From positions 111,743 to 175,742 of IMG/VR virus record IMGVR_UViG_3300032722_000004: a stretch of 64,000 bases of DNA. One strand, given 5' to 3'. The DNA comes from a virus. Shown here piece by piece: positions 1 to 64,000 of this stretch. The notes beneath the pieces were generated by a model, which was given only the letters and a program-made list of their open reading frames with translations, ran no database searches and had not been told where the DNA came from. The position numbers and the translations under genes are program-made. How positions within the stretch are numbered: the stretch's first letter is position 1; each line of letters begins with the position of its first letter.

Positions 1-105
1 CGACTTTTGGTTGTCGAACATTGCGAACGAGTGGTGTGCGGATGCAGGTGCAGCCAAACTTAGTGCTACCAATGCAGCGATTGCAATAATTGACTTGTTT
101 TTCAT
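1..105 (-). CDS. Exported HHSFAMFD-type protein, N-terminal 35 residues (runs off the window)
   Basis: Only the first 35 codons are in the window. They read as a clear Sec signal peptide: a short basic start (MKNK), a hydrophobic core (SIIAIAALVALSLA) and an APASA cleavage site. The mature protein begins HHSFAMFDNQKS. That beginning resembles a family of small periplasmic proteobacterial proteins of unknown function (DUF6152 as I recall it). The start is supported by AGGAGA about 6 nt upstream and by a late-type CATAAATA motif 27 nt upstream. The signal peptide is seen directly; the family name rests on the short HHSFAMFD stretch and is tentative. A periplasmic host-type protein in a lytic phage would be an acquired accessory gene. 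Confidence 0.7.
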   Translation of the reverse strand, partial: MKNKSIIAIAALVALSLAAPASAHHSFAMFDNQKS

Positions 106-131
106 GATTTGTTCTCCTAACATGTCAAAAT

Positions 132-139
132 TATTTATG
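132..139 (-). promoter_or_regulatory. Late-type promoter octamer CATAAATA
   Basis: Read on the minus strand this is CATAAATA, one base from the T4 late consensus TATAAATA. It lies 27 nt before the start codon at 105, and the phage encodes a gp55-type sigma factor in the same window. It probably drives the exported protein late in infection. Confidence 0.5.
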
Positions 140-179
140 ACCTATAGGACGATATATCATATTTAAAGGTTTTATAGGT

Positions 180-510
180 GCTAGTTGATTCTGTTTCGAG
201 GCTCAACTAGCAAAGCCCAAAAGACTTATGCGGCTAACGCAAGGCCTTCATATGCATCATTTTCGTTTGCATTTAGTAATTTGAACTGATTGACGGTCGT
301 TTCTTACCGTGTTCTCCACTTTCCTACTAGCCGTGAATCGATACTATACGCCCCCATAAGAAAACACACGATGCTCTCCCCGTCTTCTCGGCAGCTACCC
401 CGATATCCCGCTTCACAGAGCCAGCGTCCTGTTATCGTGTGTTTACTGGTGGAGGCGAGGGGAATCGCACCCCTGTCTTCCCCGGTTTTAAGTCCGTATC
501 AACGAACAAA
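180..510 (-). ncRNA. ssrA: Circularly permuted (two-piece) tmRNA
   Basis: On the minus strand the acceptor piece comes first (about 510 to 447) and the coding piece second (355 to about 180), which is the permuted order. The acceptor piece has a T-arm (AGGGG, loop TGCGATT, CCCCT at 458-474), then CGCCTCC (457-451) and ACCA (450-447). The coding piece begins GGGGGCG (355-349), which pairs with CGCCTCC over 7 bp with one G-U to form the acceptor stem. It continues with a CGATTCACGG segment resembling the conserved tmRNA 5' region and with the tag reading frame at 226-270. The spacer between the pieces is closed by an 11-bp perfect stem (362-372 with 434-444), extending the acceptor helix in the precursor. 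A 9-bp hairpin (180-188 with 203-211) follows the tag stop. The exact 5' end of the acceptor piece and 3' end of the coding piece are estimates. A separate promoter was not identified, so read-through from the gene ending at 540 is possible. Confidence 0.9.
226..270 (-). other. tmRNA tag reading frame (ANENDAYEGLALAA)
   Basis: GCA AAC GAA AAT followed by ten more codons and TAA encodes the 14-residue tag ANENDAYEGLALAA. It starts with the AN(D/E) and ends with the ALAA pattern that bacterial proteases such as ClpXP recognise. Position and sense match the coding piece of the tmRNA. Confidence 0.93.
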
Positions 511-539
511 TACTATTTAATCATATATGACATTGCATG

Positions 540-3080
540 TCAACCGTATTTTTGCACGAAGCGTGATTTTAACCATTCCCACTCGTAGCTCAATCGCAGT
601 GCATCAAAATCGCCATCAACTTCATCGTAATAGGCTTCTGCGTCTTTTGCACCCTTGATGCTATATTCTGCAAAATCACCTTCAGCTTTAGTAAGCCAAG
701 CTTCTAATCGCTCTCGGGCAATGTCGGTATCTTCGGCCTTCAATTTGACCACTTCACGGAATGCGGTACGCCAAGTAGAGAACGGATCAGTGTTATAGTT
801 TGCAGTACCGGACATGAGTGGAACAACTTCGTGCAGGTCATCCAACGTAAAGTCTAGTCCATAACCGTCATTCTCTAGCACTAATTGCTTATTATACGCG
901 ATCATCGCTTGGTGACCGTAGATCAATCCATTGACCGGATTCTTCGCATGAAAGATATAATGCTTAGGTGCTTGCATTCGATCTGGTTGCCATGACCAAT
1001 CAAAATTAGAATTGATGTGTAACTTAGCGAATACCGTAAATAACCATGGTGTCTCGCTGGCTTCGGCAGCAGCATGATATGCAGCAACTCGACCATTAAC
1101 TCCATCCACTCTGACTACCCTATTTGGTATGTTTTTAGTAATTTGAAGTAGATGCTCCCAGTTTTTTTCGGCCCCGGCTTCACCGTTACTGAGATACACT
1201 ATGTCCATCGGTTTAGATTTGGTTAGTTTTTTTGCTCGCTTTATATACGGGTAATCATACAGTTCACTTTTGACATAGTTTTTAGCCTCGCGAGGAATCG
1301 TAACTCTAGTTGCACCTGTACTAGAAATAATGATTGCTTTCTGTTCGGGTGACCAAAGACACATAGGTTCGGGATCAATTTCAGGATCCATATCCCAGTT
1401 TTCTTCAGTTACTAGAGTTACATAAGGAAAATCCCATTCATAATTTCTAGCATAATCCATATGTGTTTCATTTGGAAAATATGCACCTTCGATAGTTGTG
1501 GGTGTCATCAATCTTGAGACAACTTGATGTTGATTATAATTAATCTTTTCATAGTCTTCTAGACGATGCATATCTGCTATCAATTTGCGCAGCTTGTTGA
1601 CGTTTACTAGAAACGTGTCTCCTAATTTTTGATTACCGCTCGGGAAGACGTGGAGTTGTTCTTTGGTGTACGGATCGCAGATATAGCTAAAATCAAATCT
1701 GCTATAATCACACACGCTACTACAAATCCATACATAATGTTCACGATTGACATCTAATTTACTGAGTACCTCCTTGAATGTTTTTAGATAATTGGTATCA
1801 TATTTCACAGCAATGATGTTTCTTTCGCTCAGATTTTTACTGAGTAGATCATCTTTTACTGTATCAACACCGTTACCATGGTCGATGATTACTATAGCAT
1901 AAAGACAATCAACTGCCTTAGCAGGTGATCGTTTTACAAAATTTATATTAGGCAAATGCTCAATGACTTTTATATATTTGGTATCATCAGCAAATGTATT
2001 TTTGTTAACCATAAAGGTTGTTCCCCAGTGTGACCACTGAGTTCCAAACACATGAACTAAGTTCATCTGCCATGGGCTAGGATAGAAATCAAACTCAAAT
2101 GACGAATAGTCTAATTCACTATTGAGAATCCAACATAGATTGGTAGTTGATTTAGTCACACAACGATTGATCGTGTCAACCCAGCTGTTCAGATATCTAG
2201 TTTTAGTTACGTTGCCCATACGCTCAGATAATTGCTGAAAGCGTTCTTGTGCCTGAGGATTTCCTTTATCGACAAAGAAAATATCGATCTTGGTTCGTAC
2301 ATCTAGTACCTTATCCTCAATGTAGTTAATGTCCCGATAACCACGTGCCCACATCTTACCATTAACAAAGTAAGTCTGGGAGTTTATATTGTCTTTCGTA
2401 CCAAATGCATTTATGTGATATACGTTCTTACTGTCAGGGACCCATTTAAAGTCAAACCCAGAATAATCAATTTCAGGATTCAATGCCCAAAAGATTTCAT
2501 TAGTGTGGTCGTTGATTAAATCTTCCAATGTAGTAGTGATGTAGTACTTCGAAAACTCTAGGTCTTCTAGTATGACCTCCTTGCGTTCTAGATGTACTAT
2601 GGTTCCGTCATTATAGGGAGTGACGTATCTGGGTCCGTCGTTTTCATCGAGCAGAGTACCGAATTGATATATGTATGGAGGAGACGTAGGATCTGGGTGC
2701 CAAGAAAAGTCAAACCTAGATTTATCCAGGGCCGGATCTATAATCCAAAAATCATTGATTTCATTCTTGCGTTGAATTGGGGGAACATCGGTTCGATAGA
2801 TAGTATAATCACCGGCTACCTTAGGACACAGCCATGTACCACTATCTTTTTGATGTTGGCTAGGCCATACATTGTCGTGTGCCTCTGCCCAAATATCTTC
2901 GTCAGGTAATAGCTCGAAATCAAAGTCCCAATCAAATTTACGGTAGTCACAAAACTCGTTGATAATCCAAAAATGCTCAGTCGTACACTGATTCCTAGCA
3001 TCTTCTAGTGATTCAGCAAATTTTTCTCTTGGATGGACATTGGGTTTGGAACCGGAGTAGAATACTTCTCTAATTGCCAT
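540..3080 (-). CDS. Repeat-containing glycosyltransferase-like protein (846 aa)
   Basis: The protein is built from about five copies of a module of roughly 80-110 residues with the pattern (F/C)W(I/A)(I/L)N/D..(D/C)D(Y/K)S.F(D/E)F...PD. Examples are WIINEFCDYRKFDWDF near residue 38 and WILNSELDYSSFEFDF near residue 310. The C-terminal 190 residues (DIVYLSNGEAGAEKNWEHLL, VDGVNGRVAAYHAAAEAS, WRTAFREVVKL) align by eye with the glycosyltransferase at 15993-16934. The IDGDN motif of that paralog, expected to bind metal and nucleotide sugar, is replaced here by FAKLH, so this domain may not be catalytic. It is the last gene of the minus-strand sugar cassette, and the tmRNA follows. The function could be glycan binding, scaffolding or transfer. 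No signal peptide or membrane segment is visible. Confidence 0.75.
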   Translation of the reverse strand: MAIREVFYSGSKPNVHPREKFAESLEDARNQCTTEHFWIINEFCDYRKFDWDFDFELLPDEDIWAEAHDNVWPSQHQKDSGTWLCPKVAGDYTIYRTDVPPIQRKNEINDFWIIDPALDKSRFDFSWHPDPTSPPYIYQFGTLLDENDGPRYVTPYNDGTIVHLERKEVILEDLEFSKYYITTTLEDLINDHTNEIFWALNPEIDYSGFDFKWVPDSKNVYHINAFGTKDNINSQTYFVNGKMWARGYRDINYIEDKVLDVRTKIDIFFVDKGNPQAQERFQQLSERMGNVTKTRYLNSWVDTINRCVTKSTTNLCWILNSELDYSSFEFDFYPSPWQMNLVHVFGTQWSHWGTTFMVNKNTFADDTKYIKVIEHLPNINFVKRSPAKAVDCLYAIVIIDHGNGVDTVKDDLLSKNLSERNIIAVKYDTNYLKTFKEVLSKLDVNREHYVWICSSVCDYSRFDFSYICDPYTKEQLHVFPSGNQKLGDTFLVNVNKLRKLIADMHRLEDYEKINYNQHQVVSRLMTPTTIEGAYFPNETHMDYARNYEWDFPYVTLVTEENWDMDPEIDPEPMCLWSPEQKAIIISSTGATRVTIPREAKNYVKSELYDYPYIKRAKKLTKSKPMDIVYLSNGEAGAEKNWEHLLQITKNIPNRVVRVDGVNGRVAAYHAAAEASETPWLFTVFAKLHINSNFDWSWQPDRMQAPKHYIFHAKNPVNGLIYGHQAMIAYNKQLVLENDGYGLDFTLDDLHEVVPLMSGTANYNTDPFSTWRTAFREVVKLKAEDTDIARERLEAWLTKAEGDFAEYSIKGAKDAEAYYDEVDGDFDALRLSYEWEWLKSRFVQKYG

Positions 3081-3112
3081 AACAATATTTACACTAATTA
3101 CAGTATGTCATA

Positions 3113-3775
3113 TTATTTTAAGACCCTACACTTATCGAAATGGTATCGATGCATGTTAGTTTTTCCGCCAGTTTTGTTGCAATGCGGACAAGTTACCTGA
3201 ATTTTATTTGGATGATTCGTAAGAAAGTGGTGAGTTCCATTCTCTAACAATGTTTTCTGAACATTTCGTTGAAATTCTCCGTTCCCCATTAAATGATGAG
3301 TCCCGTTCTCCACCAACCTTTGTTGAGTTCTTCTTTGTATATCACCACTAAGAAAATGGTGAGTTCCTTCCCTCACTCGCTTAGCGTTAGATTTTCTTTG
3401 AACTTCTCCTCCAGAGAAAGCATTCGTCCCGTTTTCAGTTTGTCTGAGTACACTGTCTTTTCCTAACGATGACCCATCTGGCCTTTTTAAAAAGTGATGT
3501 GTGCCGTTTGCGATGCGGTTGGCGCCGGTTAATTTGGCGAGGTCTGATAGTTCCTCTGGCGTCAACCGTAGCTTTCTTGAAATGAGCCAACATGCACCAT
3601 AATCTCCTTGCTGATAATGAATATCGTAATGATCTTGTATAGACAATGCGATTAAATTTTCCGGTACATTATTATTGCGGTTACCATCTATATGATGAAC
3701 ATCGCAACTTCTTCCGTCACCGTCTTTGGGTATGGGACCAAAATTCTGTTCGTAAATTTTACGATAAATAGACAT
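3113..3775 (-). CDS. HNH homing endonuclease with five NGTHHFL repeats and a zinc-finger tail
   Basis: The N-terminal nuclease domain has CDVHHIDGNRNNNVPENLIAL (residues about 24-44), an HNH signature, followed by a second histidine segment (HYDIHY). The middle carries five spaced repeats of about 23 residues: ANGTHHFL, ENGTNAFS, REGTHHFL, ENGTHHLM and ENGTHHFL. These look like NUMOD-type DNA-binding modules. The C-terminus has CPHC, a spacer, then H..H...C (TNMHRYHFDKC), a likely zinc finger. I place the start at 3775 because AGAAGGAG lies 8-12 nt upstream; a longer ORF from 3796 would translate that RBS. The gene sits between the repeat protein and the carbamoyltransferase and has its own leader with a late promoter, as expected of a free-standing mobile endonuclease. 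Confidence 0.88.
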   Translation of the reverse strand: MSIYRKIYEQNFGPIPKDGDGRSCDVHHIDGNRNNNVPENLIALSIQDHYDIHYQQGDYGACWLISRKLRLTPEELSDLAKLTGANRIANGTHHFLKRPDGSSLGKDSVLRQTENGTNAFSGGEVQRKSNAKRVREGTHHFLSGDIQRRTQQRLVENGTHHLMGNGEFQRNVQKTLLENGTHHFLTNHPNKIQVTCPHCNKTGGKTNMHRYHFDKCRVLK

Positions 3776-3841
3776 GCTGATAGCTCCTTCTAGCATTAGA
3801 GTGAGTGGGGATTGCAGTCCCGCGACTCACATCTATTTATG
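3776..3841 (-). promoter_or_regulatory. Endonuclease leader, copy 1: late promoter, hairpin and RBS
   Basis: On the minus strand the order is CATAAATA (3841-3834), then GTGAGT-CGC-GGGA-(6 nt)-TCCC-C-ACTCAC, which folds into a hairpin, then CTCTAATGCT, AGAAGGAGC and the ATG at 3775. The late start site would fall at or just before the hairpin. The segment is almost identical to 60393-60460 before an unrelated nuclease, apart from the hairpin loop and one or two bases near the start codon. Confidence 0.85.
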
Positions 3842-3843
3842 CT

Positions 3844-5325
3844 TTAAGAGCAGACTTTTACCCCATATAGTAGCTGGAACCGATCAGCATCTGCCCGGTC
3901 ATTTACCATAGGCTCACCTCTAATATTTAGGGATGTATTAAGTAGCATTGGACAGCGTGTCTCATTATACCAACGTTCTAAGAGTCTTCTGATTCCCGAA
4001 CCGTCTTTCGGTACTGTCTGTACACGAGAAGTCCCGTCAGCGTGAACGATAGCAGGAAATAAGTCAGGAGCCCTACAAGGAGCGATGACTTGCATATACC
4101 TACTGTTGTTCCAACCGCAAGGCATATTAAAATAATCGCCACATAGTTCCTCCAGAATGACCGGCGCAAAGGGTCTGAACTGCTGTCTTCGCTTGATTTC
4201 ATTTACTGTATCCTTTATATCAGGGCCGCGTGGATCTGCTAATAGTGAACGATTGCCTAATGCTCTAGGACCGAATTCGGCTCGTCCGCTAGCAACACCA
4301 ACCATCTTCTTAGTATACAATTGGTTAATTACATTGTTAATAGGATATTTGCCTTTTATATTATATCCTAAAAAGGCATCGACCCAATTTACTCGTTTTC
4401 CATAACCTAATGCAGCAGCACCCAATGAGTTTCCTGCATCACCCGGATTAGGCATGATCCAGATGTTATCGAAGTATCCGCCTAGATTACGATTTGCTGC
4501 ACAGTTGAGTGCGACTCCTCCACCAAAAACAAGATTATGACTTTTACCGATATTAATAGCTTTTGCTATGACATGGTGTATCAAACTTTCAGTAAGTTCT
4601 TGAGTAGATGAAGCTATATCCATATTATCAGCATCTTTGAGGAAATCATCTCTCACCCCGGTATGTAGATTTTCTTTGAAAGATAATGTACCACTATTAT
4701 GAATCAACGCTTTTTGAATCGTATTAACATGAATAGGTTTACCGTAAGCAGCCATTCCCATAAGAATATATTCTTCATCTAATGGCTTCAGTCCTACTTT
4801 CGCAGTCATAGCAGAATAGAATAAACCGATAGAATCTGGATATTGCTTTCCCCAAAGCCTCTTATATACGGCTCTACCGTTATCATCATAATACGCATCC
4901 CAGATAGTAATCGTATCTAACTCGCCGATAGCATCAATAATGACTACAGTAGCATGGTCAAATGGACTAGTTTGAAAACCAGCAGCAGCATGAGATAAGT
5001 GATGATTGTGTGTTTTCACTTCTCCGTCATGGCTAAAACGAACCATCATGTTTTTACCGATGACATCCTTTGCAGAGAAAGGTCCTAACTTCTGTCCAGC
5101 TCTGAGCTGGCGGATTACCTTTAACCAAGGCTTCTCATAATAATGAAGCTCATAATGCCCATCTATATATTTGTGGGCATCTTTTAATAAGCCTAAACAA
5201 AGATCAGCGTCATGCTTCTTCTTACTGTATCGTTCACTGTGGCCGGCGTATAGGATATTGCCAGCATCATCAATGACACTCAATCCAGCGTCGTGAAACC
5301 CGCAACTGACACCTACATAATTCAT
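3844..5325 (-). CDS. NodU/CmcH-family O-carbamoyltransferase
   Basis: The family transfers the carbamoyl group of carbamoyl phosphate to a hydroxyl, usually on a sugar. It has an N-terminal ATP-dependent, Kae1-like domain and a C-terminal carbamoyl-binding domain. Seen here: the GVSCGFHDAGLSVI start, the metal-binding HNHHLSHAAAGF (about residue 106), VFGGGVALNCAANR (about 265), and the C-terminal AEFGPRALGNRSLLADPR (about 349) with a FRPFAPV block. At 493 residues it is somewhat shorter than typical cellular members (about 550-600). It lies in the sugar cassette, directly downstream of a 33-residue ORF. The likely substrate is a sugar of the neighbouring pathway. Phage DNA-base modification is an alternative, but no other base-modification enzyme is visible in the window. 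Confidence 0.92.
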   Translation of the reverse strand: MNYVGVSCGFHDAGLSVIDDAGNILYAGHSERYSKKKHDADLCLGLLKDAHKYIDGHYELHYYEKPWLKVIRQLRAGQKLGPFSAKDVIGKNMMVRFSHDGEVKTHNHHLSHAAAGFQTSPFDHATVVIIDAIGELDTITIWDAYYDDNGRAVYKRLWGKQYPDSIGLFYSAMTAKVGLKPLDEEYILMGMAAYGKPIHVNTIQKALIHNSGTLSFKENLHTGVRDDFLKDADNMDIASSTQELTESLIHHVIAKAINIGKSHNLVFGGGVALNCAANRNLGGYFDNIWIMPNPGDAGNSLGAAALGYGKRVNWVDAFLGYNIKGKYPINNVINQLYTKKMVGVASGRAEFGPRALGNRSLLADPRGPDIKDTVNEIKRRQQFRPFAPVILEELCGDYFNMPCGWNNSRYMQVIAPCRAPDLFPAIVHADGTSRVQTVPKDGSGIRRLLERWYNETRCPMLLNTSLNIRGEPMVNDRADADRFQLLYGVKVCS

Positions 5326-5329
5326 GCTA

Positions 5330-5431
5330 TTATTTGTATATAAAGGGATCTCTTTTTCTTAGTTCTTTAATCCTTTTTCTATATAGAATCTCACGTTTAA
5401 TCTTATTGATTAATGTTCTTATAAAATGCAT
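5330..5431 (-). CDS. 33-residue basic protein ending RDPFIYK
   Basis: This short ORF reads MHFIRTLINKIKREILYRKR then IKELRKRDPFIYK. It is strongly basic and looks like an amphipathic helix. AAGGGAA lies about 7 nt before the ATG, and the ORF ends 4 nt before the carbamoyltransferase start. I recall similar tiny ORFs ending in KKRDPFIYK next to sugar genes of aquatic phages, but cannot confirm this here. The function is unknown. Confidence 0.7.
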   Translation of the reverse strand: MHFIRTLINKIKREILYRKRIKELRKRDPFIYK

Positions 5432-5456
5432 TGTTATTCCCTTATCATTAAATCTA

Positions 5457-6461
5457 TTAATGGTATCCTAATCTATATTCATCTAAAATAGAAAACAATC
5501 GGTCTTGTAATAGTGCTTTATATTCTCGCATATCTATTACTTGTTTTAATTCTTTACAACATGGATGTTCGAATAGATAGTGTGCTGAACTGATAAAGCG
5601 GTCTTTGTCATTATCTACATCAACCGTACACCATTTTTTATAATATCCTGATTCTATCACAACATCAATGAACTTAGTTAATTCTTTTGTACCCAAACCC
5701 AATGTATATAACACACTACTAGCTACAGTACCGAGTTGCGGAGCAATATTTAATGCATCCACTCCTGTATTTTTACGTAACTTTACTTGGTCAACTGTAA
5801 GGTAGTCAGCGTTGTGTTCTTTGAACATGTAACCATTCTGATGTATTACATTTATCAGTTTTTGTGTTTGTTCTACATTGAACGTACCTACTTGAGTTTG
5901 TTTAGTCAAGCTTCCAGTCTGGGAAACAATATAACATATATTATTTTGCCAAGGCTTGACATACTCTAGTTGCATATTCAACATGTTCAAGGTTTCTGTC
6001 GTATTACCAGTGTTGTCTTCGGTACCGAATTCAAACATAATTTTCGGATTCAATGCCATAGCATAAGAAAACAACTTTTCTGCAACAGCACGTTGTTTGT
6101 CAGTCTCGACTCTGCTCACGTCAATATGAATTAGGTAGAATTTTGCATCGACATCAGCTTTGATCGTATTCATGCATCGTTCTATTACCGTTTCGAGGTC
6201 TAGATTTTTGTCTGCATCACTAAAGTAAGGTCCGCAGTGGTCTCTACACAGCAATATTCTATCTCGGTCATAATACTCACTATTGAATACTAGGTCAGAT
6301 AGTTCTTTAGTGTTCATAGCATAGCCACTATCATAGTCTACTTGATTGCGACTAGCAATAATCATTAGTGGATAGTCGTTCTGATGACTATAGCTGAGAC
6401 ATAGCTCAACTATTTCTTTGCTCATCGGACCTATACCTAAATTAAATCGTTTCAAGTCCAT
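5457..6461 (-). CDS. GatZ/KbaZ-like tagatose-bisphosphate aldolase family protein
   Basis: The 334-residue protein has features of the non-catalytic subunit family of class II tagatose-1,6-bisphosphate aldolase, a TIM barrel. They are PLMIIASRNQVDYDSGYAM (residues about 31-49; compare IEATCNQVN.DGGYTGM), LLCRDHCGPYFSDAD (about 70-84; compare GGDHLGP), YLIHIDVS near 117, FEFGTED near 145, and FKEHNADYLT near 219. In cells this family works beside GatY/KbaY, but no partner is present here. Relatives in polysaccharide loci may act alone on sugar phosphates. It is followed 20 nt earlier in coordinate order of transcription by the KdsC-like phosphatase gene, so it probably belongs to the same sugar pathway. 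The exact substrate is not known. Confidence 0.72.
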   Translation of the reverse strand: MDLKRFNLGIGPMSKEIVELCLSYSHQNDYPLMIIASRNQVDYDSGYAMNTKELSDLVFNSEYYDRDRILLCRDHCGPYFSDADKNLDLETVIERCMNTIKADVDAKFYLIHIDVSRVETDKQRAVAEKLFSYAMALNPKIMFEFGTEDNTGNTTETLNMLNMQLEYVKPWQNNICYIVSQTGSLTKQTQVGTFNVEQTQKLINVIHQNGYMFKEHNADYLTVDQVKLRKNTGVDALNIAPQLGTVASSVLYTLGLGTKELTKFIDVVIESGYYKKWCTVDVDNDKDRFISSAHYLFEHPCCKELKQVIDMREYKALLQDRLFSILDEYRLGYH

Positions 6462-6481
6462 CGATCATTCTTTCATATAGA

Positions 6482-6973
6482 TTATAGTTGGCGCCACCAC
6501 CAACCTTTGATCATCTTTTCAATATATAAACATGCATCAAGAACTGCGCCGCTAGCAGCATCACTCGGTGTCACATACTTAGCACTAGTTCTCGCTTCAA
6601 TTCTAGCACTCTTAGGTGCGATGCCTAGAGCTACTTTTTTTAATATAACAGCATCATGATATCCATCTGCGATATATGCGGTTGTGTTGAAATTACAATT
6701 TTCTATAAACCATTCTAGTCTAGATTCTTCCGGAACTAAGACTAACTGATCATCCCGATACTTCCAATCAGTGACAATTCTTGCGTAAGTGATGTCAAAT
6801 CCAGTCTTATCCGCAGTAATAAAAGTGATATCATTTATATACTTACTGATCAGCTTGAGACCATCTCTGTCATGCGGTCCGAAAACTTTAAAAGTTTTGC
6901 CTAAATTGTTGTACAGCATGTGTCCGGATGTTAATACACCATCAACATCGATAATGAGTTTATCTATAATCAT
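6482..6973 (-). CDS. KdsC-like HAD-family sugar phosphatase
   Basis: HAD hydrolase of the small KdsC (Kdo-8-phosphate phosphatase) type. It has LIIDVDGVLTSGHMLYNN (DxDGV nucleophile motif with the short KdsC cap-less lead), a HDRDGLKL motif, ITADKT (motif II), and YIADGYHDAVILKKVALGIAP, which matches the YxGDDxxDxxxLxxxGxxxAP motif III/IV. The start at 6973 (MIIDKLI) is chosen because family members begin just before the nucleophile motif. It overlaps the upstream gene by 14 nt; an ORF from 7030 adds 19 unconserved residues. It probably removes phosphate from a sugar phosphate before nucleotide activation. At 163 residues the length is normal. Confidence 0.85.
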   Translation of the reverse strand: MIIDKLIIDVDGVLTSGHMLYNNLGKTFKVFGPHDRDGLKLISKYINDITFITADKTGFDITYARIVTDWKYRDDQLVLVPEESRLEWFIENCNFNTTAYIADGYHDAVILKKVALGIAPKSARIEARTSAKYVTPSDAASGAVLDACLYIEKMIKGWWWRQL

Positions 6974-7697
6974 TTCCTGTAGCCTCGTTAAATTGATCAA
7001 TCGTGATATGCATACCAGTATATATCTCAAACTGCTTTAGAAATTGATGGGCATAAAAACTCAGACCACTTATATACTTTACTTGACTCTGCAAACTTTG
7101 TTCATATAAAATAGTTTTACGTAGTGCTAGATCAATTACGCATCTTGTTTTATCAGGAACTGATAGCAATGGTGATGCCTCTTCACTCGTCCCTAAACTA
7201 GTACAATTGATTATAATGTCAGCCGGTTCATGTCTGTCATGCCAGTTGTTGTTTTTTCTGCTATACATATTGACATTCATATAATCGTTTTCGATGAGAT
7301 AATGATAGAACATCTGTCCTATCGATCCGTCACCTAGTATCAAAATCTTATCATCGATTGAAATCTCAGATATGATACCCATCAATCCGTATATGTCACA
7401 ATTGTAGCCAACGGTATGTCCATTATTCACAGCTATGGTATTGCAAATACCATACTTATGTGCTAGACTATCTAGATTATCACACAGATAAGTTACAGTG
7501 TTCTTATATGGCATACTCACGCTAATACCATATGTAGTATGATCGCTTGTTAAGTGCTTGAAAGTATCTTCGAACTCGTTTGGATTACAAGCTAAAGCCG
7601 TATAGGTTGCGTCAATGCCAAACTTATCAAAAAACAAATTGTAGTAATAAGTTCCGGTTTTGCCAGGATATTGACTTAGACTATAAAACTGCTTCAT
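6960..7697 (-). CDS. Shikimate dehydrogenase (AroE)-like oxidoreductase
   Basis: Two-domain AroE fold. The substrate domain has GISVSMPYKNTVTYLCD (compare G.SVTIPHK), with the catalytic lysine, and CNTIAVNNGHTVGYNCDIYG (compare ANT....G.L.GYNTD..G). The NAD(P) domain has ILILGDGSIGQMFYHYL (GxGxxG-like), then INCTSLGT (compare N.TP.GM) and a C-terminal GLSFYAHQFLKQFEIYTG (compare G..ML..Q....F..WTG). The start at 7697 fits the usual AroE N-terminus. An alternative start at 7718 adds seven residues and is equally compatible with the overlap. Within a sugar cassette it may oxidise or reduce a cyclitol or keto-sugar rather than make shikimate; this is inference. Confidence 0.82.
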   Translation of the reverse strand: MKQFYSLSQYPGKTGTYYYNLFFDKFGIDATYTALACNPNEFEDTFKHLTSDHTTYGISVSMPYKNTVTYLCDNLDSLAHKYGICNTIAVNNGHTVGYNCDIYGLMGIISEISIDDKILILGDGSIGQMFYHYLIENDYMNVNMYSRKNNNWHDRHEPADIIINCTSLGTSEEASPLLSVPDKTRCVIDLALRKTILYEQSLQSQVKYISGLSFYAHQFLKQFEIYTGMHITIDQFNEATGNDYR

Positions 7698-9240
7698 TGC
7701 TAGAGTATTTAGTTTCATACTCTTGGAACAATTTTATACCTAAGTACCAGAGAAATTTGTCGAAGGGACTAGTATGTAATGGAGACATATTCCAAAATAT
7801 AATAGGAATCAATAATTCCACTTTCTTCCACTCTAACTGTTTTTCATTCACAAACTTTTTTAATAGGGTGAAATACTGTTCGTGGTTATCTATATAAGGA
7901 ATCTCTAAAGTAACATGATTGTTTTTAATATCAACCTTGAAGTTGTTCTCTTTGATCTTACTATAATTTATGATGAATCCGCCGGCGAGTTTTGCTAAGT
8001 CATAATATATGTCGCCGGTGTTGGTATTACCTGCAAAATCAGGGCGCCAATCGATGAGCTTGAAGTCTTTACCTATTACGATATTATCAAACTGCAAATC
8101 ACCGTGTATATAAGATGCTTGCACTGTCTCAGTAAGATAAGAATAGTCGATGTTGTTTAGGTAATATGCATAGTCCTTTACGTCAACACCGTTAATACTG
8201 CTAACCTTTTCTTGTGTGTTATACTTGGTCAAGTATTTTTCGATCCTACCTAATGTCTTATTTTTATAAAATTCTATGCATTCATCTTTGATGTCAACAT
8301 CAGCCCGGTGCCAGACATTATTGTCTAACCAATTCAATAGACTATTGAAATGCTCAACATCATTGTGTTGGTATAATGTTTTTCCTGAATACCAATCGTA
8401 TGCTAGATAGTTGCCAACAATCTTGCAATTGTCGGGATATATTCCATCATGATCTAGCGTTCGTTTATATTTGTTCTCAGTGATAGTTTTATTCGCCCAC
8501 CATTTGATAACTTTAGAATCGGTTATGTAGGTGATCTCATCTTCTTTACTAAAGTCAAATTTTTGGCTGCTATTAACTGCATTCGCATAACTCTCTATAT
8601 TGCCAAAATCGATCCAACTGTCTAGGTTAACAATAGACTCACCTTTTTCTATAACAAAGATAAACTCATTATTGTTTAGTTCGGTTAACCGGGTGATGAA
8701 ATCTACATGATCACCTAGATACATCACGCCAGTAAAAGCAACATAATCAGCAGGGCAGTGTTCTTTAAACACCATATCAGTGATCGTCAAGTTGTCTAAT
8801 TTGAACATAGTGTATAGGTCAGATAAATCTTCACTTACCTGTTTAGTGAAATAGTAGTTTTTACTTGTATCTTTGATCTCTGATATCAAGTCTGTATCGA
8901 AATAAGTGTCACACGGTATGTACCAGAATGGTTTATCTAATAGGTTAGTACATTTTTTCAGTGTGTAGGCAGTACCACTCCGACTAGAGGTATAGTCATC
9001 GATATCAACAAATGTGATATTTACATCATCATGTGCTACTGTGCAATAGTCTTTAACCTGCTGGCTCAGATAACCAACAGGAATGATGAAGTGCGTGTCT
9101 TTGGGAAACTGATCTATTATGTGTGATAGAAACGGTTTATTCTTGTAGGGCAACAGTGCTTTGTTTAGATTCTTAGTCAGATTGCCCATCCTAGAGCCTA
9201 TACCGGCTGTAGGTATAACTACTGTGTTAACGGTGCTCAT
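7681..9240 (-). CDS. Sugar nucleotidyltransferase fused to an aminoglycoside-phosphotransferase-like kinase
   Basis: Residues about 5-220 are a GT-A nucleotidyltransferase: VVIPTAGIGSRMG (the GxGxRM nucleotide loop), KALLPYKNKPFLSHIID (K and P), YIPCDTYF (DxD-like metal site), and VNLDSWIDFG (compare WxDxG). From about residue 250 on it is a choline-kinase/APH fold with HGDLQFDNIV (HGDxxxxN, catalytic D) and LIDWRPDFAG (the DWE/DFD-type metal site). Such a fusion suggests phosphorylation and NTP activation of the same small molecule, as in phosphocholine-type or heptose pathways. The start at 9240 (MSTVNTV) gives a 14-nt overlap with the upstream cupin; an ORF start at 9273 adds 11 residues. 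Confidence 0.85.
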   Translation of the reverse strand: MSTVNTVVIPTAGIGSRMGNLTKNLNKALLPYKNKPFLSHIIDQFPKDTHFIIPVGYLSQQVKDYCTVAHDDVNITFVDIDDYTSSRSGTAYTLKKCTNLLDKPFWYIPCDTYFDTDLISEIKDTSKNYYFTKQVSEDLSDLYTMFKLDNLTITDMVFKEHCPADYVAFTGVMYLGDHVDFITRLTELNNNEFIFVIEKGESIVNLDSWIDFGNIESYANAVNSSQKFDFSKEDEITYITDSKVIKWWANKTITENKYKRTLDHDGIYPDNCKIVGNYLAYDWYSGKTLYQHNDVEHFNSLLNWLDNNVWHRADVDIKDECIEFYKNKTLGRIEKYLTKYNTQEKVSSINGVDVKDYAYYLNNIDYSYLTETVQASYIHGDLQFDNIVIGKDFKLIDWRPDFAGNTNTGDIYYDLAKLAGGFIINYSKIKENNFKVDIKNNHVTLEIPYIDNHEQYFTLLKKFVNEKQLEWKKVELLIPIIFWNMSPLHTSPFDKFLWYLGIKLFQEYETKYSSNEAVL

Positions 9241-9676
9241 GCTGTATTCTACCGTGCGTTCTATTTTGATCATCCTGAAGCCTTATCACATCATCAAGTT
9301 CTGTTGTACTTGCTTCAAAGAATTCAAGGTCTGTAATAGCAACGACACGGTGAACATAGCCCGGATGAACGTCGAATGATACTCCAGGTTCAAGTCGAAT
9401 GATATCAAACGTTGATTCGTATTCAGAAACTTCTTCTGCGGTCATCGGGTTAGATAGAAAATGTTCTACATCAAATTTTTCTTTGCTTATGTACAATGTT
9501 CCTGTACCGGAAAAAACATAGTTGGTTTCGAATTTTTGTTGATGTACTTGCAAGCTTGTTCTATTGCCAGCCTTGAAGAATATACGCTTTAGTGCATATG
9601 GTGTCCTGACACCATCTGCTATCCAGACTTCATGACCCCAGTGCTTGACTACAGTTTTGATTTCATTTATACTCAT
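9227..9676 (-). CDS. Cupin, mannose-6-phosphate-isomerase type II-like
   Basis: Small single-domain cupin (149 residues). It has WGHEVWIADG near the start, TSLQVHQQKFETNYVFSGTGTLYI (metal-binding H.H...E) and a second cupin motif with VSFDVHPGYVHRVVAI. This pattern is that of the C-terminal cupin of GDP-mannose pyrophosphorylase/phosphomannose isomerase fusions. Here it is a separate gene directly before the nucleotidyltransferase-kinase, with a 14-nt overlap. It probably isomerises or epimerises the sugar that the next enzymes activate. The assignment to the cupin fold is strong; the reaction is inferred. Confidence 0.82.
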   Translation of the reverse strand: MSINEIKTVVKHWGHEVWIADGVRTPYALKRIFFKAGNRTSLQVHQQKFETNYVFSGTGTLYISKEKFDVEHFLSNPMTAEEVSEYESTFDIIRLEPGVSFDVHPGYVHRVVAITDLEFFEASTTELDDVIRLQDDQNRTHGRIQHEHR

Positions 9677-9677
9677 G

Positions 9678-10559
9678 TCAAATATTTAGTAACTCATGAT
9701 CTTGTATGTATTTTAATAATTCATCAGCCCAAACAGTATGACCTAGTTCATTTGGATGCCAGCCAGTATATCCAGCTTCTCCGCAGTTTTCATCTACATA
9801 TGTCTTGAATGAATTATTAGTGATGTCTTTGTTATAGTACCTAATACTATCTATCGTTTTCCATATAGTGTTATAGTTTATTTTATGAATGATACGGACA
9901 TCATCATCTGATATACTGATATTACCTAAACCTAAAGAGTTTATCTGTTCTTCAACATTGATGTCTTGCCACTGATCGATATTAATCTGATTCAATCTAT
10001 AAAAAGCATTGAAGTTTAAGAATCTGATTTTATTCGTTAGGCAAAAATTCTGGAAGTTCAATATTGTAGTAATATACCTAGTAATGTATTCTTCAGGATT
10101 CCAAAAATTCAATACATATGTTTTAGTAAGATTGGCTAATGGTTTTTGTTTATGATCAGTCATGTGCGGATTGAGCCTAAACTTGTAGCTTTCTTTGTCA
10201 TCATCACTCTTGTACCAAAAATCTCTGCGTTCCGGCGTAGTCCAACCTACTATGATAAACAGACGATCCGGGTTTATACCTTGGTTTAGTAGGTGCAAAA
10301 CATATTCTTGCGTCCTAGCTAAGATACTAGCATTATCATCTCCGGGTTCAGCTAGGTTTATCACACGACATCTCAATAGTTCTGCTAGCTTAGTTGGCCA
10401 TATCCGCGGTAATCTATAACTATCATTCTTAGGAAGATAGTCGATAGTAGTCAGATGATTACCTGGATGTTTTTGTACTAAAGCAGGATCTACTATCTCA
10501 CACCCGAACGTCCAGCTATCACCGTTCGTTATCAAAATCAATTCATCAGGTGTAGCCAT
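9678..10559 (-). CDS. SGNH/GDSL-type hydrolase, copy A
   Basis: Block I is TNGDSWTFGCEI (Ser nucleophile in GDSW) at about residues 12-23. The block II-like glycine is in LAEPGDDNASI near 94-104, and the block III-like segment is VGWTTPERRDFW. Block V is GWHPNELGHTVWADELLKYI near the C-terminus, carrying the catalytic His. Family members deacylate or transfer acyl groups on glycans and lipids. It is the first of three tandem SGNH genes in this order, with overlaps of 14 and 8 nt between neighbours, which implies co-translation. There is no signal peptide, so it acts in the cytoplasm or is packaged. Confidence 0.82.
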   Translation of the reverse strand: MATPDELILITNGDSWTFGCEIVDPALVQKHPGNHLTTIDYLPKNDSYRLPRIWPTKLAELLRCRVINLAEPGDDNASILARTQEYVLHLLNQGINPDRLFIIVGWTTPERRDFWYKSDDDKESYKFRLNPHMTDHKQKPLANLTKTYVLNFWNPEEYITRYITTILNFQNFCLTNKIRFLNFNAFYRLNQINIDQWQDINVEEQINSLGLGNISISDDDVRIIHKINYNTIWKTIDSIRYYNKDITNNSFKTYVDENCGEAGYTGWHPNELGHTVWADELLKYIQDHELLNI

Positions 10560-11349
10560 TCTCTAATAACCTTTCAATTATCAACTGTGCAGTATATTCA
10601 TGTGCTGGATAATCTGCATGCTGACTTCCTATAGTATCAGGATATTGTAGAGTCAGCTCTCCCCAATTATGATGTATCAAATCTTTTTTAGGTATCAGAT
10701 CATCGAACTTATCGTCACTTGCAAGCACTAAGCAATGTATATCACTGTTTGTTATTCTAGTGTATGCAGACAGTATCAACCCTCTATCATAATCAGATTT
10801 GATATTATTGTTAGACCAAACAGTTAGATAATGTTCTAATAACATTTTTAGTTTTTCAGGTGATTGTGAATGTAGACGTTGGTAATAATCGCTAGGCATT
10901 TTCTTTTGTTTTTCTAATGTCTGTAGATAATCAGGTATCGCCCCGACCTGCTCAGTGAGCAACTTTGGATTATAGCTTGCATCATCTTTTAGATAAAAAT
11001 CTAACGGTCGATCATGATGCGGTTGTGCATGATGATGCGGCGGATACTGATGGTAGTTCAAATGTGATAGGTCTAATGTTATATGCTTTTGAAATTCGTC
11101 TTCTAACCATTCGATCCTATCATAACTAGTTACACATAAAATAACGCACTTTGGTTTGGACAGCATCTTACTAGCATATACACCTTGGAGGAATACTGCA
11201 TAATTAGACGCACTGCCCCTAGCTAATACGACCAAATCATATTCTAACTTATCTGCGACAAGTTGACCATACCGTTGTTTTTCCATATCAACTAGTCCAA
11301 TGCCGACATTGAAACTATCACCGCACACCACGATCTTTTCTTTATTCAT
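10546..11349 (-). CDS. SGNH/GDSL-type hydrolase, copy B
   Basis: Starts with IVVCGDSFNVGIGLVD (block I, GDSF) and has ARGSASNYAVFLQGVY (glycine-asparagine block). It ends in GSQHADYPAHEYTAQLIIERL, a block V variant with D/H..H. A histidine-rich stretch (YPPHHHAQPHHDRP, about residues 102-115) is unusual and might bind metal. At 267 residues it is similar in length to its neighbours but diverged in sequence, so the three are old paralogs or independent acquisitions. It probably modifies acyl groups on the same glycan. Confidence 0.75.
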   Translation of the reverse strand: MNKEKIVVCGDSFNVGIGLVDMEKQRYGQLVADKLEYDLVVLARGSASNYAVFLQGVYASKMLSKPKCVILCVTSYDRIEWLEDEFQKHITLDLSHLNYHQYPPHHHAQPHHDRPLDFYLKDDASYNPKLLTEQVGAIPDYLQTLEKQKKMPSDYYQRLHSQSPEKLKMLLEHYLTVWSNNNIKSDYDRGLILSAYTRITNSDIHCLVLASDDKFDDLIPKKDLIHHNWGELTLQYPDTIGSQHADYPAHEYTAQLIIERLLENGYT

Positions 11350-12136
11350 AGATGTTATTAAACTCCTGATATAAATGCTCTGCCCATCTTCTGTGACCTT
11401 CTATCATAGTATGATGATCAGCAGCCATTGGAATTTGATTAGCTACGCAAAAAAGACTCATCACATTTAATGATTCATCACATGAACGTGTATTCAGAAT
11501 GCATGGTTTCTGCAATACTGAAATTTCTTGTTCAAATTGTTTTGATATATTAATTTTTTTATATTCCGGTAACCATACTGTTCGCCACGGCAGACTACTA
11601 AAAAACAAGTACTTTACACCTAAGTTTTCTAATAGATTTTTCATAATATACATTTCTTGAAAAAATCTGATGTAATTGGCACGAAGTGAATATACATTCA
11701 AAATATAGTCTTTCTGCCAGTCATCAATAAGTTTTAAATAATCATTACTAAAGTCAGGTCTAAAGAGTACATCATGCGAACTTACCGGCTGCGTAGCATT
11801 AAACATACACCACCCCTCTTTCTGTCCTTCGTGTAAATAGACTTCACTCCTATCTACAGTTGTCCAGCCTAACATAACTACTAATGAACTATATTTTTCT
11901 TTAGGATACTTTCGTAGAAAGTCACATGTAGTTCTAACCATACGTGCATTGCTTCCTGCACCAAGAGCTTCATTTATATGATCAACTCCAAACTTTTCTG
12001 CGACTACCGACGGCCAGGCACATTTCAAAAAATAGTTCCATCTTTCTATTAATGGTATGTTTGATAAGCTCGGATCATCATCGATACCGTTTCCTGCTGT
12101 CCAGCTACATCCGTTAGCATATAAAAAATCAATCAT
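11342..12136 (-). CDS. SGNH/GDSL-type hydrolase, copy C (GCSW active-site variant)
   Basis: The first block reads YANGCSWTAGNGID: the usual Asp of GDS is Cys, a variant I recall as common in phage SGNH proteins, and the Ser is kept. The second block is ALGAGSNARMVRTTCDFL and the third VMLGWTTVDRSEVY. The final block is AADHHTMIEGHRRWAEHLY with candidate catalytic Asp/His. GWTT.(P/D)R is shared with copy A, showing that the two are related. The gene overlaps the broken glycosyltransferase by 4 nt. Confidence 0.75.
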   Translation of the reverse strand: MIDFLYANGCSWTAGNGIDDDPSLSNIPLIERWNYFLKCAWPSVVAEKFGVDHINEALGAGSNARMVRTTCDFLRKYPKEKYSSLVVMLGWTTVDRSEVYLHEGQKEGWCMFNATQPVSSHDVLFRPDFSNDYLKLIDDWQKDYILNVYSLRANYIRFFQEMYIMKNLLENLGVKYLFFSSLPWRTVWLPEYKKINISKQFEQEISVLQKPCILNTRSCDESLNVMSLFCVANQIPMAADHHTMIEGHRRWAEHLYQEFNNIYE

Positions 12137-12957
12137 CTTATTGTTCCGTATAATTTATTCTCATTGTTATCCCGAAAAACCTTATATATTTCTTCTTCTG
12201 ATATAGAACTATAATGTATTAAATCATTCATAAAACACTCACGAAAATTTGTCATAGGATCAAACATATAAGACTCATAACGATATATCGTGTAACAAAC
12301 TAAATTAGTTTTGCTCAATGGTTGATTTATAATTCCCCTATTTTGTAAAAATCTGTTTAATGCAGCAGATGAATCATGCACTGAGTGTCCAGGCTCTTTG
12401 ACCAGATCAATCATAATATCAGCAACATTGCTGTTTGTAACCCAAAAAACATCAGCTAATATATTATCACAGTGCGGGTCACTATAAATCGTCGATTTGG
12501 ATAAGTCTATGTTAGATAGCTCACTTCCAAAGTTTTTAGCTGTAGGAAATATAACATCAGGACGGATCTTTATGACTACATCATATTTAAAATTGTTCTC
12601 TATCTCGTACTGCCTTTAAAGCTCAAAGCTTCTACAAAGAGTATGCCATACTATAGGAAATTGGTTATTAGTCATATGACTATTCATGAACTCTGAATAA
12701 CTATCTACTTTGTATCTTATCGGATTATATAATTCGATAAATTTCTGTAATTTTTCTTGAGATAAGGCTTCATCCGGGCGTTGAATAAATCGAATATTAT
12801 TCCAATGTGTTCTAGCAAACGGTTTATTAGTTTCATAATCCCAGGTGTGCAGGAAAAAATCACAATCCGGCAGCATATCTCCTAAGTAACGGGTGATGTT
12901 AACATAACAGTTTATCCCTGTTCTGATCAATCCACTGAAACACACAGCAATCTTCAT
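12133..12957 (-). pseudogene. Glycosyltransferase-like gene broken by one in-frame TAA
   Basis: One reading frame is open from the ATG at 12957 to the stop at 12133, except for a single TAA at 12616-12618. Upstream it encodes MKIAVCFSGLIRTGINCY, HTWDYETNKPF and LCRSFEL. After the TAA the same frame continues RQYEIENNFKYDVVIKIRPD and then FWVTNSNVADIMIDLV. The paralog at 13807-14592 has LKRQYEIEHNFEYDVVFRMR at this point, so the stop replaces a lysine codon, consistent with one A-to-T change. Without it the product would be 274 residues, matching the paralogs (262 and 288). A recent nonsense mutation, an assembly error, or read-through are the options. The two halves should not be annotated as separate genes. 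Confidence 0.85.
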
Positions 12958-13820
12958 CTGAATAGATTTCTTTCTACTTGTAGTATTGCATCTGCGTCTT
13001 GCGGTAAACTATACAATTCTGCTGCCTTTTTCCTAAATATATAAGTGTTAAATATTAGGTTTGTTTCTTGTACTCTTATATTCTTTAGCATAAGCCATTT
13101 ATATAAGCAGACATTATATCCGCATATTTTTATATAAGGATCATTCCAGTTAGCATCTAATAATTCCCAGAATTTACCTGTACTATAGTATCTATAAAAA
13201 TCACAAACAGTATTCATCACCCTACTTGAACCGAAGAATAACACATCAGTAAAATGATTCTGCCAATATTCCATCGGGAATGTATTTGTCGAACCATATA
13301 TTGCAGTTGGTTCTATTCTACCTGGTAAGTAATCCTCAAACTTTGTACCCGGTGTATAATAACTATCATGCCTTGCTCTGACAACTAGATCAAAACGCAT
13401 GTCATTTTCTATTTCATACATAGTTTTGAGCCAGTTAGCCTGCATGATACTGTAGCTCATGTGAACGTATACTGTAGGTTTAGCTAGGTTAGCTGCTACT
13501 TTCATACCAAAAGTACATTCATCAAAACTTAATACGCTTGGTATCGGAGTGACATCGATTACAGTTTTATCTTCGATCAATAATTTTTCGTAGTTTATAG
13601 CTGATATCATATTCTGGTATAGCTCGTCCTTAGGATAAGATTCACATTTCTCTATACCATAAAATCTATGTTCTTTCGTGTATTCACTGTCTGTCCACGT
13701 GTGTCCAAAAAACTTTATGTCATGGATATCACTCTTGAAAAATTCAAGTATATTCTCGCTACAATGGTTCCATGTGCGAGGCTCTCCGCTCAGACACACT
13801 GCTATTTTATATGACTTCAT
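12954..13820 (-). CDS. SGxPRTW-family glycosyltransferase-like protein, copy 2
   Basis: The 288-residue product starts KIAVCLSGEPRTWNHCSENI, followed by FFGHTWTDSEY. It has YEIENDMRFDLVVRARHDSYY near residue 150, where RxRxD is the probable metal/nucleotide site of a GT-A-like fold. A later DVLFFGSSRVMNTVCDFY segment fits the acceptor half. It shares these blocks with the genes on both sides, so the trio arose by duplication. It overlaps the broken copy by 4 nt and the next gene by 14 nt. No membrane segment is visible, so it is probably a cytoplasmic enzyme acting on soluble or phage-protein acceptors. Confidence 0.75.
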   Translation of the reverse strand: MKSYKIAVCLSGEPRTWNHCSENILEFFKSDIHDIKFFGHTWTDSEYTKEHRFYGIEKCESYPKDELYQNMISAINYEKLLIEDKTVIDVTPIPSVLSFDECTFGMKVAANLAKPTVYVHMSYSIMQANWLKTMYEIENDMRFDLVVRARHDSYYTPGTKFEDYLPGRIEPTAIYGSTNTFPMEYWQNHFTDVLFFGSSRVMNTVCDFYRYYSTGKFWELLDANWNDPYIKICGYNVCLYKWLMLKNIRVQETNLIFNTYIFRKKAAELYSLPQDADAILQVERNLFR

Positions 13821-14592
13821 ATGATGCTAACTCTTTCTTGATATCAAGATATTCTTGGCTTCTCAATATCTTTATACTCTGAGGACAACTGACGTTTTTT
13901 ATTCCACTAGCACATAAAAAAGGATATAGTGCAACTTCCGGCGCCGGCGGGGGACATTGTATGTGCGGGGGCACCACATGATTACTATCGATAAACTGCA
14001 ATGAATGAATAAATTCTGCTGCTTGGTCATACGTATAGCTATCAGCAAAATGAAACGTGTCACCGATCATAAATGATTCTACATTATCCACGTATCCGTT
14101 GCTCTTAGAATATAAACAGTTGGGACGAACTTCACGGGGCATGTTTAGATTTTCCATGAAGTATAGATCAGTCCGCATCCTAAACACAACATCATATTCG
14201 AAGTTGTGTTCGATCTCATATTGTCGTTTTAGATTAGCAGCATAATATATACTATAATACTGGCTTCTACACCACCATCCTATCGGATTATTCACATACT
14301 CAGTTAGTATACTAGGATCTTTGTCGAACAGTGTTGGATTGACATTTCTATTATCAAACTTGTATTTCTTTGGCTGATATGTATCTATGATATCTTGTTT
14401 TTCTTCTTCAGTGATATGTACGTCTTTGAGGGAACGGACACCAGACTGTAATACTATCGTAGGTAAAGTATTATAATCCCATAGATGAAAGAAAATATCT
14501 TTCTCTACATTAGGTAACAAATGTTCTATCCAATTTGAATATGTCTTTTTCCATGTCCTCGGCTGACCACTTATGCATAGTGCTACACGCAT
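13807..14592 (-). CDS. SGxPRTW-family glycosyltransferase-like protein, copy 1
   Basis: Starts RVALCISGQPRTWKKTYSNW with FFHLWDYNTLP. The central block is KRQYEIEHNFEYDVVFRMRT followed by DLYF, and the acceptor-side block is ESFMIGDTFHFADSYTYDQA. A proline-rich loop (CPPPAPEVALYPF) is unique to this copy. I choose the ATG at 14592 because it overlaps the upstream stop as TGATG, giving translational coupling; an ORF start at 14607 would add five residues. This is the intact reference for judging the stop codon in the third copy. Confidence 0.77.
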   Translation of the reverse strand: MRVALCISGQPRTWKKTYSNWIEHLLPNVEKDIFFHLWDYNTLPTIVLQSGVRSLKDVHITEEEKQDIIDTYQPKKYKFDNRNVNPTLFDKDPSILTEYVNNPIGWWCRSQYYSIYYAANLKRQYEIEHNFEYDVVFRMRTDLYFMENLNMPREVRPNCLYSKSNGYVDNVESFMIGDTFHFADSYTYDQAAEFIHSLQFIDSNHVVPPHIQCPPPAPEVALYPFLCASGIKNVSCPQSIKILRSQEYLDIKKELASYEVI

Positions 14593-15989
14593 CACATATT
14601 CTTCCACTTATAATAAACATTCTCATATTCAGGGAATGTTTCTAAGAAATTCGTACCACGGCGCGTGTCATGCTCATCAACGAAAGTGATGAAGTTCTTG
14701 CGATTCGTGTTTGTCCATTCATTAACCACATCATCTTTAGTGAGGTTATAGATTCGTTTTAACTTGTCAGCCTCATGTTCAAAAAAGCCGCGATTTGCAG
14801 TACCGTACCAGTTTTTGTTTTCTATGTTTTGATAAATGAATGTCACCTGATCGTAGATCATCTGAAGTTGTTCAGGCTCTATGATGAATACTGCCTGATG
14901 AGTTGGAAATCTAAGATAAGGAATATCTAATAGCATAGGAGTTCTTACATCATCCCAACGATGATATTCTTTCTTGATATCTAAGATATCCTTGAGGAAT
15001 GGAATATATGAAGTTATACTTAGAAAGTTATAGGTACTCATGATAGTAAACTGTATACCCGGAACTTCTCTATAAGTCTTATGAATATTAGTTAGCCAAC
15101 GCTCATAGTTCATGCCAAACCTGATATACTCACTCTGTTTACCGTGTGCTTCAGCACTTGTGAATATCTTGATGTTTTTCAGTTTTTTTTCTTCAGATAT
15201 TATCTTGATCTTTTCTAAGAACCTATTGAAAATATCATCAGGAACATTCATGTTCGTATTGATGGCAACTTCTAGATTTGGATTAGGGTTATCGATGATA
15301 TAATCCAGCACCTTGAAGGTGTTCTTGTTTAGTAGCGGCTCGCCTCCGGTAATTCTGAAGTGCTGTAGACTATTATACATCTTTGGCCACCACTTCCAGA
15401 AAGCCTCTACATATGGATTTTCTTCTCTATTGAGAATAGGCATCATATTTTGGCTTTTCAACCAATCTAGATTATTGAACCTATCTGTGGTAGGATAAGG
15501 TCCGAACCGTTCGATCTCTTCCATCCATTGACTACTGATATGAGGTGCACAATAACTGCATTTGAAATTGCATACATTACCAAAGCTTACTTCTACATAG
15601 CTTGGATCAACATCATCATCCCATGGCTTATTGGCGATATCCTGTATAAAAGGATTAGCCCATTTATCTGCACTCTTGTATATTCTGTCACTATGGCTAT
15701 CACCTTGATCCTCTACTCGCCAGCAATAATCACATTCTGCTGGACGCTCACCTTCAAGCATCATCTTCCTTTGTAATTTTTTATAATTACTATTGTGCAG
15801 TGCAGTAGGATTTATTTGAATTTCTTGTACAGGAACATGATGCGTTTTAGGATGGTGGCAACTATGCGTGTGTCCATTTTGTAGATGCATAGTTACTTGT
15901 TTCCACTTAGCAGCACAGAATGTTTTGCTAACAGAATCTAGTTCATTTTTAACATTTTCTAAATGTTGTTGATAACCATTATTTGACAT
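14592..15989 (-). CDS. Radical SAM protein with twitch-type C-terminal cluster region
   Basis: The 465-residue protein has VSFGNVCNFKCSYCAPHIS (CxxxCxxC, radical SAM [4Fe-4S] site, about residues 130-148) and FRITGGEPLLNKNTF (GGEP SAM-binding motif). Upstream cysteines (CAAKWKQ at about 25, SCHHPKTHH, and CDYCWRVEDQG near 86) resemble a SPASM/twitch-like auxiliary cluster arrangement moved to the N-terminus. Phage members of this family are often found with tail and glycan genes. The reaction is unknown; peptide or sugar modification is plausible. It is translationally coupled to the glycosyltransferase-like gene downstream. Confidence 0.87.
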   Translation of the reverse strand: MSNNGYQQHLENVKNELDSVSKTFCAAKWKQVTMHLQNGHTHSCHHPKTHHVPVQEIQINPTALHNSNYKKLQRKMMLEGERPAECDYCWRVEDQGDSHSDRIYKSADKWANPFIQDIANKPWDDDVDPSYVEVSFGNVCNFKCSYCAPHISSQWMEEIERFGPYPTTDRFNNLDWLKSQNMMPILNREENPYVEAFWKWWPKMYNSLQHFRITGGEPLLNKNTFKVLDYIIDNPNPNLEVAINTNMNVPDDIFNRFLEKIKIISEEKKLKNIKIFTSAEAHGKQSEYIRFGMNYERWLTNIHKTYREVPGIQFTIMSTYNFLSITSYIPFLKDILDIKKEYHRWDDVRTPMLLDIPYLRFPTHQAVFIIEPEQLQMIYDQVTFIYQNIENKNWYGTANRGFFEHEADKLKRIYNLTKDDVVNEWTNTNRKNFITFVDEHDTRRGTNFLETFPEYENVYYKWKNM

Positions 15990-15992
15990 ATT

Positions 15993-16934
15993 TTACCATC
16001 CTTCAATTTTACGAATCACGTCCATCTCTTTAACTAAAGGACCTAAATTATACTTATCTGCATTATAATGTCTCTTGAAGAACTTACTTTGGTCTGCACT
16101 TAGCGTACAGATTGGCAAATCCAACTTGTCTTGAAGTTCTTCTCCGATAACTTCTGCGTAATGATGCGGATTATTCTTGTGCTTGTCCCATAACTCAGGA
16201 AAGTTGTCGAACCACATGACATTGGTGTGATCCCAGTCAGTCAGCATCGTCATCTGCGTTCCGAGCCGAGCACCGTATATTGCCCAATAACCATTCTCTA
16301 CGTCCGCACCTACGTTGTGCCAGATTGTCAGATTGTTTAGATTGCGACTTGACACTCTAGCTTTAAAATCATCAATGCTGGGCTTTGCACCCTTATCGAG
16401 AACCATCTTTACGCCCTCCCTAAATCCGGCTCTCCAGGCTTGGAAAGGGGTATAGTTTGGGTAAGTTACTGAATAACAGTCGTGCATTGCCCAATACAGA
16501 TTGTTACTGGAATCCATGCAGAAATCTACCGTAGTGGTTGGATCACCGTCTGAACTTTCATGTGTGTGCATGTTCGCTACATATGTCTTAGTCCAGCTAG
16601 AGATACCACCGTTACCGTAACGAAGACCGTTAATAGCATTAATAGCTCGCCAACGATATTGTGCTAACTTGTAGCTAGGATCCTTATCTGTAAAATCTAA
16701 CTGAATGTTGAAGAAGTCTTCGTTAGGAAGATTGTCACCGTCAATTAGAATGAAGCGTTCAGTGTCGGAAGCTTCTGCTGCTGCCTTGTGTGCCGCATCG
16801 CTGCCCTTTACTCCATCGACTCTCTTGGCCCACGGAACCATGTTCTTAATCTTGAGCCAGAATTCCTCTTTCTGGGGTTCATCGTAACTTAAGTAGATTA
16901 CGTCTAAGTCGGCAATGTCTACTATGTCACTCAT
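15993..16934 (-). CDS. Phage GT-A-like glycosyltransferase
   Basis: Begins LDVIYLSYDEPQKEEFWLKI, then PWAKRVDGVKGSDAAHKAAA and RFILIDGDNLPNEDFFN, where DGDN is a DxD-type metal/nucleotide-sugar site. NGLRYGNGGISSWTK and QAWRAGFREGVKM complete the fold. The C-terminal domain of the 846-residue protein at 540-3080 follows the same order but lacks DGDN. At 313 residues it is intact. It overlaps the small gene at 16931 by 4 nt. It probably transfers the sugar produced by the cassette. Confidence 0.82.
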   Translation of the reverse strand: MSDIVDIADLDVIYLSYDEPQKEEFWLKIKNMVPWAKRVDGVKGSDAAHKAAAEASDTERFILIDGDNLPNEDFFNIQLDFTDKDPSYKLAQYRWRAINAINGLRYGNGGISSWTKTYVANMHTHESSDGDPTTTVDFCMDSSNNLYWAMHDCYSVTYPNYTPFQAWRAGFREGVKMVLDKGAKPSIDDFKARVSSRNLNNLTIWHNVGADVENGYWAIYGARLGTQMTMLTDWDHTNVMWFDNFPELWDKHKNNPHHYAEVIGEELQDKLDLPICTLSADQSKFFKRHYNADKYNLGPLVKEMDVIRKIEGW

Positions 16935-17131
16935 ACAATCTTTATACCGTTTCTAGAAACAACTGTAATATGATCAATTTCCTCAAGCTTGAGTTGTACT
17001 GCGGTAGATTCCTTTTCTTTGTTATACCAGGATGCTTCTACTACAGTATAGTGTATATCTTTATTATTCCACCATGGTCCATCAAATTTAATCTTCATTC
17101 CAGGTTTGATGTCTAATTCTTTAGAGTTCAT
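16931..17131 (-). CDS. Small conserved-looking protein, unknown function (66 aa)
   Basis: I do not recognise a family. The protein is polar, with an N-terminal LDIKPGMKIKFDGPWWNN stretch that looks like an SH3-like or KOW-like small beta barrel (PGMKIKF, HYTVVEASW, VQLKLEEIDHITVVS). The overlaps of 4 nt with the gene after it and 11 nt with the gene before it show it is translated as part of the operon. Confidence 0.7.
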   Translation of the reverse strand: MNSKELDIKPGMKIKFDGPWWNNKDIHYTVVEASWYNKEKESTAVQLKLEEIDHITVVSRNGIKIV

Positions 17132-17444
17132 ATGTTTCTAATTCCCAATATTGTCCGTCATTGTCAGTCGTAATAATACTCATATCTTCTTGCTCGCACA
17201 GCGTTCCTTTGTCACTCTTGCGCAATCGTGAAACTGTAGTAGCACCTTGTCTAACTAACTTACCATCGATTACTCTTAAATCATGTCGGCATTCTGCATA
17301 CGTTTGAGCATCGATTTCTATGAAGTTACCTTCAGGCTTTTCACATGTATAGAACAGTACCTTTCCCCTATCATCATAGTATAATCTAAACGTAGGAGGA
17401 ACTATTACCGGCGGCTCCCAGATGATTATATGTTCTTCGTTCAT
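17121..17444 (-). CDS. Hypothetical phage protein (107 aa)
   Basis: No family recognised. It starts NEEHIIIWEPPVIVPPTFRL and continues with beta-rich segments (YYDDRGKVLFYTCEKPEG, FIEIDAQTYAECRHDLRVID) and a C-terminal DGQYWELETYEL. The start overlaps the previous gene by 4 nt. Its position between two glycosyltransferase genes suggests an accessory role in the cassette. Confidence 0.68.
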   Translation of the reverse strand: MNEEHIIIWEPPVIVPPTFRLYYDDRGKVLFYTCEKPEGNFIEIDAQTYAECRHDLRVIDGKLVRQGATTVSRLRKSDKGTLCEQEDMSIITTDNDGQYWELETYEL

Positions 17445-18196
17445 TTTATATTCTCTAATATAGTATTAGCGAATTCTTTATTATAATAGTGAACTGGATA
17501 CATCTGTGCGATAGTGTTGATTCTAAATGTATGTGGTAGAATCTCATATATTAGAGTATCTGTCCAGTTGTCTGTAAATAGTCCGTTGATGAACTGCTTC
17601 ATGTGCACCATCCCATAAGGCTTGAACTGAGGCAAAGTAGTTTTCTCCGCGCCTATCACATGACATGCAATCGCATATACCCAGTCTGTGGTAGCAGGTT
17701 CATCAACGTTGCACTTTAAAGTGCCACGAATTTCGTCCCAATTTTCAAAGACTTTTCGTACTATATCAAAAAACTGTTTAGCCAAATCCGATTTTCTAAA
17801 ATATGTGATCGCATTGTAACAGTCAGGAAGATTGTTGTCAACGATAAACTTACGATAGTAAGTAACATCAGATATTTCTTGCTTGAAATTTCTGACATGA
17901 GTAGATACTACAACATCACGTTCCTTAAGAACGTCCCACCAGTAATCAATCGATTGCGGAATGTACATATCAGCTTCCAACTTGATGGTGTACTCATACG
18001 GAGAGGCGTCGTATACTTGCCAATCGTTTTGCAGTTTCCAATTCGTATTTGGTGCCTGATCTCCATATGGCAACATGTCAGTTGTGATTATGGTCACGTT
18101 GGTATCGGGCATCGTTAGTTTAATGCTTGCTTCCAATGCTTTAGCACATGTGACATATTTGTCACCCTGTGCCATAATCACAAATCCTCTATTCAT
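17441..18196 (-). CDS. GT-A glycosyltransferase (GT8-like), EADMY site
   Basis: The 251-residue protein has GFVIMAQGDKYVTCAKALEA at the start, TNVTIITTDMLPYGDQ, and YEYTIKLEADMYIPQSIDYW, in which EADMY occupies the DxD position of GT-A enzymes. Later segments YNAITYFRKSDLAKQFFDIV and NVDEPATTDWVYAIACHVIG match the acceptor half of GT8-like transferases. It is related in layout to the gene at 18431-19249, which has LLDVDYVV at the same place. The last base of its start codon region is shared with the stop of the 80-residue gene. Confidence 0.8.
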   Translation of the reverse strand: MNRGFVIMAQGDKYVTCAKALEASIKLTMPDTNVTIITTDMLPYGDQAPNTNWKLQNDWQVYDASPYEYTIKLEADMYIPQSIDYWWDVLKERDVVVSTHVRNFKQEISDVTYYRKFIVDNNLPDCYNAITYFRKSDLAKQFFDIVRKVFENWDEIRGTLKCNVDEPATTDWVYAIACHVIGAEKTTLPQFKPYGMVHMKQFINGLFTDNWTDTLIYEILPHTFRINTIAQMYPVHYYNKEFANTILENIK

Positions 18197-18438
18197 TAGA
18201 AAGAAATTCCGAATTTTTCAAATACTCTAGTTTGATCGTCTAGTTCATCTTCTTGATCCTTAATACATTCTTGCACTTTCATGATCAATAATTCATGATA
18301 TTTTTCTACTAAGGCTCTACGGGTGGCTACTTCTATCGTTTTATCTCGGGACTGTTCTACTAAATGTAAGTTGGCTACAGCCACACCATACTGTTTGGCC
18401 ACTTCATATGTGGCAGCGTCAATGATTGGTTTACTCAT
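18196..18438 (-). CDS. Small helical protein, unknown function (80 aa)
   Basis: No family recognised. It is mostly helical and charged (ATYEVAKQYGVAVANLHLVE, ATRRALVEKYHELLIMKVQE, DQEDELDDQTRVFEKFGISF). Similar short proteins sit between glycosyltransferase genes in other phages as far as I remember. It overlaps both neighbours, so it belongs to the operon. Confidence 0.65.
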   Translation of the reverse strand: MSKPIIDAATYEVAKQYGVAVANLHLVEQSRDKTIEVATRRALVEKYHELLIMKVQECIKDQEDELDDQTRVFEKFGISF

Positions 18439-19249
18439 GATCTTTTCCTTTTATCATATCGATGTATATTTCTTTAACAAGAATGTGAAAATCCATATCC
18501 TTAATAAGCATGTATTCTTTTTTATTCTTACCGTTTTTAGTGCTGTCAAACATTACTGTGTATTCAGTGTTTAACGAAGTATCGTTGTTAGCATATATCT
18601 GTGTGTTATTTCCAATATGAACTAAGTTCCATGGAAGATAATCAGTGATTGGATTAGAATGTCCATTAACTATTCTTAATGCCAGCGTTAATGCAAAGTC
18701 ATTACGATATGTTCCACCGACGAATCGATGGATATTTTCATAGTGTTGGTAGTTATTCTGTATCATTTTAATAGTATTAAAGATTTGATTTGCTCTATCG
18801 GTCTTTTTAAAAGCAATAACCGTAGCCCATAGTATTGGATAGCTATAATCAGAGAGATAATCTTGCGGTGCAGCTGGCTGCATTAAAAATTTAGTAGTAT
18901 TGTGACAACAAAAGTCATCGTATACTTCAAAAGTTTTTAGTAGCTTGTCAGAATTAACCACGTAGTCTACATCAAGTAGTATTGTTTCATCATATGGACT
19001 CAACTCATATGCTTGATACCTGCCTTTGTTGATCCACTGGCCCCATGTACGAAAATTATCTTTATTTGGAGTTACTGTAATTACCTTATCCCAAACATAG
19101 GTTGTTTTAGTTGGCAATGATTCTTCGTCAGTAACTAGTGTAACTGGCAATCCTAAAAAATGATTTACTCTTTTAGCTGTGAACTCTGCCATTTCATAGT
19201 AGTTGTATTTGATAGAATTGAAGGCAAAGAGTATTATACCTCGCGTCAT
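18431..19249 (-). CDS. GT-A glycosyltransferase with LLDVDYVV site
   Basis: The 272-residue protein begins RGIILFAFNSIKYNYYEMAE, with LPVTLVTDEESL and ELSPYDETILLDVDYVVNSD; DVD is the expected metal-binding motif. It then has YPILWATVIAFKKTDRANQI, FVGGTYRNDFALTLALRIVN, and a C-terminal HIGNNTQIYAN block typical of the acceptor side. It is paralogous to the gene at 17441-18196. It overlaps the 80-residue gene by 8 nt and the 101-residue gene by 4 nt. Confidence 0.8.
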   Translation of the reverse strand: MTRGIILFAFNSIKYNYYEMAEFTAKRVNHFLGLPVTLVTDEESLPTKTTYVWDKVITVTPNKDNFRTWGQWINKGRYQAYELSPYDETILLDVDYVVNSDKLLKTFEVYDDFCCHNTTKFLMQPAAPQDYLSDYSYPILWATVIAFKKTDRANQIFNTIKMIQNNYQHYENIHRFVGGTYRNDFALTLALRIVNGHSNPITDYLPWNLVHIGNNTQIYANNDTSLNTEYTVMFDSTKNGKNKKEYMLIKDMDFHILVKEIYIDMIKGKDHE

Positions 19250-19551
19250 CTGTTACTTTCTAGAGCTTTCCATTCAGCATACCATTGCATAGTGGCTTCT
19301 ATATATGCGAGACGCAATGTTTTCAGCAATTCAGCACGATTTACTTCTACTGGATTATTAAAGGTATCTATTAAAACCAGGGTTTCGGTATCAAATGAAC
19401 TCAGAAAACTAATAGTTTCTGCATCTGCCTTCCAGAGGCCACCTTGCGCAGCTACAATAAGTTTAGCTGTGTACTTTTCTTCTAGATATGCTTTGGCTGA
19501 ATTGTGGTTAAATCTTGCTTTAGCATCAGCAAGTAGTGTCTTAGTGTCCAT
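19246..19551 (-). CDS. Hypothetical protein at the head of the cassette (101 aa)
   Basis: First gene after the fibre block. It starts DTKTLLADAKARFNHNSAKA, then YLEEKYTAKLIVAAQGGLWK, IDTFNNPVEVNRAELLKTLR and EATMQWYAEWKALES. The RBS is clear (TAGGAGTATAAGATG), and CTAAATA lies about 20 nt upstream. Proteins of this size with this layout accompany phage fibre genes, so a fibre-related role is possible; no specific function is claimed. Confidence 0.7.
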   Translation of the reverse strand: MDTKTLLADAKARFNHNSAKAYLEEKYTAKLIVAAQGGLWKADAETISFLSSFDTETLVLIDTFNNPVEVNRAELLKTLRLAYIEATMQWYAEWKALESNR

Positions 19552-19597
19552 CTTATACTCCTAAAGTATTTAGATAGACGCCATAGATGCAAAATAA

Positions 19598-20551
19598 TTA
19601 TGAACCGGTTACGGTGCCCGAAAGAGTAATAGCGCCCCATGTATTGGCTATATAAGTTGTTTCTGGTGCCACTGCCGTACAACTGACAGCTGAACCAGAA
19701 GAAACAGTAAGTCCGGTATTCGCTAATTCGCCCCATGTTGAATAGATAGTTATAATGTTGCCGACATCACCATTTGATCCTTGCGTACCGTTTGACTTGA
19801 TATTTACTACTATATCAGTATTTGTATAGTGAGTAGGTGCACCTGTTGCAACTTGAGTGAACACTGCTGCGTTAGACGTAGTAAGTGCATAATATCCGGT
19901 GTTGGCTAGAAGGGTTGGAGAATTGCCTCCACCACCTATTTTAGTAATGCCGTTATAACTAACACCTACGATTGTCACAGTGCCGGAAGTGGGGGATGAC
20001 ATTACAATAGTGCCCACATTTGATGCTAGATTGTGAAATACCGTATCCATAGTAGTTGTGGTAGGAGAATGACTCATTGTCAATTTAATTTGTCCACCGG
20101 AGTTAAAGAAGTACCGAGCAGCGTCACCATTAGCAAATGAAACTGTATGTGCAAAAGTAATGGCATGTGACCAAGATGATCCATACGTTGCAGTATTGGC
20201 TGACGTGCTACCTTGCGATGCGGCGTTAAATCTGTTGCTAAATATTGAAGTTATGTTCGTGGGAATACCAGATAGGTATGTTACTATACCACCAGTAGAT
20301 GGTGCCGTTACTGCCGAAATTGATGTTCCTTGGTGACTTGCTGAGTTAGATGTTTTGTTGACTAAGTTTGCCCAATCTGATGCTGCTACAGTTGCACCTA
20401 CAGCAACATTAGCGAGAGCAGTTTGTCCATACCCCGCTGAACCTGATCCGGTCGCCCAAACAGCATTTAATGACGAGTTTCCAGTAGGATTGCCCCCTAC
20501 AAAGGTATTATAGTCAGAAGCCTGTATAGTTCCATACTGTGAGTAAGTCAT
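19598..20551 (-). CDS. Virion structural protein, fibre/appendage-like (317 aa)
   Basis: Rich in Gly, Ser, Thr, Asn and Ala and almost free of charged residues, as in phage fibres. It starts TYSQYGTIQASDYNTFVG, then has beta-rich segments such as TFAHTVSFANGDAARYFFNS, SGGQIKLTMSHSPTTTTMD and NWAVY-free loops ending in ITLSGTVTGS. I remember proteins of this kind among T4-like phages of aquatic and soil bacteria, where they are part of the virion. It is 12 nt from the next fibre gene and probably co-expressed with it. Confidence 0.75.
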   Translation of the reverse strand: MTYSQYGTIQASDYNTFVGGNPTGNSSLNAVWATGSGSAGYGQTALANVAVGATVAASDWANLVNKTSNSASHQGTSISAVTAPSTGGIVTYLSGIPTNITSIFSNRFNAASQGSTSANTATYGSSWSHAITFAHTVSFANGDAARYFFNSGGQIKLTMSHSPTTTTMDTVFHNLASNVGTIVMSSPTSGTVTIVGVSYNGITKIGGGGNSPTLLANTGYYALTTSNAAVFTQVATGAPTHYTNTDIVVNIKSNGTQGSNGDVGNIITIYSTWGELANTGLTVSSGSAVSCTAVAPETTYIANTWGAITLSGTVTGS

Positions 20552-20563
20552 CTCTATTCCTTA

Positions 20564-21787
20564 TTATCGAATCATAACGATAGCTTCTACAACACCTTCG
20601 CCATCTGTGGTTTTATCTGCTAATGCTCTTCCTATAGTATTAAATGCGGTTGCTTCACCGGAGTGAGCAGCACGAGCAATACCGTTACCTGCACTTACTA
20701 ATCGCTGTCCTTTTAGTACTTTACCAGTAACTTTAACCTCTACTCTACCGGAAACTGCAACAGGGGGATGAGTAGTATCATTGCCGGCGCCGGCATTCAT
20801 TAGATATGCAGCAGTATCGGAAATAACACCGAATACATCTTCAGAAAGTTCATACTGCACTGCTGTTATTTCTTTGGTTCCGCCTAATTGTACTACTGTA
20901 CCTGGAGAATATACATCGTCTGCTGCAAATCTTTCGGCCAAGTCAGCGTAAGTCGCTTGTAGTTGTGAACCCGATGATAGTGTCCAGGTACCTGTAAGCG
21001 TTCCGGCGGTTGTGTTTGCTCCAGTAGTTAATGTAGTAGCTTGCGTAGTTGTAGTTAATATCGCACCGTTATACGTTGGCAAGTATGATGCGACATTAGA
21101 ATTGCCATATGAGCCGCCGATCGGAATAGATGCACCGTTTGCATAATAATAATTATCAGTACGAATACCAATTCCAGATCCGGTAATCACTAGGTTGCCG
21201 CCGGTAACCCACATCGATGTTCCCGCAACACCATTTGCAGTTCCGGTTCCGTTTGCGGTCCAAACACCAGTTAGTGTTCCATTAGTAGATGCGCTACCTG
21301 ATGTGATTGCAGTTGTCACCAAAGTACTAATGTTTGCAGTAGATGATACGTTTAGATTAGCAACGTTTGCGTTTGCGGTGGCTGTTAGATTGAAGAACGT
21401 ACCGGTCGTGGCAGTAAGATTGTTTGTAACAGCCATGTTGTTTGCAGCAGCATTGCCAGTTACTGATATACTGCCAAACGTTGTAGTACCGGCTGAACCT
21501 GATTGCGCAAGAGACAGCCAAGCAGCAGCATTAGTAGTTCCGTCGGCCGGACAGACCAAGAGGGTATTTGATACTGTGTTGAACCAGAGTTGGCCTCTGA
21601 TGGGATTAGACGGAGGTTGGCTGAATGCAAAATTTTCTAGCTGATGAACAAAGTTTGTGTCTAATTGTTGACCATATCCTGCATAGTTTCGGCCCGGCAA
21701 ACCCAGACTAGTACTAGTCGTGTTGATTGTACCGTCAGCGATAGTAGTGAGAGTCGTACCATCACTTTTTACGATTGTATATGCCAT
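20564..21787 (-). CDS. Tail fibre paralog with YADLAERF-type C-terminal domain
   Basis: The N-terminal 80 residues (TTLTTIADGTINTTSTSLGL, PGRNYAGYGQQLDTNFVHQL, RGQLWFNTVSNTLLVCPADG) match the 593-residue fibre at 21839-23620. So does the middle (VWTANGTGTANGVAGTSMWV, TDNYYYANG). The C-terminal 120 residues differ: LQATYADLAERFAADDVYSP, VVQLGGTKEITAV, SGRVEVKVTGKVLKGQRLVS. This resembles the C-terminal peptidase-G2/autoprocessing-type domain of some phage fibres. It probably forms a trimeric adhesin with a different tip from its neighbour. GATAAATA is 23 nt upstream. Confidence 0.82.
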   Translation of the reverse strand: MAYTIVKSDGTTLTTIADGTINTTSTSLGLPGRNYAGYGQQLDTNFVHQLENFAFSQPPSNPIRGQLWFNTVSNTLLVCPADGTTNAAAWLSLAQSGSAGTTTFGSISVTGNAAANNMAVTNNLTATTGTFFNLTATANANVANLNVSSTANISTLVTTAITSGSASTNGTLTGVWTANGTGTANGVAGTSMWVTGGNLVITGSGIGIRTDNYYYANGASIPIGGSYGNSNVASYLPTYNGAILTTTTQATTLTTGANTTAGTLTGTWTLSSGSQLQATYADLAERFAADDVYSPGTVVQLGGTKEITAVQYELSEDVFGVISDTAAYLMNAGAGNDTTHPPVAVSGRVEVKVTGKVLKGQRLVSAGNGIARAAHSGEATAFNTIGRALADKTTDGEGVVEAIVMIR

Positions 21788-21809
21788 AGTTAAGTTACTC
21801 CGTTATCCT

Positions 21810-21817
21810 TATTTATC
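21810..21817 (-). promoter_or_regulatory. Late promoter octamer GATAAATA
   Basis: Minus-strand GATAAATA lies 23 nt before the fibre start at 21787, in a 51-nt gap between two co-directional fibre genes. The position fits a gp55-dependent late promoter. Confidence 0.65.
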
Positions 21818-21838
21818 TTAAAATTCGTGTTGCGTCGT

Positions 21839-23620
21839 TTAGGTTTTCATTATGAATGCTAATGCGTAGTACGGAGGAATACCGGTTGTAGTAGCTGATG
21901 CAGTGTGATTGTGAGCGTAGCCTGATCCTGTACTGTTGGTAGTTCCACTATGATAGTGTGAAGGGTCAGACGTGCTGATGGCTGCATAACTAACACCAGT
22001 AGCTGTGTCTATTATTTCTAGTTGACCATTGTATTGTCCAAAAGCTCTATTGACTGCCCACGGACCATTATTATCAACTATATTATATAGAGGATGTGCG
22101 TGTCCAGAATCGCTAACCGAAATCCCAGTATAACTGCTATTGGTATCGAAGGTATGCTGGTGACCGGGTATTTCATCTACGGTTAATGTGTGCCCGTTTA
22201 CCGATACCGAAGTGCTTAGTGTAGTTGAGCCGCCGGCAGAACCCGGAGAGTAAGAGCCTCCTGCGCCTATCACAAACCTATCTCTAAGATCCGGAGTTCC
22301 GTTTTGTCCGTTACAAAGGACCCACCCAGATGGAATAGAAGCAATAGAACCGGACCACATCGATATGAGACCTGAAGGAACAGATGATCCGGTAACCGAA
22401 ATAGTTATTCCGCCCGGCGTGTTAGTGATGGTTACTCCAGACCCTGCTGTAAGCCCACTAAGCGAGAAGCCAGATCCATTACCTATAAGCAACTGACCAT
22501 TGCTTGGAGTTGCTGCCAACCCTGTACCACCGTAATTTGGTGTGACGATATTACCGTTCCAAGACCCGCTAGTGATCGTGCCTAACACAGATAGAGATGA
22601 TAGTGTACCTACAGAAGTTATATTAGGTTGCGCAGCAGTAGTAACAGTGCCGGCCGTGATCGCTGACGTAGCAGTTGTCGCTGTACCTGCAGATGTCGCA
22701 GACGCTACTGGTCCAACTACGTTTCCACCGGAAACGATCACACCATTAATATTTGATCCAGCAGAAAGAGTCCAGTTGCCCGTAATTGTACCTGCAATCA
22801 AGTTTGATCCCGAATTTAGAGATACACCATTGAAAGTCGTTGCTCCGCTAGGTGCGCCAACATTACCAGTATATGTAGGTAAATATGAATTAACATTTGA
22901 GTTAGAATAGGTTCCCGCAAAAGAAATGGGTACTCCGTTCGCGTAATAATAATTATCAGTACTAATGCCCAGCGAGCCCGGGCCGCTGATTACTAAATTT
23001 CCACCAGTAACCCACAGTGCAGTTCCAGATACACCGTTAGCAGTTCCTGTTCCATTTGCAGTCCATGTACCGATTATATTACCATTGGTAGATGTTGATC
23101 CTGTAGTAATATTATTTGTCCGCAATGTTACTATATTTGCAGTACCAGTGAGATTAGAATTTGCTATATTTGCATTTGATATATTTGCATTTGCTATCTG
23201 TGCTTGTACATTTACGGTTAAGTAGTTGGTATATATTACATTGGAATTAAGATTATTAGTTAATGAGGCGTTGTTTGCATATATGTTGCTAGAAGCGTTC
23301 AAATTTCCTGTATTAATATTTCCGCTATTGTTAGCGGTAAGGAGCGCGATCCAATTGCTTTGATTGGTTTCACCGTCAGTCGGACAAACATACAGCGTGC
23401 TATTGGTAGTATTAAACCACAACTGACCTCTCAGAGCGTTTGCAGGTAAAGTACTATTTGCAAAATTTTCTAGTTGATGTACATAGTTTGTGTCGAATAC
23501 TTGCCCGTAACCTGCGTAGTTGCGGCCTGGCAGACTTAGCGGCGTGCTGGTTATGTTGACGACACCATCTGGAATAGTCGTCAATAAAGTTCCGTCCGAT
23601 TTGTAAATAGTATACGACAC
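21839..23620 (-). CDS. Tail fibre with phage tail collar domain
   Basis: The 593-residue protein shares its N-terminal attachment part with the fibre at 20564-21787. The middle is Gly/Ser/Thr/Asn-rich with many short N-rich repeats (NASLTNNLNSNVIYTNYLTV and following). The C-terminal 200 residues contain the phage tail collar domain: GLISMWSGSIASIPSGWVLC, NGQNGTPDLRDRFVIGAGG, then GHQHTFDTNS, HYHSGTTNSTGSGYAHNHTA and IPPYYALAFIMKT. The His pairs (HQH, HAH, HYH, HNH) are the metal-binding repeats seen in T4 gp12-type fibres. It is probably a short receptor-binding fibre. Confidence 0.87.
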   Translation of the reverse strand: MSYTIYKSDGTLLTTIPDGVVNITSTPLSLPGRNYAGYGQVFDTNYVHQLENFANSTLPANALRGQLWFNTTNSTLYVCPTDGETNQSNWIALLTANNSGNINTGNLNASSNIYANNASLTNNLNSNVIYTNYLTVNVQAQIANANISNANIANSNLTGTANIVTLRTNNITTGSTSTNGNIIGTWTANGTGTANGVSGTALWVTGGNLVISGPGSLGISTDNYYYANGVPISFAGTYSNSNVNSYLPTYTGNVGAPSGATTFNGVSLNSGSNLIAGTITGNWTLSAGSNINGVIVSGGNVVGPVASATSAGTATTATSAITAGTVTTAAQPNITSVGTLSSLSVLGTITSGSWNGNIVTPNYGGTGLAATPSNGQLLIGNGSGFSLSGLTAGSGVTITNTPGGITISVTGSSVPSGLISMWSGSIASIPSGWVLCNGQNGTPDLRDRFVIGAGGSYSPGSAGGSTTLSTSVSVNGHTLTVDEIPGHQHTFDTNSSYTGISVSDSGHAHPLYNIVDNNGPWAVNRAFGQYNGQLEIIDTATGVSYAAISTSDPSHYHSGTTNSTGSGYAHNHTASATTTGIPPYYALAFIMKT

Positions 23621-23643
23621 TATTGTCCCCTAATTATACTGTT

Positions 23644-24258
23644 TTATATGGTTATCAAATTAGTTAGGCTCTGAATTCTCACAGTGTAGTCGATCTGAAT
23701 CTGTCTATTCAGCGACTTTTGTATAGGGTGAAAAATTACGTGAGTTAGTAGTTTAGTTATTACATTACCGCTACTGTCAGTACCGTAGTTAGCTAGTAAA
23801 CCTAATTCATCAAAAACATAACTGGATGTAGTTTGAGTGCTGTTGTCAAATGCAGCTTGTCCAGATGGTTCACCGTAGTCAAGTAAGCATTGAACTAAAA
23901 TATCAGTGTATAGGTTGCCTGTAGTGTGATACACCGTCATCTTATTTCTAGTAGGATCAAGGTTGAATACACTAGTATCATCTACTATTTTTGCATAAGT
24001 TTGATTGTATAGCGCCGCATTTTGACCGGTAGTATTAGGTGGAAGATAGGTAATTACACCAGTCTCATCGACGGACGCTCCCCCGTCACCAAATGCCATT
24101 TGGTAGATTTCGCCATAGCCGCGACTGCTTAGCGTGTCTGCAATAGCTTCTGACATGTTTTCATAATTAATGCTGTTATCTTTGTCAACTAATACAATGT
24201 GATTATCCGGTTCTGTGACATCAGTTATTGTAATGTGCCCTTTAACCGACACCCTCAT
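23644..24258 (-). CDS. Tail/baseplate structural protein, unknown role (about 204 aa)
   Basis: Begins MRVSVKGHITITDVTEPDNH, followed by VLVDKDNSINYENMSEAIAD, IYQMAFGDGGASVDETGVIT and LNRQIQIDYTVRIQSLTNLI. The GDGG segment and all-beta pattern fit a tail or fibre connector protein; I recall similar proteins near the long tail protein in T4-like phages of cyanobacteria and alphaproteobacteria. I take the ATG at 24258, which leaves 1 nt after the endonuclease stop; a GTG at 24270 would add four residues. Confidence 0.72.
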   Translation of the reverse strand: MRVSVKGHITITDVTEPDNHIVLVDKDNSINYENMSEAIADTLSSRGYGEIYQMAFGDGGASVDETGVITYLPPNTTGQNAALYNQTYAKIVDDTSVFNLDPTRNKMTVYHTTGNLYTDILVQCLLDYGEPSGQAAFDNSTQTTSSYVFDELGLLANYGTDSSGNVITKLLTHVIFHPIQKSLNRQIQIDYTVRIQSLTNLITI

Positions 24259-24259
24259 G

Positions 24260-24928
24260 TTAAATTCCACTGATATGATCCCTTTTCTTTCGGCCGCCTA
24301 ATCCAACCCCGTGTTTTACTGCGGTCCAACCGTTTTTATTATGATATATATCTCTGTATTTATAGTTGTTGTCCTTTGCCCACTTAGCAAGTCCCTTAAC
24401 ATTGAAGGTTTCACCGGCGGGGGAGGTTATAGTCCAACTCAATGCATTCGGGTTGTTTTCACCTGATCGGGCTGCTGACATTAACTGTTTGGTTTGTTTG
24501 CTTGCTGTAGTGCCAATTTTTTTCAATGCCATGCTTGCTTTGGCATCATCGGTATGCCTGTAGCCTCGTCTACTATCTTTCCATGCTTGTGTTCGTTTAA
24601 AAACTTTAGTATGCTTCATGCCCAGTCGTGCGCCGGCCGGCGCATACTTATCTGTGTTGTTGTAGTACGTTTCATCCGCGGGGACATTGTTCGGCTGCAA
24701 ATATTCAATTGACTCGATTCTGCGAAGCTCTTTGTTATCAATGTCACCTAAATCGGCTAGTATTATCTTCTTGAAGTTTTCTGCACCTAACGCTGCTATG
24801 TCTTTTTTTAGGTCAATACTTGACCCTAAGTAGTTATCATTGTTGTATTGCTCACTTCCTATATACCGCCATGGCATAATACCGTGCGCTTTGTTGTATA
24901 AATTTTCTGTGATGTAGATAATACCCAC
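24260..24928 (-). CDS. GIY-YIG homing endonuclease (Seg/I-Tev type), GTG start
   Basis: The catalytic domain begins GIIYITENLYNKAHGIMPWR and YIGSEQYNNDNYLGSSIDLK: GIIYI and YIG are the name motifs, with R of PWRYIG. An ESIEYL block carries the conserved Glu. The C-terminal half has NUMOD3-like GYRHTDDAKASMALKKIG, SAARSGENNPNALSW, and a helix-turn-helix-like GETFNVKGLAKWAKDNNYKY repeat of the intron-nuclease type. The start is GTG, placed directly after the TAA of the 49-residue ORF. The gene interrupts the tail gene series between the long tail protein and the structural protein at 23644. It lacks the shared leader of the other two endonucleases. Confidence 0.9.
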   Translation of the reverse strand: MGIIYITENLYNKAHGIMPWRYIGSEQYNNDNYLGSSIDLKKDIAALGAENFKKIILADLGDIDNKELRRIESIEYLQPNNVPADETYYNNTDKYAPAGARLGMKHTKVFKRTQAWKDSRRGYRHTDDAKASMALKKIGTTASKQTKQLMSAARSGENNPNALSWTITSPAGETFNVKGLAKWAKDNNYKYRDIYHNKNGWTAVKHGVGLGGRKKRDHISGI

Positions 24929-25078
24929 TTATATATCGCCTCTTTTATGTACTATTACTTCCTTCGAATTTGGATCAAAAATCTTTATGCTAGAGGAAAA
25001 ATAGTAACCACTAACTTCATCAGGCTTGCGTTCAGGGCGGGCCTGATTCCCTTCACTATTTGACTTATATTCGTTCAT
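24929..25078 (-). CDS. 49-residue hydrophilic ORF before the GIY-YIG gene
   Basis: The ORF reads MNEYKSNSEGNQARPERKPD, then EVSGYYFSSSIKIFDPNSKE and VIVHKRGDI. The first half is disordered and polar. The second half is a short beta pattern (SSSIKIFDPNSKEVIVHKRG) resembling a small tail-associated module that I recall in related phages. It ends exactly where the GTG of the endonuclease begins. The start lies only 6 nt from a GATAAATA motif and has a weak RBS, so translation may begin differently or come from upstream transcripts. Confidence 0.6.
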   Translation of the reverse strand: MNEYKSNSEGNQARPERKPDEVSGYYFSSSIKIFDPNSKEVIVHKRGDI

Positions 25079-25083
25079 CTCAT

Positions 25084-25091
25084 TATTTATC
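25084..25091 (-). promoter_or_regulatory. Late promoter octamer GATAAATA
   Basis: Minus-strand GATAAATA in the 15-nt gap between the long tail gene and the 49-residue ORF. By T4 rules transcription would begin near the ORF start codon, so it may serve the endonuclease and the fibre genes beyond it. Confidence 0.5.
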
Positions 25092-25093
25092 AT

Positions 25094-28000
25094 TTACGTG
25101 ATGTCCGTTTGTAAGAATAATGCAGGTGTCGTAGTGCTGATTTGTAGTGGATCCCCGTCTATTGTATTGAAGGTGTAGGAGTTCCAAGTTTGATTATAGT
25201 AAACATCGTCTAGCTTGTTGCTAGTCAATAATCCAAATACTTCAGTGTACGCTGGTATATAAGATTGTTTAGCAGTACCGTTAACCCCGCGTTGAATACC
25301 AAGCAACGAATTACTTGCAATATCAACTGCATTAAATCTAATAGCTTCTCCGTTAACGTAGATGATATCTCCTTCAAGTACATTAATAGTTAAGGTGTTG
25401 CCAGTTGAAATGTAGCTTCCTGGAGTGATCTTTAGTGTTGGTGCAGTATCTACTAGTACAACCTCATAATCATTGCTGCTGATAGTTTGATTTGGTGTAG
25501 TTGAAATATTTACAACAGATACAGCAGTGAGAATTCTCTTGTCCGCCGGCAATCCAATATAGTAGTAACCGTCGACGGATACAGTAGGTACCGTTGCAGT
25601 AAAGACTACATCCTGGATAACGCTGTTTACATCATTAACGTAAATCACCGTAGTCAAGTCTTGAATAGATTCAGTTAACCAAGTTCTAGTTAACGTATTT
25701 GATCTATAAACCGATGCTACTCCATTCTTGTCTACGAAATTCATATAAGTCATTTCTTCTGGTGTCCAGTGTGCAATCATACTAGTAATAATTACTTTAT
25801 CAGTTGATTGAATCTCAGCTAGAATACTGACCTCATTTGCAGGATTTATTCTTAACTTAGATGATGGTACTCTCAATCCATTAACTGTTACCCAGATACG
25901 ATCAGTGTATTGTTGTGACCATTGTGTTACGTTGATAGTGGCGGGACCTGATGTCGTTAGCGTCTTAGATGGACCATCATATGTGTCAGACACCACAAAT
26001 GTGGTGCCGTTAACTATTTCGCTAACATAGTATTCTGTTCCTGATACTAGTCCACCGAAACTTAAGTCAGTGCCATTCAATGTGTAGTTTTCGCTAAAGT
26101 AAACTGGAGTGTTTACGATCAGATTTGCAGTAGAGGCAACCGTGATCGTATTGTTTGAGCTTGTTGTTGCAGTAGCAGTCGTAGTTGTGATGTTGAACGA
26201 GCCCGTTAACCAAGTATATCCACCAGAAATATAAGTAGATACGCCGATTACTGGATAATTAGTTGCCCCCAACGTTGGATTATATCCAGTGTATCCCGAA
26301 ACATCACTCTGATACAAGTCAAATACAGTATCAGTGATCACTCTAGCATAGTAAATATTGTTGTTAAGCTGAATAGACCCAACTGTACCGTCAATTCTAA
26401 CTAGAGAGTTTTCAGCGAATCCGTGTGGAATAGTAGTAGTCACCCTAGTAGTAGAAATTCCACCTACCTCAGCGAGCAACGTACCTGATGCATTCGACAG
26501 CGGTACTGCAACTCCGTATTGATCTTTTATAGTGAACGTATTACTGATGATTGATCCAACCCAATACATTGTACCATCAACTTTAATTCCACCGAGCGGG
26601 GCGATGCCAAAGAACTGAATTTGTTGTCCTACAACAAAACCAGCGGTACTAGTAGCTGTAATTAGATTTCCAGTAGACGATGTTGCGGTGACAGTAGTAG
26701 TTGCTAGTATCGGACTTAGTGTAGTATTAATCGATAGGATTGGTGCAACTGTGGTTCCAGTTAATCCGTATTGACTAGTGAGATACTGTTGCTGAGTATC
26801 GTTGTATGTCAATACTGAGATAGACGAATTTGACACAGGAGCAGACGTGAATGTTATAACGTTGGTGTTAGGATTAATACTGTAATCAGTAGTTACTGTT
26901 TTTCTAACACCATTAACTTCAACAACTGCGTTATTAGGGTTATTTTCTCCTACATAGTTAGACAAGGTGAACGCGGTTTGTGATCCAGTACCAGTAAAGT
27001 ATTGAATTTCTGGAACTGCATAACCGTACTGTGGTGTAGTTTCACCGAACAGCGAGTAGACGATGTAGTCAGTTTCAGTTGTATATGCGTCTGATGCAAA
27101 TATAATTTTTGCAGCGATGCCATTTGGCTGAGTTCCAAACGCATAATCATTAGTAACAAAGATCGCGCCTCCGGTTGTATCCGGCAACGGTAGAACAGGG
27201 CCACCATTAGTTGCAGAAATAGTGAATTCGTTATTGTTTATAACAGACGAGACGTAATACGTTGTTTGAGGAGAAATTCCAGCAAACATTGTATTGGAGA
27301 AGGTGATGCGTGTGCCCGGTACGAAACCAAATGTTGAATTCGTAGTTAATGAATTATTAATAGATTGTGTTCTAATAACAATATTAGTCGCACCTAACAC
27401 TAGTTTATTACCATTATGATACATGATAGGAGTAGTCCAAACTTGGCCATTACCAGATTGAATGCTTACATACATTGCATCGCCCGATGCAGTGACTAGA
27501 TCAAATGCCGGGCCGGCTAAACCAGTCACTGGGTCAATTGACGCAGATATAATTATAGAATCTGTAGCTGTACTAATCGACTTAACGTAGTATGTGGTCT
27601 CGGAAACTACTCCGCCGAACAGAACACCTAAGAAAGTTACAGGACCATTAAGAATAAATTTGGAAATATCCGTGCAAGTCAATCTATTTGTCGTAGAATC
27701 AGTAGAAAGAACTTGTGATTCGATTGCGCTGGTACCTGGTCTAATTACACCGCTACCTTGATAAACAGATGCGCTGTAATTACAGTCAACATATACTTCA
27801 TTAAAGCCAGTAACATCATCGACTCTAATAGGATTTACATCCGTGCTAGATTGCACTAGTTGATCACCGTTGCCTACTTCATAAACGTCAATTCTTAATA
27901 TTTTTTTAGGTGAAAATTGTAGTGGTGTCGAAAGTATAACTGTTTTATTCAACCAATTAATAGTATAATCTATACCCTCTGTAATACCAGTACCTAAACC

Positions 28001-31000
28001 AGTTACCGGATCTATGATTTGCACGGTAAGCTGTGCCGGTACTTGTACTGCACCTGCAAAAGTATAAACTGTTTGTGTACCGAAAGTTGGAGCTAATTCA
28101 AGAGATACAACATTAAATCCGGTATGTGAGTATTCAGTTACGTCCCAATTGCTGCCGGGACGAGTAACTACTGTCAGCGCAAGATTATCAGTAACGACGC
28201 CTGGAACTAATTCTTCAGGGCCGTAACCATATGGGAAATCCGCGCCCTTAACATCGTATACAGTAGGTGGAACAGTGAACACTGAATTGTCGGTCCAAAT
28301 AATTGTGTCAGTGCTAGTTAGAACTGTATTGTTGTCACCTACTACAGTAAAGGTAGTTATTCCGTCAGTATCATATGTTATGCCATTCAAGTTCTGTGTT
28401 GTTCCGGAAGAACGAAGTGTCCAAACATACCCATCTGTAGAAGTCTTGATCAGGCCATTGTCACCTACGCTCACAAACGTACCACCAACATAAACAGAGT
28501 CACGTACAGTACTTGGATTTGCGTCGTACTCATACATCAGTGTATTGATTGGTACTGTATCTGCTGATAGTGTTTTAGTCGATCCACCCAAAGTATCTGA
28601 TATAGTCACTAGAGTCGGTGATACTATGGACTTTACATAGTAAGTTGTCCCTGCATTGATACTTGAAAAAGAATTACTAAATTGTACTGCTGCATTTACT
28701 GTGAATGCATTTGGTGCAGTACTGATTATGTAGTTAGTACTACTAAATGTAGTTACTAAAGCCTCATTTCCGAACCAATTAATTGCATCAGTGCTAGTAT
28801 ACTGAACATTATTTTCGCCCAGAGCCACTATAGTGGTTCCGTTACTTACTACAGAATTTAAGCTCTTATTAGTAAGTGGTGCAACTTGAGTCCAAGTAAT
28901 GCCATCCGCACTAGTTATGATGATGTCTGTAGGGACCAACTGAGTGACACCTGTTGAATAATCATATCTTAATCCGTTACCTACTGCTACAAATCCAGTA
29001 AACGAGGCAGTTTGAACAAAACTTACTCCATAGAGTTCTACTTCAAAAATAGAATCAAACGTGTGTACTGTATTCCATGTTATTGCATCGGTACTACGAA
29101 CGATATTGTCTCCTACTGATATCCAGCAACCATTACCGTATGCAGCCGCTTGCGAGGAATGTTCAGTAGTATTTGCTACTGTCCAAACTAGACCATCCAC
29201 ACTAGTAAGAATAGGAGTTGCATTGTTAGCGGCGGAAATTAAGTAAGTACCATTGTTGTATACAATATTAGTTACATTTATATCAGTATTTGCTAGTTGA
29301 GTTATAGCCCATGTTATACCATCGGCACTAGTAAGAAGTGCAGAATATGTAGGTAAGTTGGCAACTGCATGGTATACATTGTTATGGTACTCTACCGCAG
29401 TAATGTTGACTTGTGATGGATAGAATGGCTGATCTTGTACAACCACATCTAACGCAAATTGTTGATTAGGTTGGAATGCATTACCCAGGTATATTGAATT
29501 CGGATAAGTTACCCCATCGAATAGCTGAGTTAGATCCACACCAGGCATATTGACAGTTGGTTTATAGTAACCCATAACTCTGTCCATCGCATTAAGTCTA
29601 CGATCACCTGAATCCAATTCCTCCCACTTGCCTATAACAAATTCTTTATCGTTGTTAGATATGACACAGATATAGACTTTATTGTTGAATTTCACAATCG
29701 ATTGATTAAAGTAGAATGGTTCAGGTAAGAACGCATAACTACCTGATTTGGCCATAGTATATGACAAACTAGATGCATTAGACAAGGTGATAGCTGTTCC
29801 GCCAGGGGTGCTGCTTATCTGTAAGGTGTTGGATGTGAAGTTTACATTATTTACAATGTAATACGTTTGCCCTGCAACAATGCCGGCGGACACATTTCCA
29901 GTAAACACTACTGCATCATTCACATTGAATCCAGTTGTACTATTAACTGTGATTATATTTGATGATACACTCTGAACTGTAGTAGTGGTATACCCATTGA
30001 ATGGGAAGTTGATACCGCTTACTGGAACAGTTAACAGAGGATTGCTGTAGACTTCTAATTGATTTGATGAGATAACTTTTAGGTAGTACTTAGTAGATGT
30101 AGATGGTACATTACCCGATGCAATAACATTAATGATTCCACCTAATGCATCAACCGAATTGACTTCAAGAGTAATATCATTAGCCGGTGACGTTCCTCCG
30201 ACTGCTGTACCCGGAATAGTAATTATATTATTGACTGCAAATCCGGATCCTGCATTTGTTGGAACTGCACTGTACCCACCTAACTTGTATGACAAATCGA
30301 ATGTAGTATAACCAGTTACATATTGTGTTGCAGTTGATACCGTAGTGTGATCAGATGACAGTGCAAACTCGCTGCCATTAACTGTAGTAGAAACCGTAAA
30401 GAATGGATCACCAGCGCCGGTCATGACTCCATTATCATTTGTCAACGTAATTGCCGGGCCGCTGACGGTCAGAGACAAGGTGAACGTTGTACTACTAGGA
30501 ATATCCTGAATATAGTACGTCTCTGTTACAAAGATACCACCCAACGATTGTCCCGAAAATACTATTGGCATTCCTATATACAGAGAAGCAGTTGAACCGC
30601 AACTTAGTACATTACCAGAACTTGATGTATTAGTTACAGTTACTTCAATTACAGTGTTTGTGCCGTCGCCAGTGTACTCTCTAATATAGTATGTTGTACC
30701 CGCTACTAGGTTACCTATGTTAGTAGTAACTCTAATAGGCATATTCTTGTAGAAGAAATCTGTTCCACCCAGTGAAGCACTGACTGCAATTCTATTAACT
30801 GCTGAAATCGTTGCGTTAATGCTGCGAGATATAAGCGAAGAAACTTCACCTGCGGATACAATATTATTAGGGTATTGGCCCGAAGTTTCATAAATGGTAA
30901 ACAGTTGTCCGTTAATTTGTCCAGGGCTTATTGGTAAAGACACATTCATAGTTGCTGAACCAACCGCAGTTGTTAGTGCAACCGTGTCCTTTTGATTTGT

Positions 31001-34000
31001 CATTATTGCACTGGTATCAGAAGCAGCAACAACTGTAGTAAGATTTAATACTGCTCCGTTCTTTGTAGCAGAGAGAGTTATTTCTTTACTTGAGAGATAA
31101 ACTCCACTGACATAATAGAATGTACCAGCTACTAAGCCACCGAAATTAGTAGTGCTTGTTCCTGCAATAACCATATCAGTAAAGACCACAATATCATTGA
31201 TGTTAAAGTTAGTGCCATCATTTACTGCGACTCTATCGGTAGAACCATCGACAGAATATGCAGTGGTAGATACTGGATTGGTAGTCGCAGACATAGTAAA
31301 TGTTTGATTATCTATCACACTTGTAACGTAGTATGTTTTATTAGCTACAATTCCACCGAATACATCTTCAGTGAAGAAGACCGGTAAGTTGGTATAGAAA
31401 CCTAAAGTTCCACCGGTACCAACCAAACTAGTTGGAACAGTCAATGCATTAGTTGTTGCTGTGGTGGCAGTAACTTGTAGAATGCCAGGATAATTAATAG
31501 ACATTACCGCAGTATTAGTTACCTCACCAACAAAACATTCCATTGTGTAGACACCTACCACAGAGTCAGTTACACCAAATATTGGACCACCGACGGTAGT
31601 TGACACTGTAAATTCAGTTTCACTAAGAATAGTATTCACATAGTATATTTGATTGGACACTAGTCCACCAAACGACAAGGTCGACTGGAATTTGACCGGC
31701 ATACCAATATAGAAACCGATGGTAGTACCAGATGCGTTTGGTTGTCCTCCTCCGTTATCTTGTGGAATCAGAGTAATAGAATGATTGCTTGCTGTTGTTC
31801 CGGATACATATCTTATAAATGAAGACCAGGTAAGCTGCTGATCGTTGCTTATGTCGGTAATTTCAAATACTGCGCCTTGGGCACTAGCCAAAATACTGTC
31901 GATTGGTGGTTCAGTGCTTTCTAATCCAATGGATGAGCTTGAAGTTGTGCTACTGTTGTCTAGCGTACCAGCAAAGAACGATCCGTAATATGCGCCAGCC
32001 TCCCAATCTTGTACCTGAGAACCATATGTAGTTCTGTCAAAACGTATTGTAGTATTGTTTTCTCTAATCGGCAATGCCGTCGTGATAGCGGATGCTCTCG
32101 CGCCTGAACTTAGAGTCATATCACTTCCAATTCCAATTGGGTAAATTTTAACTCTAGCTTTATCATTTATCGCATCACTATAGGTTGTGTAGAGAGCAAT
32201 GATAGCTGTAGGAACTGTCTCTAATACATTAATGTAGTACCATTGATTGTTTGCCAATGCACCCACTGATGCTGTTATTCCGGATTTATATAGAACGGCG
32301 TCACCAGTCTGTAGATTAGGAGCATAAAGTCTAATAGTGTGAAACGTTCCGTTAACTGCGGTATTGTCAAACGCAATTACTTCTGCCGGATCAATAACAA
32401 TTTCAGGAAGAACTGCGTATCCTTCGCCAGGATCAATTACATTGATCTGTAACACAGAATCGAGGTTCATTACTGCTTCTAGAACTGCCGGAGTTTTCGG
32501 TGCAGGATATATACTTGTATCGATATATGCAGTAACCTTAGGTGGTTCAACGTAGCCGCGGCCTCCGAATAGTACCAATGCAGCTGGTAAATCAATATAA
32601 ATTTGGGCGCCGGTTATATGATTTTCAATAGGAGTTCCGTTTACACCTCTAACCAATCCACTTAGTACATTCAATGCTCTATCTACAAATGAATATCCGA
32701 TGATTTCATTTCCGATATTAATGGTACCGTTAATTGGGAAACCGTGTGCATTGTCAACTACGATGTAGGTTGAGCTTGTGCTCACATAGGAAGTAGTTAC
32801 TGTGATGTTATAGTTTGGTTGACCTGTAATAGATACACCGTGATTTTGGAACCATTGTGTATACGGAGCCGTAGACCAAATGCTGTCAGTAGGAAGATAT
32901 TCATACTGACTGTTAGGATTACTATACACTAACTGAGGTGAAATATACTGCTGGTACGACGAATTGTAAGTTGCAGGCAGGTCAAAGTCTGTGATGTTAC
33001 CTTGATATACGTCAGTTCCGGTATATTTAAACACGAAATCCTTGATTACAACGTGATAAGGTTTTACTTCATTGATGTATCCTGACAGGAATGCAGTATT
33101 ATCTGTTTGATAAACTTCATATGGTATTAGCTCACGAATAGTATGCGATACATCAGCCAAGGACGTCTTATTCAACCAAGGCAAGAAATTTTGAGATTGA
33201 GTAGTCTCGCTCTGGATGTAGTCGAACAACAGAATTAGGCTCGTGTTTCGATATATTAGCAAGTCGCTGATATAAATTTGCTCAGTTAATGCGCGGACGA
33301 TATATCGAGTTTCTTCGCTTGGATATTGATCATAAGGTGTTGTATCAAAGAAATTATCACCATAACCAATCTTAGCTGAGGAGTAATCCCAGAGGCTAGT
33401 ATCGAATGCAATAGTACCGTTTTGAAGACCGATACGTGTCCAAACACCGTAACCATCATATCGATATACTTCAAACTTACCTGCGCCGTTTTGTTCTACT
33501 GTTACGATAGTGTTGACTGCAACATTTAACGCTGCCAAATCTGCATAGTTTGGCACTTGAAGCGAAGATTTGGTGCTATCGCTATATCCTGTTGCCCACC
33601 AATTGACGTATGACCAATAATCAGCAGTATTGAAGTATGTACCGGATTGGAACAAGAATGTTGCGTCTGGTCTAATTTCTGCAATAGGATATTGTGCTAG
33701 AACAGTATTTGCATACGTCAAGTAGTTGTTAATTGCAAGGTATCTATCATAGAAGAAACTTTGGTTTGGGCGGCTTCGAATTCCCGACTGAACAGCTAGT
33801 GGTAACCATGGGTTAGGGACAACTGCTCCTGCGCCGTCGCAGCCTGCCAAAGAGTCTAGAAGTTTTGCGTACAATGAATACGGTACGTCTGTTTCAGAAA
33901 TAGTATATCCGCCTTGAATTGCTAATGTGTGCGCCGAAGTTCCGCCGTGAGGTAGACCTGGCAAGAAGTCATCCTGATAATTCTCACGAATCAATGCGTA

Positions 34001-37000
34001 CTCTTGGTGAGCAACGTCATCTGTTGTTCCATTTGCAAATCCAATATGGAAAACACTGTCATTCGCATTAAAGTAATCTACTGAGTTATATAATGCAAAT
34101 GTATTAGGTAGCAGCGGTGCCATATATGCAATACCGGATCCTTTTGGATTTGAAATATAAGATGCAACAACCGAATCGGATAATGTTTTACCGGTCTGTT
34201 CAAATATTATATTAGTATTGCTAACCCAGAAGTAATATACAGGGACTGCATTATTTGATGCATTTAATACCGTGCTCACTACATATAGATTAGGGTTATA
34301 AACTGCGCCGGGGCCTGGATATGAATTGGGCGGAACAAAGCTTGCTACCCAAGTGTAAACTGCAACATCTGAGCCCGGAAATACTGCACCCCAATATTTG
34401 CTATTATAAACATTATCATTCTGATGATAATTCATCCAACGAACATTGTTTGTGTTGAACCATAGTTGACCAACGTGCTCTGCACCCCAGACCGAACCGA
34501 TGATGGTTGATAGATCACTGTTATATCGTGCCGGATCAGTTCCAGAAACAAAGTCTAGGTTTTCTCTTGCTGCGCCCAGCAGTTTACCTTGTAAAGGATC
34601 CATATAATCCAAATTGATTAGCGTTTGATTAGTAGAAGCACTGAAAATTTGAGTATTTTGAATTTTACTGATATCAACGATAGGTGCAGAATTTCTGTAT
34701 ACTGACCAGTCAGAAACACCAGTTGCATTGTTGTAAACTACTACTTGTCCGCCAACGGCTACTGGATAGAAATTAGGACTACCTACAACTACGACATTTT
34801 CATTAAAATCAATCGCTGTTCCATAAAGAGGCTGTTGACCATATGGAATGTTTTTGCTGTTTACGCTCTGTGCATATACGTATGCGCCCGGATTTGCTAG
34901 ACTCTCATTGTATAGACCAATATAGTCGAACATGTAAACTGCGCCTGCATTAACGTAGGAATCTACGAATTGAGTTGCATTGTTATCGAAGACCGTATCA
35001 TTGTCTAAATTCTCGTCATCAGTAAAGTCAAAGAAGGTGCCTTCATATCGTGTTCCTACCGGAGCCGAAATTATAACGCTATCGAATTCATTGATCTTGA
35101 TTGCAGACCCGAATCTAGATGCACCTTGCTCGTGAGGAGACTGAATAATCTGAGTTTTAGTGTACAGGTTTATACCGAGTTCAGAAAGCGTAGTACCACT
35201 ATCATATGCATACACAGTTAACTTTTGATTAATCTGAGCGATATTTTGATTGATTACTTGAATAATCAATTTATTATCACTAGTCGCTGCTGCTTGTACA
35301 TTGATAATCTTACTAGAATTGATCGTGTTCGCAACTGATTGTGCGTTTCCAGCAGAGAGATTTACTGCGAATCCATTGATCAACAACGTGCGGTTGGTAG
35401 TTACGTTACATTCATTCGTTCCGATCACTACGCCATATTCGGCGCCACCGTTAACATAAGAGTATACTGCACCTTCGACATCATTTGCATCAACTTCGTA
35501 CGGTGAACCAATTAGAAGTGTTGACCCGGTTTTGTACATATCAACCGCATAACCAAATTCAATATCTGTTCTGTCAATATAATCAGAATTGATTTGTTGC
35601 GCAGGGAAGTATTGATTGTCGCTCACAGTTAAAATGTCACCTGCAATCAATGAACTGTAATAGATAAACGATGTACCAATTACTGCGTAATTGTCATCAG
35701 TAACCAATTTACCGTTGAGATACACATAAAGAGGATCAACTTGTACATAAACAGAGAACGATAGACCAGCCGCAGTAGTTAGATTTACAGGAGTGGTGCT
35801 TGATCGTGATGTTTTTATTGATATTTCGCTACCCGAAATACCGTGAATGTAGTAGACTTGATTAGGTGAAACATTGCTTGAACCAAAATTGCTACCTGCA
35901 AATACTACTGGTTGATTGATTTGGAATCCAGTCATTGATCCGCTGCAAGTAATTCTATTTGTTACCGAAGAGGTTGCACTTGCTGTTATAGTGGCGCCAG
36001 CAGCTGGAGTCCAAGACAATGAGAAAGAAGTTGTCTGCTCAGGGAGCGAATTTTGTTTTGCTTCAAAATTTTGCATCGTGCGTTGTAGCACAAATGTTGT
36101 ACCCCAATTTGTTATCGTTGGGCTATAGTCGATAAACGGTGCGGTTACCGCTAGAGTGCTACCGTCATATGATGTTGCAAGCGCAGTCCCGAATCCGTCA
36201 CCGGCCCCTAGACTGAACAAAGATGACCCGCTTATGATAGTGGATTGCTTGTATGTAATCTGGGTCGCAGTACCGGTGCCGGCGCCGGCGCCAGTTGCAA
36301 CAAAAGTAATACCTACTTTGTTGTCTACTGCACCGATAGCAGTGAAGTCTGTACTACCCAATGACGTGATAACATATGTTTCACCGGTCACAAAGTATCC
36401 TGCAATTAGAGGAATATTTTGCTTGCGATATACATATACATTGTTGTTTTGCGCATCAGAGATGTAAAGCCAATTAGTGTCACCCGAAATAGCTAATGCA
36501 CTGCCCCAGTCGGTTACTCCTCCGGGCGCGGCTATGGTTTGGTATGTTAACATACGATCAGTAACAACCGTATGATTTAAGGTGTACAACGTTACTGCTG
36601 GCGATACGCCAGAAGGTTGAGATACTGCATATAGATTTTGGGCGTACTTTATTGTTGAACCAAACGATGTTCCGCCGGTCTTGTTTTCCTTCAGAAGGTA
36701 CGCTTGAGCTAAACTGTCGTATATGTATCTATACAAAATCCCTGTGCCGGAATCACCTATCAGGTAACCCATATCAGATGTATATGCGACAGCAGAACCA
36801 AATGTGCCGCCATCGGCCTGTTCAAATTGGTTCTGATAAGCATAATTTAAACTCTTGCGATAGACTGCCCAGTTGCCGTCAGTGTTTTCGTCTACCCAAA
36901 CAGTGTTTTTGATAAATTCGTTTTCAGCAGATGCTAACGGAATTATTCCTGCAGGTGATGCTACTCGTTGCGACACGAACCCAAAGGCTAACCCTCTGCC

Positions 37001-40000
37001 TTGAATTGAATTTTGATTTGCATTTAGTGCAGATAGATTTATTACAACTTCATAAAGATTTAGAACATCAGCGACTATATAATATCCATCAACATTCTGC
37101 GCGAAGTTAATGATGGCCATCGGATCTAGCTTATTGAGAGAATGCGGAGAACTGAACGTTATGGTTGCTGTTCCGTTAGTATTATTTCTAACTTGAATTA
37201 CTTGACCAATATTGGTCCATCTAAATACGTCCCATTTATTTTTAAAGTTAGCTAACCAAAAATATTCACCTACGTAGAAATTATTAATAGGAACAACTGC
37301 ACCGGTACTGTCAACCGCAGAAGGCAATCCAGAGAAGAAATATGATGACATCTTAACATCATTTACGTTGATGTATCCGGCGGATGGGTACAGTTGTGAA
37401 TTAACCGTAGTGTCTAGTGTTGACAATACATTCGGTGATGCTGGTGGTGTGTTATAATTGAATAAATTGTATAGTGGAACTTCTTGGTCTGAACCAACCG
37501 TGTATACTCCATTTGTCAAACTAACAATTGATGGATTACCCATAAGATTTGTTTGGTTTATTCTGAAGTCAACGAAGTTTTCATTCAGCACTCCACCATA
37601 TTGTTTAGTTAAAATAGACCAGTTTTCGTAGAAATCATAAGATATACTACCTTGTGGGAAAGTAGCACCTTGGAATGCATCTACTGCATTGCGGGTTCCC
37701 TTGTTCTTGATCAAATTTTGATAGACTTGAACTTGAGTAGAATCTGTAAGGTCTACCAGAGCAAGATAGTCGCGTGGTCTATATCCAATAAGTGAGAACG
37801 CAAGCAAGTCGGCATCTTGTTCAAGATTTGCTTGGTAAACATCATAGTATAGTGTGCTTTCGTATGCACGAGTAGAAGCGTTTGATAACATTCCTTTTTG
37901 AATGTCATTGTAATTCACGAGCTTCCAATCTTGCTCGTTGAATGTCGCGGATGGTTCTATTACTTTAAGTGCAGTCCAATACTTATTCTTATATTGTACG
38001 ATAACACCTTTAGTATACTTTAGATTACCATTCCATTCTAATACGTTGTCTTGATTTAAAATGAAGCCCCAGGCGTTTACGGTTCCGTTCCAATCAGCAG
38101 TCTTGACCCCGCGAGCGTAGATGCGGTTTTGTCTTAGTCCAGTAGTTAGATTATAGATAATATCATTAAACAAAGTGACATTATCGAATACGATACCATG
38201 CTCGAAATTACTTACGTTAAATTGAGCATAAGACATAGAATCACCCTGATTCAAGGTGTGCGCATGGAATAATGTATCGTCACGTTCAACGCAAAGATCA
38301 TTTAGTTGTATCGGATAGAGATTTTGATTTAGTATAAAGTTAGTTTGCTGAACCGTAAGCGGCTGAACTATCGCGCTTGGTCTATCAATGTTTATTGCAG
38401 TAGCAGACGGATTTAGTGTTATCAGACTTCCTACTTCCCATCCGGACATTGACCAATACAAGAATTCTGCTGCCATCTGTGCCCAAGTGACTTCAATTCC
38501 TTGTTCAACTTCATTGAACAACATGCCCTGGCTTTCAAGTTCGGCACCATAGCTCATTAGGAATTGAACTACTCCCTGAGTGCTGTAGAATTTGGTACCG
38601 TATGGAACAAGAACTACTTGATCAGTATAGTTTTTAGCATACTTAACTGTAGTACCTAAAACGTCAACACTACCGTATGTACCGTTATTGATAGGTTTTA
38701 GTGTTTTAAAGTATGCAAATGTTTGTGAATTACCGTATACAGTCCAATAGCCTTGATTTTTCTGAATGACCACGCCACTGAACATAATCTGATCGAAGGG
38801 CTGATTGTCATATAACAACACTGAATAACTTTCGTTAGGAATCAATAGTGTTGCGTTATTGCTATTAGGCGAACCCTTTTCCACATAGAATTGAAGCAAT
38901 GTTTTGTCACTGTATCCAGCAAGACGATAAACCAGACGAACATCAAGGTTATTCAAAAGGGTTGTAATGTTAGTAGTTGCGTCAACCCCTTGTTGCTTTT
39001 CATAATCTACAATCCAGTTAATGTAGCTGGTTTTTGCAGTACCATTACCATAAATTTCAATATTTGCAGGAACTAAATGGCTTCTGTCATTAACCAAATA
39101 TTGATTAAATTCAGCATTGTATTTGTAATTGTCAAGGTCGACGGCCAAATTGAAAAATTCAGCTGGTCTAGTCAGTGCAAATAGTCTCATTAAATCAAAT
39201 GGCCAAGTTGAACTACGTCGATAGCTCAACTCCACAGGTGCATCATCTCCTACTACCCAATCTTTTTGGAACGTACTTGGATTATAGTTGCCTACAATTG
39301 CGATTAGCGGAGACAACAAATCGCCGTTGGAGTCAACCGGAATAATTTTAGATAGTCCAGGACGTGCTAACTCAGGTACGGTGTAGGGATTACCGTTATT
39401 CCAAATATAACCAGCTTCTAAATCACCCCATAGAATACCGTTATCGCTCGTATAAGGAGTAGGTCCGTAACGATCAGCCCACCAGGTTGGTTCATTAGCA
39501 AATCCTAACATCTCCCATGGAGTTTCGTTTGGAGTAGTTGTGTCATAGAAATATTCATAGACCCCTCTCCAATAACCTTGCTGAATAGCAGCTTGGTCTA
39601 GTTTATTACCTGAATTTGTATAGTTATAACTGAACTCGTTGTTCTTTTGATAGTACTGGGACTTATAATCGAGACGATTTTGACCAATCCAGTTCAAGAA
39701 CGTAGGTTCGTACATCTGTATAAATTCATTCCATGAATATGTTGATGTAGAACTTCTGAAGTAACCAGGTACAACTTCGTATCGCTCGATAGGAACAGTT
39801 GTGCTTAATTTTAAATTATTGTAAATTCTTAGTTCAAACTCAAGCAGAGCCTGGTCTCTGAAATCAATCAATACTCCTAATGTTTCGTCATAGTCACCGT
39901 ATAACTTAGTGAACGATCCGTCATGTCCTTTGATGAAGTAAGTAGGAACTGTGTAATCTGAATCCAAAACTACTTCTGGATAAAATGAAGGATATAGTCC

Positions 40001-43000
40001 CAACTTAGTTGGTGTATTAGGAATATATGAGCCGTATGTTTGGTTGTATTCTTTAATGATGACCTTATCGCCATCACCAAGCGGGCTAATGATAGTGAGC
40101 GAAGGGGCATCCGGACTTATTATATAATCTATGCCACTAGTAAGTTGTCGTTCAACTACTACACCAGCGACTGTTCTCAACACATAAACAAGAACGCCGC
40201 TATAGTTAGCAGTTTCAAAATTATAAACATTGCTTAATGGATAAACAGAAGTATCCAGTTGATTATTGAACGTGTACGTGTTGGTGCGGTACGGAGCCTT
40301 TGACGGTAACATGTCCGACCAAAAGAATGCGTTGATTTCGCTCTTTGCAGCAGTAATCTGGTCTAGTGCGCTATCCAGAATTTGCGACGGAGTGTATCGC
40401 TGAACGTAATCTGTGTTTTGTACCGTATATACTAGTAATTGTTTATACTTTATATATTCACGGCTGTTAAACATCAATGCGTCAAACAAGTTGTGCTGCG
40501 TGTTTCGGAAAAAGGTTCCCGGCAGTACTAATGACGCAGAGTTTTGAATTATCTCTGTACCATATGGTACTAAGTTACCGCAATCTCTAAAATTATTTGC
40601 GCCGAAAATTTCACCTGTCGTGTTTGGTGAATTAATAAAAATGTCTCTATACTGTGCACGGATATCACCAACATTGGCTGTAGTTAAATCAGCATTTAAT
40701 GGATTATTATTTAAATTAATAGGAATGTCGTAGTAACCGATTTGGCTTACTTGATCACTCAATACTAATACTTGAACTACCGTGCTAGTTGTTGGTAGTG
40801 AACTGCTACTGTTAAATGTAATTGTGGTAGTATTGGTACCAACTACCGTAGCATATGATGTTGGTGCTTGATATACATTGTTGATGTATACCTTAACTCT
40901 CGGCCAACCAGTTTCTCCCGTTGCTAAAGCAGGCAATGCTGCAACGTCACACTGGAAACTTAATGTTGGATTTGTAGGATCAAAGTCAAAACTGAATAAT
41001 TGATATTGCGTGCTATCAGCAATTGCGGTTTGCCAACCAAGCTGTCTTACATATGATGTACCTGATGTATAATTATATACGTAGCCAGTATTTACCTTTT
41101 GATTAATAGGATTATATCCAGACACATAATTAAATGTATCCAAATTCAGTGATACGTCGAAACTAATATCCCCTACGTTATCTATACCAGAATATGCGAT
41201 TGGAAAGCCTAATATAGGGTCATTGACTCCGCTACCAACACTGTATGCGAAAAGTTTACACCCCTTGAACGAAGTACTTTGATAGACCGAAGAATCCCCA
41301 AAAGAAATACCGTTGGCATCAAAAACGTCAAACAGCGGTGGTTGGTTAACCGTAACCTTTTGTTGTGCCTGTATCCACTTTATACCATCATAATAGTAAC
41401 TAGTGCCTTGGTGATAATAACCACGCTTAATTGCTAATTGTTCATCAGGGACAATATTTCCGTCTTCTGCTACCGTGAGTGTAATTACAGGTCTAGTATT
41501 AGGATCAATTACCGAGAAGTTTACGACATAGATTTTGTTTCTTACAGTAGAGCTAGAGTCAGCAGCAAATACGATTCTTGCTTCCGGAAACAAAGCATAG
41601 TTATCTAAAGTAGTGTCTGAACCCACAATAGACAAGTTTGAAGCAGAGGATATGTTTTTTGCGCCGGGCCATGAAACTGTTACAGTTAGCGTAGTAGTAC
41701 CAGTAATGTCGGTAATTTGTGTATTATTAGGAAGAATGCTTGAAGAATCTGCAACATACATTCCAATTTGGAATGTACCCGAAACGTTAGCAGCGTCTAC
41801 ACTAAAGGTAGTTGATGTTGCGGCGGTTACTCCTACAACCGACGCCGATGCTGTAGTAAGTACTTCTGTATCTGGGTAATAATTGTAAGATCCTGCTACT
41901 GTTGACAATGCATCAGTGTTATGGGTATCGATAAAATCGATTCCTGCGGCGCCTACAGAACCCGAATTGTATAATTTTAGATTAGGATAAAACTCGATTA
42001 TAGGGCGGACTGCTTTGTTTGCTTGTGTCGCGTAAGTAGTTGCGATATTAGGGTCGTTATTGTATTTTGCAGTTGCGTTGATGACATCGATGTGGAACCA
42101 ACGATTGCTTCTGGACCAAGCATTTTTATTGATTGCGTTTCTAGCAATAGTAATATAGTCTTTATCTGTTGGAATAAAAAGGTCCGAATCGTAATTGCTA
42201 ATGTCATATGGTGTAGAATCATATGGAATGTAATTACCATGTGTAAAATCTTCAGTACAGACTAGAGAGCTTACTGGAACTAACTCAATTGCAGTTCCTA
42301 CACCCTGTACATAGTATTGTCCCTGTAAATAACTTGTAGGAATAATGTCACCTTGAAAGTTAACTTTCAATCCATTAGTAAATACTACTCCACTAGATGA
42401 CGTATAATTAGGGTTACCCAAGATTTCAGTCACAACATTAATAGTATTTGTAGTATTGCTGTCAATGATTTTAATCACGCCGACAGAATCAGCAGATGTA
42501 CCGTCTTGATAATATAGAACATCTAACGGAGCAGTGATAACAGGAATTGGATTAATTACTCCGGTAGGTGAACGATAAAATGGTATATTGTTCCATTGAG
42601 TACCATATAATGGAGTAATTGTTTGATTTACAGGAATAGTACCATCTGGAACTAAACGAATAGTTGGGTTCTTTGGATCACCGATGTATTCAATCAAGTA
42701 ATAGTATTCAAACACCGTTGATGCGACACTTTCTTCATATAGACCCTGATTGATATTGGCAACCATAGTACCTGATCCAGGAACCAAAGTTAACGGAGAC
42801 GAAGCATCTAGAGTCAACGCGATAGTAAATGTACCTGAAGTAGGAATACTATGAACATAATAGACTTCCCCTGCAGTAACTCCACCGAATGTTGGGTTGT
42901 TAAAGGTTACAGTTTGACCGACTACTAATTGAGAGGTACTATCTGTAGTAAACGCAGAAGCATCACAGCTAGTTACATTTATAACGATTGGTGCGACGAG

Positions 43001-43987
43001 AACATCACTATTGATGTCCAGCGGTGTCTCGCTCAAGAAGGTCTCTGTGTTTCCCTTCTCTGCCGGAATACCATCATAATAGAACATGATGCGTAACCCT
43101 TCAAGCGCAGTCACGCCATCAATGTCATTAAGTCCTTGATATGTTACGCCATCCGTGTCAGTAAATGTCTTTAAAACTGCTCCATTTACTTGGTCAAACA
43201 ATTTAGTGCTGACTAGATCGACAGTGTTGTTACCTGGAAAAATATATTGATCTTGTGCATTTTTTTGCGGAACAGTAAACGTAACAACACCTTGACTTGC
43301 GCCATTGTTGTCTACTCCGTATACTTGTCTAGTAGTAAGATTCGATTGGAATGGCGAATATCCTGAGGTACCCGGATCCGTCTGAATCCAAAACTGAGAC
43401 GATTGATTTACAGCAAAAGTATAGGTTCCTCCGCGGATCAATCCAAGTGTAGGATTGATGCTACCGATAGGTTGTCCGACTAGAGCAATTTCATATCCAT
43501 TAGGTAGTGATGTGACTGCATAATTTTCAGTAGAGTACACGGTTGCTGCTGAGATAGTAACAGCCGGCGGCCCGACTGGCAACCAGTAATATTCATTAAA
43601 GTTAATGAGCTTGTCGAGGTTAGTGAAGGAGTCCCATGAATAAAACTGACTTTTGAATAGACGACTGTTGTTATCCGTAATACTATCTTGCATTGCAATA
43701 GAGTCGATGATGCCTGGATACGAGATAAAGTCGTTTGCTACAGATTCGTTTGGCTTAGTAAAAACTACACCCGGATCTAACTGATAGTTCACCCGAGTTT
43801 TTGTTGGTTCAACTACATAATTGTCAGTTGCATTTACACCATATCCAAACTTGCTACCTACATAGCCTTGAATCTTCATCGTATTCGGTGGATTTACGAT
43901 CTGATCTAGGGTCGCTGACAAAAATTCCGCGTTAGTTGAGGTTTGAAAAATCTCAGGAAGAAAAGTTATTGTCCGAATTCGGGCCAT
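25094..43987 (-). CDS. Giant tail/baseplate-associated structural protein (6297 aa)
   Basis: This single ORF takes up 30 percent of the window. The N-terminus (ARIRTITFLPEIFQTSTNAE, FLSATLDQIVNPPNTMKIQG, YVGSKFGYGV) is that of the long virion proteins found beside gp6 in T4-like phages of cyanobacteria and alphaproteobacteria. There is first a unique region. Residues about 2360-3100 have FG-GAP-like propeller repeats (FGSAVAYTSDMGYLIGDSGT, FGSAIKINEFDSVIISAPVG). Residues about 4000-5600 hold many copies of a 60-75-residue beta repeat with the core F.G..GG...TYYV..I....F.(V/L)S and similar (for example VTFNNPTFGGVTAGEVYYVH near 365). Within this lies a block at about 4860-5235 of Asp-box-like repeats (LTSVDGLVWTVA, TSTDTIIWTD). 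The C-terminus (TLTINVLEGDIIYVNGEAIR) is fibre-like. It probably forms a host-contact appendage of the baseplate. No enzyme motif is visible. Confidence 0.85.
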   Translation of the reverse strand: MARIRTITFLPEIFQTSTNAEFLSATLDQIVNPPNTMKIQGYVGSKFGYGVNATDNYVVEPTKTRVNYQLDPGVVFTKPNESVANDFISYPGIIDSIAMQDSITDNNSRLFKSQFYSWDSFTNLDKLINFNEYYWLPVGPPAVTISAATVYSTENYAVTSLPNGYEIALVGQPIGSINPTLGLIRGGTYTFAVNQSSQFWIQTDPGTSGYSPFQSNLTTRQVYGVDNNGASQGVVTFTVPQKNAQDQYIFPGNNTVDLVSTKLFDQVNGAVLKTFTDTDGVTYQGLNDIDGVTALEGLRIMFYYDGIPAEKGNTETFLSETPLDINSDVLVAPIVINVTSCDASAFTTDSTSQLVVGQTVTFNNPTFGGVTAGEVYYVHSIPTSGTFTIALTLDASSPLTLVPGSGTMVANINQGLYEESVASTVFEYYYLIEYIGDPKNPTIRLVPDGTIPVNQTITPLYGTQWNNIPFYRSPTGVINPIPVITAPLDVLYYQDGTSADSVGVIKIIDSNTTNTINVVTEILGNPNYTSSSGVVFTNGLKVNFQGDIIPTSYLQGQYYVQGVGTAIELVPVSSLVCTEDFTHGNYIPYDSTPYDISNYDSDLFIPTDKDYITIARNAINKNAWSRSNRWFHIDVINATAKYNNDPNIATTYATQANKAVRPIIEFYPNLKLYNSGSVGAAGIDFIDTHNTDALSTVAGSYNYYPDTEVLTTASASVVGVTAATSTTFSVDAANVSGTFQIGMYVADSSSILPNNTQITDITGTTTLTVTVSWPGAKNISSASNLSIVGSDTTLDNYALFPEARIVFAADSSSTVRNKIYVVNFSVIDPNTRPVITLTVAEDGNIVPDEQLAIKRGYYHQGTSYYYDGIKWIQAQQKVTVNQPPLFDVFDANGISFGDSSVYQSTSFKGCKLFAYSVGSGVNDPILGFPIAYSGIDNVGDISFDVSLNLDTFNYVSGYNPINQKVNTGYVYNYTSGTSYVRQLGWQTAIADSTQYQLFSFDFDPTNPTLSFQCDVAALPALATGETGWPRVKVYINNVYQAPTSYATVVGTNTTTITFNSSSSLPTTSTVVQVLVLSDQVSQIGYYDIPINLNNNPLNADLTTANVGDIRAQYRDIFINSPNTTGEIFGANNFRDCGNLVPYGTEIIQNSASLVLPGTFFRNTQHNLFDALMFNSREYIKYKQLLVYTVQNTDYVQRYTPSQILDSALDQITAAKSEINAFFWSDMLPSKAPYRTNTYTFNNQLDTSVYPLSNVYNFETANYSGVLVYVLRTVAGVVVERQLTSGIDYIISPDAPSLTIISPLGDGDKVIIKEYNQTYGSYIPNTPTKLGLYPSFYPEVVLDSDYTVPTYFIKGHDGSFTKLYGDYDETLGVLIDFRDQALLEFELRIYNNLKLSTTVPIERYEVVPGYFRSSTSTYSWNEFIQMYEPTFLNWIGQNRLDYKSQYYQKNNEFSYNYTNSGNKLDQAAIQQGYWRGVYEYFYDTTTPNETPWEMLGFANEPTWWADRYGPTPYTSDNGILWGDLEAGYIWNNGNPYTVPELARPGLSKIIPVDSNGDLLSPLIAIVGNYNPSTFQKDWVVGDDAPVELSYRRSSTWPFDLMRLFALTRPAEFFNLAVDLDNYKYNAEFNQYLVNDRSHLVPANIEIYGNGTAKTSYINWIVDYEKQQGVDATTNITTLLNNLDVRLVYRLAGYSDKTLLQFYVEKGSPNSNNATLLIPNESYSVLLYDNQPFDQIMFSGVVIQKNQGYWTVYGNSQTFAYFKTLKPINNGTYGSVDVLGTTVKYAKNYTDQVVLVPYGTKFYSTQGVVQFLMSYGAELESQGMLFNEVEQGIEVTWAQMAAEFLYWSMSGWEVGSLITLNPSATAINIDRPSAIVQPLTVQQTNFILNQNLYPIQLNDLCVERDDTLFHAHTLNQGDSMSYAQFNVSNFEHGIVFDNVTLFNDIIYNLTTGLRQNRIYARGVKTADWNGTVNAWGFILNQDNVLEWNGNLKYTKGVIVQYKNKYWTALKVIEPSATFNEQDWKLVNYNDIQKGMLSNASTRAYESTLYYDVYQANLEQDADLLAFSLIGYRPRDYLALVDLTDSTQVQVYQNLIKNKGTRNAVDAFQGATFPQGSISYDFYENWSILTKQYGGVLNENFVDFRINQTNLMGNPSIVSLTNGVYTVGSDQEVPLYNLFNYNTPPASPNVLSTLDTTVNSQLYPSAGYINVNDVKMSSYFFSGLPSAVDSTGAVVPINNFYVGEYFWLANFKNKWDVFRWTNIGQVIQVRNNTNGTATITFSSPHSLNKLDPMAIINFAQNVDGYYIVADVLNLYEVVINLSALNANQNSIQGRGLAFGFVSQRVASPAGIIPLASAENEFIKNTVWVDENTDGNWAVYRKSLNYAYQNQFEQADGGTFGSAVAYTSDMGYLIGDSGTGILYRYIYDSLAQAYLLKENKTGGTSFGSTIKYAQNLYAVSQPSGVSPAVTLYTLNHTVVTDRMLTYQTIAAPGGVTDWGSALAISGDTNWLYISDAQNNNVYVYRKQNIPLIAGYFVTGETYVITSLGSTDFTAIGAVDNKVGITFVATGAGAGTGTATQITYKQSTIISGSSLFSLGAGDGFGTALATSYDGSTLAVTAPFIDYSPTITNWGTTFVLQRTMQNFEAKQNSLPEQTTSFSLSWTPAAGATITASATSSVTNRITCSGSMTGFQINQPVVFAGSNFGSSNVSPNQVYYIHGISGSEISIKTSRSSTTPVNLTTAAGLSFSVYVQVDPLYVYLNGKLVTDDNYAVIGTSFIYYSSLIAGDILTVSDNQYFPAQQINSDYIDRTDIEFGYAVDMYKTGSTLLIGSPYEVDANDVEGAVYSYVNGGAEYGVVIGTNECNVTTNRTLLINGFAVNLSAGNAQSVANTINSSKIINVQAAATSDNKLIIQVINQNIAQINQKLTVYAYDSGTTLSELGINLYTKTQIIQSPHEQGASRFGSAIKINEFDSVIISAPVGTRYEGTFFDFTDDENLDNDTVFDNNATQFVDSYVNAGAVYMFDYIGLYNESLANPGAYVYAQSVNSKNIPYGQQPLYGTAIDFNENVVVVGSPNFYPVAVGGQVVVYNNATGVSDWSVYRNSAPIVDISKIQNTQIFSASTNQTLINLDYMDPLQGKLLGAARENLDFVSGTDPARYNSDLSTIIGSVWGAEHVGQLWFNTNNVRWMNYHQNDNVYNSKYWGAVFPGSDVAVYTWVASFVPPNSYPGPGAVYNPNLYVVSTVLNASNNAVPVYYFWVSNTNIIFEQTGKTLSDSVVASYISNPKGSGIAYMAPLLPNTFALYNSVDYFNANDSVFHIGFANGTTDDVAHQEYALIRENYQDDFLPGLPHGGTSAHTLAIQGGYTISETDVPYSLYAKLLDSLAGCDGAGAVVPNPWLPLAVQSGIRSRPNQSFFYDRYLAINNYLTYANTVLAQYPIAEIRPDATFLFQSGTYFNTADYWSYVNWWATGYSDSTKSSLQVPNYADLAALNVAVNTIVTVEQNGAGKFEVYRYDGYGVWTRIGLQNGTIAFDTSLWDYSSAKIGYGDNFFDTTPYDQYPSEETRYIVRALTEQIYISDLLIYRNTSLILLFDYIQSETTQSQNFLPWLNKTSLADVSHTIRELIPYEVYQTDNTAFLSGYINEVKPYHVVIKDFVFKYTGTDVYQGNITDFDLPATYNSSYQQYISPQLVYSNPNSQYEYLPTDSIWSTAPYTQWFQNHGVSITGQPNYNITVTTSYVSTSSTYIVVDNAHGFPINGTINIGNEIIGYSFVDRALNVLSGLVRGVNGTPIENHITGAQIYIDLPAALVLFGGRGYVEPPKVTAYIDTSIYPAPKTPAVLEAVMNLDSVLQINVIDPGEGYAVLPEIVIDPAEVIAFDNTAVNGTFHTIRLYAPNLQTGDAVLYKSGITASVGALANNQWYYINVLETVPTAIIALYTTYSDAINDKARVKIYPIGIGSDMTLSSGARASAITTALPIRENNTTIRFDRTTYGSQVQDWEAGAYYGSFFAGTLDNSSTTSSSSIGLESTEPPIDSILASAQGAVFEITDISNDQQLTWSSFIRYVSGTTASNHSITLIPQDNGGGQPNASGTTIGFYIGMPVKFQSTLSFGGLVSNQIYYVNTILSETEFTVSTTVGGPIFGVTDSVVGVYTMECFVGEVTNTAVMSINYPGILQVTATTATTNALTVPTSLVGTGGTLGFYTNLPVFFTEDVFGGIVANKTYYVTSVIDNQTFTMSATTNPVSTTAYSVDGSTDRVAVNDGTNFNINDIVVFTDMVIAGTSTTNFGGLVAGTFYYVSGVYLSSKEITLSATKNGAVLNLTTVVAASDTSAIMTNQKDTVALTTAVGSATMNVSLPISPGQINGQLFTIYETSGQYPNNIVSAGEVSSLISRSINATISAVNRIAVSASLGGTDFFYKNMPIRVTTNIGNLVAGTTYYIREYTGDGTNTVIEVTVTNTSSSGNVLSCGSTASLYIGMPIVFSGQSLGGIFVTETYYIQDIPSSTTFTLSLTVSGPAITLTNDNGVMTGAGDPFFTVSTTVNGSEFALSSDHTTVSTATQYVTGYTTFDLSYKLGGYSAVPTNAGSGFAVNNIITIPGTAVGGTSPANDITLEVNSVDALGGIINVIASGNVPSTSTKYYLKVISSNQLEVYSNPLLTVPVSGINFPFNGYTTTTVQSVSSNIITVNSTTGFNVNDAVVFTGNVSAGIVAGQTYYIVNNVNFTSNTLQISSTPGGTAITLSNASSLSYTMAKSGSYAFLPEPFYFNQSIVKFNNKVYICVISNNDKEFVIGKWEELDSGDRRLNAMDRVMGYYKPTVNMPGVDLTQLFDGVTYPNSIYLGNAFQPNQQFALDVVVQDQPFYPSQVNITAVEYHNNVYHAVANLPTYSALLTSADGITWAITQLANTDINVTNIVYNNGTYLISAANNATPILTSVDGLVWTVANTTEHSSQAAAYGNGCWISVGDNIVRSTDAITWNTVHTFDSIFEVELYGVSFVQTASFTGFVAVGNGLRYDYSTGVTQLVPTDIIITSADGITWTQVAPLTNKSLNSVVSNGTTIVALGENNVQYTSTDAINWFGNEALVTTFSSTNYIISTAPNAFTVNAAVQFSNSFSSINAGTTYYVKSIVSPTLVTISDTLGGSTKTLSADTVPINTLMYEYDANPSTVRDSVYVGGTFVSVGDNGLIKTSTDGYVWTLRSSGTTQNLNGITYDTDGITTFTVVGDNNTVLTSTDTIIWTDNSVFTVPPTVYDVKGADFPYGYGPEELVPGVVTDNLALTVVTRPGSNWDVTEYSHTGFNVVSLELAPTFGTQTVYTFAGAVQVPAQLTVQIIDPVTGLGTGITEGIDYTINWLNKTVILSTPLQFSPKKILRIDVYEVGNGDQLVQSSTDVNPIRVDDVTGFNEVYVDCNYSASVYQGSGVIRPGTSAIESQVLSTDSTTNRLTCTDISKFILNGPVTFLGVLFGGVVSETTYYVKSISTATDSIIISASIDPVTGLAGPAFDLVTASGDAMYVSIQSGNGQVWTTPIMYHNGNKLVLGATNIVIRTQSINNSLTTNSTFGFVPGTRITFSNTMFAGISPQTTYYVSSVINNNEFTISATNGGPVLPLPDTTGGAIFVTNDYAFGTQPNGIAAKIIFASDAYTTETDYIVYSLFGETTPQYGYAVPEIQYFTGTGSQTAFTLSNYVGENNPNNAVVEVNGVRKTVTTDYSINPNTNVITFTSAPVSNSSISVLTYNDTQQQYLTSQYGLTGTTVAPILSINTTLSPILATTTVTATSSTGNLITATSTAGFVVGQQIQFFGIAPLGGIKVDGTMYWVGSIISNTFTIKDQYGVAVPLSNASGTLLAEVGGISTTRVTTTIPHGFAENSLVRIDGTVGSIQLNNNIYYARVITDTVFDLYQSDVSGYTGYNPTLGATNYPVIGVSTYISGGYTWLTGSFNITTTTATATTSSNNTITVASTANLIVNTPVYFSENYTLNGTDLSFGGLVSGTEYYVSEIVNGTTFVVSDTYDGPSKTLTTSGPATINVTQWSQQYTDRIWVTVNGLRVPSSKLRINPANEVSILAEIQSTDKVIITSMIAHWTPEEMTYMNFVDKNGVASVYRSNTLTRTWLTESIQDLTTVIYVNDVNSVIQDVVFTATVPTVSVDGYYYIGLPADKRILTAVSVVNISTTPNQTISSNDYEVVLVDTAPTLKITPGSYISTGNTLTINVLEGDIIYVNGEAIRFNAVDIASNSLLGIQRGVNGTAKQSYIPAYTEVFGLLTSNKLDDVYYNQTWNSYTFNTIDGDPLQISTTTPALFLQTDIT

Positions 43988-44044
43988 TATAATGGTTCTC
44001 TACTTTGTTTTTACTGCACATAGCAGACTACTGCTAGTCAAGTG

Positions 44045-44052
44045 TATTTATC
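44045..44052 (-). promoter_or_regulatory. Late promoter octamer GATAAATA
   Basis: Minus-strand GATAAATA overlaps the last codons of the gp6 gene and lies 58 nt before the start of the giant tail gene at 43987. The gene is thereby supplied with its own late promoter. Confidence 0.65.
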
Positions 44053-47000
44053 AATACTGTAATTCGGCGGGTGTGAGGGCCGGAACTACTAGTACGTCAT
44101 TTGCGGTGGCGGCGGATACGAAGATTTCATACGGTAGACACTTGATTTCATACAGTGTGCCGAACGGTTGTGTTGGGTCATTAGATACGAGTACCGCAGA
44201 ACTAATTAAATCTCCGCATTGCGCATGAAGATACGCACTTAATTCTGAGAAATAGAAAGTATCTCCGAAATTCCAATTATTGATGCTAAAGTAATTATTC
44301 ATAGCAGCTAGTACAGCACTTCTAATTTCACTGTCACTTGCATTGGTATTACTTGTTTTAATAACCTTAATTGTTCCACGTAAGTTCTCATCTGCTTTAG
44401 GACCGAAGAGCGGTTTAAAGACAACACTATTTACAATCACAGAATCCGATAGCATTTTATAATCTTGAACTTTACCGTATTCTTGGGTAAGTTCAGTTAT
44501 AGTAGGTACTGTGGGTTCAGGAACAGTATTTGTGGTATCAGTAATCCAATTGGTATATGCAGTATAGTATGCCTGAGGAACGACGTACAAATCAATAATA
44601 TTGGTCGTGATAGGATCTATACGATTGGTATCATTTGAGTTGTGTCTATATTGGAAGGACAGCCCTTGTCTACCAAACAACACAGAATATTGGTTCTGAA
44701 CAACCAAAATATATGAGGGTGTGGTCACTGTTTGATCTTGAACACTAGTATAAAAGTTACCTTCTGAATACGCATAAAATAGTTGACCTAAAGGATAATC
44801 GTACTTTACTACTTCGATGTTAGTAACTGTTGGATACTGGTATACTACAGAACTTGATGGTATAAGATATTGTCTTGTTAGATTGATTGGATCTTGTACC
44901 GTTTCAAAGAAAGCGTACACACCAGTGTTTGAAGATCCGTTAACATATCCAGTAATTTCATTAAAGAAGTCTGGATTTAATATTAATTGTTTGTTGTTAA
45001 CGTCAGTTGCAGCAACTTCTATTTGGAAATCGTTTACATAACCGTCAGTTTGAGTCGTTTGTCCCACAATGTTTATTTTGTAGTCTCTACCCAATGCGGT
45101 AGTAGAGTTAAATTGACTGTTTACTGACAGCACGTTTACAAAGTCTTGTATAAGTTTACCTGAATAAGGGTCATACACGATTCCGTCTTTTGAGAAAGTA
45201 AATCTAGTATCTGCAACTGAACCAAAATAGTATGTTAATGATTTGTATGTAACTATGTATCTATTGCCACCTTGACTGGTGAATTTTACGAAATAATTTG
45301 GATCGCCGGCAGTGCTTACTGACCAACGATCTTGATTTATCTGTAGAGCGTTGTTAAACACCAGAGTAAAATCTTGCTGCAACTCCATTTTAAATATACA
45401 TTCTTGAATGATTGCTGTGGACAGTGCATTACCAAATACCGGGATCACTTCACTGACGGTAACGCCGTCTGGTACATAACCATTAATGCTAACCGGACCA
45501 ACTCCGTTTGCAAACGTGCCAGCACCGTTATTTGACCCATCGCCTACTACATTTAGTACAGTAGACCAAATATAAGTCGAGTCTGTCGCGCCCGGTATAC
45601 CTGCAACCAAACGATTATTAATGTCAAAATAATAACCAGTCGGCGCTTGGAATTTACATATAGCGCCAGTAGTAATGTACATGATTCCATTAGTGCTTCC
45701 ATAAGTACCAATGGATATAGGATTAAGTTGGCTACCGGCTTTGGTATAAAAGTATCCAGTTTCCGATCCAGAATCGACTGAACTTGTATTCCAGTAAACT
45801 AAGTTATCACTAGTTGGAGTAGGAGCTACTACTGGATATCTAGTATAATTTTGAATATAATACTGGTTAGCTCTGTTTAGTGATAATACCGAAGATAGTG
45901 TGTCACTAAAGAACGCAATAATATCATTCGTACTATTGATCGTTAACGTCAGTACACCGTCCACTGTAGTTTGATATAGTCCACCGTCACTACCAAATGA
46001 ATTGGTACTTGAATACTTTCCAGTAGGATCGAGTAAATCTAGATTTTTAGATACACCAACAGATGCTCTATTAATAGATTTTGATTTAATTATAGAACTG
46101 TAAAGCGTATATGGGAAGTTATTATAATCTTCACCATTAACCATTCTATTTTGTGTATAGTAACGAGTTGGTGCACGTTGCTTAATGTCAGCCAGTGACT
46201 CACGAGCCTGTGCAGTAGAAACCGTCTGAGGAAGCGTCAACCCTATAGTCAGTGTTTGTGCCTTCCCTGTACTGTCAATATACGTGAACGAAACCGAAAT
46301 ACCATTCATTTCACTAGGAGAGATTGTGTAGGTCAGCGCATTACCTGCACGAACATATGATCTATACGTTCCTACTGGAATCTTAGAAAATACGCCGTCA
46401 CCGAAAATGTAGGATACTTGATCGTTGAAGCCGGAGTTCACAGAAAAGATTGTTTTGTTTGATGTAGTCGTTTGTAGATATGCATCAGCATAGATGTTTT
46501 CCACTTGAATCCATGGTGTTGTAGTTCCATCAGAATTAATTTGGTACAACCAAGTGTCGGTATTATTGACCCCTTGAATTGCGCCAATTGGAATTATTTG
46601 ATTTGAAATCTGCTGCTGCAAAGTGAAGTCATAGTTCTGTAGCGTGCCTTGCTTGAAATAGAAGAAAAATCCAGTTGCAGGTGATCCGAAGCCCAGTGTA
46701 TCATTTCGATATACCATATTGAATTTGCCGGACGGTGCAGGTGGAATCTCATATATGTAATCCTCATTTAACGAAGTGACACTGCATAGTTCAAAATTCA
46801 TAGTTACACCGTCAATAGTTGACGTGAATGGTACGATCGGTAGAACAGTAGGAGGAATTTGAATAGCGTACTCACTCGTAGTAACTCCTAGCAAGTCTGC
46901 AATATTACCTGGCTTACCGATACGTTGTGTTGAAACAAGTGCGGCGTTCCAGATTGTATTCATCTGTTCCAACCAATTCGGATTAGCTGGGTCATTCCAT

Positions 47001-47428
47001 AGTATAGGAATATTACTTAGATTTGTTCCATTAATGTCGGTAATGTTTTGTGTAGTAGAAAGACTTGAGACTTTCAGCCAACCCTGACCTGCAATGTTGC
47101 GCTTTGGTGTGTAGCTTACTAGGTTAGCTAGTTTAATAACAGAGTCGCGGCGCTCGGCAGTATCAATGAAGTTTTCACGAGTGTTTAGATCATCACGGAA
47201 AGCAAGCCCTTGTCCCATAAACGCGATAACATCGAGTAATGCAATATATTCAGACGATTCAGTATAATCATTGAACGTTTCAGGGTAGTATAGTTGCAAG
47301 TAGTCAATGAAACTTTTGCGCAGAGTTTCATAGTCGTAACTGCGAAAGTCCGCTTGTTGGAAGGTTTGATAAATGGTTTTCCAATCATTTAATCCAAATA
47401 ACGCTGACTGTCTTGAACTTGTTGCCAT
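44051..47428 (-). CDS. gp6: Baseplate wedge subunit gp6
   Basis: The 1125-residue protein begins with the conserved gp6 block: FGLNDWKTIYQTFQQADFRS, YDYETLRKSFIDYLQLYYPE, TESSEYIALLDVIAFMGQGL and RENFIDTAERRDSVIKLANL. The middle has a baseplate-J-like core (RAPTRYYTQNRMVNGEDYNN), and the C-terminus has the LRGTIKVIKTSNTNASDSEI and FGDTFYFSELSAYLHAQCGD blocks. It is longer than T4 gp6 (about 660 residues) because of insertions in the central part. gp6 dimers form the inner ring of the wedge, in contact with gp25 and gp53, both of which are encoded next to it here. Confidence 0.93.
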   Translation of the reverse strand: MATSSRQSALFGLNDWKTIYQTFQQADFRSYDYETLRKSFIDYLQLYYPETFNDYTESSEYIALLDVIAFMGQGLAFRDDLNTRENFIDTAERRDSVIKLANLVSYTPKRNIAGQGWLKVSSLSTTQNITDINGTNLSNIPILWNDPANPNWLEQMNTIWNAALVSTQRIGKPGNIADLLGVTTSEYAIQIPPTVLPIVPFTSTIDGVTMNFELCSVTSLNEDYIYEIPPAPSGKFNMVYRNDTLGFGSPATGFFFYFKQGTLQNYDFTLQQQISNQIIPIGAIQGVNNTDTWLYQINSDGTTTPWIQVENIYADAYLQTTTSNKTIFSVNSGFNDQVSYIFGDGVFSKIPVGTYRSYVRAGNALTYTISPSEMNGISVSFTYIDSTGKAQTLTIGLTLPQTVSTAQARESLADIKQRAPTRYYTQNRMVNGEDYNNFPYTLYSSIIKSKSINRASVGVSKNLDLLDPTGKYSSTNSFGSDGGLYQTTVDGVLTLTINSTNDIIAFFSDTLSSVLSLNRANQYYIQNYTRYPVVAPTPTSDNLVYWNTSSVDSGSETGYFYTKAGSQLNPISIGTYGSTNGIMYITTGAICKFQAPTGYYFDINNRLVAGIPGATDSTYIWSTVLNVVGDGSNNGAGTFANGVGPVSINGYVPDGVTVSEVIPVFGNALSTAIIQECIFKMELQQDFTLVFNNALQINQDRWSVSTAGDPNYFVKFTSQGGNRYIVTYKSLTYYFGSVADTRFTFSKDGIVYDPYSGKLIQDFVNVLSVNSQFNSTTALGRDYKINIVGQTTQTDGYVNDFQIEVAATDVNNKQLILNPDFFNEITGYVNGSSNTGVYAFFETVQDPINLTRQYLIPSSSVVYQYPTVTNIEVVKYDYPLGQLFYAYSEGNFYTSVQDQTVTTPSYILVVQNQYSVLFGRQGLSFQYRHNSNDTNRIDPITTNIIDLYVVPQAYYTAYTNWITDTTNTVPEPTVPTITELTQEYGKVQDYKMLSDSVIVNSVVFKPLFGPKADENLRGTIKVIKTSNTNASDSEIRSAVLAAMNNYFSINNWNFGDTFYFSELSAYLHAQCGDLISSAVLVSNDPTQPFGTLYEIKCLPYEIFVSAATANDVLVVPALTPAELQY

Positions 47429-47453
47429 GTGTACACTCTTTTTGATATAGATA

Positions 47454-47461
47454 TATTTATC
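47454..47461 (-). promoter_or_regulatory. Late promoter octamer GATAAATA
   Basis: Minus-strand GATAAATA, 26 nt before the gp6 start at 47428, in the short gap after gp25. Confidence 0.65.
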
Positions 47462-47482
47462 ATTACCAAAAAGGTGGATTTG

Positions 47483-47932
47483 TTATTGTATGGCAGCTAT
47501 ACCTGTCTGTGTATTAAAGAATACGTTCAACACCGACGGCTGATTGAACGGCACGACTGCAATTTCAACTTCTACTAGAATACCATTTAATTGCGGGTAT
47601 ACGTTGACATACCCTAAGGAAAGTCTTGGATCCAATGATGCTATACGTCTGATTTCGTTTTGCAATTGAACTTGTGTGTCCGTCGTGTTAGGTTCAAAAA
47701 CAAAATCCCAGAGAAAGGTACCGTACTGTGGCTGTCCTACTTTTTGACCGTACGGTATGTTTAGTGCATTTATGAAATCTCTTATAACTAATTGAACATC
47801 TACCATACGGAACTTCTTGCCGATTACTAAAGAAGTTACTGTTCCGCCAGGACCACCATCAGGCCCATTTAGGACATTTGTGGTCTTTGGTAGACATGCA
47901 TCAATCGTGCTAAATCCAATATACTGTGCCAT
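47483..47932 (-). CDS. gp25: Baseplate wedge subunit gp25
   Basis: 149 residues, with the gp25 core: KKFRMVDVQLVIRDFINALN, then IPYGQKVGQPQYGTFLWDFV, FEPNTTDTQVQLQNEIRRIA and DPRLSLGYVNVYPQLNGILV. In T4 and in type VI secretion (TssE) this protein joins the wedge to the first sheath disc. The EIRRIASLDPR segment is the conserved helix. Gene order gp25-gp6 is typical. Confidence 0.9.
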   Translation of the reverse strand: MAQYIGFSTIDACLPKTTNVLNGPDGGPGGTVTSLVIGKKFRMVDVQLVIRDFINALNIPYGQKVGQPQYGTFLWDFVFEPNTTDTQVQLQNEIRRIASLDPRLSLGYVNVYPQLNGILVEVEIAVVPFNQPSVLNVFFNTQTGIAAIQ

Positions 47933-47952
47933 ACTTCTATTTAGCCCCTGTA

Positions 47953-50900
47953 TTATGCATTATTTGTTGGTCCCGTAATACCATCAAGTGAATTGTTCAG
48001 AGACGCAATGTTATTTGCAGTCGAGAGTTGCAATGCTTTGATTGCGGTAGCTGTTTGAGTTATAGGAGTAGTAGATACTGTTACAGGTGTTGTTTGTGCT
48101 AGATTAATTAATGACGTGCCAGCCCCTGTAATTGTAGATACTATGCCCTGAACTGTGCTTTTCAGTCCTGCAGTAGAAAGAGGAATTCCTGTGTTGATAG
48201 TAGAAGGTGGGTTAGGAAGACCAGTAGGTGCAGAAGCGGTGTTGCTTGTTTGGTCAGACACCGCTGCTGCTGTTCCATCACCCTCTTGTAGCAACGCCAA
48301 ATATGTTGGATCATTAATTACACTATTCCACTGAGCAAGCAGAACCGCTAATTGTGGATCGCCGGCCGGAAGGGTTTGTCGAGCAGACTCGTATGCCTTT
48401 CTCGCAGCCTCTGCTTTTTTATTGTACGCATCCAATTGATCAATTACGTCATATAACTTATTTCCTTGATCAACGAGTGACTGTGCGTCATTTACTGCAC
48501 TACTAGGAATTCCACCAACTAAATTTGGCATCGGTATGCCAGGATCACCTAATACGTTAGTAATTTGTGAGGTTATACTTGTTCTGTCTGTGGTGTTGAA
48601 ACCTATAACAGGCAACTTGATGCCGCTTGGTCCTGACGACAACGCAGCGATTGCCGATTGTAGGTCCGCTGCTGCACCAACTGATAGCCCTGAAGATGCT
48701 AAGCTGGTTAAACTGTTTAGACTATTAGGTAAACTAATAGGAGAAAGATTTAATCCTCCCATCACACTTGCCGTAGCAGCATTGATTGCACCAGTCAACT
48801 GTCCTACACCCGGAATTGCATTTACTGCATTTTTAGCATTATTGAATACCGATGACACTGCACTTATTCCTCCAGGTAAATTGCTTAACCCGCTAGCTAT
48901 AGTAGATGAGGTCGATGCTGCTGAACCTTGCTGAACAATCGAGGCTGCTGTAGATAGTCCGCCTATGCCTCCGCTAGCTATAGTTGCTCCGGCGCCCGCA
49001 ATTGCGCTTACTGAGTTTACGGCCGTTTGCACTCCGCTTGAAGTAGGATTAAGAGGATTGCTAGTAACTGAAGATAGTGTAACTGTAGCCGTCGTACTAG
49101 ATACACCGGTTACGCCGCCGATAGTAGTTGTGACAGAACCATATGAACTAGTTGCAGCGTTAACGATATTTGTGGCTTTGCTTGCGAGAGTAGATACGGC
49201 CGCGATAGAACCAGTTATTCCGCCCACTGAATTGTTGATAGAGCCTACTGCTCCGTTGACTGAACCTGCAATTTTAGTCAATGACGTTAGTGCGCCGGCC
49301 GCGCCTGCAAGCGATCCAGTCAACGTAGTAAAGTTTGCACTAATACCGTTTGAGCCAAAGATGCTAGAGGCATCCGAACTTACCGTAGTGCTTAGTTGAC
49401 CAGTTTGCTCTGACAATCCAGCAGCAGTAGCAGCATTATCTTTTGCAATTTGTGTGAGATTCTGTGGGACATTTGGTTTAAGAGGTTTAAATGAATTCTT
49501 GATCGCATCGAACGCTGAACCTGCAATACCTTTAGCTTGGTCTATTAAACCAGCCAAGGATGGAATTTTACCCATCGCAGTTAATGCATTTGAAATGCCG
49601 CCCAATCCACCTAAGGAAGTAGCCAAACCTGCTGCTGCTATACCAGATCCAATAGACTGTAGTGCTCCCGTAATGTTGCCCAATGCTGCGCCTGCTACAC
49701 CGCTCACTTGTTTTACAGCATCAGTTGTGGCCTCTACTCCGTTCGTTGTCGCGGACTGGACTAAACCAGCAACCGTTGCCGGAGATTCTGCTCCGGTTAG
49801 AACGCCGGCTGCTCCTAATGCAGTTTGTGACTTTTGCATGTTGGTAATTACGGTATTTGTTTGTGCAGTAATATTTTGGGTTAGGTTTGTTAAATCTTTT
49901 GCTCCAGGTGCACCAGTAAAGAGAGAAGACGGCATCGCATTCGTCAAATCAACACCGTTCTTAACTAGCCCATTTACAAGGGTATCTGCTCCGGGTTTAA
50001 GTACACCAGCACTAGCCAATGACGAAGGCGTGAGTGCAAATGAACCAATTGCTCCTACTTTTCCGGTTGCAGTTTCTACAACGGCAGCGCCCTGCTTTGT
50101 CGCTGCTGCTAGCGGCCCGGTAGCTGCTGCTGTAGCTGTTGCACCAAGCATTGCATTGGTAGTACCTTTATCCAGTGCAGTTGAGATGTTAGGTGCGTTT
50201 GTAGGCGCTGACGCTACTGTTGCTACCGCAGGAGGCGTGGCGCCGGTCGCTGCGCCAGCAGAGCTTGCGGCTGTTGCAGCCGGAGTTGGTGCTGCGGGAA
50301 GATTATCTGAAGCGCTAAGGCTGGTTTTCACATCTACACCTTGACCTGCATTAGCCCATGGCGCATGTGCTGGTGCCCTTGAGGCAATCGTAAGTAGTTT
50401 ACCGGGTGCAGCAAGGAATCCTTTTTCTTCATCGTATAAGGTGTCAGTTTGTGCATTTAGTGGAATATTGTCCACTGCCTCAGGTGTCGTGCTTGATTTT
50501 CCTGAATTAAGGTTTACTTTGGTGCCGTTAACGTATGCCTGACCTGATGCTGCTAACGAAGCGTCGCCGCCCGCAGCAAATGCAATGGCGCCGGCTGCTA
50601 ATCCAGTTATGTCACCGGTCGCAGAAGTTTTAAAGTCGCCGCCCGAACGCATCATAGTGTCGTCTTCAGAATTGGTATGAATTTGTTTTGCTTGGATATT
50701 TAAATTTTCCATTGCATGAATGTTAACGTCACGATCCGCATGTAAGTTCAGGTCACCTTGTGTTCGAATGTTCACTGAATTGGTTGAGTACATGTCAATG
50801 GTACCCTCTTTTCCTAATTCAATATACGATTGACCATTAGAGTGCAGAATCATTAATGTCTGACCGTCGTCGCTCATAAGAATCTGATGACCCAAAGCTG

Positions 50901-51744
50901 TTCGAATTCGAACTAGCTGGTCGCGGCCGATAATGTCGCCGTCGTCCATAACAATTGAGTGGCCGCCTCTGCGTGCTACAACCTGAAGTCCTTGCGGATT
51001 ATCTTGTTGCAATGATGCAGGTAGTGTAGTATCATCGTATCCACCTGTATATATGGGTCTGCCCGGAGTAGATACTCCCCAACCAACACGAGATACAGTC
51101 TCGCGTGATGCAGAGGATGATATAGGTCCGCGAATAGGGTCACGAATTATACCCTGTTGATTCATGATTGCTGCGGTATAGCTGTGAACCGGCCGGGCAG
51201 TATTTAAAAATTCTGCACTATCTGACTTCTTCTTGTCGTTAGTGTTCATATTAGTTACAGGAAGACGAGTTGCGCCTCCATAACTGTTTGCTTCACCCTC
51301 GTTAGTGAGAATATTATCTGATGATCCGATTGCAGGAACCATCTGTAATGATTCTGCTTCCGGAATAGCACCGATGTAGTACCCGTAGTTTTTATCACCA
51401 TTAACAAATATGCAGATTACCTGAGTACCGATGTCAGGCGGAGCTTGCCATTGTCCGTATGAGCTAGAATTAGATTTGTAAGTACCGTAACCGTCACTAT
51501 TCGCAGTTGCTTGCACCTTACCAAAAAAGCTACTTAGATAGCTTACAGTAATCCAATTTGTAGAGTCTTCTGGTTTGCTGGAGCTGTTAGGTTGTACCAA
51601 AGATACTCTAATACGACCAGATCGTGTCGGGTCAACATTATCTCTAACTACGCCTATTAGTGGTACAGTTTGTACACCAGACCCACCTTTACCAGGTTTG
51701 TCTGCTGCTATCTGACCTCTTGGTTTAAATGTATCAATTGGCAT
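47953..51744 (-). CDS. gp5: Baseplate hub / central spike protein, gp5-like, without a recognisable lysozyme domain
   Basis: Residues about 20-150 form the gp5/VgrG OB-fold: PLIGVVRDNVDPTRSGRIRV, then YGQWQAPPDIGTQVICIFVN and YGYYIGAIPE. Residues about 265-400 form the spike stem: VARRGGHSIVMDDGDIIGRD, LGHQILMSDDGQTLMILHSN, then VNIRTQGDLNLHADRDVNIH, a beta-helix-like repeat. I see no lysozyme motif, which T4 gp5 carries between these parts. The C-terminal 800 residues are Ala/Ser/Thr/Gly-rich low-complexity sequence (for example VNGAVGSINNSVGGITGSIA) that is unlike T4. The protein probably caps the tube and punctures the envelope. Confidence 0.85.
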   Translation of the reverse strand: MPIDTFKPRGQIAADKPGKGGSGVQTVPLIGVVRDNVDPTRSGRIRVSLVQPNSSSKPEDSTNWITVSYLSSFFGKVQATANSDGYGTYKSNSSSYGQWQAPPDIGTQVICIFVNGDKNYGYYIGAIPEAESLQMVPAIGSSDNILTNEGEANSYGGATRLPVTNMNTNDKKKSDSAEFLNTARPVHSYTAAIMNQQGIIRDPIRGPISSSASRETVSRVGWGVSTPGRPIYTGGYDDTTLPASLQQDNPQGLQVVARRGGHSIVMDDGDIIGRDQLVRIRTALGHQILMSDDGQTLMILHSNGQSYIELGKEGTIDMYSTNSVNIRTQGDLNLHADRDVNIHAMENLNIQAKQIHTNSEDDTMMRSGGDFKTSATGDITGLAAGAIAFAAGGDASLAASGQAYVNGTKVNLNSGKSSTTPEAVDNIPLNAQTDTLYDEEKGFLAAPGKLLTIASRAPAHAPWANAGQGVDVKTSLSASDNLPAAPTPAATAASSAGAATGATPPAVATVASAPTNAPNISTALDKGTTNAMLGATATAAATGPLAAATKQGAAVVETATGKVGAIGSFALTPSSLASAGVLKPGADTLVNGLVKNGVDLTNAMPSSLFTGAPGAKDLTNLTQNITAQTNTVITNMQKSQTALGAAGVLTGAESPATVAGLVQSATTNGVEATTDAVKQVSGVAGAALGNITGALQSIGSGIAAAGLATSLGGLGGISNALTAMGKIPSLAGLIDQAKGIAGSAFDAIKNSFKPLKPNVPQNLTQIAKDNAATAAGLSEQTGQLSTTVSSDASSIFGSNGISANFTTLTGSLAGAAGALTSLTKIAGSVNGAVGSINNSVGGITGSIAAVSTLASKATNIVNAATSSYGSVTTTIGGVTGVSSTTATVTLSSVTSNPLNPTSSGVQTAVNSVSAIAGAGATIASGGIGGLSTAASIVQQGSAASTSSTIASGLSNLPGGISAVSSVFNNAKNAVNAIPGVGQLTGAINAATASVMGGLNLSPISLPNSLNSLTSLASSGLSVGAAADLQSAIAALSSGPSGIKLPVIGFNTTDRTSITSQITNVLGDPGIPMPNLVGGIPSSAVNDAQSLVDQGNKLYDVIDQLDAYNKKAEAARKAYESARQTLPAGDPQLAVLLAQWNSVINDPTYLALLQEGDGTAAAVSDQTSNTASAPTGLPNPPSTINTGIPLSTAGLKSTVQGIVSTITGAGTSLINLAQTTPVTVSTTPITQTATAIKALQLSTANNIASLNNSLDGITGPTNNA

Positions 51745-51759
51745 ACTGGTTTCTCGTTA

Positions 51760-54423
51760 TTAAGTTGTAGCTTCGGCTGGTTTTTGTTGTGCTGGTTGAG
51801 GTTGGCTTACTGTGCCGTTTTGGGCATCAGTTTGCGGAGCAGGCTTTAATCCAGTAGTAGGCGCTTGTTTGCTCGCATTAGTCGGTGATGGACCTGGATT
51901 TGAAGACTGTGATGCAGATGACGCTGCGTTAGAATCTACTGGAACCCCGTTGAACGGATTCACTGTCATCTCAAATGATTGAGTAAATTTTCCGCCAGAA
52001 AAAGTATTTTTTACTGTGTTTACTTGGTAACTAACCCCTTGAACTAAAGGATTTCCGTTAGCATCTTTGAGAATATTCACCGAATTCGGATATGTTTGAA
52101 AATATACTTTGTCATTTAGATTCATTAGTCCAGTCCCGTTACTAGTAGTATCATAATCTATCGCTTCATTGAAATTTATTTCAACAAACACCTGACCACC
52201 ATTGGGTGCAATACTATATCCATTCGGAGAATAGTGTGTATTAAAATGATTGTCTTGATTAGCCGTATCTTGTATTAGGAAATCTGGATCACCCAAAACA
52301 GATACGTGAACGTCTGAATAGGCTACTGGATTGTATAAACTGTCTTTGTAGCTAGCTACTGCTTCTGCTCCGTTACCTTGAGTGTTGGTGCTGGATTGGG
52401 GCGTGCTTTGCGCGGGAGCAGTAGTAGCAGTATTAGGTGCACCCTTTAAAGGGTCTGGGCCAGGTTGATTTAGTGCAGCCAAAAAATATCCATTATTAAT
52501 AGTATGTGAATATTCTGTAATCTCTGAATTTTTTCCTGTATACCAATACTGATATCTTTTATAAGGACCATAATATGGTTGAGTTGTACTAATAGCTGGA
52601 CTGTTAACGAGAGGTGTTTGATATTCCCGGATAACATATACTATATCAAATATCCAATCATGAATAATATTATCCCATCTAGGATTTTCTACCCGGACAC
52701 TACAGTTATACCAAACCGGATAAGTAGGGTTAGGGTTTGGTATAACTGTATTATCCCCGTTAGTTGAGTTGGTCGTATTAGAAGACAATGCGTCTGTTAC
52801 ATAAGTACTGGATGTTATTGTTTGGTCTATGCACTGTAAAATAGGCTGGGAAGCAAAAGTAATAGTCTTTATGTTGGGATTGTAAACTCCGGTAACCTCA
52901 GCCTTAGGATTAGATTGTGCGCTATTTGTTGCACCAGACATCGCTGCTTTTGCTTTGTTATTATCGGCTGGATTAATCATAGAAGCATTCGCAACAGTGG
53001 TTGCTGCGTTACCTTGATATTCAAATGTGTAGGCTATAGGATATTGTTGTGATGGTTTTTGACCATTACTGGTATTAGTTAGTTGTTGCTGTTTTGCGTT
53101 CAACTGACTAGCAAGGTCGCTCAAAACTTCACCAACGGTCGAACCTTTACATGTAAAATTGGGACTACCGTTTAGGTATCCGTATTTTGTACCGAATCCG
53201 GTAGAGCTTGCTAGGTAAGTTGCTTCTATGTCATACGTAGTGGTGCCTGCACCAAGCTTAAACCCGAATGTGTTTATATTAATATCATAATAAGTTTCAA
53301 AAAGGGCGCCGACGCCGCCAGCATTAGGATCTAGTGGAATACCATTAAATATTTCTTTGCCAGTTGCTAGTGTTCCATCTGGTAGATATCCAAAAAATCT
53401 AATACCCAAAATAAAAAGACTTTTTGTCGGATTGTCAGGTATATTAATGGCCGAACTGTAGTTGTTTATAACAGTTTGTGCTGTTTTTATTTTATCAATA
53501 AGCGAGAAACCATATGGTTCTGTAATAGTAAATTTTATATCAGAGTTTACCGCGGCGGCGCCAGACCCATTAGTAGACACTACATGATCAAAGGATAGAT
53601 TGTCAATACCATAATCAAAATCAATTCCGGGGGCGCGATTGGCAGGATTACCGCTTCCCCCGCTCTGTGCTATTAGGTAGGCGCCGCCGATTATCGGTTG
53701 ACCCGTATTGGAATTTATAAATGTATTTGTTTGCGCGGCGGTGTTTATAGAAGGGCTGTTCGCCAGTGACTGAGGAATCACATTTATACTTTGTTTTCCG
53801 CTCGCTAAAAATGCACTGTATGCATCAGGTGTTATCATATATAAACTTAATTGATATGTATAACTAGAAAGCTGACTTAATGGATTGTACAGGCGTTTTC
53901 CAGGTAGGTCTCCGTTGGGTGGCGTCGGCGCTGCTGCTGCCGCAGCAGACACGCTTGCGGGAGTTGGATTTGTTACTGATCCGGACGGATTTGCCGGTGA
54001 CGAAGGAGGTGCACCAGATGATCCTGCAGGATTTGACTGCGTGTTACCGCTATCATCATCTGATATCGGAGGAAGAGGTTTATCATTTGTCGCTGTTGGG
54101 GTTAGTGCGGCGGAGTTATCTGTAGGCGTAGGTTCTGGTGGTGTAGGTTTATATTGAGCCATGGCCTGTGCGTCTATTGAGGGGGATTGCATAACAAGAT
54201 TCATATTCAATGCTGATAGACTAGAAGCCAATGCACTATTACCGGCATCTATTGCTTCATTCGCCAAACTCCTCACGCCCGACATGGCCGCTTGCGCATT
54301 CCCTGCACTTAATAAAAGAGACCCGTTTGGATTATTAATAACATAGGAAACCCTTTGATACTCAGGATTATATTGAGCGATAACAGTATACCCATTAATA
54401 GTAGTTGTCACACTATCGACCAT
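51760..54423 (-). CDS. Baseplate hub-like structural protein (887 aa)
   Basis: The N-terminus (SVTTTINGYTVIAQYNPEYQ, RVSYVINNPNGSLLLSAGNA) is followed by a Pro/Thr/Ala-rich linker at about residues 90-170. A long globular part follows: SSYTYQLSLYMITPDAYSAF, RAPGIDFDYGIDNLSFDHVV, FILGIRFFGYLPDGTLATGK, then WDNIIHDWIFDIVYVIREYQ and GPYKRYQYWYTGKN. The C-terminus is again a Pro/Gln/Ala-rich tail. I cannot match it to a named T4 protein from sequence. Its place between the spike and gp53, and its size, suggest the hub protein (the gp27 role), but this is inference. Confidence 0.72.
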   Translation of the reverse strand: MVDSVTTTINGYTVIAQYNPEYQRVSYVINNPNGSLLLSAGNAQAAMSGVRSLANEAIDAGNSALASSLSALNMNLVMQSPSIDAQAMAQYKPTPPEPTPTDNSAALTPTATNDKPLPPISDDDSGNTQSNPAGSSGAPPSSPANPSGSVTNPTPASVSAAAAAAPTPPNGDLPGKRLYNPLSQLSSYTYQLSLYMITPDAYSAFLASGKQSINVIPQSLANSPSINTAAQTNTFINSNTGQPIIGGAYLIAQSGGSGNPANRAPGIDFDYGIDNLSFDHVVSTNGSGAAAVNSDIKFTITEPYGFSLIDKIKTAQTVINNYSSAINIPDNPTKSLFILGIRFFGYLPDGTLATGKEIFNGIPLDPNAGGVGALFETYYDININTFGFKLGAGTTTYDIEATYLASSTGFGTKYGYLNGSPNFTCKGSTVGEVLSDLASQLNAKQQQLTNTSNGQKPSQQYPIAYTFEYQGNAATTVANASMINPADNNKAKAAMSGATNSAQSNPKAEVTGVYNPNIKTITFASQPILQCIDQTITSSTYVTDALSSNTTNSTNGDNTVIPNPNPTYPVWYNCSVRVENPRWDNIIHDWIFDIVYVIREYQTPLVNSPAISTTQPYYGPYKRYQYWYTGKNSEITEYSHTINNGYFLAALNQPGPDPLKGAPNTATTAPAQSTPQSSTNTQGNGAEAVASYKDSLYNPVAYSDVHVSVLGDPDFLIQDTANQDNHFNTHYSPNGYSIAPNGGQVFVEINFNEAIDYDTTSNGTGLMNLNDKVYFQTYPNSVNILKDANGNPLVQGVSYQVNTVKNTFSGGKFTQSFEMTVNPFNGVPVDSNAASSASQSSNPGPSPTNASKQAPTTGLKPAPQTDAQNGTVSQPQPAQQKPAEATT

Positions 54424-54424
54424 A

Positions 54425-54751
54425 TTAGATTCCCAGTACCGTCTTTAGAGTAGACAATGTTGGTACATAGATCCCAGTACCTGCCGTAAAGTTGAAGTAC
54501 GGGTCCGGGCCGAGTAAATTAGGATTTCTAACTGCAAACACCCACCAAAGGCTTGCATTTTGATACAAGTCAAACGCTAATAAGTCGGGTCTATATTCGT
54601 ACACTGCTGTAATTTGCATATAAACATCTGTAGGATTCATAGGAAGTGGTCTATATGCAAGAACATCCAAATAATTGTTATTCACTATATTTGTATTAAA
54701 ATACGGACTCGATGCCGAATACAATCTTTGATTTTGCGTCGATGCGGCCAT
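54425..54751 (-). CDS. gp53: Baseplate wedge subunit gp53
   Basis: About 108 residues. The diagnostic block is VYEYRPDLLAFDLYQNASLW followed by WVFAVRNPNLLGPDPYFNF, the LysM-like region conserved in T4 gp53 and relatives, ending with IYVPTLSTLKTVLGI. The start is at 54751, where TAATG overlaps the stop of the upstream gene; an ORF start at 54757 would add two residues. gp53 links neighbouring wedges. Confidence 0.88.
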   Translation of the reverse strand: MAASTQNQRLYSASSPYFNTNIVNNNYLDVLAYRPLPMNPTDVYMQITAVYEYRPDLLAFDLYQNASLWWVFAVRNPNLLGPDPYFNFTAGTGIYVPTLSTLKTVLGI

Positions 54752-56220
54752 TACCAAAATCCTCCATTTGAATTATTTGTTCCGTCATATATTTTACCAG
54801 ACGCATAATCAGCAAGGCTGAAAATATTAGACACTTGGTTTCTACTGACAATCGGAACACAGCTTACTGACAACTGAATCTTTGACGGTACCCAAGTCAC
54901 TGTACTAGCTGATGTGGGTGTAGAGAATTGTGGTGGTGGGGTGGCTCCGCCCGGAGAAACTCCAGTAGTTGACAACCTAGCCGATGTAGGGCTTGACTTT
55001 AAATTAGTATTATTAGTAGGGGATGCCGGACGTGTTCCGGGTACAGAAGGTGCTGTAGTTTTAATATAGTCTACATCAGCTGGAAGAGCATAGTTAAATC
55101 CAGTAATAGCTAACGGATGATTTGAAAATTGGTAACTTCCCATACCGTATATAAAGCATAACGGAGGAGGAGTACCTGCTTTAGGGTTTTGATCTTGTCC
55201 ATAAAACATTTTAGTCATCGATCTAAAGAAATGTATTACAGCCAGTACATAGTTAGCTTCAGCAACATCCTGACAAGTAAATTCGCAGGTGAGTGTGATC
55301 GAATCAACTGAACTGCTAGTATACTGGAACATTTTATAGTTGGTGTGTACTAAGCTAGCCGCATCATAGCTAGCCGCATAATTTACCGAAATAGCAGGAG
55401 TATATGGAAATATAACACCATCAGTATCCACCAGTGGTGCTAAAATACCAGGATCTGAGCTTGTTTTATACAGATATGTTGCTCCCGGAGCCAATGCAAG
55501 TCTTACTCGCCAGTCACCTTGGCCTGCGGCATTTGCAGCAATTGACTGTGTTGCCTGTGACTGTGTATTTGCGACCAAACCTTGCAATCCTTTAGAACTG
55601 CCTTGAGCAGAAGGATCAGTAGAAAAGTCTGCCGGAAGAACAGCCGGCTGATTTGGTGGAATTGATGGTCCATCCGTGATTACAGGTGGTGTATCTACAA
55701 TAGTATTCTGTACTGAACTTACTACAGGTTGGTCAATTATTGGTGGTTGCGGAACTATAGTTACTTGCGGTTGATTTACTATCGGTTCATCAATTATTGG
55801 TGGTTGCGGAACTATAGTTACTGAACCTGGAGCAGGGGAACCGTTAACCACTACTTCTGAAACAGGTGTGGGTGCATCTGCAATTGAACCTTGAGGTGCA
55901 GTGGCTGCGGCTGTTTCGGCCGTTACGGTCTGTGTTGTAGCCGGATCTGATGAAGGTTGCGTTGTGGTTGCACTAGATGATAGCTGTTGCTGCACTTCGG
56001 TAATTGCCTGACTCAATCCGGCGGTTGCAGTGGCGCCTTCTGCTGCCGATATTTTTCCGGTGTTGACCGCATTAGTAATTTCGTCTTGAAACTGTGTAGG
56101 GTTTCTCGTGCTAAGGTCACTGTCTCCGATAGTTAAAGTATACCAGATAGGTGCGGTGCCGGGCCCTTCTGGGGTAATCGCCTCAATTTTAACATTAGGA
56201 CTAAGTTGTACGGTTGCCAT
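54751..56220 (-). CDS. Tail-tube-cap / baseplate protein (gp48/gp54-like)
   Basis: The N-terminal ATVQLSPNVKIEAITPEGPG is followed by a Pro/Thr/Gln-rich linker (about residues 90-220) with a repeated VTIVPQPPIIDxP unit. Residues about 230-400 form a globular part: WRVRLALAPGATYLYKTSSD, IFPYTPAISVNYAASYDAAS, LVHTNYKMFQYTSSSVDSIT, FTCQDVAEANYVLAVIHFFR. This pattern is typical of the tube-end proteins that sit on the baseplate in T4-like phages (gp48/gp54). I choose the ATG at 56220 since the ORF start at 56250 adds ten unconserved residues. The assignment to gp48 or gp54 is not settled. Confidence 0.72.
   Translation of the reverse strand: MATVQLSPNVKIEAITPEGPGTAPIWYTLTIGDSDLSTRNPTQFQDEITNAVNTGKISAAEGATATAGLSQAITEVQQQLSSSATTTQPSSDPATTQTVTAETAAATAPQGSIADAPTPVSEVVVNGSPAPGSVTIVPQPPIIDEPIVNQPQVTIVPQPPIIDQPVVSSVQNTIVDTPPVITDGPSIPPNQPAVLPADFSTDPSAQGSSKGLQGLVANTQSQATQSIAANAAGQGDWRVRLALAPGATYLYKTSSDPGILAPLVDTDGVIFPYTPAISVNYAASYDAASLVHTNYKMFQYTSSSVDSITLTCEFTCQDVAEANYVLAVIHFFRSMTKMFYGQDQNPKAGTPPPLCFIYGMGSYQFSNHPLAITGFNYALPADVDYIKTTAPSVPGTRPASPTNNTNLKSSPTSARLSTTGVSPGGATPPPQFSTPTSASTVTWVPSKIQLSVSCVPIVSRNQVSNIFSLADYASGKIYDGTNNSNGGFW
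55733..55821. repeat. Direct repeat of about 32 nt inside the linker of the tail-tube-cap gene
   Basis: The stretches starting at 55733 and 55790 are identical for about 32 nt and 57 nt (19 codons) apart. They encode two VTIVPQPPIIDxP units in the Pro-rich linker. The identity at DNA level points to a recent in-frame duplication. Confidence 0.75.
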
Positions 56221-56237
56221 GTAACAGAGATTCCTAT

Positions 56238-56245
56238 GATAAATA
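56238..56245 (+). promoter_or_regulatory. Late promoter octamer GATAAATA facing the gp55 gene
   Basis: Plus-strand GATAAATA in the divergent gap, 112 nt before gp55. It faces opposite to the motif at 56262-56269. It could give late expression of gp55 and the recombination genes, or be a chance match. Confidence 0.4.
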
Positions 56246-56261
56246 TACAATACTCTGATTG

Positions 56262-56269
56262 TATTTATC
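56262..56269 (-). promoter_or_regulatory. Late promoter octamer GATAAATA for the tail operon
   Basis: Minus-strand GATAAATA, 42 nt before the ATG at 56220, in front of the first gene of the cap-gp53-hub-spike-gp25-gp6 series. Confidence 0.65.
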
Positions 56270-56356
56270 GTTTCAAAAAATCGTCAAATTTACCCGTATA
56301 CTGTTGCAATACTGCAACAGTAATAGTATAATACCCTATAGTAAAGAGGATTACCA

Positions 56357-57253
56357 GTGGGATTAAAACCAAAGAAACCAATAAATTATCTAAACAACAA
56401 GGATATGCTTAAAGAGATTCATACGAGCAAAACTACCTATTGTTACTTCACTCAACCCGAATATCATCGATATGATCTTATCATTGATTTGGATCTAACG
56501 ACCGAGCTAGCTAAGTGTCTCGAATATACTGCCCAACCAGAACAAATTCAACTAGCCAAAGAAGCCAGAGCAGCCAGACTATCACAAGAAACTGGCGAAA
56601 AACTGAACCCTGAAGATATCCCAACACAAGATTTGATCTTTCGAATAATGACATGGGATCACATTCCAGTTGCGCAAAAGCAACCAAGAAAGTCAGCAAA
56701 AAAGAAGACTGCTAAAGACATTCTCATCTTCGATGACGATGACGACTTAGATTTTTCTGATTTAGAAGACAAGACAACCAAAGATGATGTGGATGACATG
56801 GTTCATGTCAAAGTAAATTTTCCACCGTTCCAACATTTCAAACTAGATGAAACTAATACGTTTAGATGTGTAGGAAAGTCACATTGGATTAATGGCATAG
56901 AAAACGGCGAGTTTTCTAAGGATCACGGCAAAATCACTAATAAGTTGGCTCGAATGTATATGATGCTTTGTGAGAAGTATGCCATGAAGTACAATTGGCG
57001 CGGCTATACTTATAATGATGAGATGCGCGGATCGGCTATTCTTCAGCTAACTTACGTTGGACTTCGATTTAACGAAGCCAAATCTGCTAATCCGTTTGCA
57101 TACTATACAGCAGCCATTACTAATAGCTTCTGTAGAGTACTTAATATCGAAAAACGCAACCAGAATATCAGAGATGATATATTGGAAATTAACGGGTTAA
57201 CTCCGTCATTCTCTCGTCAAATGAAGGATATGAAAATACAGGCTCCTGAATAA
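56357..57253 (+). CDS. gp55: Late-transcription sigma factor, gp55-like
   Basis: The C-terminal 120 residues carry the gp55 core: MYMMLCEKYAMKYNWRGYTY, NDEMRGSAILQLTYVGLRFN, EAKSANPFAYYTAAITNSFC, RVLNIEKRNQNIRDDILEIN, corresponding to a sigma region 2-like domain. An acidic stretch (DDDDDLDFSDLEDKTTKDDV, about residues 130-150) and a long N-terminal part make it larger (298 residues) than T4 gp55 (185). The protein guides RNA polymerase, with the sliding clamp, to TATAAATA-type late promoters; such octamers are present before many genes here. AAAGAGG lies about 8 nt before the ATG. Confidence 0.9.
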   Translation: MGLKPKKPINYLNNKDMLKEIHTSKTTYCYFTQPEYHRYDLIIDLDLTTELAKCLEYTAQPEQIQLAKEARAARLSQETGEKLNPEDIPTQDLIFRIMTWDHIPVAQKQPRKSAKKKTAKDILIFDDDDDLDFSDLEDKTTKDDVDDMVHVKVNFPPFQHFKLDETNTFRCVGKSHWINGIENGEFSKDHGKITNKLARMYMMLCEKYAMKYNWRGYTYNDEMRGSAILQLTYVGLRFNEAKSANPFAYYTAAITNSFCRVLNIEKRNQNIRDDILEINGLTPSFSRQMKDMKIQAPE

Positions 57254-57302
57254 GGTAACCTATTTCATTGATATTGTATTCATTAAGTAGTATAACTTAA
57301 CT

Positions 57303-58319
57303 ATGGCAAATCTATTCAAAAAAGCTGCGGTATTTACAGACCTGCACTTCGGAGCTAAAAGCAATAGTTTACAGCACAACCAAGACTGTACTGATTTCGT
57401 TGATTGGTTCATTACTAAAGCTAAGACAGAGAACTGTGAGACTTGTTTCTTTTTAGGTGATTACAATCACCATAGAGCAAGCATCAACATGCATACTATG
57501 CAATTTGGACTGCGGGCATTAGAGAAGTTAAGCGCAGCGTTTGACGTTGTTTACTTTATTCCCGGCAATCATGATTTATATTATCGTGATCGTCGGGATA
57601 TTCACTCAGTTGAATGGGCAAAACATTTACACAATGTAGTCATAGTAAATGATTGGTTCAAGCAAGATGATGTAGTCATAGCTCCGTGGTTAGTTGGTGA
57701 TGATTATAAGAAACTACCTAAGCTTAGCGGCAAGTATCTTTTCTCGCACATGGAGCTTCCTCATTTTTATATGAATGCAATGATCGAGATGCCGGATCAT
57801 GGTGAACTAAACGAAGAACATGTTGCTGGATTTGAGAAGGTTTATTCTGGTCATTTTCATAAGCGACAGTCTAGGAAGAACATTTGGTATATGGGTAATG
57901 CTTTCCCTCACAACTACGCAGATGCAGGTGATGATGCTCGCGGTATGATGGTTCTTGAGTGGGGCAAAGATCCAGAATTCTATTCTTGGCCAAAGCAACC
58001 TTTATTTAGGGTATACAAGTTGAGTCAAGTATTAGAGAACCCAACCGGCTTGCTTTTACCTAAATCTAATGTTAGAGTACATCTTGACATTGACATTTCA
58101 TACGAAGAAGCAAACTTTATTCGAGAGACGCTTATACCAGCACACAGTCTTCGTGAAATGGCATTGATTCCGATCAAGCAAGATCAGCACTCACAGGATT
58201 TGGCGCCTGGCGAAATCAAGTTTGAAAGTGTTGATCAAATCGTTGTAGACCAAATCACTAATATCGAGAGTGATTTCTATGACGCAAAACTATTACTAGA
58301 GATTTATCGTAACCTATGA
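57303..58319 (+). CDS. gp47: Recombination nuclease subunit gp47 (Mre11/SbcD-like)
   Basis: Calcineurin-type phosphoesterase with AVFTDLHFGAKSNSLQHNQD (motif D.H), FFLGDYNHHRASINMHTMQF (GD.N.H), VYFIPGNHDLYYRDRRDIHS (GNHD), then YLFSHMELPHFY and VYSGHFHKRQ (GHxH). All metal ligands of Mre11/SbcD are present. With gp46 it forms the nuclease that resects ends for recombination-dependent replication. The stop and the gp46 start overlap in ATGA. Confidence 0.95.
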   Translation: MANLFKKAAVFTDLHFGAKSNSLQHNQDCTDFVDWFITKAKTENCETCFFLGDYNHHRASINMHTMQFGLRALEKLSAAFDVVYFIPGNHDLYYRDRRDIHSVEWAKHLHNVVIVNDWFKQDDVVIAPWLVGDDYKKLPKLSGKYLFSHMELPHFYMNAMIEMPDHGELNEEHVAGFEKVYSGHFHKRQSRKNIWYMGNAFPHNYADAGDDARGMMVLEWGKDPEFYSWPKQPLFRVYKLSQVLENPTGLLLPKSNVRVHLDIDISYEEANFIRETLIPAHSLREMALIPIKQDQHSQDLAPGEIKFESVDQIVVDQITNIESDFYDAKLLLEIYRNL

Positions 58320-60394
58320 GTACTGTACTAAAGAATATCACTCTCCGTAATTTTCTGTCTATTGGCGCAGTTTGTCAATCAGTAAACTTCGATAGCAAAG
58401 AACTTACACTGATCTTAGGTGAAAATCTAGATTTAGGTGGTGATGGCGCTCGTAATGGTACCGGAAAGACGACCCTTATTCAAGGTCTTAGTTACGTTCT
58501 GTTTGGTACTCCTATCAACAGTATTCGTAAAGACAATCTCATCAATCGAACCAATGCTAAGGGCATGATGGTCACTTTGGAATTCAGTTCTGGTGGAATT
58601 GAATACAAGATCGAAAGAGGTCGCAAACCAAACATTTTGCGTTTCTTTGTCAATAATGCGGCGGCCTCTACGGATGAAGACGCCGCCCAAGGCGAAAATA
58701 AAGAAACTCAGATTGCAATCGAGCGTGCCATCGGAATGTCCGCTGACATGTTCAAGCACATCGTTGCTCTTAACACCTACTCTGAGCCGTTTTTGGCATT
58801 AGGTTCTAACGAACAACGAAAGATCATTGAACAACTATTGGGCATAACTCTGCTTTCCGAAAAAGCGGAGATAATCAAAGAAAAGCTCAAGGGCAACAAA
58901 GAACTCATTCAATTGGAAGAGTATAAGGTCAAAGCTATTGAGGAAGCTAACAAGCGTGTTCAGGAACAGCTTGACGGTCTTAAGCGCAGACAGCGCCTGT
59001 GGCAAGCCAAACATGACGACGATTTGGCTAGGTTAGCGCTTGATTATGATGAACTCAGCAAAATTGATATCGAGGCTGAACTCCAAGCACACAAAGAGCT
59101 AACAACATACAATAGCAACAAGAAAAAGCAAGAGCAGTATGAAGCTGTATTGGCTCGGCAGATCGCCTGGAAGCAAAAGCGCGACAAAGATATTGCTGAT
59201 TTACAAATTACCTATGACAAGTTGAGCCACATCGATATTGAAGCTGAGCTACAGGCTCATATTGATTTGGTAGAATACAATCGTAGAAAAATCGAACTAG
59301 ACTCTGTAAATAAAACGATTGCCTCTTTAGAATCTACACTCAAAAAAGAACGTTTATCGGTTGAAAAACTGATAAGCGAGGTTAAGACTCTTGAGGAAAA
59401 CAGATGTTATGCGTGTGGACAAGATTTCCATGATGACGGTCATGTTGAGGTCCTATCTAGCAAGCGTGCCTTATTGTCTACTGCACAATCTGATCTTGCC
59501 CAAACCCAAACTGAGTTAGAAAAAAATAAAAATTCTTTGTTTGTTTTGGGCGCGGTTCCTACTACTTATTACAAAACACAAACTGAGGCTATCAAGCATA
59601 GTTCAGAACTTGAGAACATTCAGAATCAAATTAACTCAAAGCAGGCAGAAACTGATCCATATGCTGAACAATTAGTGGAGCATTCTGGTGTGATTGTTGG
59701 TCCTGCGCCTATCACACACTATGATACTGAAGCCGAAGCGATTGAACATCGTAGCACAGTTGCCAACTTACTTCAGCAAATCGAAAACAAAGTAGCTGAA
59801 GCTGATCCATACAGTGAGCAAATTGATGATATGGAAAAGAAGGCTCTGCAAGTTATAAGTTTTGACAAAATAAATGAGCTTTCAAAATTAGGAGATCACT
59901 ACAAGTTTCTAGTAGACCTTCTAACTAGTAAAGACTCGTTTGTTAGAAAGAAGATTATAGATCAAAATCTATCATATCTTAATGCTAGACTTACGAACTA
60001 TCTAGACAAGATTGGCTTGCCGCATACAGTAGTGTTTAAGAATGATCTTTCGGTTGAAATTACTGAACTCGGACGTGAACTAGATTTTGATAATTTGTCA
60101 CGTGGCGAGCGGAACCGATTGATATTAGGACTGTCGTTTGCGTTCAGAGACGTTTGGGAAAATCTATATCATCCCATCAATACCGTGTTCATTGACGAAT
60201 TGATAGATTCTGGACTTGATACTATAGGTGTCGAGAACGCAATGGCAATTCTTAAGGACCTGTCTAGAAGACGCGGCAAGTCAATCTGGTTAGTCTCTCA
60301 CCGCGAAGAACTTGCGGGTCGAGTACCTAGCGTACTTAAGGTTGTGAAAGAGAATGGTTTTACAACCTATCGAAATGATGCTGAACAAGAATGA
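58316..60394 (+). CDS. gp46: Recombination ATPase subunit gp46 (Rad50/SbcC-like)
   Basis: Walker A is in DGARNGTGKTTLIQGLSYVL (about residue 45). Two coiled-coil arms (about 170-330 and 330-520) flank the zinc hook CYACGQDF (CxxC, about 362). The signature motif NLSRGERNRLILGLSFAFRD lies near 595, Walker B in NTVFIDELIDSGLDTIGVEN near 625, and the H-loop in WLVSHREEL near 660. An internal duplication is visible in the arm (IDIEAELQAHKELTTYN and IDIEAELQAHIDLVEYN). The last bases of the gene overlap the promoter of the following endonuclease (TGATAAATA). Confidence 0.95.
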   Translation: MSTVLKNITLRNFLSIGAVCQSVNFDSKELTLILGENLDLGGDGARNGTGKTTLIQGLSYVLFGTPINSIRKDNLINRTNAKGMMVTLEFSSGGIEYKIERGRKPNILRFFVNNAAASTDEDAAQGENKETQIAIERAIGMSADMFKHIVALNTYSEPFLALGSNEQRKIIEQLLGITLLSEKAEIIKEKLKGNKELIQLEEYKVKAIEEANKRVQEQLDGLKRRQRLWQAKHDDDLARLALDYDELSKIDIEAELQAHKELTTYNSNKKKQEQYEAVLARQIAWKQKRDKDIADLQITYDKLSHIDIEAELQAHIDLVEYNRRKIELDSVNKTIASLESTLKKERLSVEKLISEVKTLEENRCYACGQDFHDDGHVEVLSSKRALLSTAQSDLAQTQTELEKNKNSLFVLGAVPTTYYKTQTEAIKHSSELENIQNQINSKQAETDPYAEQLVEHSGVIVGPAPITHYDTEAEAIEHRSTVANLLQQIENKVAEADPYSEQIDDMEKKALQVISFDKINELSKLGDHYKFLVDLLTSKDSFVRKKIIDQNLSYLNARLTNYLDKIGLPHTVVFKNDLSVEITELGRELDFDNLSRGERNRLILGLSFAFRDVWENLYHPINTVFIDELIDSGLDTIGVENAMAILKDLSRRRGKSIWLVSHREELAGRVPSVLKVVKENGFTTYRNDAEQE

Positions 60395-60460
60395 TAAATA
60401 GATGTGAGTCGCGGGAGTACGAATCCCCACTCACTCTAATGCTAGAAGGAGCAATCAGCA
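60393..60460 (+). promoter_or_regulatory. Endonuclease leader, copy 2: late promoter, hairpin and RBS
   Basis: GATAAATA (60393-60400) is followed by GATGTGAGTCGCGGGA, a 7-nt loop (GTACGAA), TCCCCACTCAC, CTCTAATGCT, AGAAGGAGC and the ATG at 60461. The hairpin pairs GTGAGT with ACTCAC and GGGA with TCCC. It matches the leader at 3776-3841 over almost its full length. Confidence 0.87.
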
Positions 60461-61168
60461 ATGAATATTTATCTATATAAAAAGACCCACAACATAACCG
60501 GTCTTAAATACCTAGGTAAAACAACAGCCAAAGACCCGCACAAATATAAAGGCTCAGGTGACTATTGGAAAGATCATATTAAAACTCACGGATATGATGT
60601 TACGACTGAGATACTAGCAGAATGCAAAACAACTAAAGAATTAAAAGAGCGGGGATTGTATTATAGTAATTTATGGAACGTGGTTGAAGAAAAAGATGCC
60701 AACGGAAAGAAAACATGGGCTAATTTAAGACCAGAAACCAGTGACGGAGGAGGTAGATTACCGGGATTTAAGTTAACAGATTCTCACAAAGAAAACATAA
60801 GCATTGCCAAAACCGATGTTACTAACCCAAAGTTGAGTGAGCAGAGGAAAGGTTTCGGAAATCACATGTTTGGACAGAAGCGAGATGATATATCCGGAGA
60901 TAACAATCCGATGAAAGACCCTGCAATAGCGGACCGTGTTAGAAGATCCCATCTCGGTAAAAAACACACTGACGAGTCTAAACGAAAACGATCAGAAAAG
61001 CTTTCAGGCCACAACAATCCTATGTTCGGCAAAATCGGAGAACATAGTCCAAGGTATGGCAAAACATCTCCGCCCATGACGTGTGAACATTGCAGTAAAA
61101 CCTGCGCTAGACACAACTTTGTGAAATATCACGGAGATAAGTGTAAAAATAAAAACAACCGTATATAG
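60461..61168 (+). CDS. GIY-YIG homing endonuclease with NUMOD3 repeats and zinc-finger tail
   Basis: The N-terminal domain has NIYLYKKTHNITGLKYLGKT (GIY-YIG variant with LY and YLGKT), then the KYKGSGDYWKDHIKTHGYDV pattern of this subgroup. Conserved Arg/Glu positions are in KELKERGLYYSNLWNVVEEK. The middle has NUMOD3-like repeats: HMFGQKRDD, GDNNPMKDP, HLGKKHTDESKRKRSEKLSG, GHNNPMFGKIG. The C-terminus has CEHC, a spacer, then H..F..YHGDKC, similar in layout to the end of the HNH nuclease. It lies between gp46 and the resolvase-like gene. Confidence 0.9.
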   Translation: MNIYLYKKTHNITGLKYLGKTTAKDPHKYKGSGDYWKDHIKTHGYDVTTEILAECKTTKELKERGLYYSNLWNVVEEKDANGKKTWANLRPETSDGGGRLPGFKLTDSHKENISIAKTDVTNPKLSEQRKGFGNHMFGQKRDDISGDNNPMKDPAIADRVRRSHLGKKHTDESKRKRSEKLSGHNNPMFGKIGEHSPRYGKTSPPMTCEHCSKTCARHNFVKYHGDKCKNKNNRI

Positions 61169-61182
61169 ACAATAAATATCAT

Positions 61183-61755
61183 ATGCCTTCTAAATCTAAA
61201 GCAAAAGGAAGTTCATTTGAGCGGGAGGTCGCGGCCTTCTTGTCAGCGTTGTATTCCGCTTCATTTGTGCGTGTTCCCAATTCAGGCGCGTATATCGGAC
61301 GATCTAATTCTCATCGCAAAAACATACTTGATGCAAATCAAACTAAGTCTTTCAAAGGAGACATAATTGCGCCTGATGATTGGGTAAATTTTAACTCTGA
61401 ATGCAAGAGCTATGCTACTTTCCCTTTTCATCTTTTGCTCTCAGGTGATTGCAAAGTGGTCGAGTCTTGGTTAGATCAGTTAATGGAAGTATCTGACCCT
61501 GACAATCTAAACATATTGATGTTTAAGATTAATAGAAAAGGACGCTTTGTCGCCGTTCAAACAAAGTACACGTGGGTTACTGACAACTTCATTCTTTACA
61601 CCTCAGCTAAACACGGCGATTGGGTGTTCATAGAATTCGATAACTTTTTTAAACTCAACAAAGACCTTCTTAAAGCATATTCAGGCTCATCTACAAATAA
61701 TTCTTCTGGCTCACCCGACACCACGTCCGACAACATTATCTCCATTCAAATCTAA
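61183..61755 (+). CDS. PDDEXK nuclease, Holliday-junction-resolvase-like
   Basis: 190 residues. It begins KSKAKGSSFEREVAAFLSAL (the KG..FEREV helix of archaeal Hjc-type and phage resolvases), then SNSHRKN and FKGDIIAPDDWVNFNSECKS (GDI and ECK, the D and ExK of the active site), with FPFHLLL. The C-terminal 20 residues are Ser/Thr-rich and probably disordered. In T4-like phages a nuclease of this type can resolve or trim recombination structures. It lies next to gp46/47, in line with that role. Confidence 0.8.
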   Translation: MPSKSKAKGSSFEREVAAFLSALYSASFVRVPNSGAYIGRSNSHRKNILDANQTKSFKGDIIAPDDWVNFNSECKSYATFPFHLLLSGDCKVVESWLDQLMEVSDPDNLNILMFKINRKGRFVAVQTKYTWVTDNFILYTSAKHGDWVFIEFDNFFKLNKDLLKAYSGSSTNNSSGSPDTTSDNIISIQI

Positions 61756-61759
61756 AAAA

Positions 61760-62260
61760 TCACAGAACCCTATATTGGCGTTTGGTCGGGGTACCTCGAC
61801 TCTCCTTGAGCGACATGCGAGATATCATGGCGCGGATCTGGAGTCTGCTGAGCATCATGGAATCCATGATGTTCGGGAATACCGACAGGGCTCTCGCTTG
61901 GTAGAATGCGAACCCTGAATGAGTCTACACGTCTATTCTGTCTTGAAGGTGTAGAACATGCGTTGCAGAAGAACTTCCCCTAAGGGGTGGTCAGCTTCAC
62001 TACAGCCCTAGCAAACTTTACAGTGCAACCGGTAGCGTCAATCAGCAACAAACGCTAGATTGACGGGGGATAGACAGCAACGGTGGAAGGTCCATGGCAT
62101 GGCCCCTAATACCATTGGTAGTGCTGAATAGCACTACCATGGCTTCCAATCCGGCATGTATAACTCCTAGAGAGTATTCTTTAAGACAATTAAAAAGAAT
62201 ATATCGAACGTAGTGAGATATAAGTTGTCCGTAAGGACAACTCTAAAAGATACTCTAACC
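61760..62260 (+). ncRNA. Candidate structured RNA of about 400-500 nt, family not recognised
   Basis: There is no gene in 61756-62312, but many perfect hairpins are present. CATCATGG/CCATGATG at 61853-61871. CAGGG/CCCTG with inner CGC/GCG at 61886-61917. CTACAC/GTGTAG at 61925-61954. CCCC/GGGG at 61977-61987. CGTCAATC/GATTGACG at 62036-62065, with a competing TAGCG/CGCTA pairing (62033-62037 with 62053-62057). A 10-bp stem with GAAT loop at 62116-62139. A junction closed by AGAGTA/TACTCT (62171-62176 with 62251-62256) holds three contiguous hairpins at 62177-62199, 62200-62222 and 62223-62242, the last with a GTAA (GNRA) tetraloop. The GNRA loop favours the plus strand. No group I intron, RNase P or tRNA landmarks were found. 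The true ends are unknown. Confidence 0.55.
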
Positions 62261-62275
62261 TAAGTAGATATGGAA

Positions 62276-62307
62276 ATAGAGAGAATTAAATGAATAGTTC
62301 TCTCTAT
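62276..62307. terminator. 10-bp perfect inverted repeat between convergent units
   Basis: ATAGAGAGAA (62276-62285) and TTCTCTCTAT (62298-62307) form a 10-bp hairpin with a 12-nt loop. It lies 6 nt beyond the stop of the minus-strand chaperone extension and after the structured RNA. It could end transcripts from either side, but no strong T-run follows, so its role as a terminator is weakly supported. Confidence 0.4.
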
Positions 62308-62312
62308 GTCGG

Positions 62313-62543
62313 TTAGAAGAATGGTAGCTGGGATTTCTTTGTAGTTTCTAGGTTGCTATCAATTATATCGTTGATAGCCTTTCTTTCCTCTATAGACATG
62401 TTGAGGATGTCCTCATATGAAGCGCCACCGCGCATGTACCATGCCATAGTAAGTGCAGATTTGCGTATACCCGCTACGTCTTTTTCATACTCATCTAGTA
62501 GCTTCTGAATCTCTTCGGGTTTAGAGCGTAGAAGCTTTAGCCG
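62313..62543 (-). CDS. Chaperone extension made by -1 frameshift (76 residues, T-like part)
   Basis: This frame has no usable start codon at its beginning; it is entered from the gp26-like gene by slipping back one base at 62543-62549. The extension reads RLKLLRSKPEEIQKLLDEYE, KDVAGIRKSALTMAWYMRGG, ASYEDILNMSIEERKAINDI, then ends KKSQLPFF. AWYMRGG..Y and the IEERKAIND helix look like the C-terminal half of a tail assembly chaperone. The fusion product would be 348 residues (272 from the zero frame plus 76). The reading is clean, without stops, to TAA at 62313. Confidence 0.8.
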   Translation of the reverse strand, partial: RLKLLRSKPEEIQKLLDEYEKDVAGIRKSALTMAWYMRGGASYEDILNMSIEERKAINDIIDSNLETTKKSQLPFF

Positions 62544-62549
62544 AAAAAA
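62500..62549 (-). promoter_or_regulatory. Programmed -1 frameshift signal: T TTT TTC plus stem-loop
   Basis: The zero frame reads GAT TTT TTC GGC TAA, placing the slippery heptamer T TTT TTC (62549-62543) three codons before the stop. After a 6-nt spacer (62542-62537), AGCTTCT (62536-62530) pairs perfectly with AGAAGCT (62506-62500), and an inner CTCT/AGAG pairing fits within the loop. Heptamer, spacing and stem match known -1 frameshift signals. Confidence 0.85.
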
Positions 62550-63358
62550 TCAGAAGGGTTCAATGAGAAATCTTGCTCGTATTCGTGTCCGCAGCTATCA
62601 CATTTTATCTTTAATGGCTGTGGTGTGGAACTTTTCTTAAGTTCTGTAGCGTAGTCTCTAATAGAAGTAAAAGTATTTCGATCACAGTTCTTGAGAAAAT
62701 CTAGAATAAACTCATTTTCTTGTACCTTGATTTCTGGTGTTTCTATATATTCAATACCTAAACTTAATAATTTCATAGTCAACAACGTTACCCGTTCAAG
62801 TGCATCACCACCTATTTTATTTTTTTCCTCTTCTGACATATTTTCCATAGAGGCAAACAGTTTTTGCATTTCAAACTGAGCTATAGAAGCTTCATTCATT
62901 TCTTTATAAACCAACGGTCTAAACTTAATTTTTAGATCACCTACTTCAAATTCCTTATTGTAATCCCCTGCCTTAAGGGTAGACAATATACCAACTAAGC
63001 TGATGCCGTACGGAGAAAGTTCGTTACATTTTGGACAGATCGAATCTATGTCCAATTGATCACCGTTGGAAGCAGACTTAATTGCGATGAGGATAGCATC
63101 TAAATCACTGCTACTAATAGCCCATGGATCTTTGATGTCAGGTACACAGCTTTTTATTAATTCAGCAATTGCAGTACCGTTAAACAACGAATCCGGAGTT
63201 CTGGCTGTAATTTCATCAATAGCAGTCATCGGATAGATTGGTAATTCGCCGGTTACTGGAATGTTTATCACGTCCTCTGAGTAGCTTGTGGTTCCTGAGG
63301 GGAGTTTTAGGTAAACAGCAGGTCTTCTGAAGTACTGTCTTAGCGGGTTATTGTTCAT
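62537..63358 (-). CDS. gp26: gp26-like baseplate hub / tail assembly chaperone, zero-frame product (273 aa)
   Basis: Starts NPLRQYFRRPAVYLKLPSGT, followed by LPIYPMTAIDEITARTPDSL and CVPDIKDPWAISSSDLDAIL, the conserved T4 gp26-type block. Two CxxC pairs, CPKC (about residue 128) and CDSC (about 255), suggest a zinc ribbon. The end is FSLNPSDFFG. The gene is next to the tape-measure-like gene but divergent from it. In T4, gp26 is called a hub component; the frameshift extension found here argues for a chaperone role like lambda gpG/gpGT. Confidence 0.85.
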   Translation of the reverse strand: MNNNPLRQYFRRPAVYLKLPSGTTSYSEDVINIPVTGELPIYPMTAIDEITARTPDSLFNGTAIAELIKSCVPDIKDPWAISSSDLDAILIAIKSASNGDQLDIDSICPKCNELSPYGISLVGILSTLKAGDYNKEFEVGDLKIKFRPLVYKEMNEASIAQFEMQKLFASMENMSEEEKNKIGGDALERVTLLTMKLLSLGIEYIETPEIKVQENEFILDFLKNCDRNTFTSIRDYATELKKSSTPQPLKIKCDSCGHEYEQDFSLNPSDFFG

Positions 63359-63389
63359 AATTTCCTCATAATTTTCGGTTTTTAGTTAA

Positions 63390-63415
63390 CACTAAATACA
63401 TACGTATATTTAGTG
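63390..63415. promoter_or_regulatory. Palindromic divergent promoter pair CACTAAATA
   Basis: CACTAAATA (63390-63398) on the plus strand and the same nonamer on the minus strand (63415-63407) face away from each other with 8 nt between. The plus copy is 56 nt before the tape-measure-like gene and the minus copy 49 nt before the gp26-like gene. CTAAATA is a weaker form of the late octamer core. Confidence 0.55.
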
Positions 63416-63453
63416 GTCAAAAAACCCAATTATTTAATTTAACGGAATCGACT

Positions 63454-64000
63454 ATGGATCCAGAAATCGCAGCAGAGCTAAGCGCACAGCTTAAAGAGTT
63501 ATCAGATATTATTAGCCGGGACGCCTCTCCTGCAATAAAAAATCTCAGCGAATCTTCTGATAACGCTTCAACTCGCGTAGGTAGCGTCAACAAAGCATTC
63601 AGATCGTTAGACGATGCTGCCGGTAGCTTCGCTAAAGCATTACTTAACGGTACAGGTGAGTTAAACAAATATACATCAGCTTTAGATAGCATGGGAACCG
63701 CCGCAATACAAGTAGGAAAAGCTTTGGGGCCCGTTGGGGTTGCTGCAGGTTTAGTAGCTGCTGCATTTACTAAAGTAGTGAGTGCAGCGACCGCCCAAAC
63801 TGATAATTTACTAAAATTTTCTGATGGTATCAGTAGGTTAGGTGCTGTTAACACTTTCACCACTAACGAACTTCAAAAGATGGCTAATAATGCTGGTTTA
63901 GCCTCAGGTGATTTTCAAAAAATGCTCAAACCTATGCAAAGCATGGGTAATTCCTTCAATGCATTAGGTAATGGAGCCGCCGATTCTACTAAGAAGTTTG
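63454..64000 (+). CDS. Tape-measure-like tail protein, N-terminal 182 residues (runs off the window)
   Basis: Begins MDPEIAAELSAQLKELSDII with a helical, Ala/Ser-rich run typical of tape measures. A hydrophobic segment follows (IQVGKALGPVGVAAGLVAAA, about residues 87-106), then LLKFSDGISRLGAVNTFTTN and LQKMANNAGLASGDFQKMLK. No stop occurs before the window end. Position beside the frameshifting chaperone gene matches the usual chaperone/tape-measure pairing, though here the two are divergent. Its T4 counterpart would be gp29; homology is inferred from composition and context. Confidence 0.72.
   Translation, partial: MDPEIAAELSAQLKELSDIISRDASPAIKNLSESSDNASTRVGSVNKAFRSLDDAAGSFAKALLNGTGELNKYTSALDSMGTAAIQVGKALGPVGVAAGLVAAAFTKVVSAATAQTDNLLKFSDGISRLGAVNTFTTNELQKMANNAGLASGDFQKMLKPMQSMGNSFNALGNGAADSTKKF

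Follow-up and report, generated by a model that had tools for sequence, protein, structure and literature searches.

A probable tail assembly chaperone gene with a predicted -1 frameshift

With high confidence, on the evidence of sequence comparison, a gene near the end of IMG/VR virus record IMGVR_UViG_3300032722_000004 is read here as encoding a pair of tail assembly chaperones in a large phage of the T4 superfamily, with a long form that would be made by -1 frameshifting of the lambda G/GT type. One message would very probably give two tail-building helper proteins through ribosomes slipping back one base. The locus has a slippery heptamer in phase, an open -1 frame with a coding extension, a covarying downstream stem and homology to T4 gp26. 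The gene lies in the last 64 kb of the 175,742-base virus contig, and this whole stretch of 64,000 nucleotides is called the window. The features of the locus are:

62537..63358 (stop included), minus strand: zero-frame gene for the putative short form (TAC-N) of gp26/PF12322 type, 273 aa, from the ORF call
62543..62549, minus strand: slippery heptamer T TTT TTC in phase X XXY YYZ, read from the sequence, same site in relatives
62537..62542, minus strand: 6-nt spacer GGCTAA, which holds the zero-frame stop, spacing constant across alignment A2 (75 rows, no gaps)
62530..62536, minus strand: 5' arm of the downstream stem, AGCTTCT, from fold and covariation
62500..62506, minus strand: 3' arm of the downstream stem, AGAAGCT, from fold and covariation
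62511..62526, minus strand: inner 4-bp stem CTCT/AGAG within the loop, from the fold, variable among relatives
62313..62543, minus strand: -1 frame extension (TAC-C), with 76 codons past the shift and a stop, from selection and conservation in relatives
63454..64000, plus strand: tape-measure-like gene, divergent, running off the window end, from phrog_4704 (E=4.7e-6, first 182 aa)

The 273-aa ORF ends in GAT TTT TTC GGC TAA, with the heptamer codons third and second before the stop. The -1 frame stops at 62315-62313, and 76 codons after the two Phe give a predicted fusion of 348 aa. The outer stem has 7 perfect base pairs and a loop of 23 nt. A first-pass annotation of this DNA had proposed the heptamer just before the gp26 stop, the 6-nt spacer with a 7-bp stem, and a 76-codon open frame leading to a 348-residue fusion. 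All of these were borne out: the heptamer is in phase at 62549-62543, spacer and stem arms lie at 62542-62537 and 62536-62530/62506-62500, and the -1 frame reads on to 62313. The annotation had also described the second frame as having no start codon of its own. This holds at the junction, where the first ATG/GTG/TTG comes 92 nt after the stop's first base, but not deeper inside, where ATGs occur.

The 273-aa protein matches PF12322 (T4_baseplate, the gp26/gp51 family) with E=3e-18 and 66.8 bits, the curated cut-off being 24.5, and the 'baseplate hub' profile phrog_150 with E=4.8e-17. Pfam and PHROG scans of the 78-aa extension gave nothing significant, and no Rfam family matched at the frameshift locus.

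From these features we infer slippage. Most ribosomes would stay in the zero frame and make the 273-aa gp26-type short form. In a minority, at T TTT TTC, tRNA-Phe in both ribosomal sites would re-pair one base back, aided by the stem 6 nt downstream, and translation in the -1 frame would give the 348-aa long form. The proposed chaperone role in the window phage follows the model of lambda gpG/gpGT: the short form would cover the tape measure protein, the product of the neighboring gene, and tail tube protein would be recruited through the C-terminal domain of the long form.

Conservation of the slippery heptamer

Two IMG/VR scans, one of them covering the best 80 of 577 relatives, gave a clade set of 104 loci with a complete gene end. 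These represent 77 distinct proteins, since the two scans share some contigs. In the first scan 24/26 loci were used, L025 and L027 being left out with gp26 cut at the contig end. The clade reaches jumbo size, because two of its contigs (L018 and L024) have 352,012 and 524,565 bases. Among the matches listed, T TTT TTC is in phase in all 104 clade loci (77 distinct proteins), and the stop starts 10 bases after the heptamer start in 103 of them and 19 bases after it in L186.

The heptamer extends to much more distant phages. A tblastn search led to 61 phage records, of which 16 jumbo phage records were examined; each of these carries, in the correct phase and at the same Phe-Phe, a heptamer that leads into an open -1 frame (T TTT TTC in 14, T TTT TTT in 2). 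A scan based on GAP32 found it in 11 of 12 jumbo-type contigs, at least three of the 12 being GAP32, CBB and BF, already among the jumbo records; the twelfth (L167) ends at the contig end. T TTT TTC is also present in 79/80 cyanophage-type loci (best 80 of 598 relatives). The lone locus of these 80 without it, L126 (1501-2367), has a site two bases shorter and carries gp26 and extension in one 289-aa frame, through natural fusion or through an error in the sequence. P-SSM2, S-PM2 and KVP40 have T TTT TTC at the same site and phiM12 and HTVC008M have T TTT TTT. The T-run is longer than 6 in XacN1, RAS14, phiM12 and HTVC008M. The search of gp26 homologs suggested in the first-pass annotation thus finds a conserved heptamer and a -1 extension in the clade, in jumbo phages and in cyanophage-type loci.

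Codon choice at the site serves as the main control and is uniform. A codon with T in third position precedes Phe-Phe, whose first codon is TTT, in 77/77 clade, 72/72 cyanophage-type and 17/17 jumbo unique genes among the matches listed, counts in which the rows are related by descent and which are taken outside L126 and L167, the two loci without the heptamer; naive probabilities computed from them should not be read at face value. The amino acid encoded by the preceding codon is not fixed (D, S, N, A, H, R, Y or T). Other Phe-Phe pairs of the same genes are slippery in 0/8 cases in the clade, 4/70 in the cyanophage type and 1/3 in jumbo phages, again among the matches listed.

Coding capacity of the -1 extension

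The -1 frame has exactly 78 codons in 103/104 clade loci among the matches listed; the remaining one, L233, ends at the contig end. For the analysis of selection we used the 77 unique extensions, chosen as complete 78-codon ones, and left L233 out. Both other frames contain stops in 77/77 of these unique extensions. For the part of the extension that follows the gp26 stop, the -1 frame has a pN/pS of 0.39 versus 1.06 and 1.57 for the other frames, and the median dN/dS of the extension is 0.30 over 263 close pairs; all these values refer to the clade among the matches listed. By these sequence measures, the clade extension is under purifying selection. The same protein is recognizable in jumbo phages, where 17/17 extensions match the clade model (E from 1.7e-4 to 9.3e-26), and the comparison of clade and jumbo extensions by hhalign gives E 1.4e-26. 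The suggestion that the -1 frame encodes a plausible protein is borne out by purifying selection together with conservation in relatives. The invariant FFR seen in alignment A4 was dropped as evidence and adds nothing, because the heptamer and the next bases encode FFR in the -1 frame.

The downstream stem

The stem was studied in the 75 distinct ungapped rows of alignment A2. The outer 7-bp stem is paired in 94.7% of 525 cells, and changes on both sides are found in 4 of its 7 pairs. Loss of conservation of heptamer or stem had been named beforehand as evidence against frameshifting, and both are conserved. The outer-stem covariation score of 0.205 was reached by 0/500 shuffles, and slid versions of the stem attained at most 0.087. 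On one of the five measures, the number of cells with both-side changes, the outer stem had 13 versus 14 for a slide of -2. At least 5 of the 7 outer-stem pairs appear in the minimum-energy fold of 65/75 rows. A count of pairs showed that pairing of the inner stem is much weaker and more variable than that of the outer stem.

RNAalifold predicted no consensus structure from the 75 rows of the alignment, so the evidence for the stem is that of a structure named beforehand and then counted. Folded singly, the window stem has z -1.96, with 6/200 shuffles at least as good; four of five relatives folded in the same way lie between z -3.19 and -4.24, and the fifth (L227) at -1.87. As the single window fold is only modestly better than its shuffles, the case for the stem is comparative. 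Conservation of the stem arms is due in part to the -1 frame protein, but the paired changes are not explained in this way. On the present reading, the stem would stimulate slippage.

Start codons, alternative explanations and deposited annotations

Start codons close to the junction are scattered among relatives. A start codon at most 25 nt past the first base of the stop is present in 17/77 unique clade members (14 of them ATG) and lacking in the other 60 among the matches listed. PA5oct has no start codon up to 150 nt past the junction. In the cyanophage type, an ATG lies 2 nt after the stop codon in 76/80 loci (best 80 of 598 relatives).

This distribution bears on the best surviving alternative, in which the extension is a separate short protein like the cyanophage 'gp51', made by termination-reinitiation at the gp26 stop or just beyond it, with the T-run there by chance. 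The frequent cyanophage ATG, the separate 'gp51' annotated at the extension in P-SSM2 and the stop/start overlaps annotated in XbC2, PBECO4, Kaldavass and BF all suit such a reading. We nevertheless regard it as unlikely, given that the first start codon of the window is so far downstream, that most clade members and PA5oct have none near the stop, and that the heptamer is kept at synonymous sites regardless of any start codon. In T4, RB43 and CP220, moreover, the C-terminal domain is fused to a gp26-type domain in one protein, which argues against a separate short one. A separate start codon for the second frame in homologs had been expected to count against frameshifting. Such cases exist in part, as the 14 clade ATGs and the cyanophage-type loci show, but do not overturn it, since loci with and without this start alike retain the heptamer. 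Re-initiation may add a separate short product in some phages, as a second route.

A second alternative places the slippage in transcription: RNA polymerase would slip on the T6 run, and mRNAs of differing length would encode the long form. Transcriptional slippage on homopolymer runs exists, and the site is such a run, of 6 T and longer in XacN1, RAS14, phiM12 and HTVC008M, but six T is short for this mechanism. The run also ends in C in 77/77 clade, 70/72 cyanophage-type and 15/17 jumbo unique genes among the matches listed, and the X XXY YYZ phase, the 6-nt spacer and the covarying stem are marks of ribosomal frameshifting. We therefore give polymerase slippage an even smaller chance than re-initiation. 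Least credible of all is a decayed or mis-sequenced fusion gene, with the frame change an assembly error or a pseudogene, for while the frame change itself and the in-frame reading of L126 would fit, the idea is refuted by conservation, the same geometry being found in 104/104 clade loci (77 distinct proteins, among the matches listed) and in isolated phages, and purifying selection on the extension argues against a pseudogene. The -1 ribosomal frameshift put forward in the first-pass annotation, and its comparison with lambda G/GT, are both supported by the conservation of heptamer, frame and extension over very divergent phages.

Deposited annotations treat the extension in different ways. 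In the jumbo phage and cyanophage records examined it is a separate tiny CDS ('hypothetical protein' or 'gp51'), a CDS starting inside it, or absent. The RaK2 and PA5oct records list no CDS for the extension, and in the GAP32 and CBB records a CDS begins inside it. What is annotated as a separate small gene of family phrog_18291 (L032 3337-3546 and L036 3367-3543) is the C-terminal part of the predicted frameshift product. Recognition of one frameshifted gene thus corrects jumbo-phage and cyanophage annotations of the long form's C-terminal domain, and phrog_18291, of unknown function, gains a likely role.

Structure comparisons

The AlphaFold models are confident, with a mean pLDDT of 87.5 for the gp26-type protein and 87.3 for the extension, which is all-helical. 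The best viral structure match of the gp26-type model is a T4-like baseplate hub assembly protein. Structure searches of the PDB found no significant match for either model, and none with E<=0.001 by Foldseek. The HK97 TAC (2ob9) stood at rank 27 with Z 5.6, rmsd 4.6 and 101/107 residues, tied with unrelated helical entries. A sequence search of the PDB found no relative of the gp26-type profile (best E 0.23) or of T4 gp51 (none up to 1).

Neighboring genes and other features of the window

The tape-measure-like gene starts 95 bases from the frameshift gene, on the opposite strand. It had been noticed in the first-pass annotation and is supported by the phrog_4704 match, a tail length tape measure family; its match to Pfam TMP_2 (0.0012) is below the cut-off. 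In a relative (L002) that is identical to the window across the shift site and extension, the tape-measure-like gene encodes at least 968 aa and has a phage lysozyme domain (PF00959, E=7.8e-16). The window also carries genes for a late sigma factor and a baseplate wedge protein, which are consistent with a T4-type phage.

Several other genes were found in the window. There is a permuted tmRNA at 135-547 (minus strand), detected by ARAGORN as tmRNA* with the tag ANENDAYEGLALAA and by Rfam as tmRNA_permuted (E=4.6e-23) and alpha_tmRNA (E=3.7e-21). A carbamoyltransferase gene is present at 3844-5325 (minus strand; PF16861 E=1.9e-46, PF02543 E=4.7e-32). A single ORF of 6297 aa (25094-43987, minus strand) adjoins a baseplate wedge-type gene (44051-47428). 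One homing-endonuclease-like gene (60461-61168, plus strand; phrog_314 E=1.1e-12) is flanked by an SbcC-like gene (58316-60394, phrog_77 E=5.2e-104) and a RusA-like resolvase gene (61183-61755, phrog_244 E=8.3e-16).

Relation to T4 gp26 and gp51

The hub assembly chaperones gp26 and gp51 of T4 share with the window gene the PF12322 domain, which is found in both T4 proteins (8.8e-64 for gp26 and 3.9e-52 for gp51). When 19 whole phage records were searched, T4, RB43 and CP220 had two PF12322 matches each, and the remaining 16 had one. In T4, unlike in the window phage, there are two separate genes, and gene 26 lacks a terminal slippery T-run; RB43 and CP220 likewise have separate short and long genes instead of a shift site.

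The match of the gp51-type profile phrog_150 is split in four phages, its C-terminal part falling in the -1 frame where gp26 ends: P-SSM2 (1.4e-10), S-PM2 (1.4e-8), HTVC008M (2e-6) and phiM12 (7.4e-5). Conversely, a model of the cyanophage-type extension matches the C-termini of gp51 in CP220 (1.6e-8), T4 (1e-5) and RB43 (1.2e-4). T4 gp51 thus ends in a domain that cyanophages encode in the -1 frame, and the long form seems to be made by frameshifting in most groups sampled and by a separate gene in T4. The proposal that gp26-like hub proteins are the tail assembly chaperones is supported, as the cyanophage-type extension is the counterpart of the gp51 C-terminus.

The extension of the window clade is more distant. 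Its comparison with the cyanophage/gp51 domain by hhalign gives a profile-profile probability of 28% and a single-comparison P of 1.2e-4, and an hmmsearch of gp51 with the clade extension model gave nothing above decoys. Among cyanophage-type extensions, the jumbo extension model reaches only HTVC008M (6.3e-5). The clade extension and the gp51 C-terminus likely share an origin, because position, frame and slip site coincide.

In a tree of 37 rows, T4 and RB43 gp26 group with their gp51 (support 93/85) and KVP40 falls outside this group; the tree is unrooted (midpoint root for drawing only), its branches are long, and its placement of the two CP220 genes is unreliable. KVP40 retains the shift site within Straboviridae, the family of the two-gene arrangement of T4 and RB43. 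We lean toward a history in which the Phe-Phe -1 shift is ancestral to the T4 superfamily, gp26/gp51 of T4 and RB43 come from duplication, and the jumbo stem is an invention of its own; since the tree is unrooted, the direction of change, from an ancestral shift to two derived genes, is our interpretation. If the shift is ancestral, the phages from cyanophages to jumbo phages, with contigs above 500 kb, form a natural series for studying what sets the ratio of short to long chaperone.

A different junction was seen in loci of the Ackermannviridae type. Of 19 loci fetched, 18 (L249-L266) all have a -1 extension after GAR ATT TTC ATY TAA, without the canonical heptamer; the other (L267) is a distant relative with canonical T TTT TTC, and ViI itself is L057. 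This junction may be either an unusual slip site or a place of re-initiation. The extension of ViI matches the cyanophage-type model at 2.3e-4.

Comparison with known systems

The abstract of the study that identified the T4-like chaperones is said to describe frameshifting as conserved in several T4-like groups, with T4 using genes 26 and 51. That study (Vladimirov, Gautam and Davidson 2022, Virology 566:9-15) is taken here as two citing papers present it. It is credited with identifying the T4-like tail assembly chaperones. PMC10885494 names it as the source for some T4-like phages having distinct genes for the short and the long form, and PMC12846349 attributes to it the poly-T -1 shift signals in TAC-N genes of T4-like phages. 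The principle of frameshifting in T4-like chaperones is therefore already published. The first-pass annotation was not aware of the shift as standard annotation for T4-like phages, and the deposited annotations examined here do not show it. A literature search found no paper on the shift site in RaK2/Asterius/Mimas-type jumbo phages, which is weak evidence, few subscription papers being covered. Compared with Vladimirov et al. as cited, the present work adds the jumbo lineage (RaK2/Asterius/Mimas/Atu_ph07 group), an uncultured clade and the covarying stem.

In Atkins 2016 (PMC5009743), G-T frameshifting is described as widely conserved 'except T4', and the findings here extend chaperone frameshifting to close cousins of that exception. 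A T4 review cites genetic studies that place gp26 in the hub itself, which speaks against the chaperone reading. For Vandenendeviridae and Andersonviridae, PMC12846349 describes a TAC with a conserved -1 shift and a second ORF routinely annotated apart, as here; the motif (GTTTTT), the heptamer and the phage families are different.

Lambda makes a minor long form by -1 slippage close to the end of its short gene (Atkins 2016, PMC5009743). The window gene resembles G/GT in its predicted -1 slip near the end of the short gene and in its adjacent tape measure gene. A gene of this type is usually just upstream of the tape measure gene on the same strand, whereas the window pair is adjacent but divergent, the chaperone gene being transcribed away from its neighbor. 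The heptamer also differs, being T TTT TTC here and GGGAAAG in lambda. A downstream stimulatory structure is not universal among G/GT-type chaperones; a covarying structure that may serve as one is present here. With the T4-like chaperones, as they are known from the citing papers, the window gene shares the gp26-type short form, the predicted long form with a C-terminal domain and the poly-T signal, and the covarying stem is the feature described here from the window clade.
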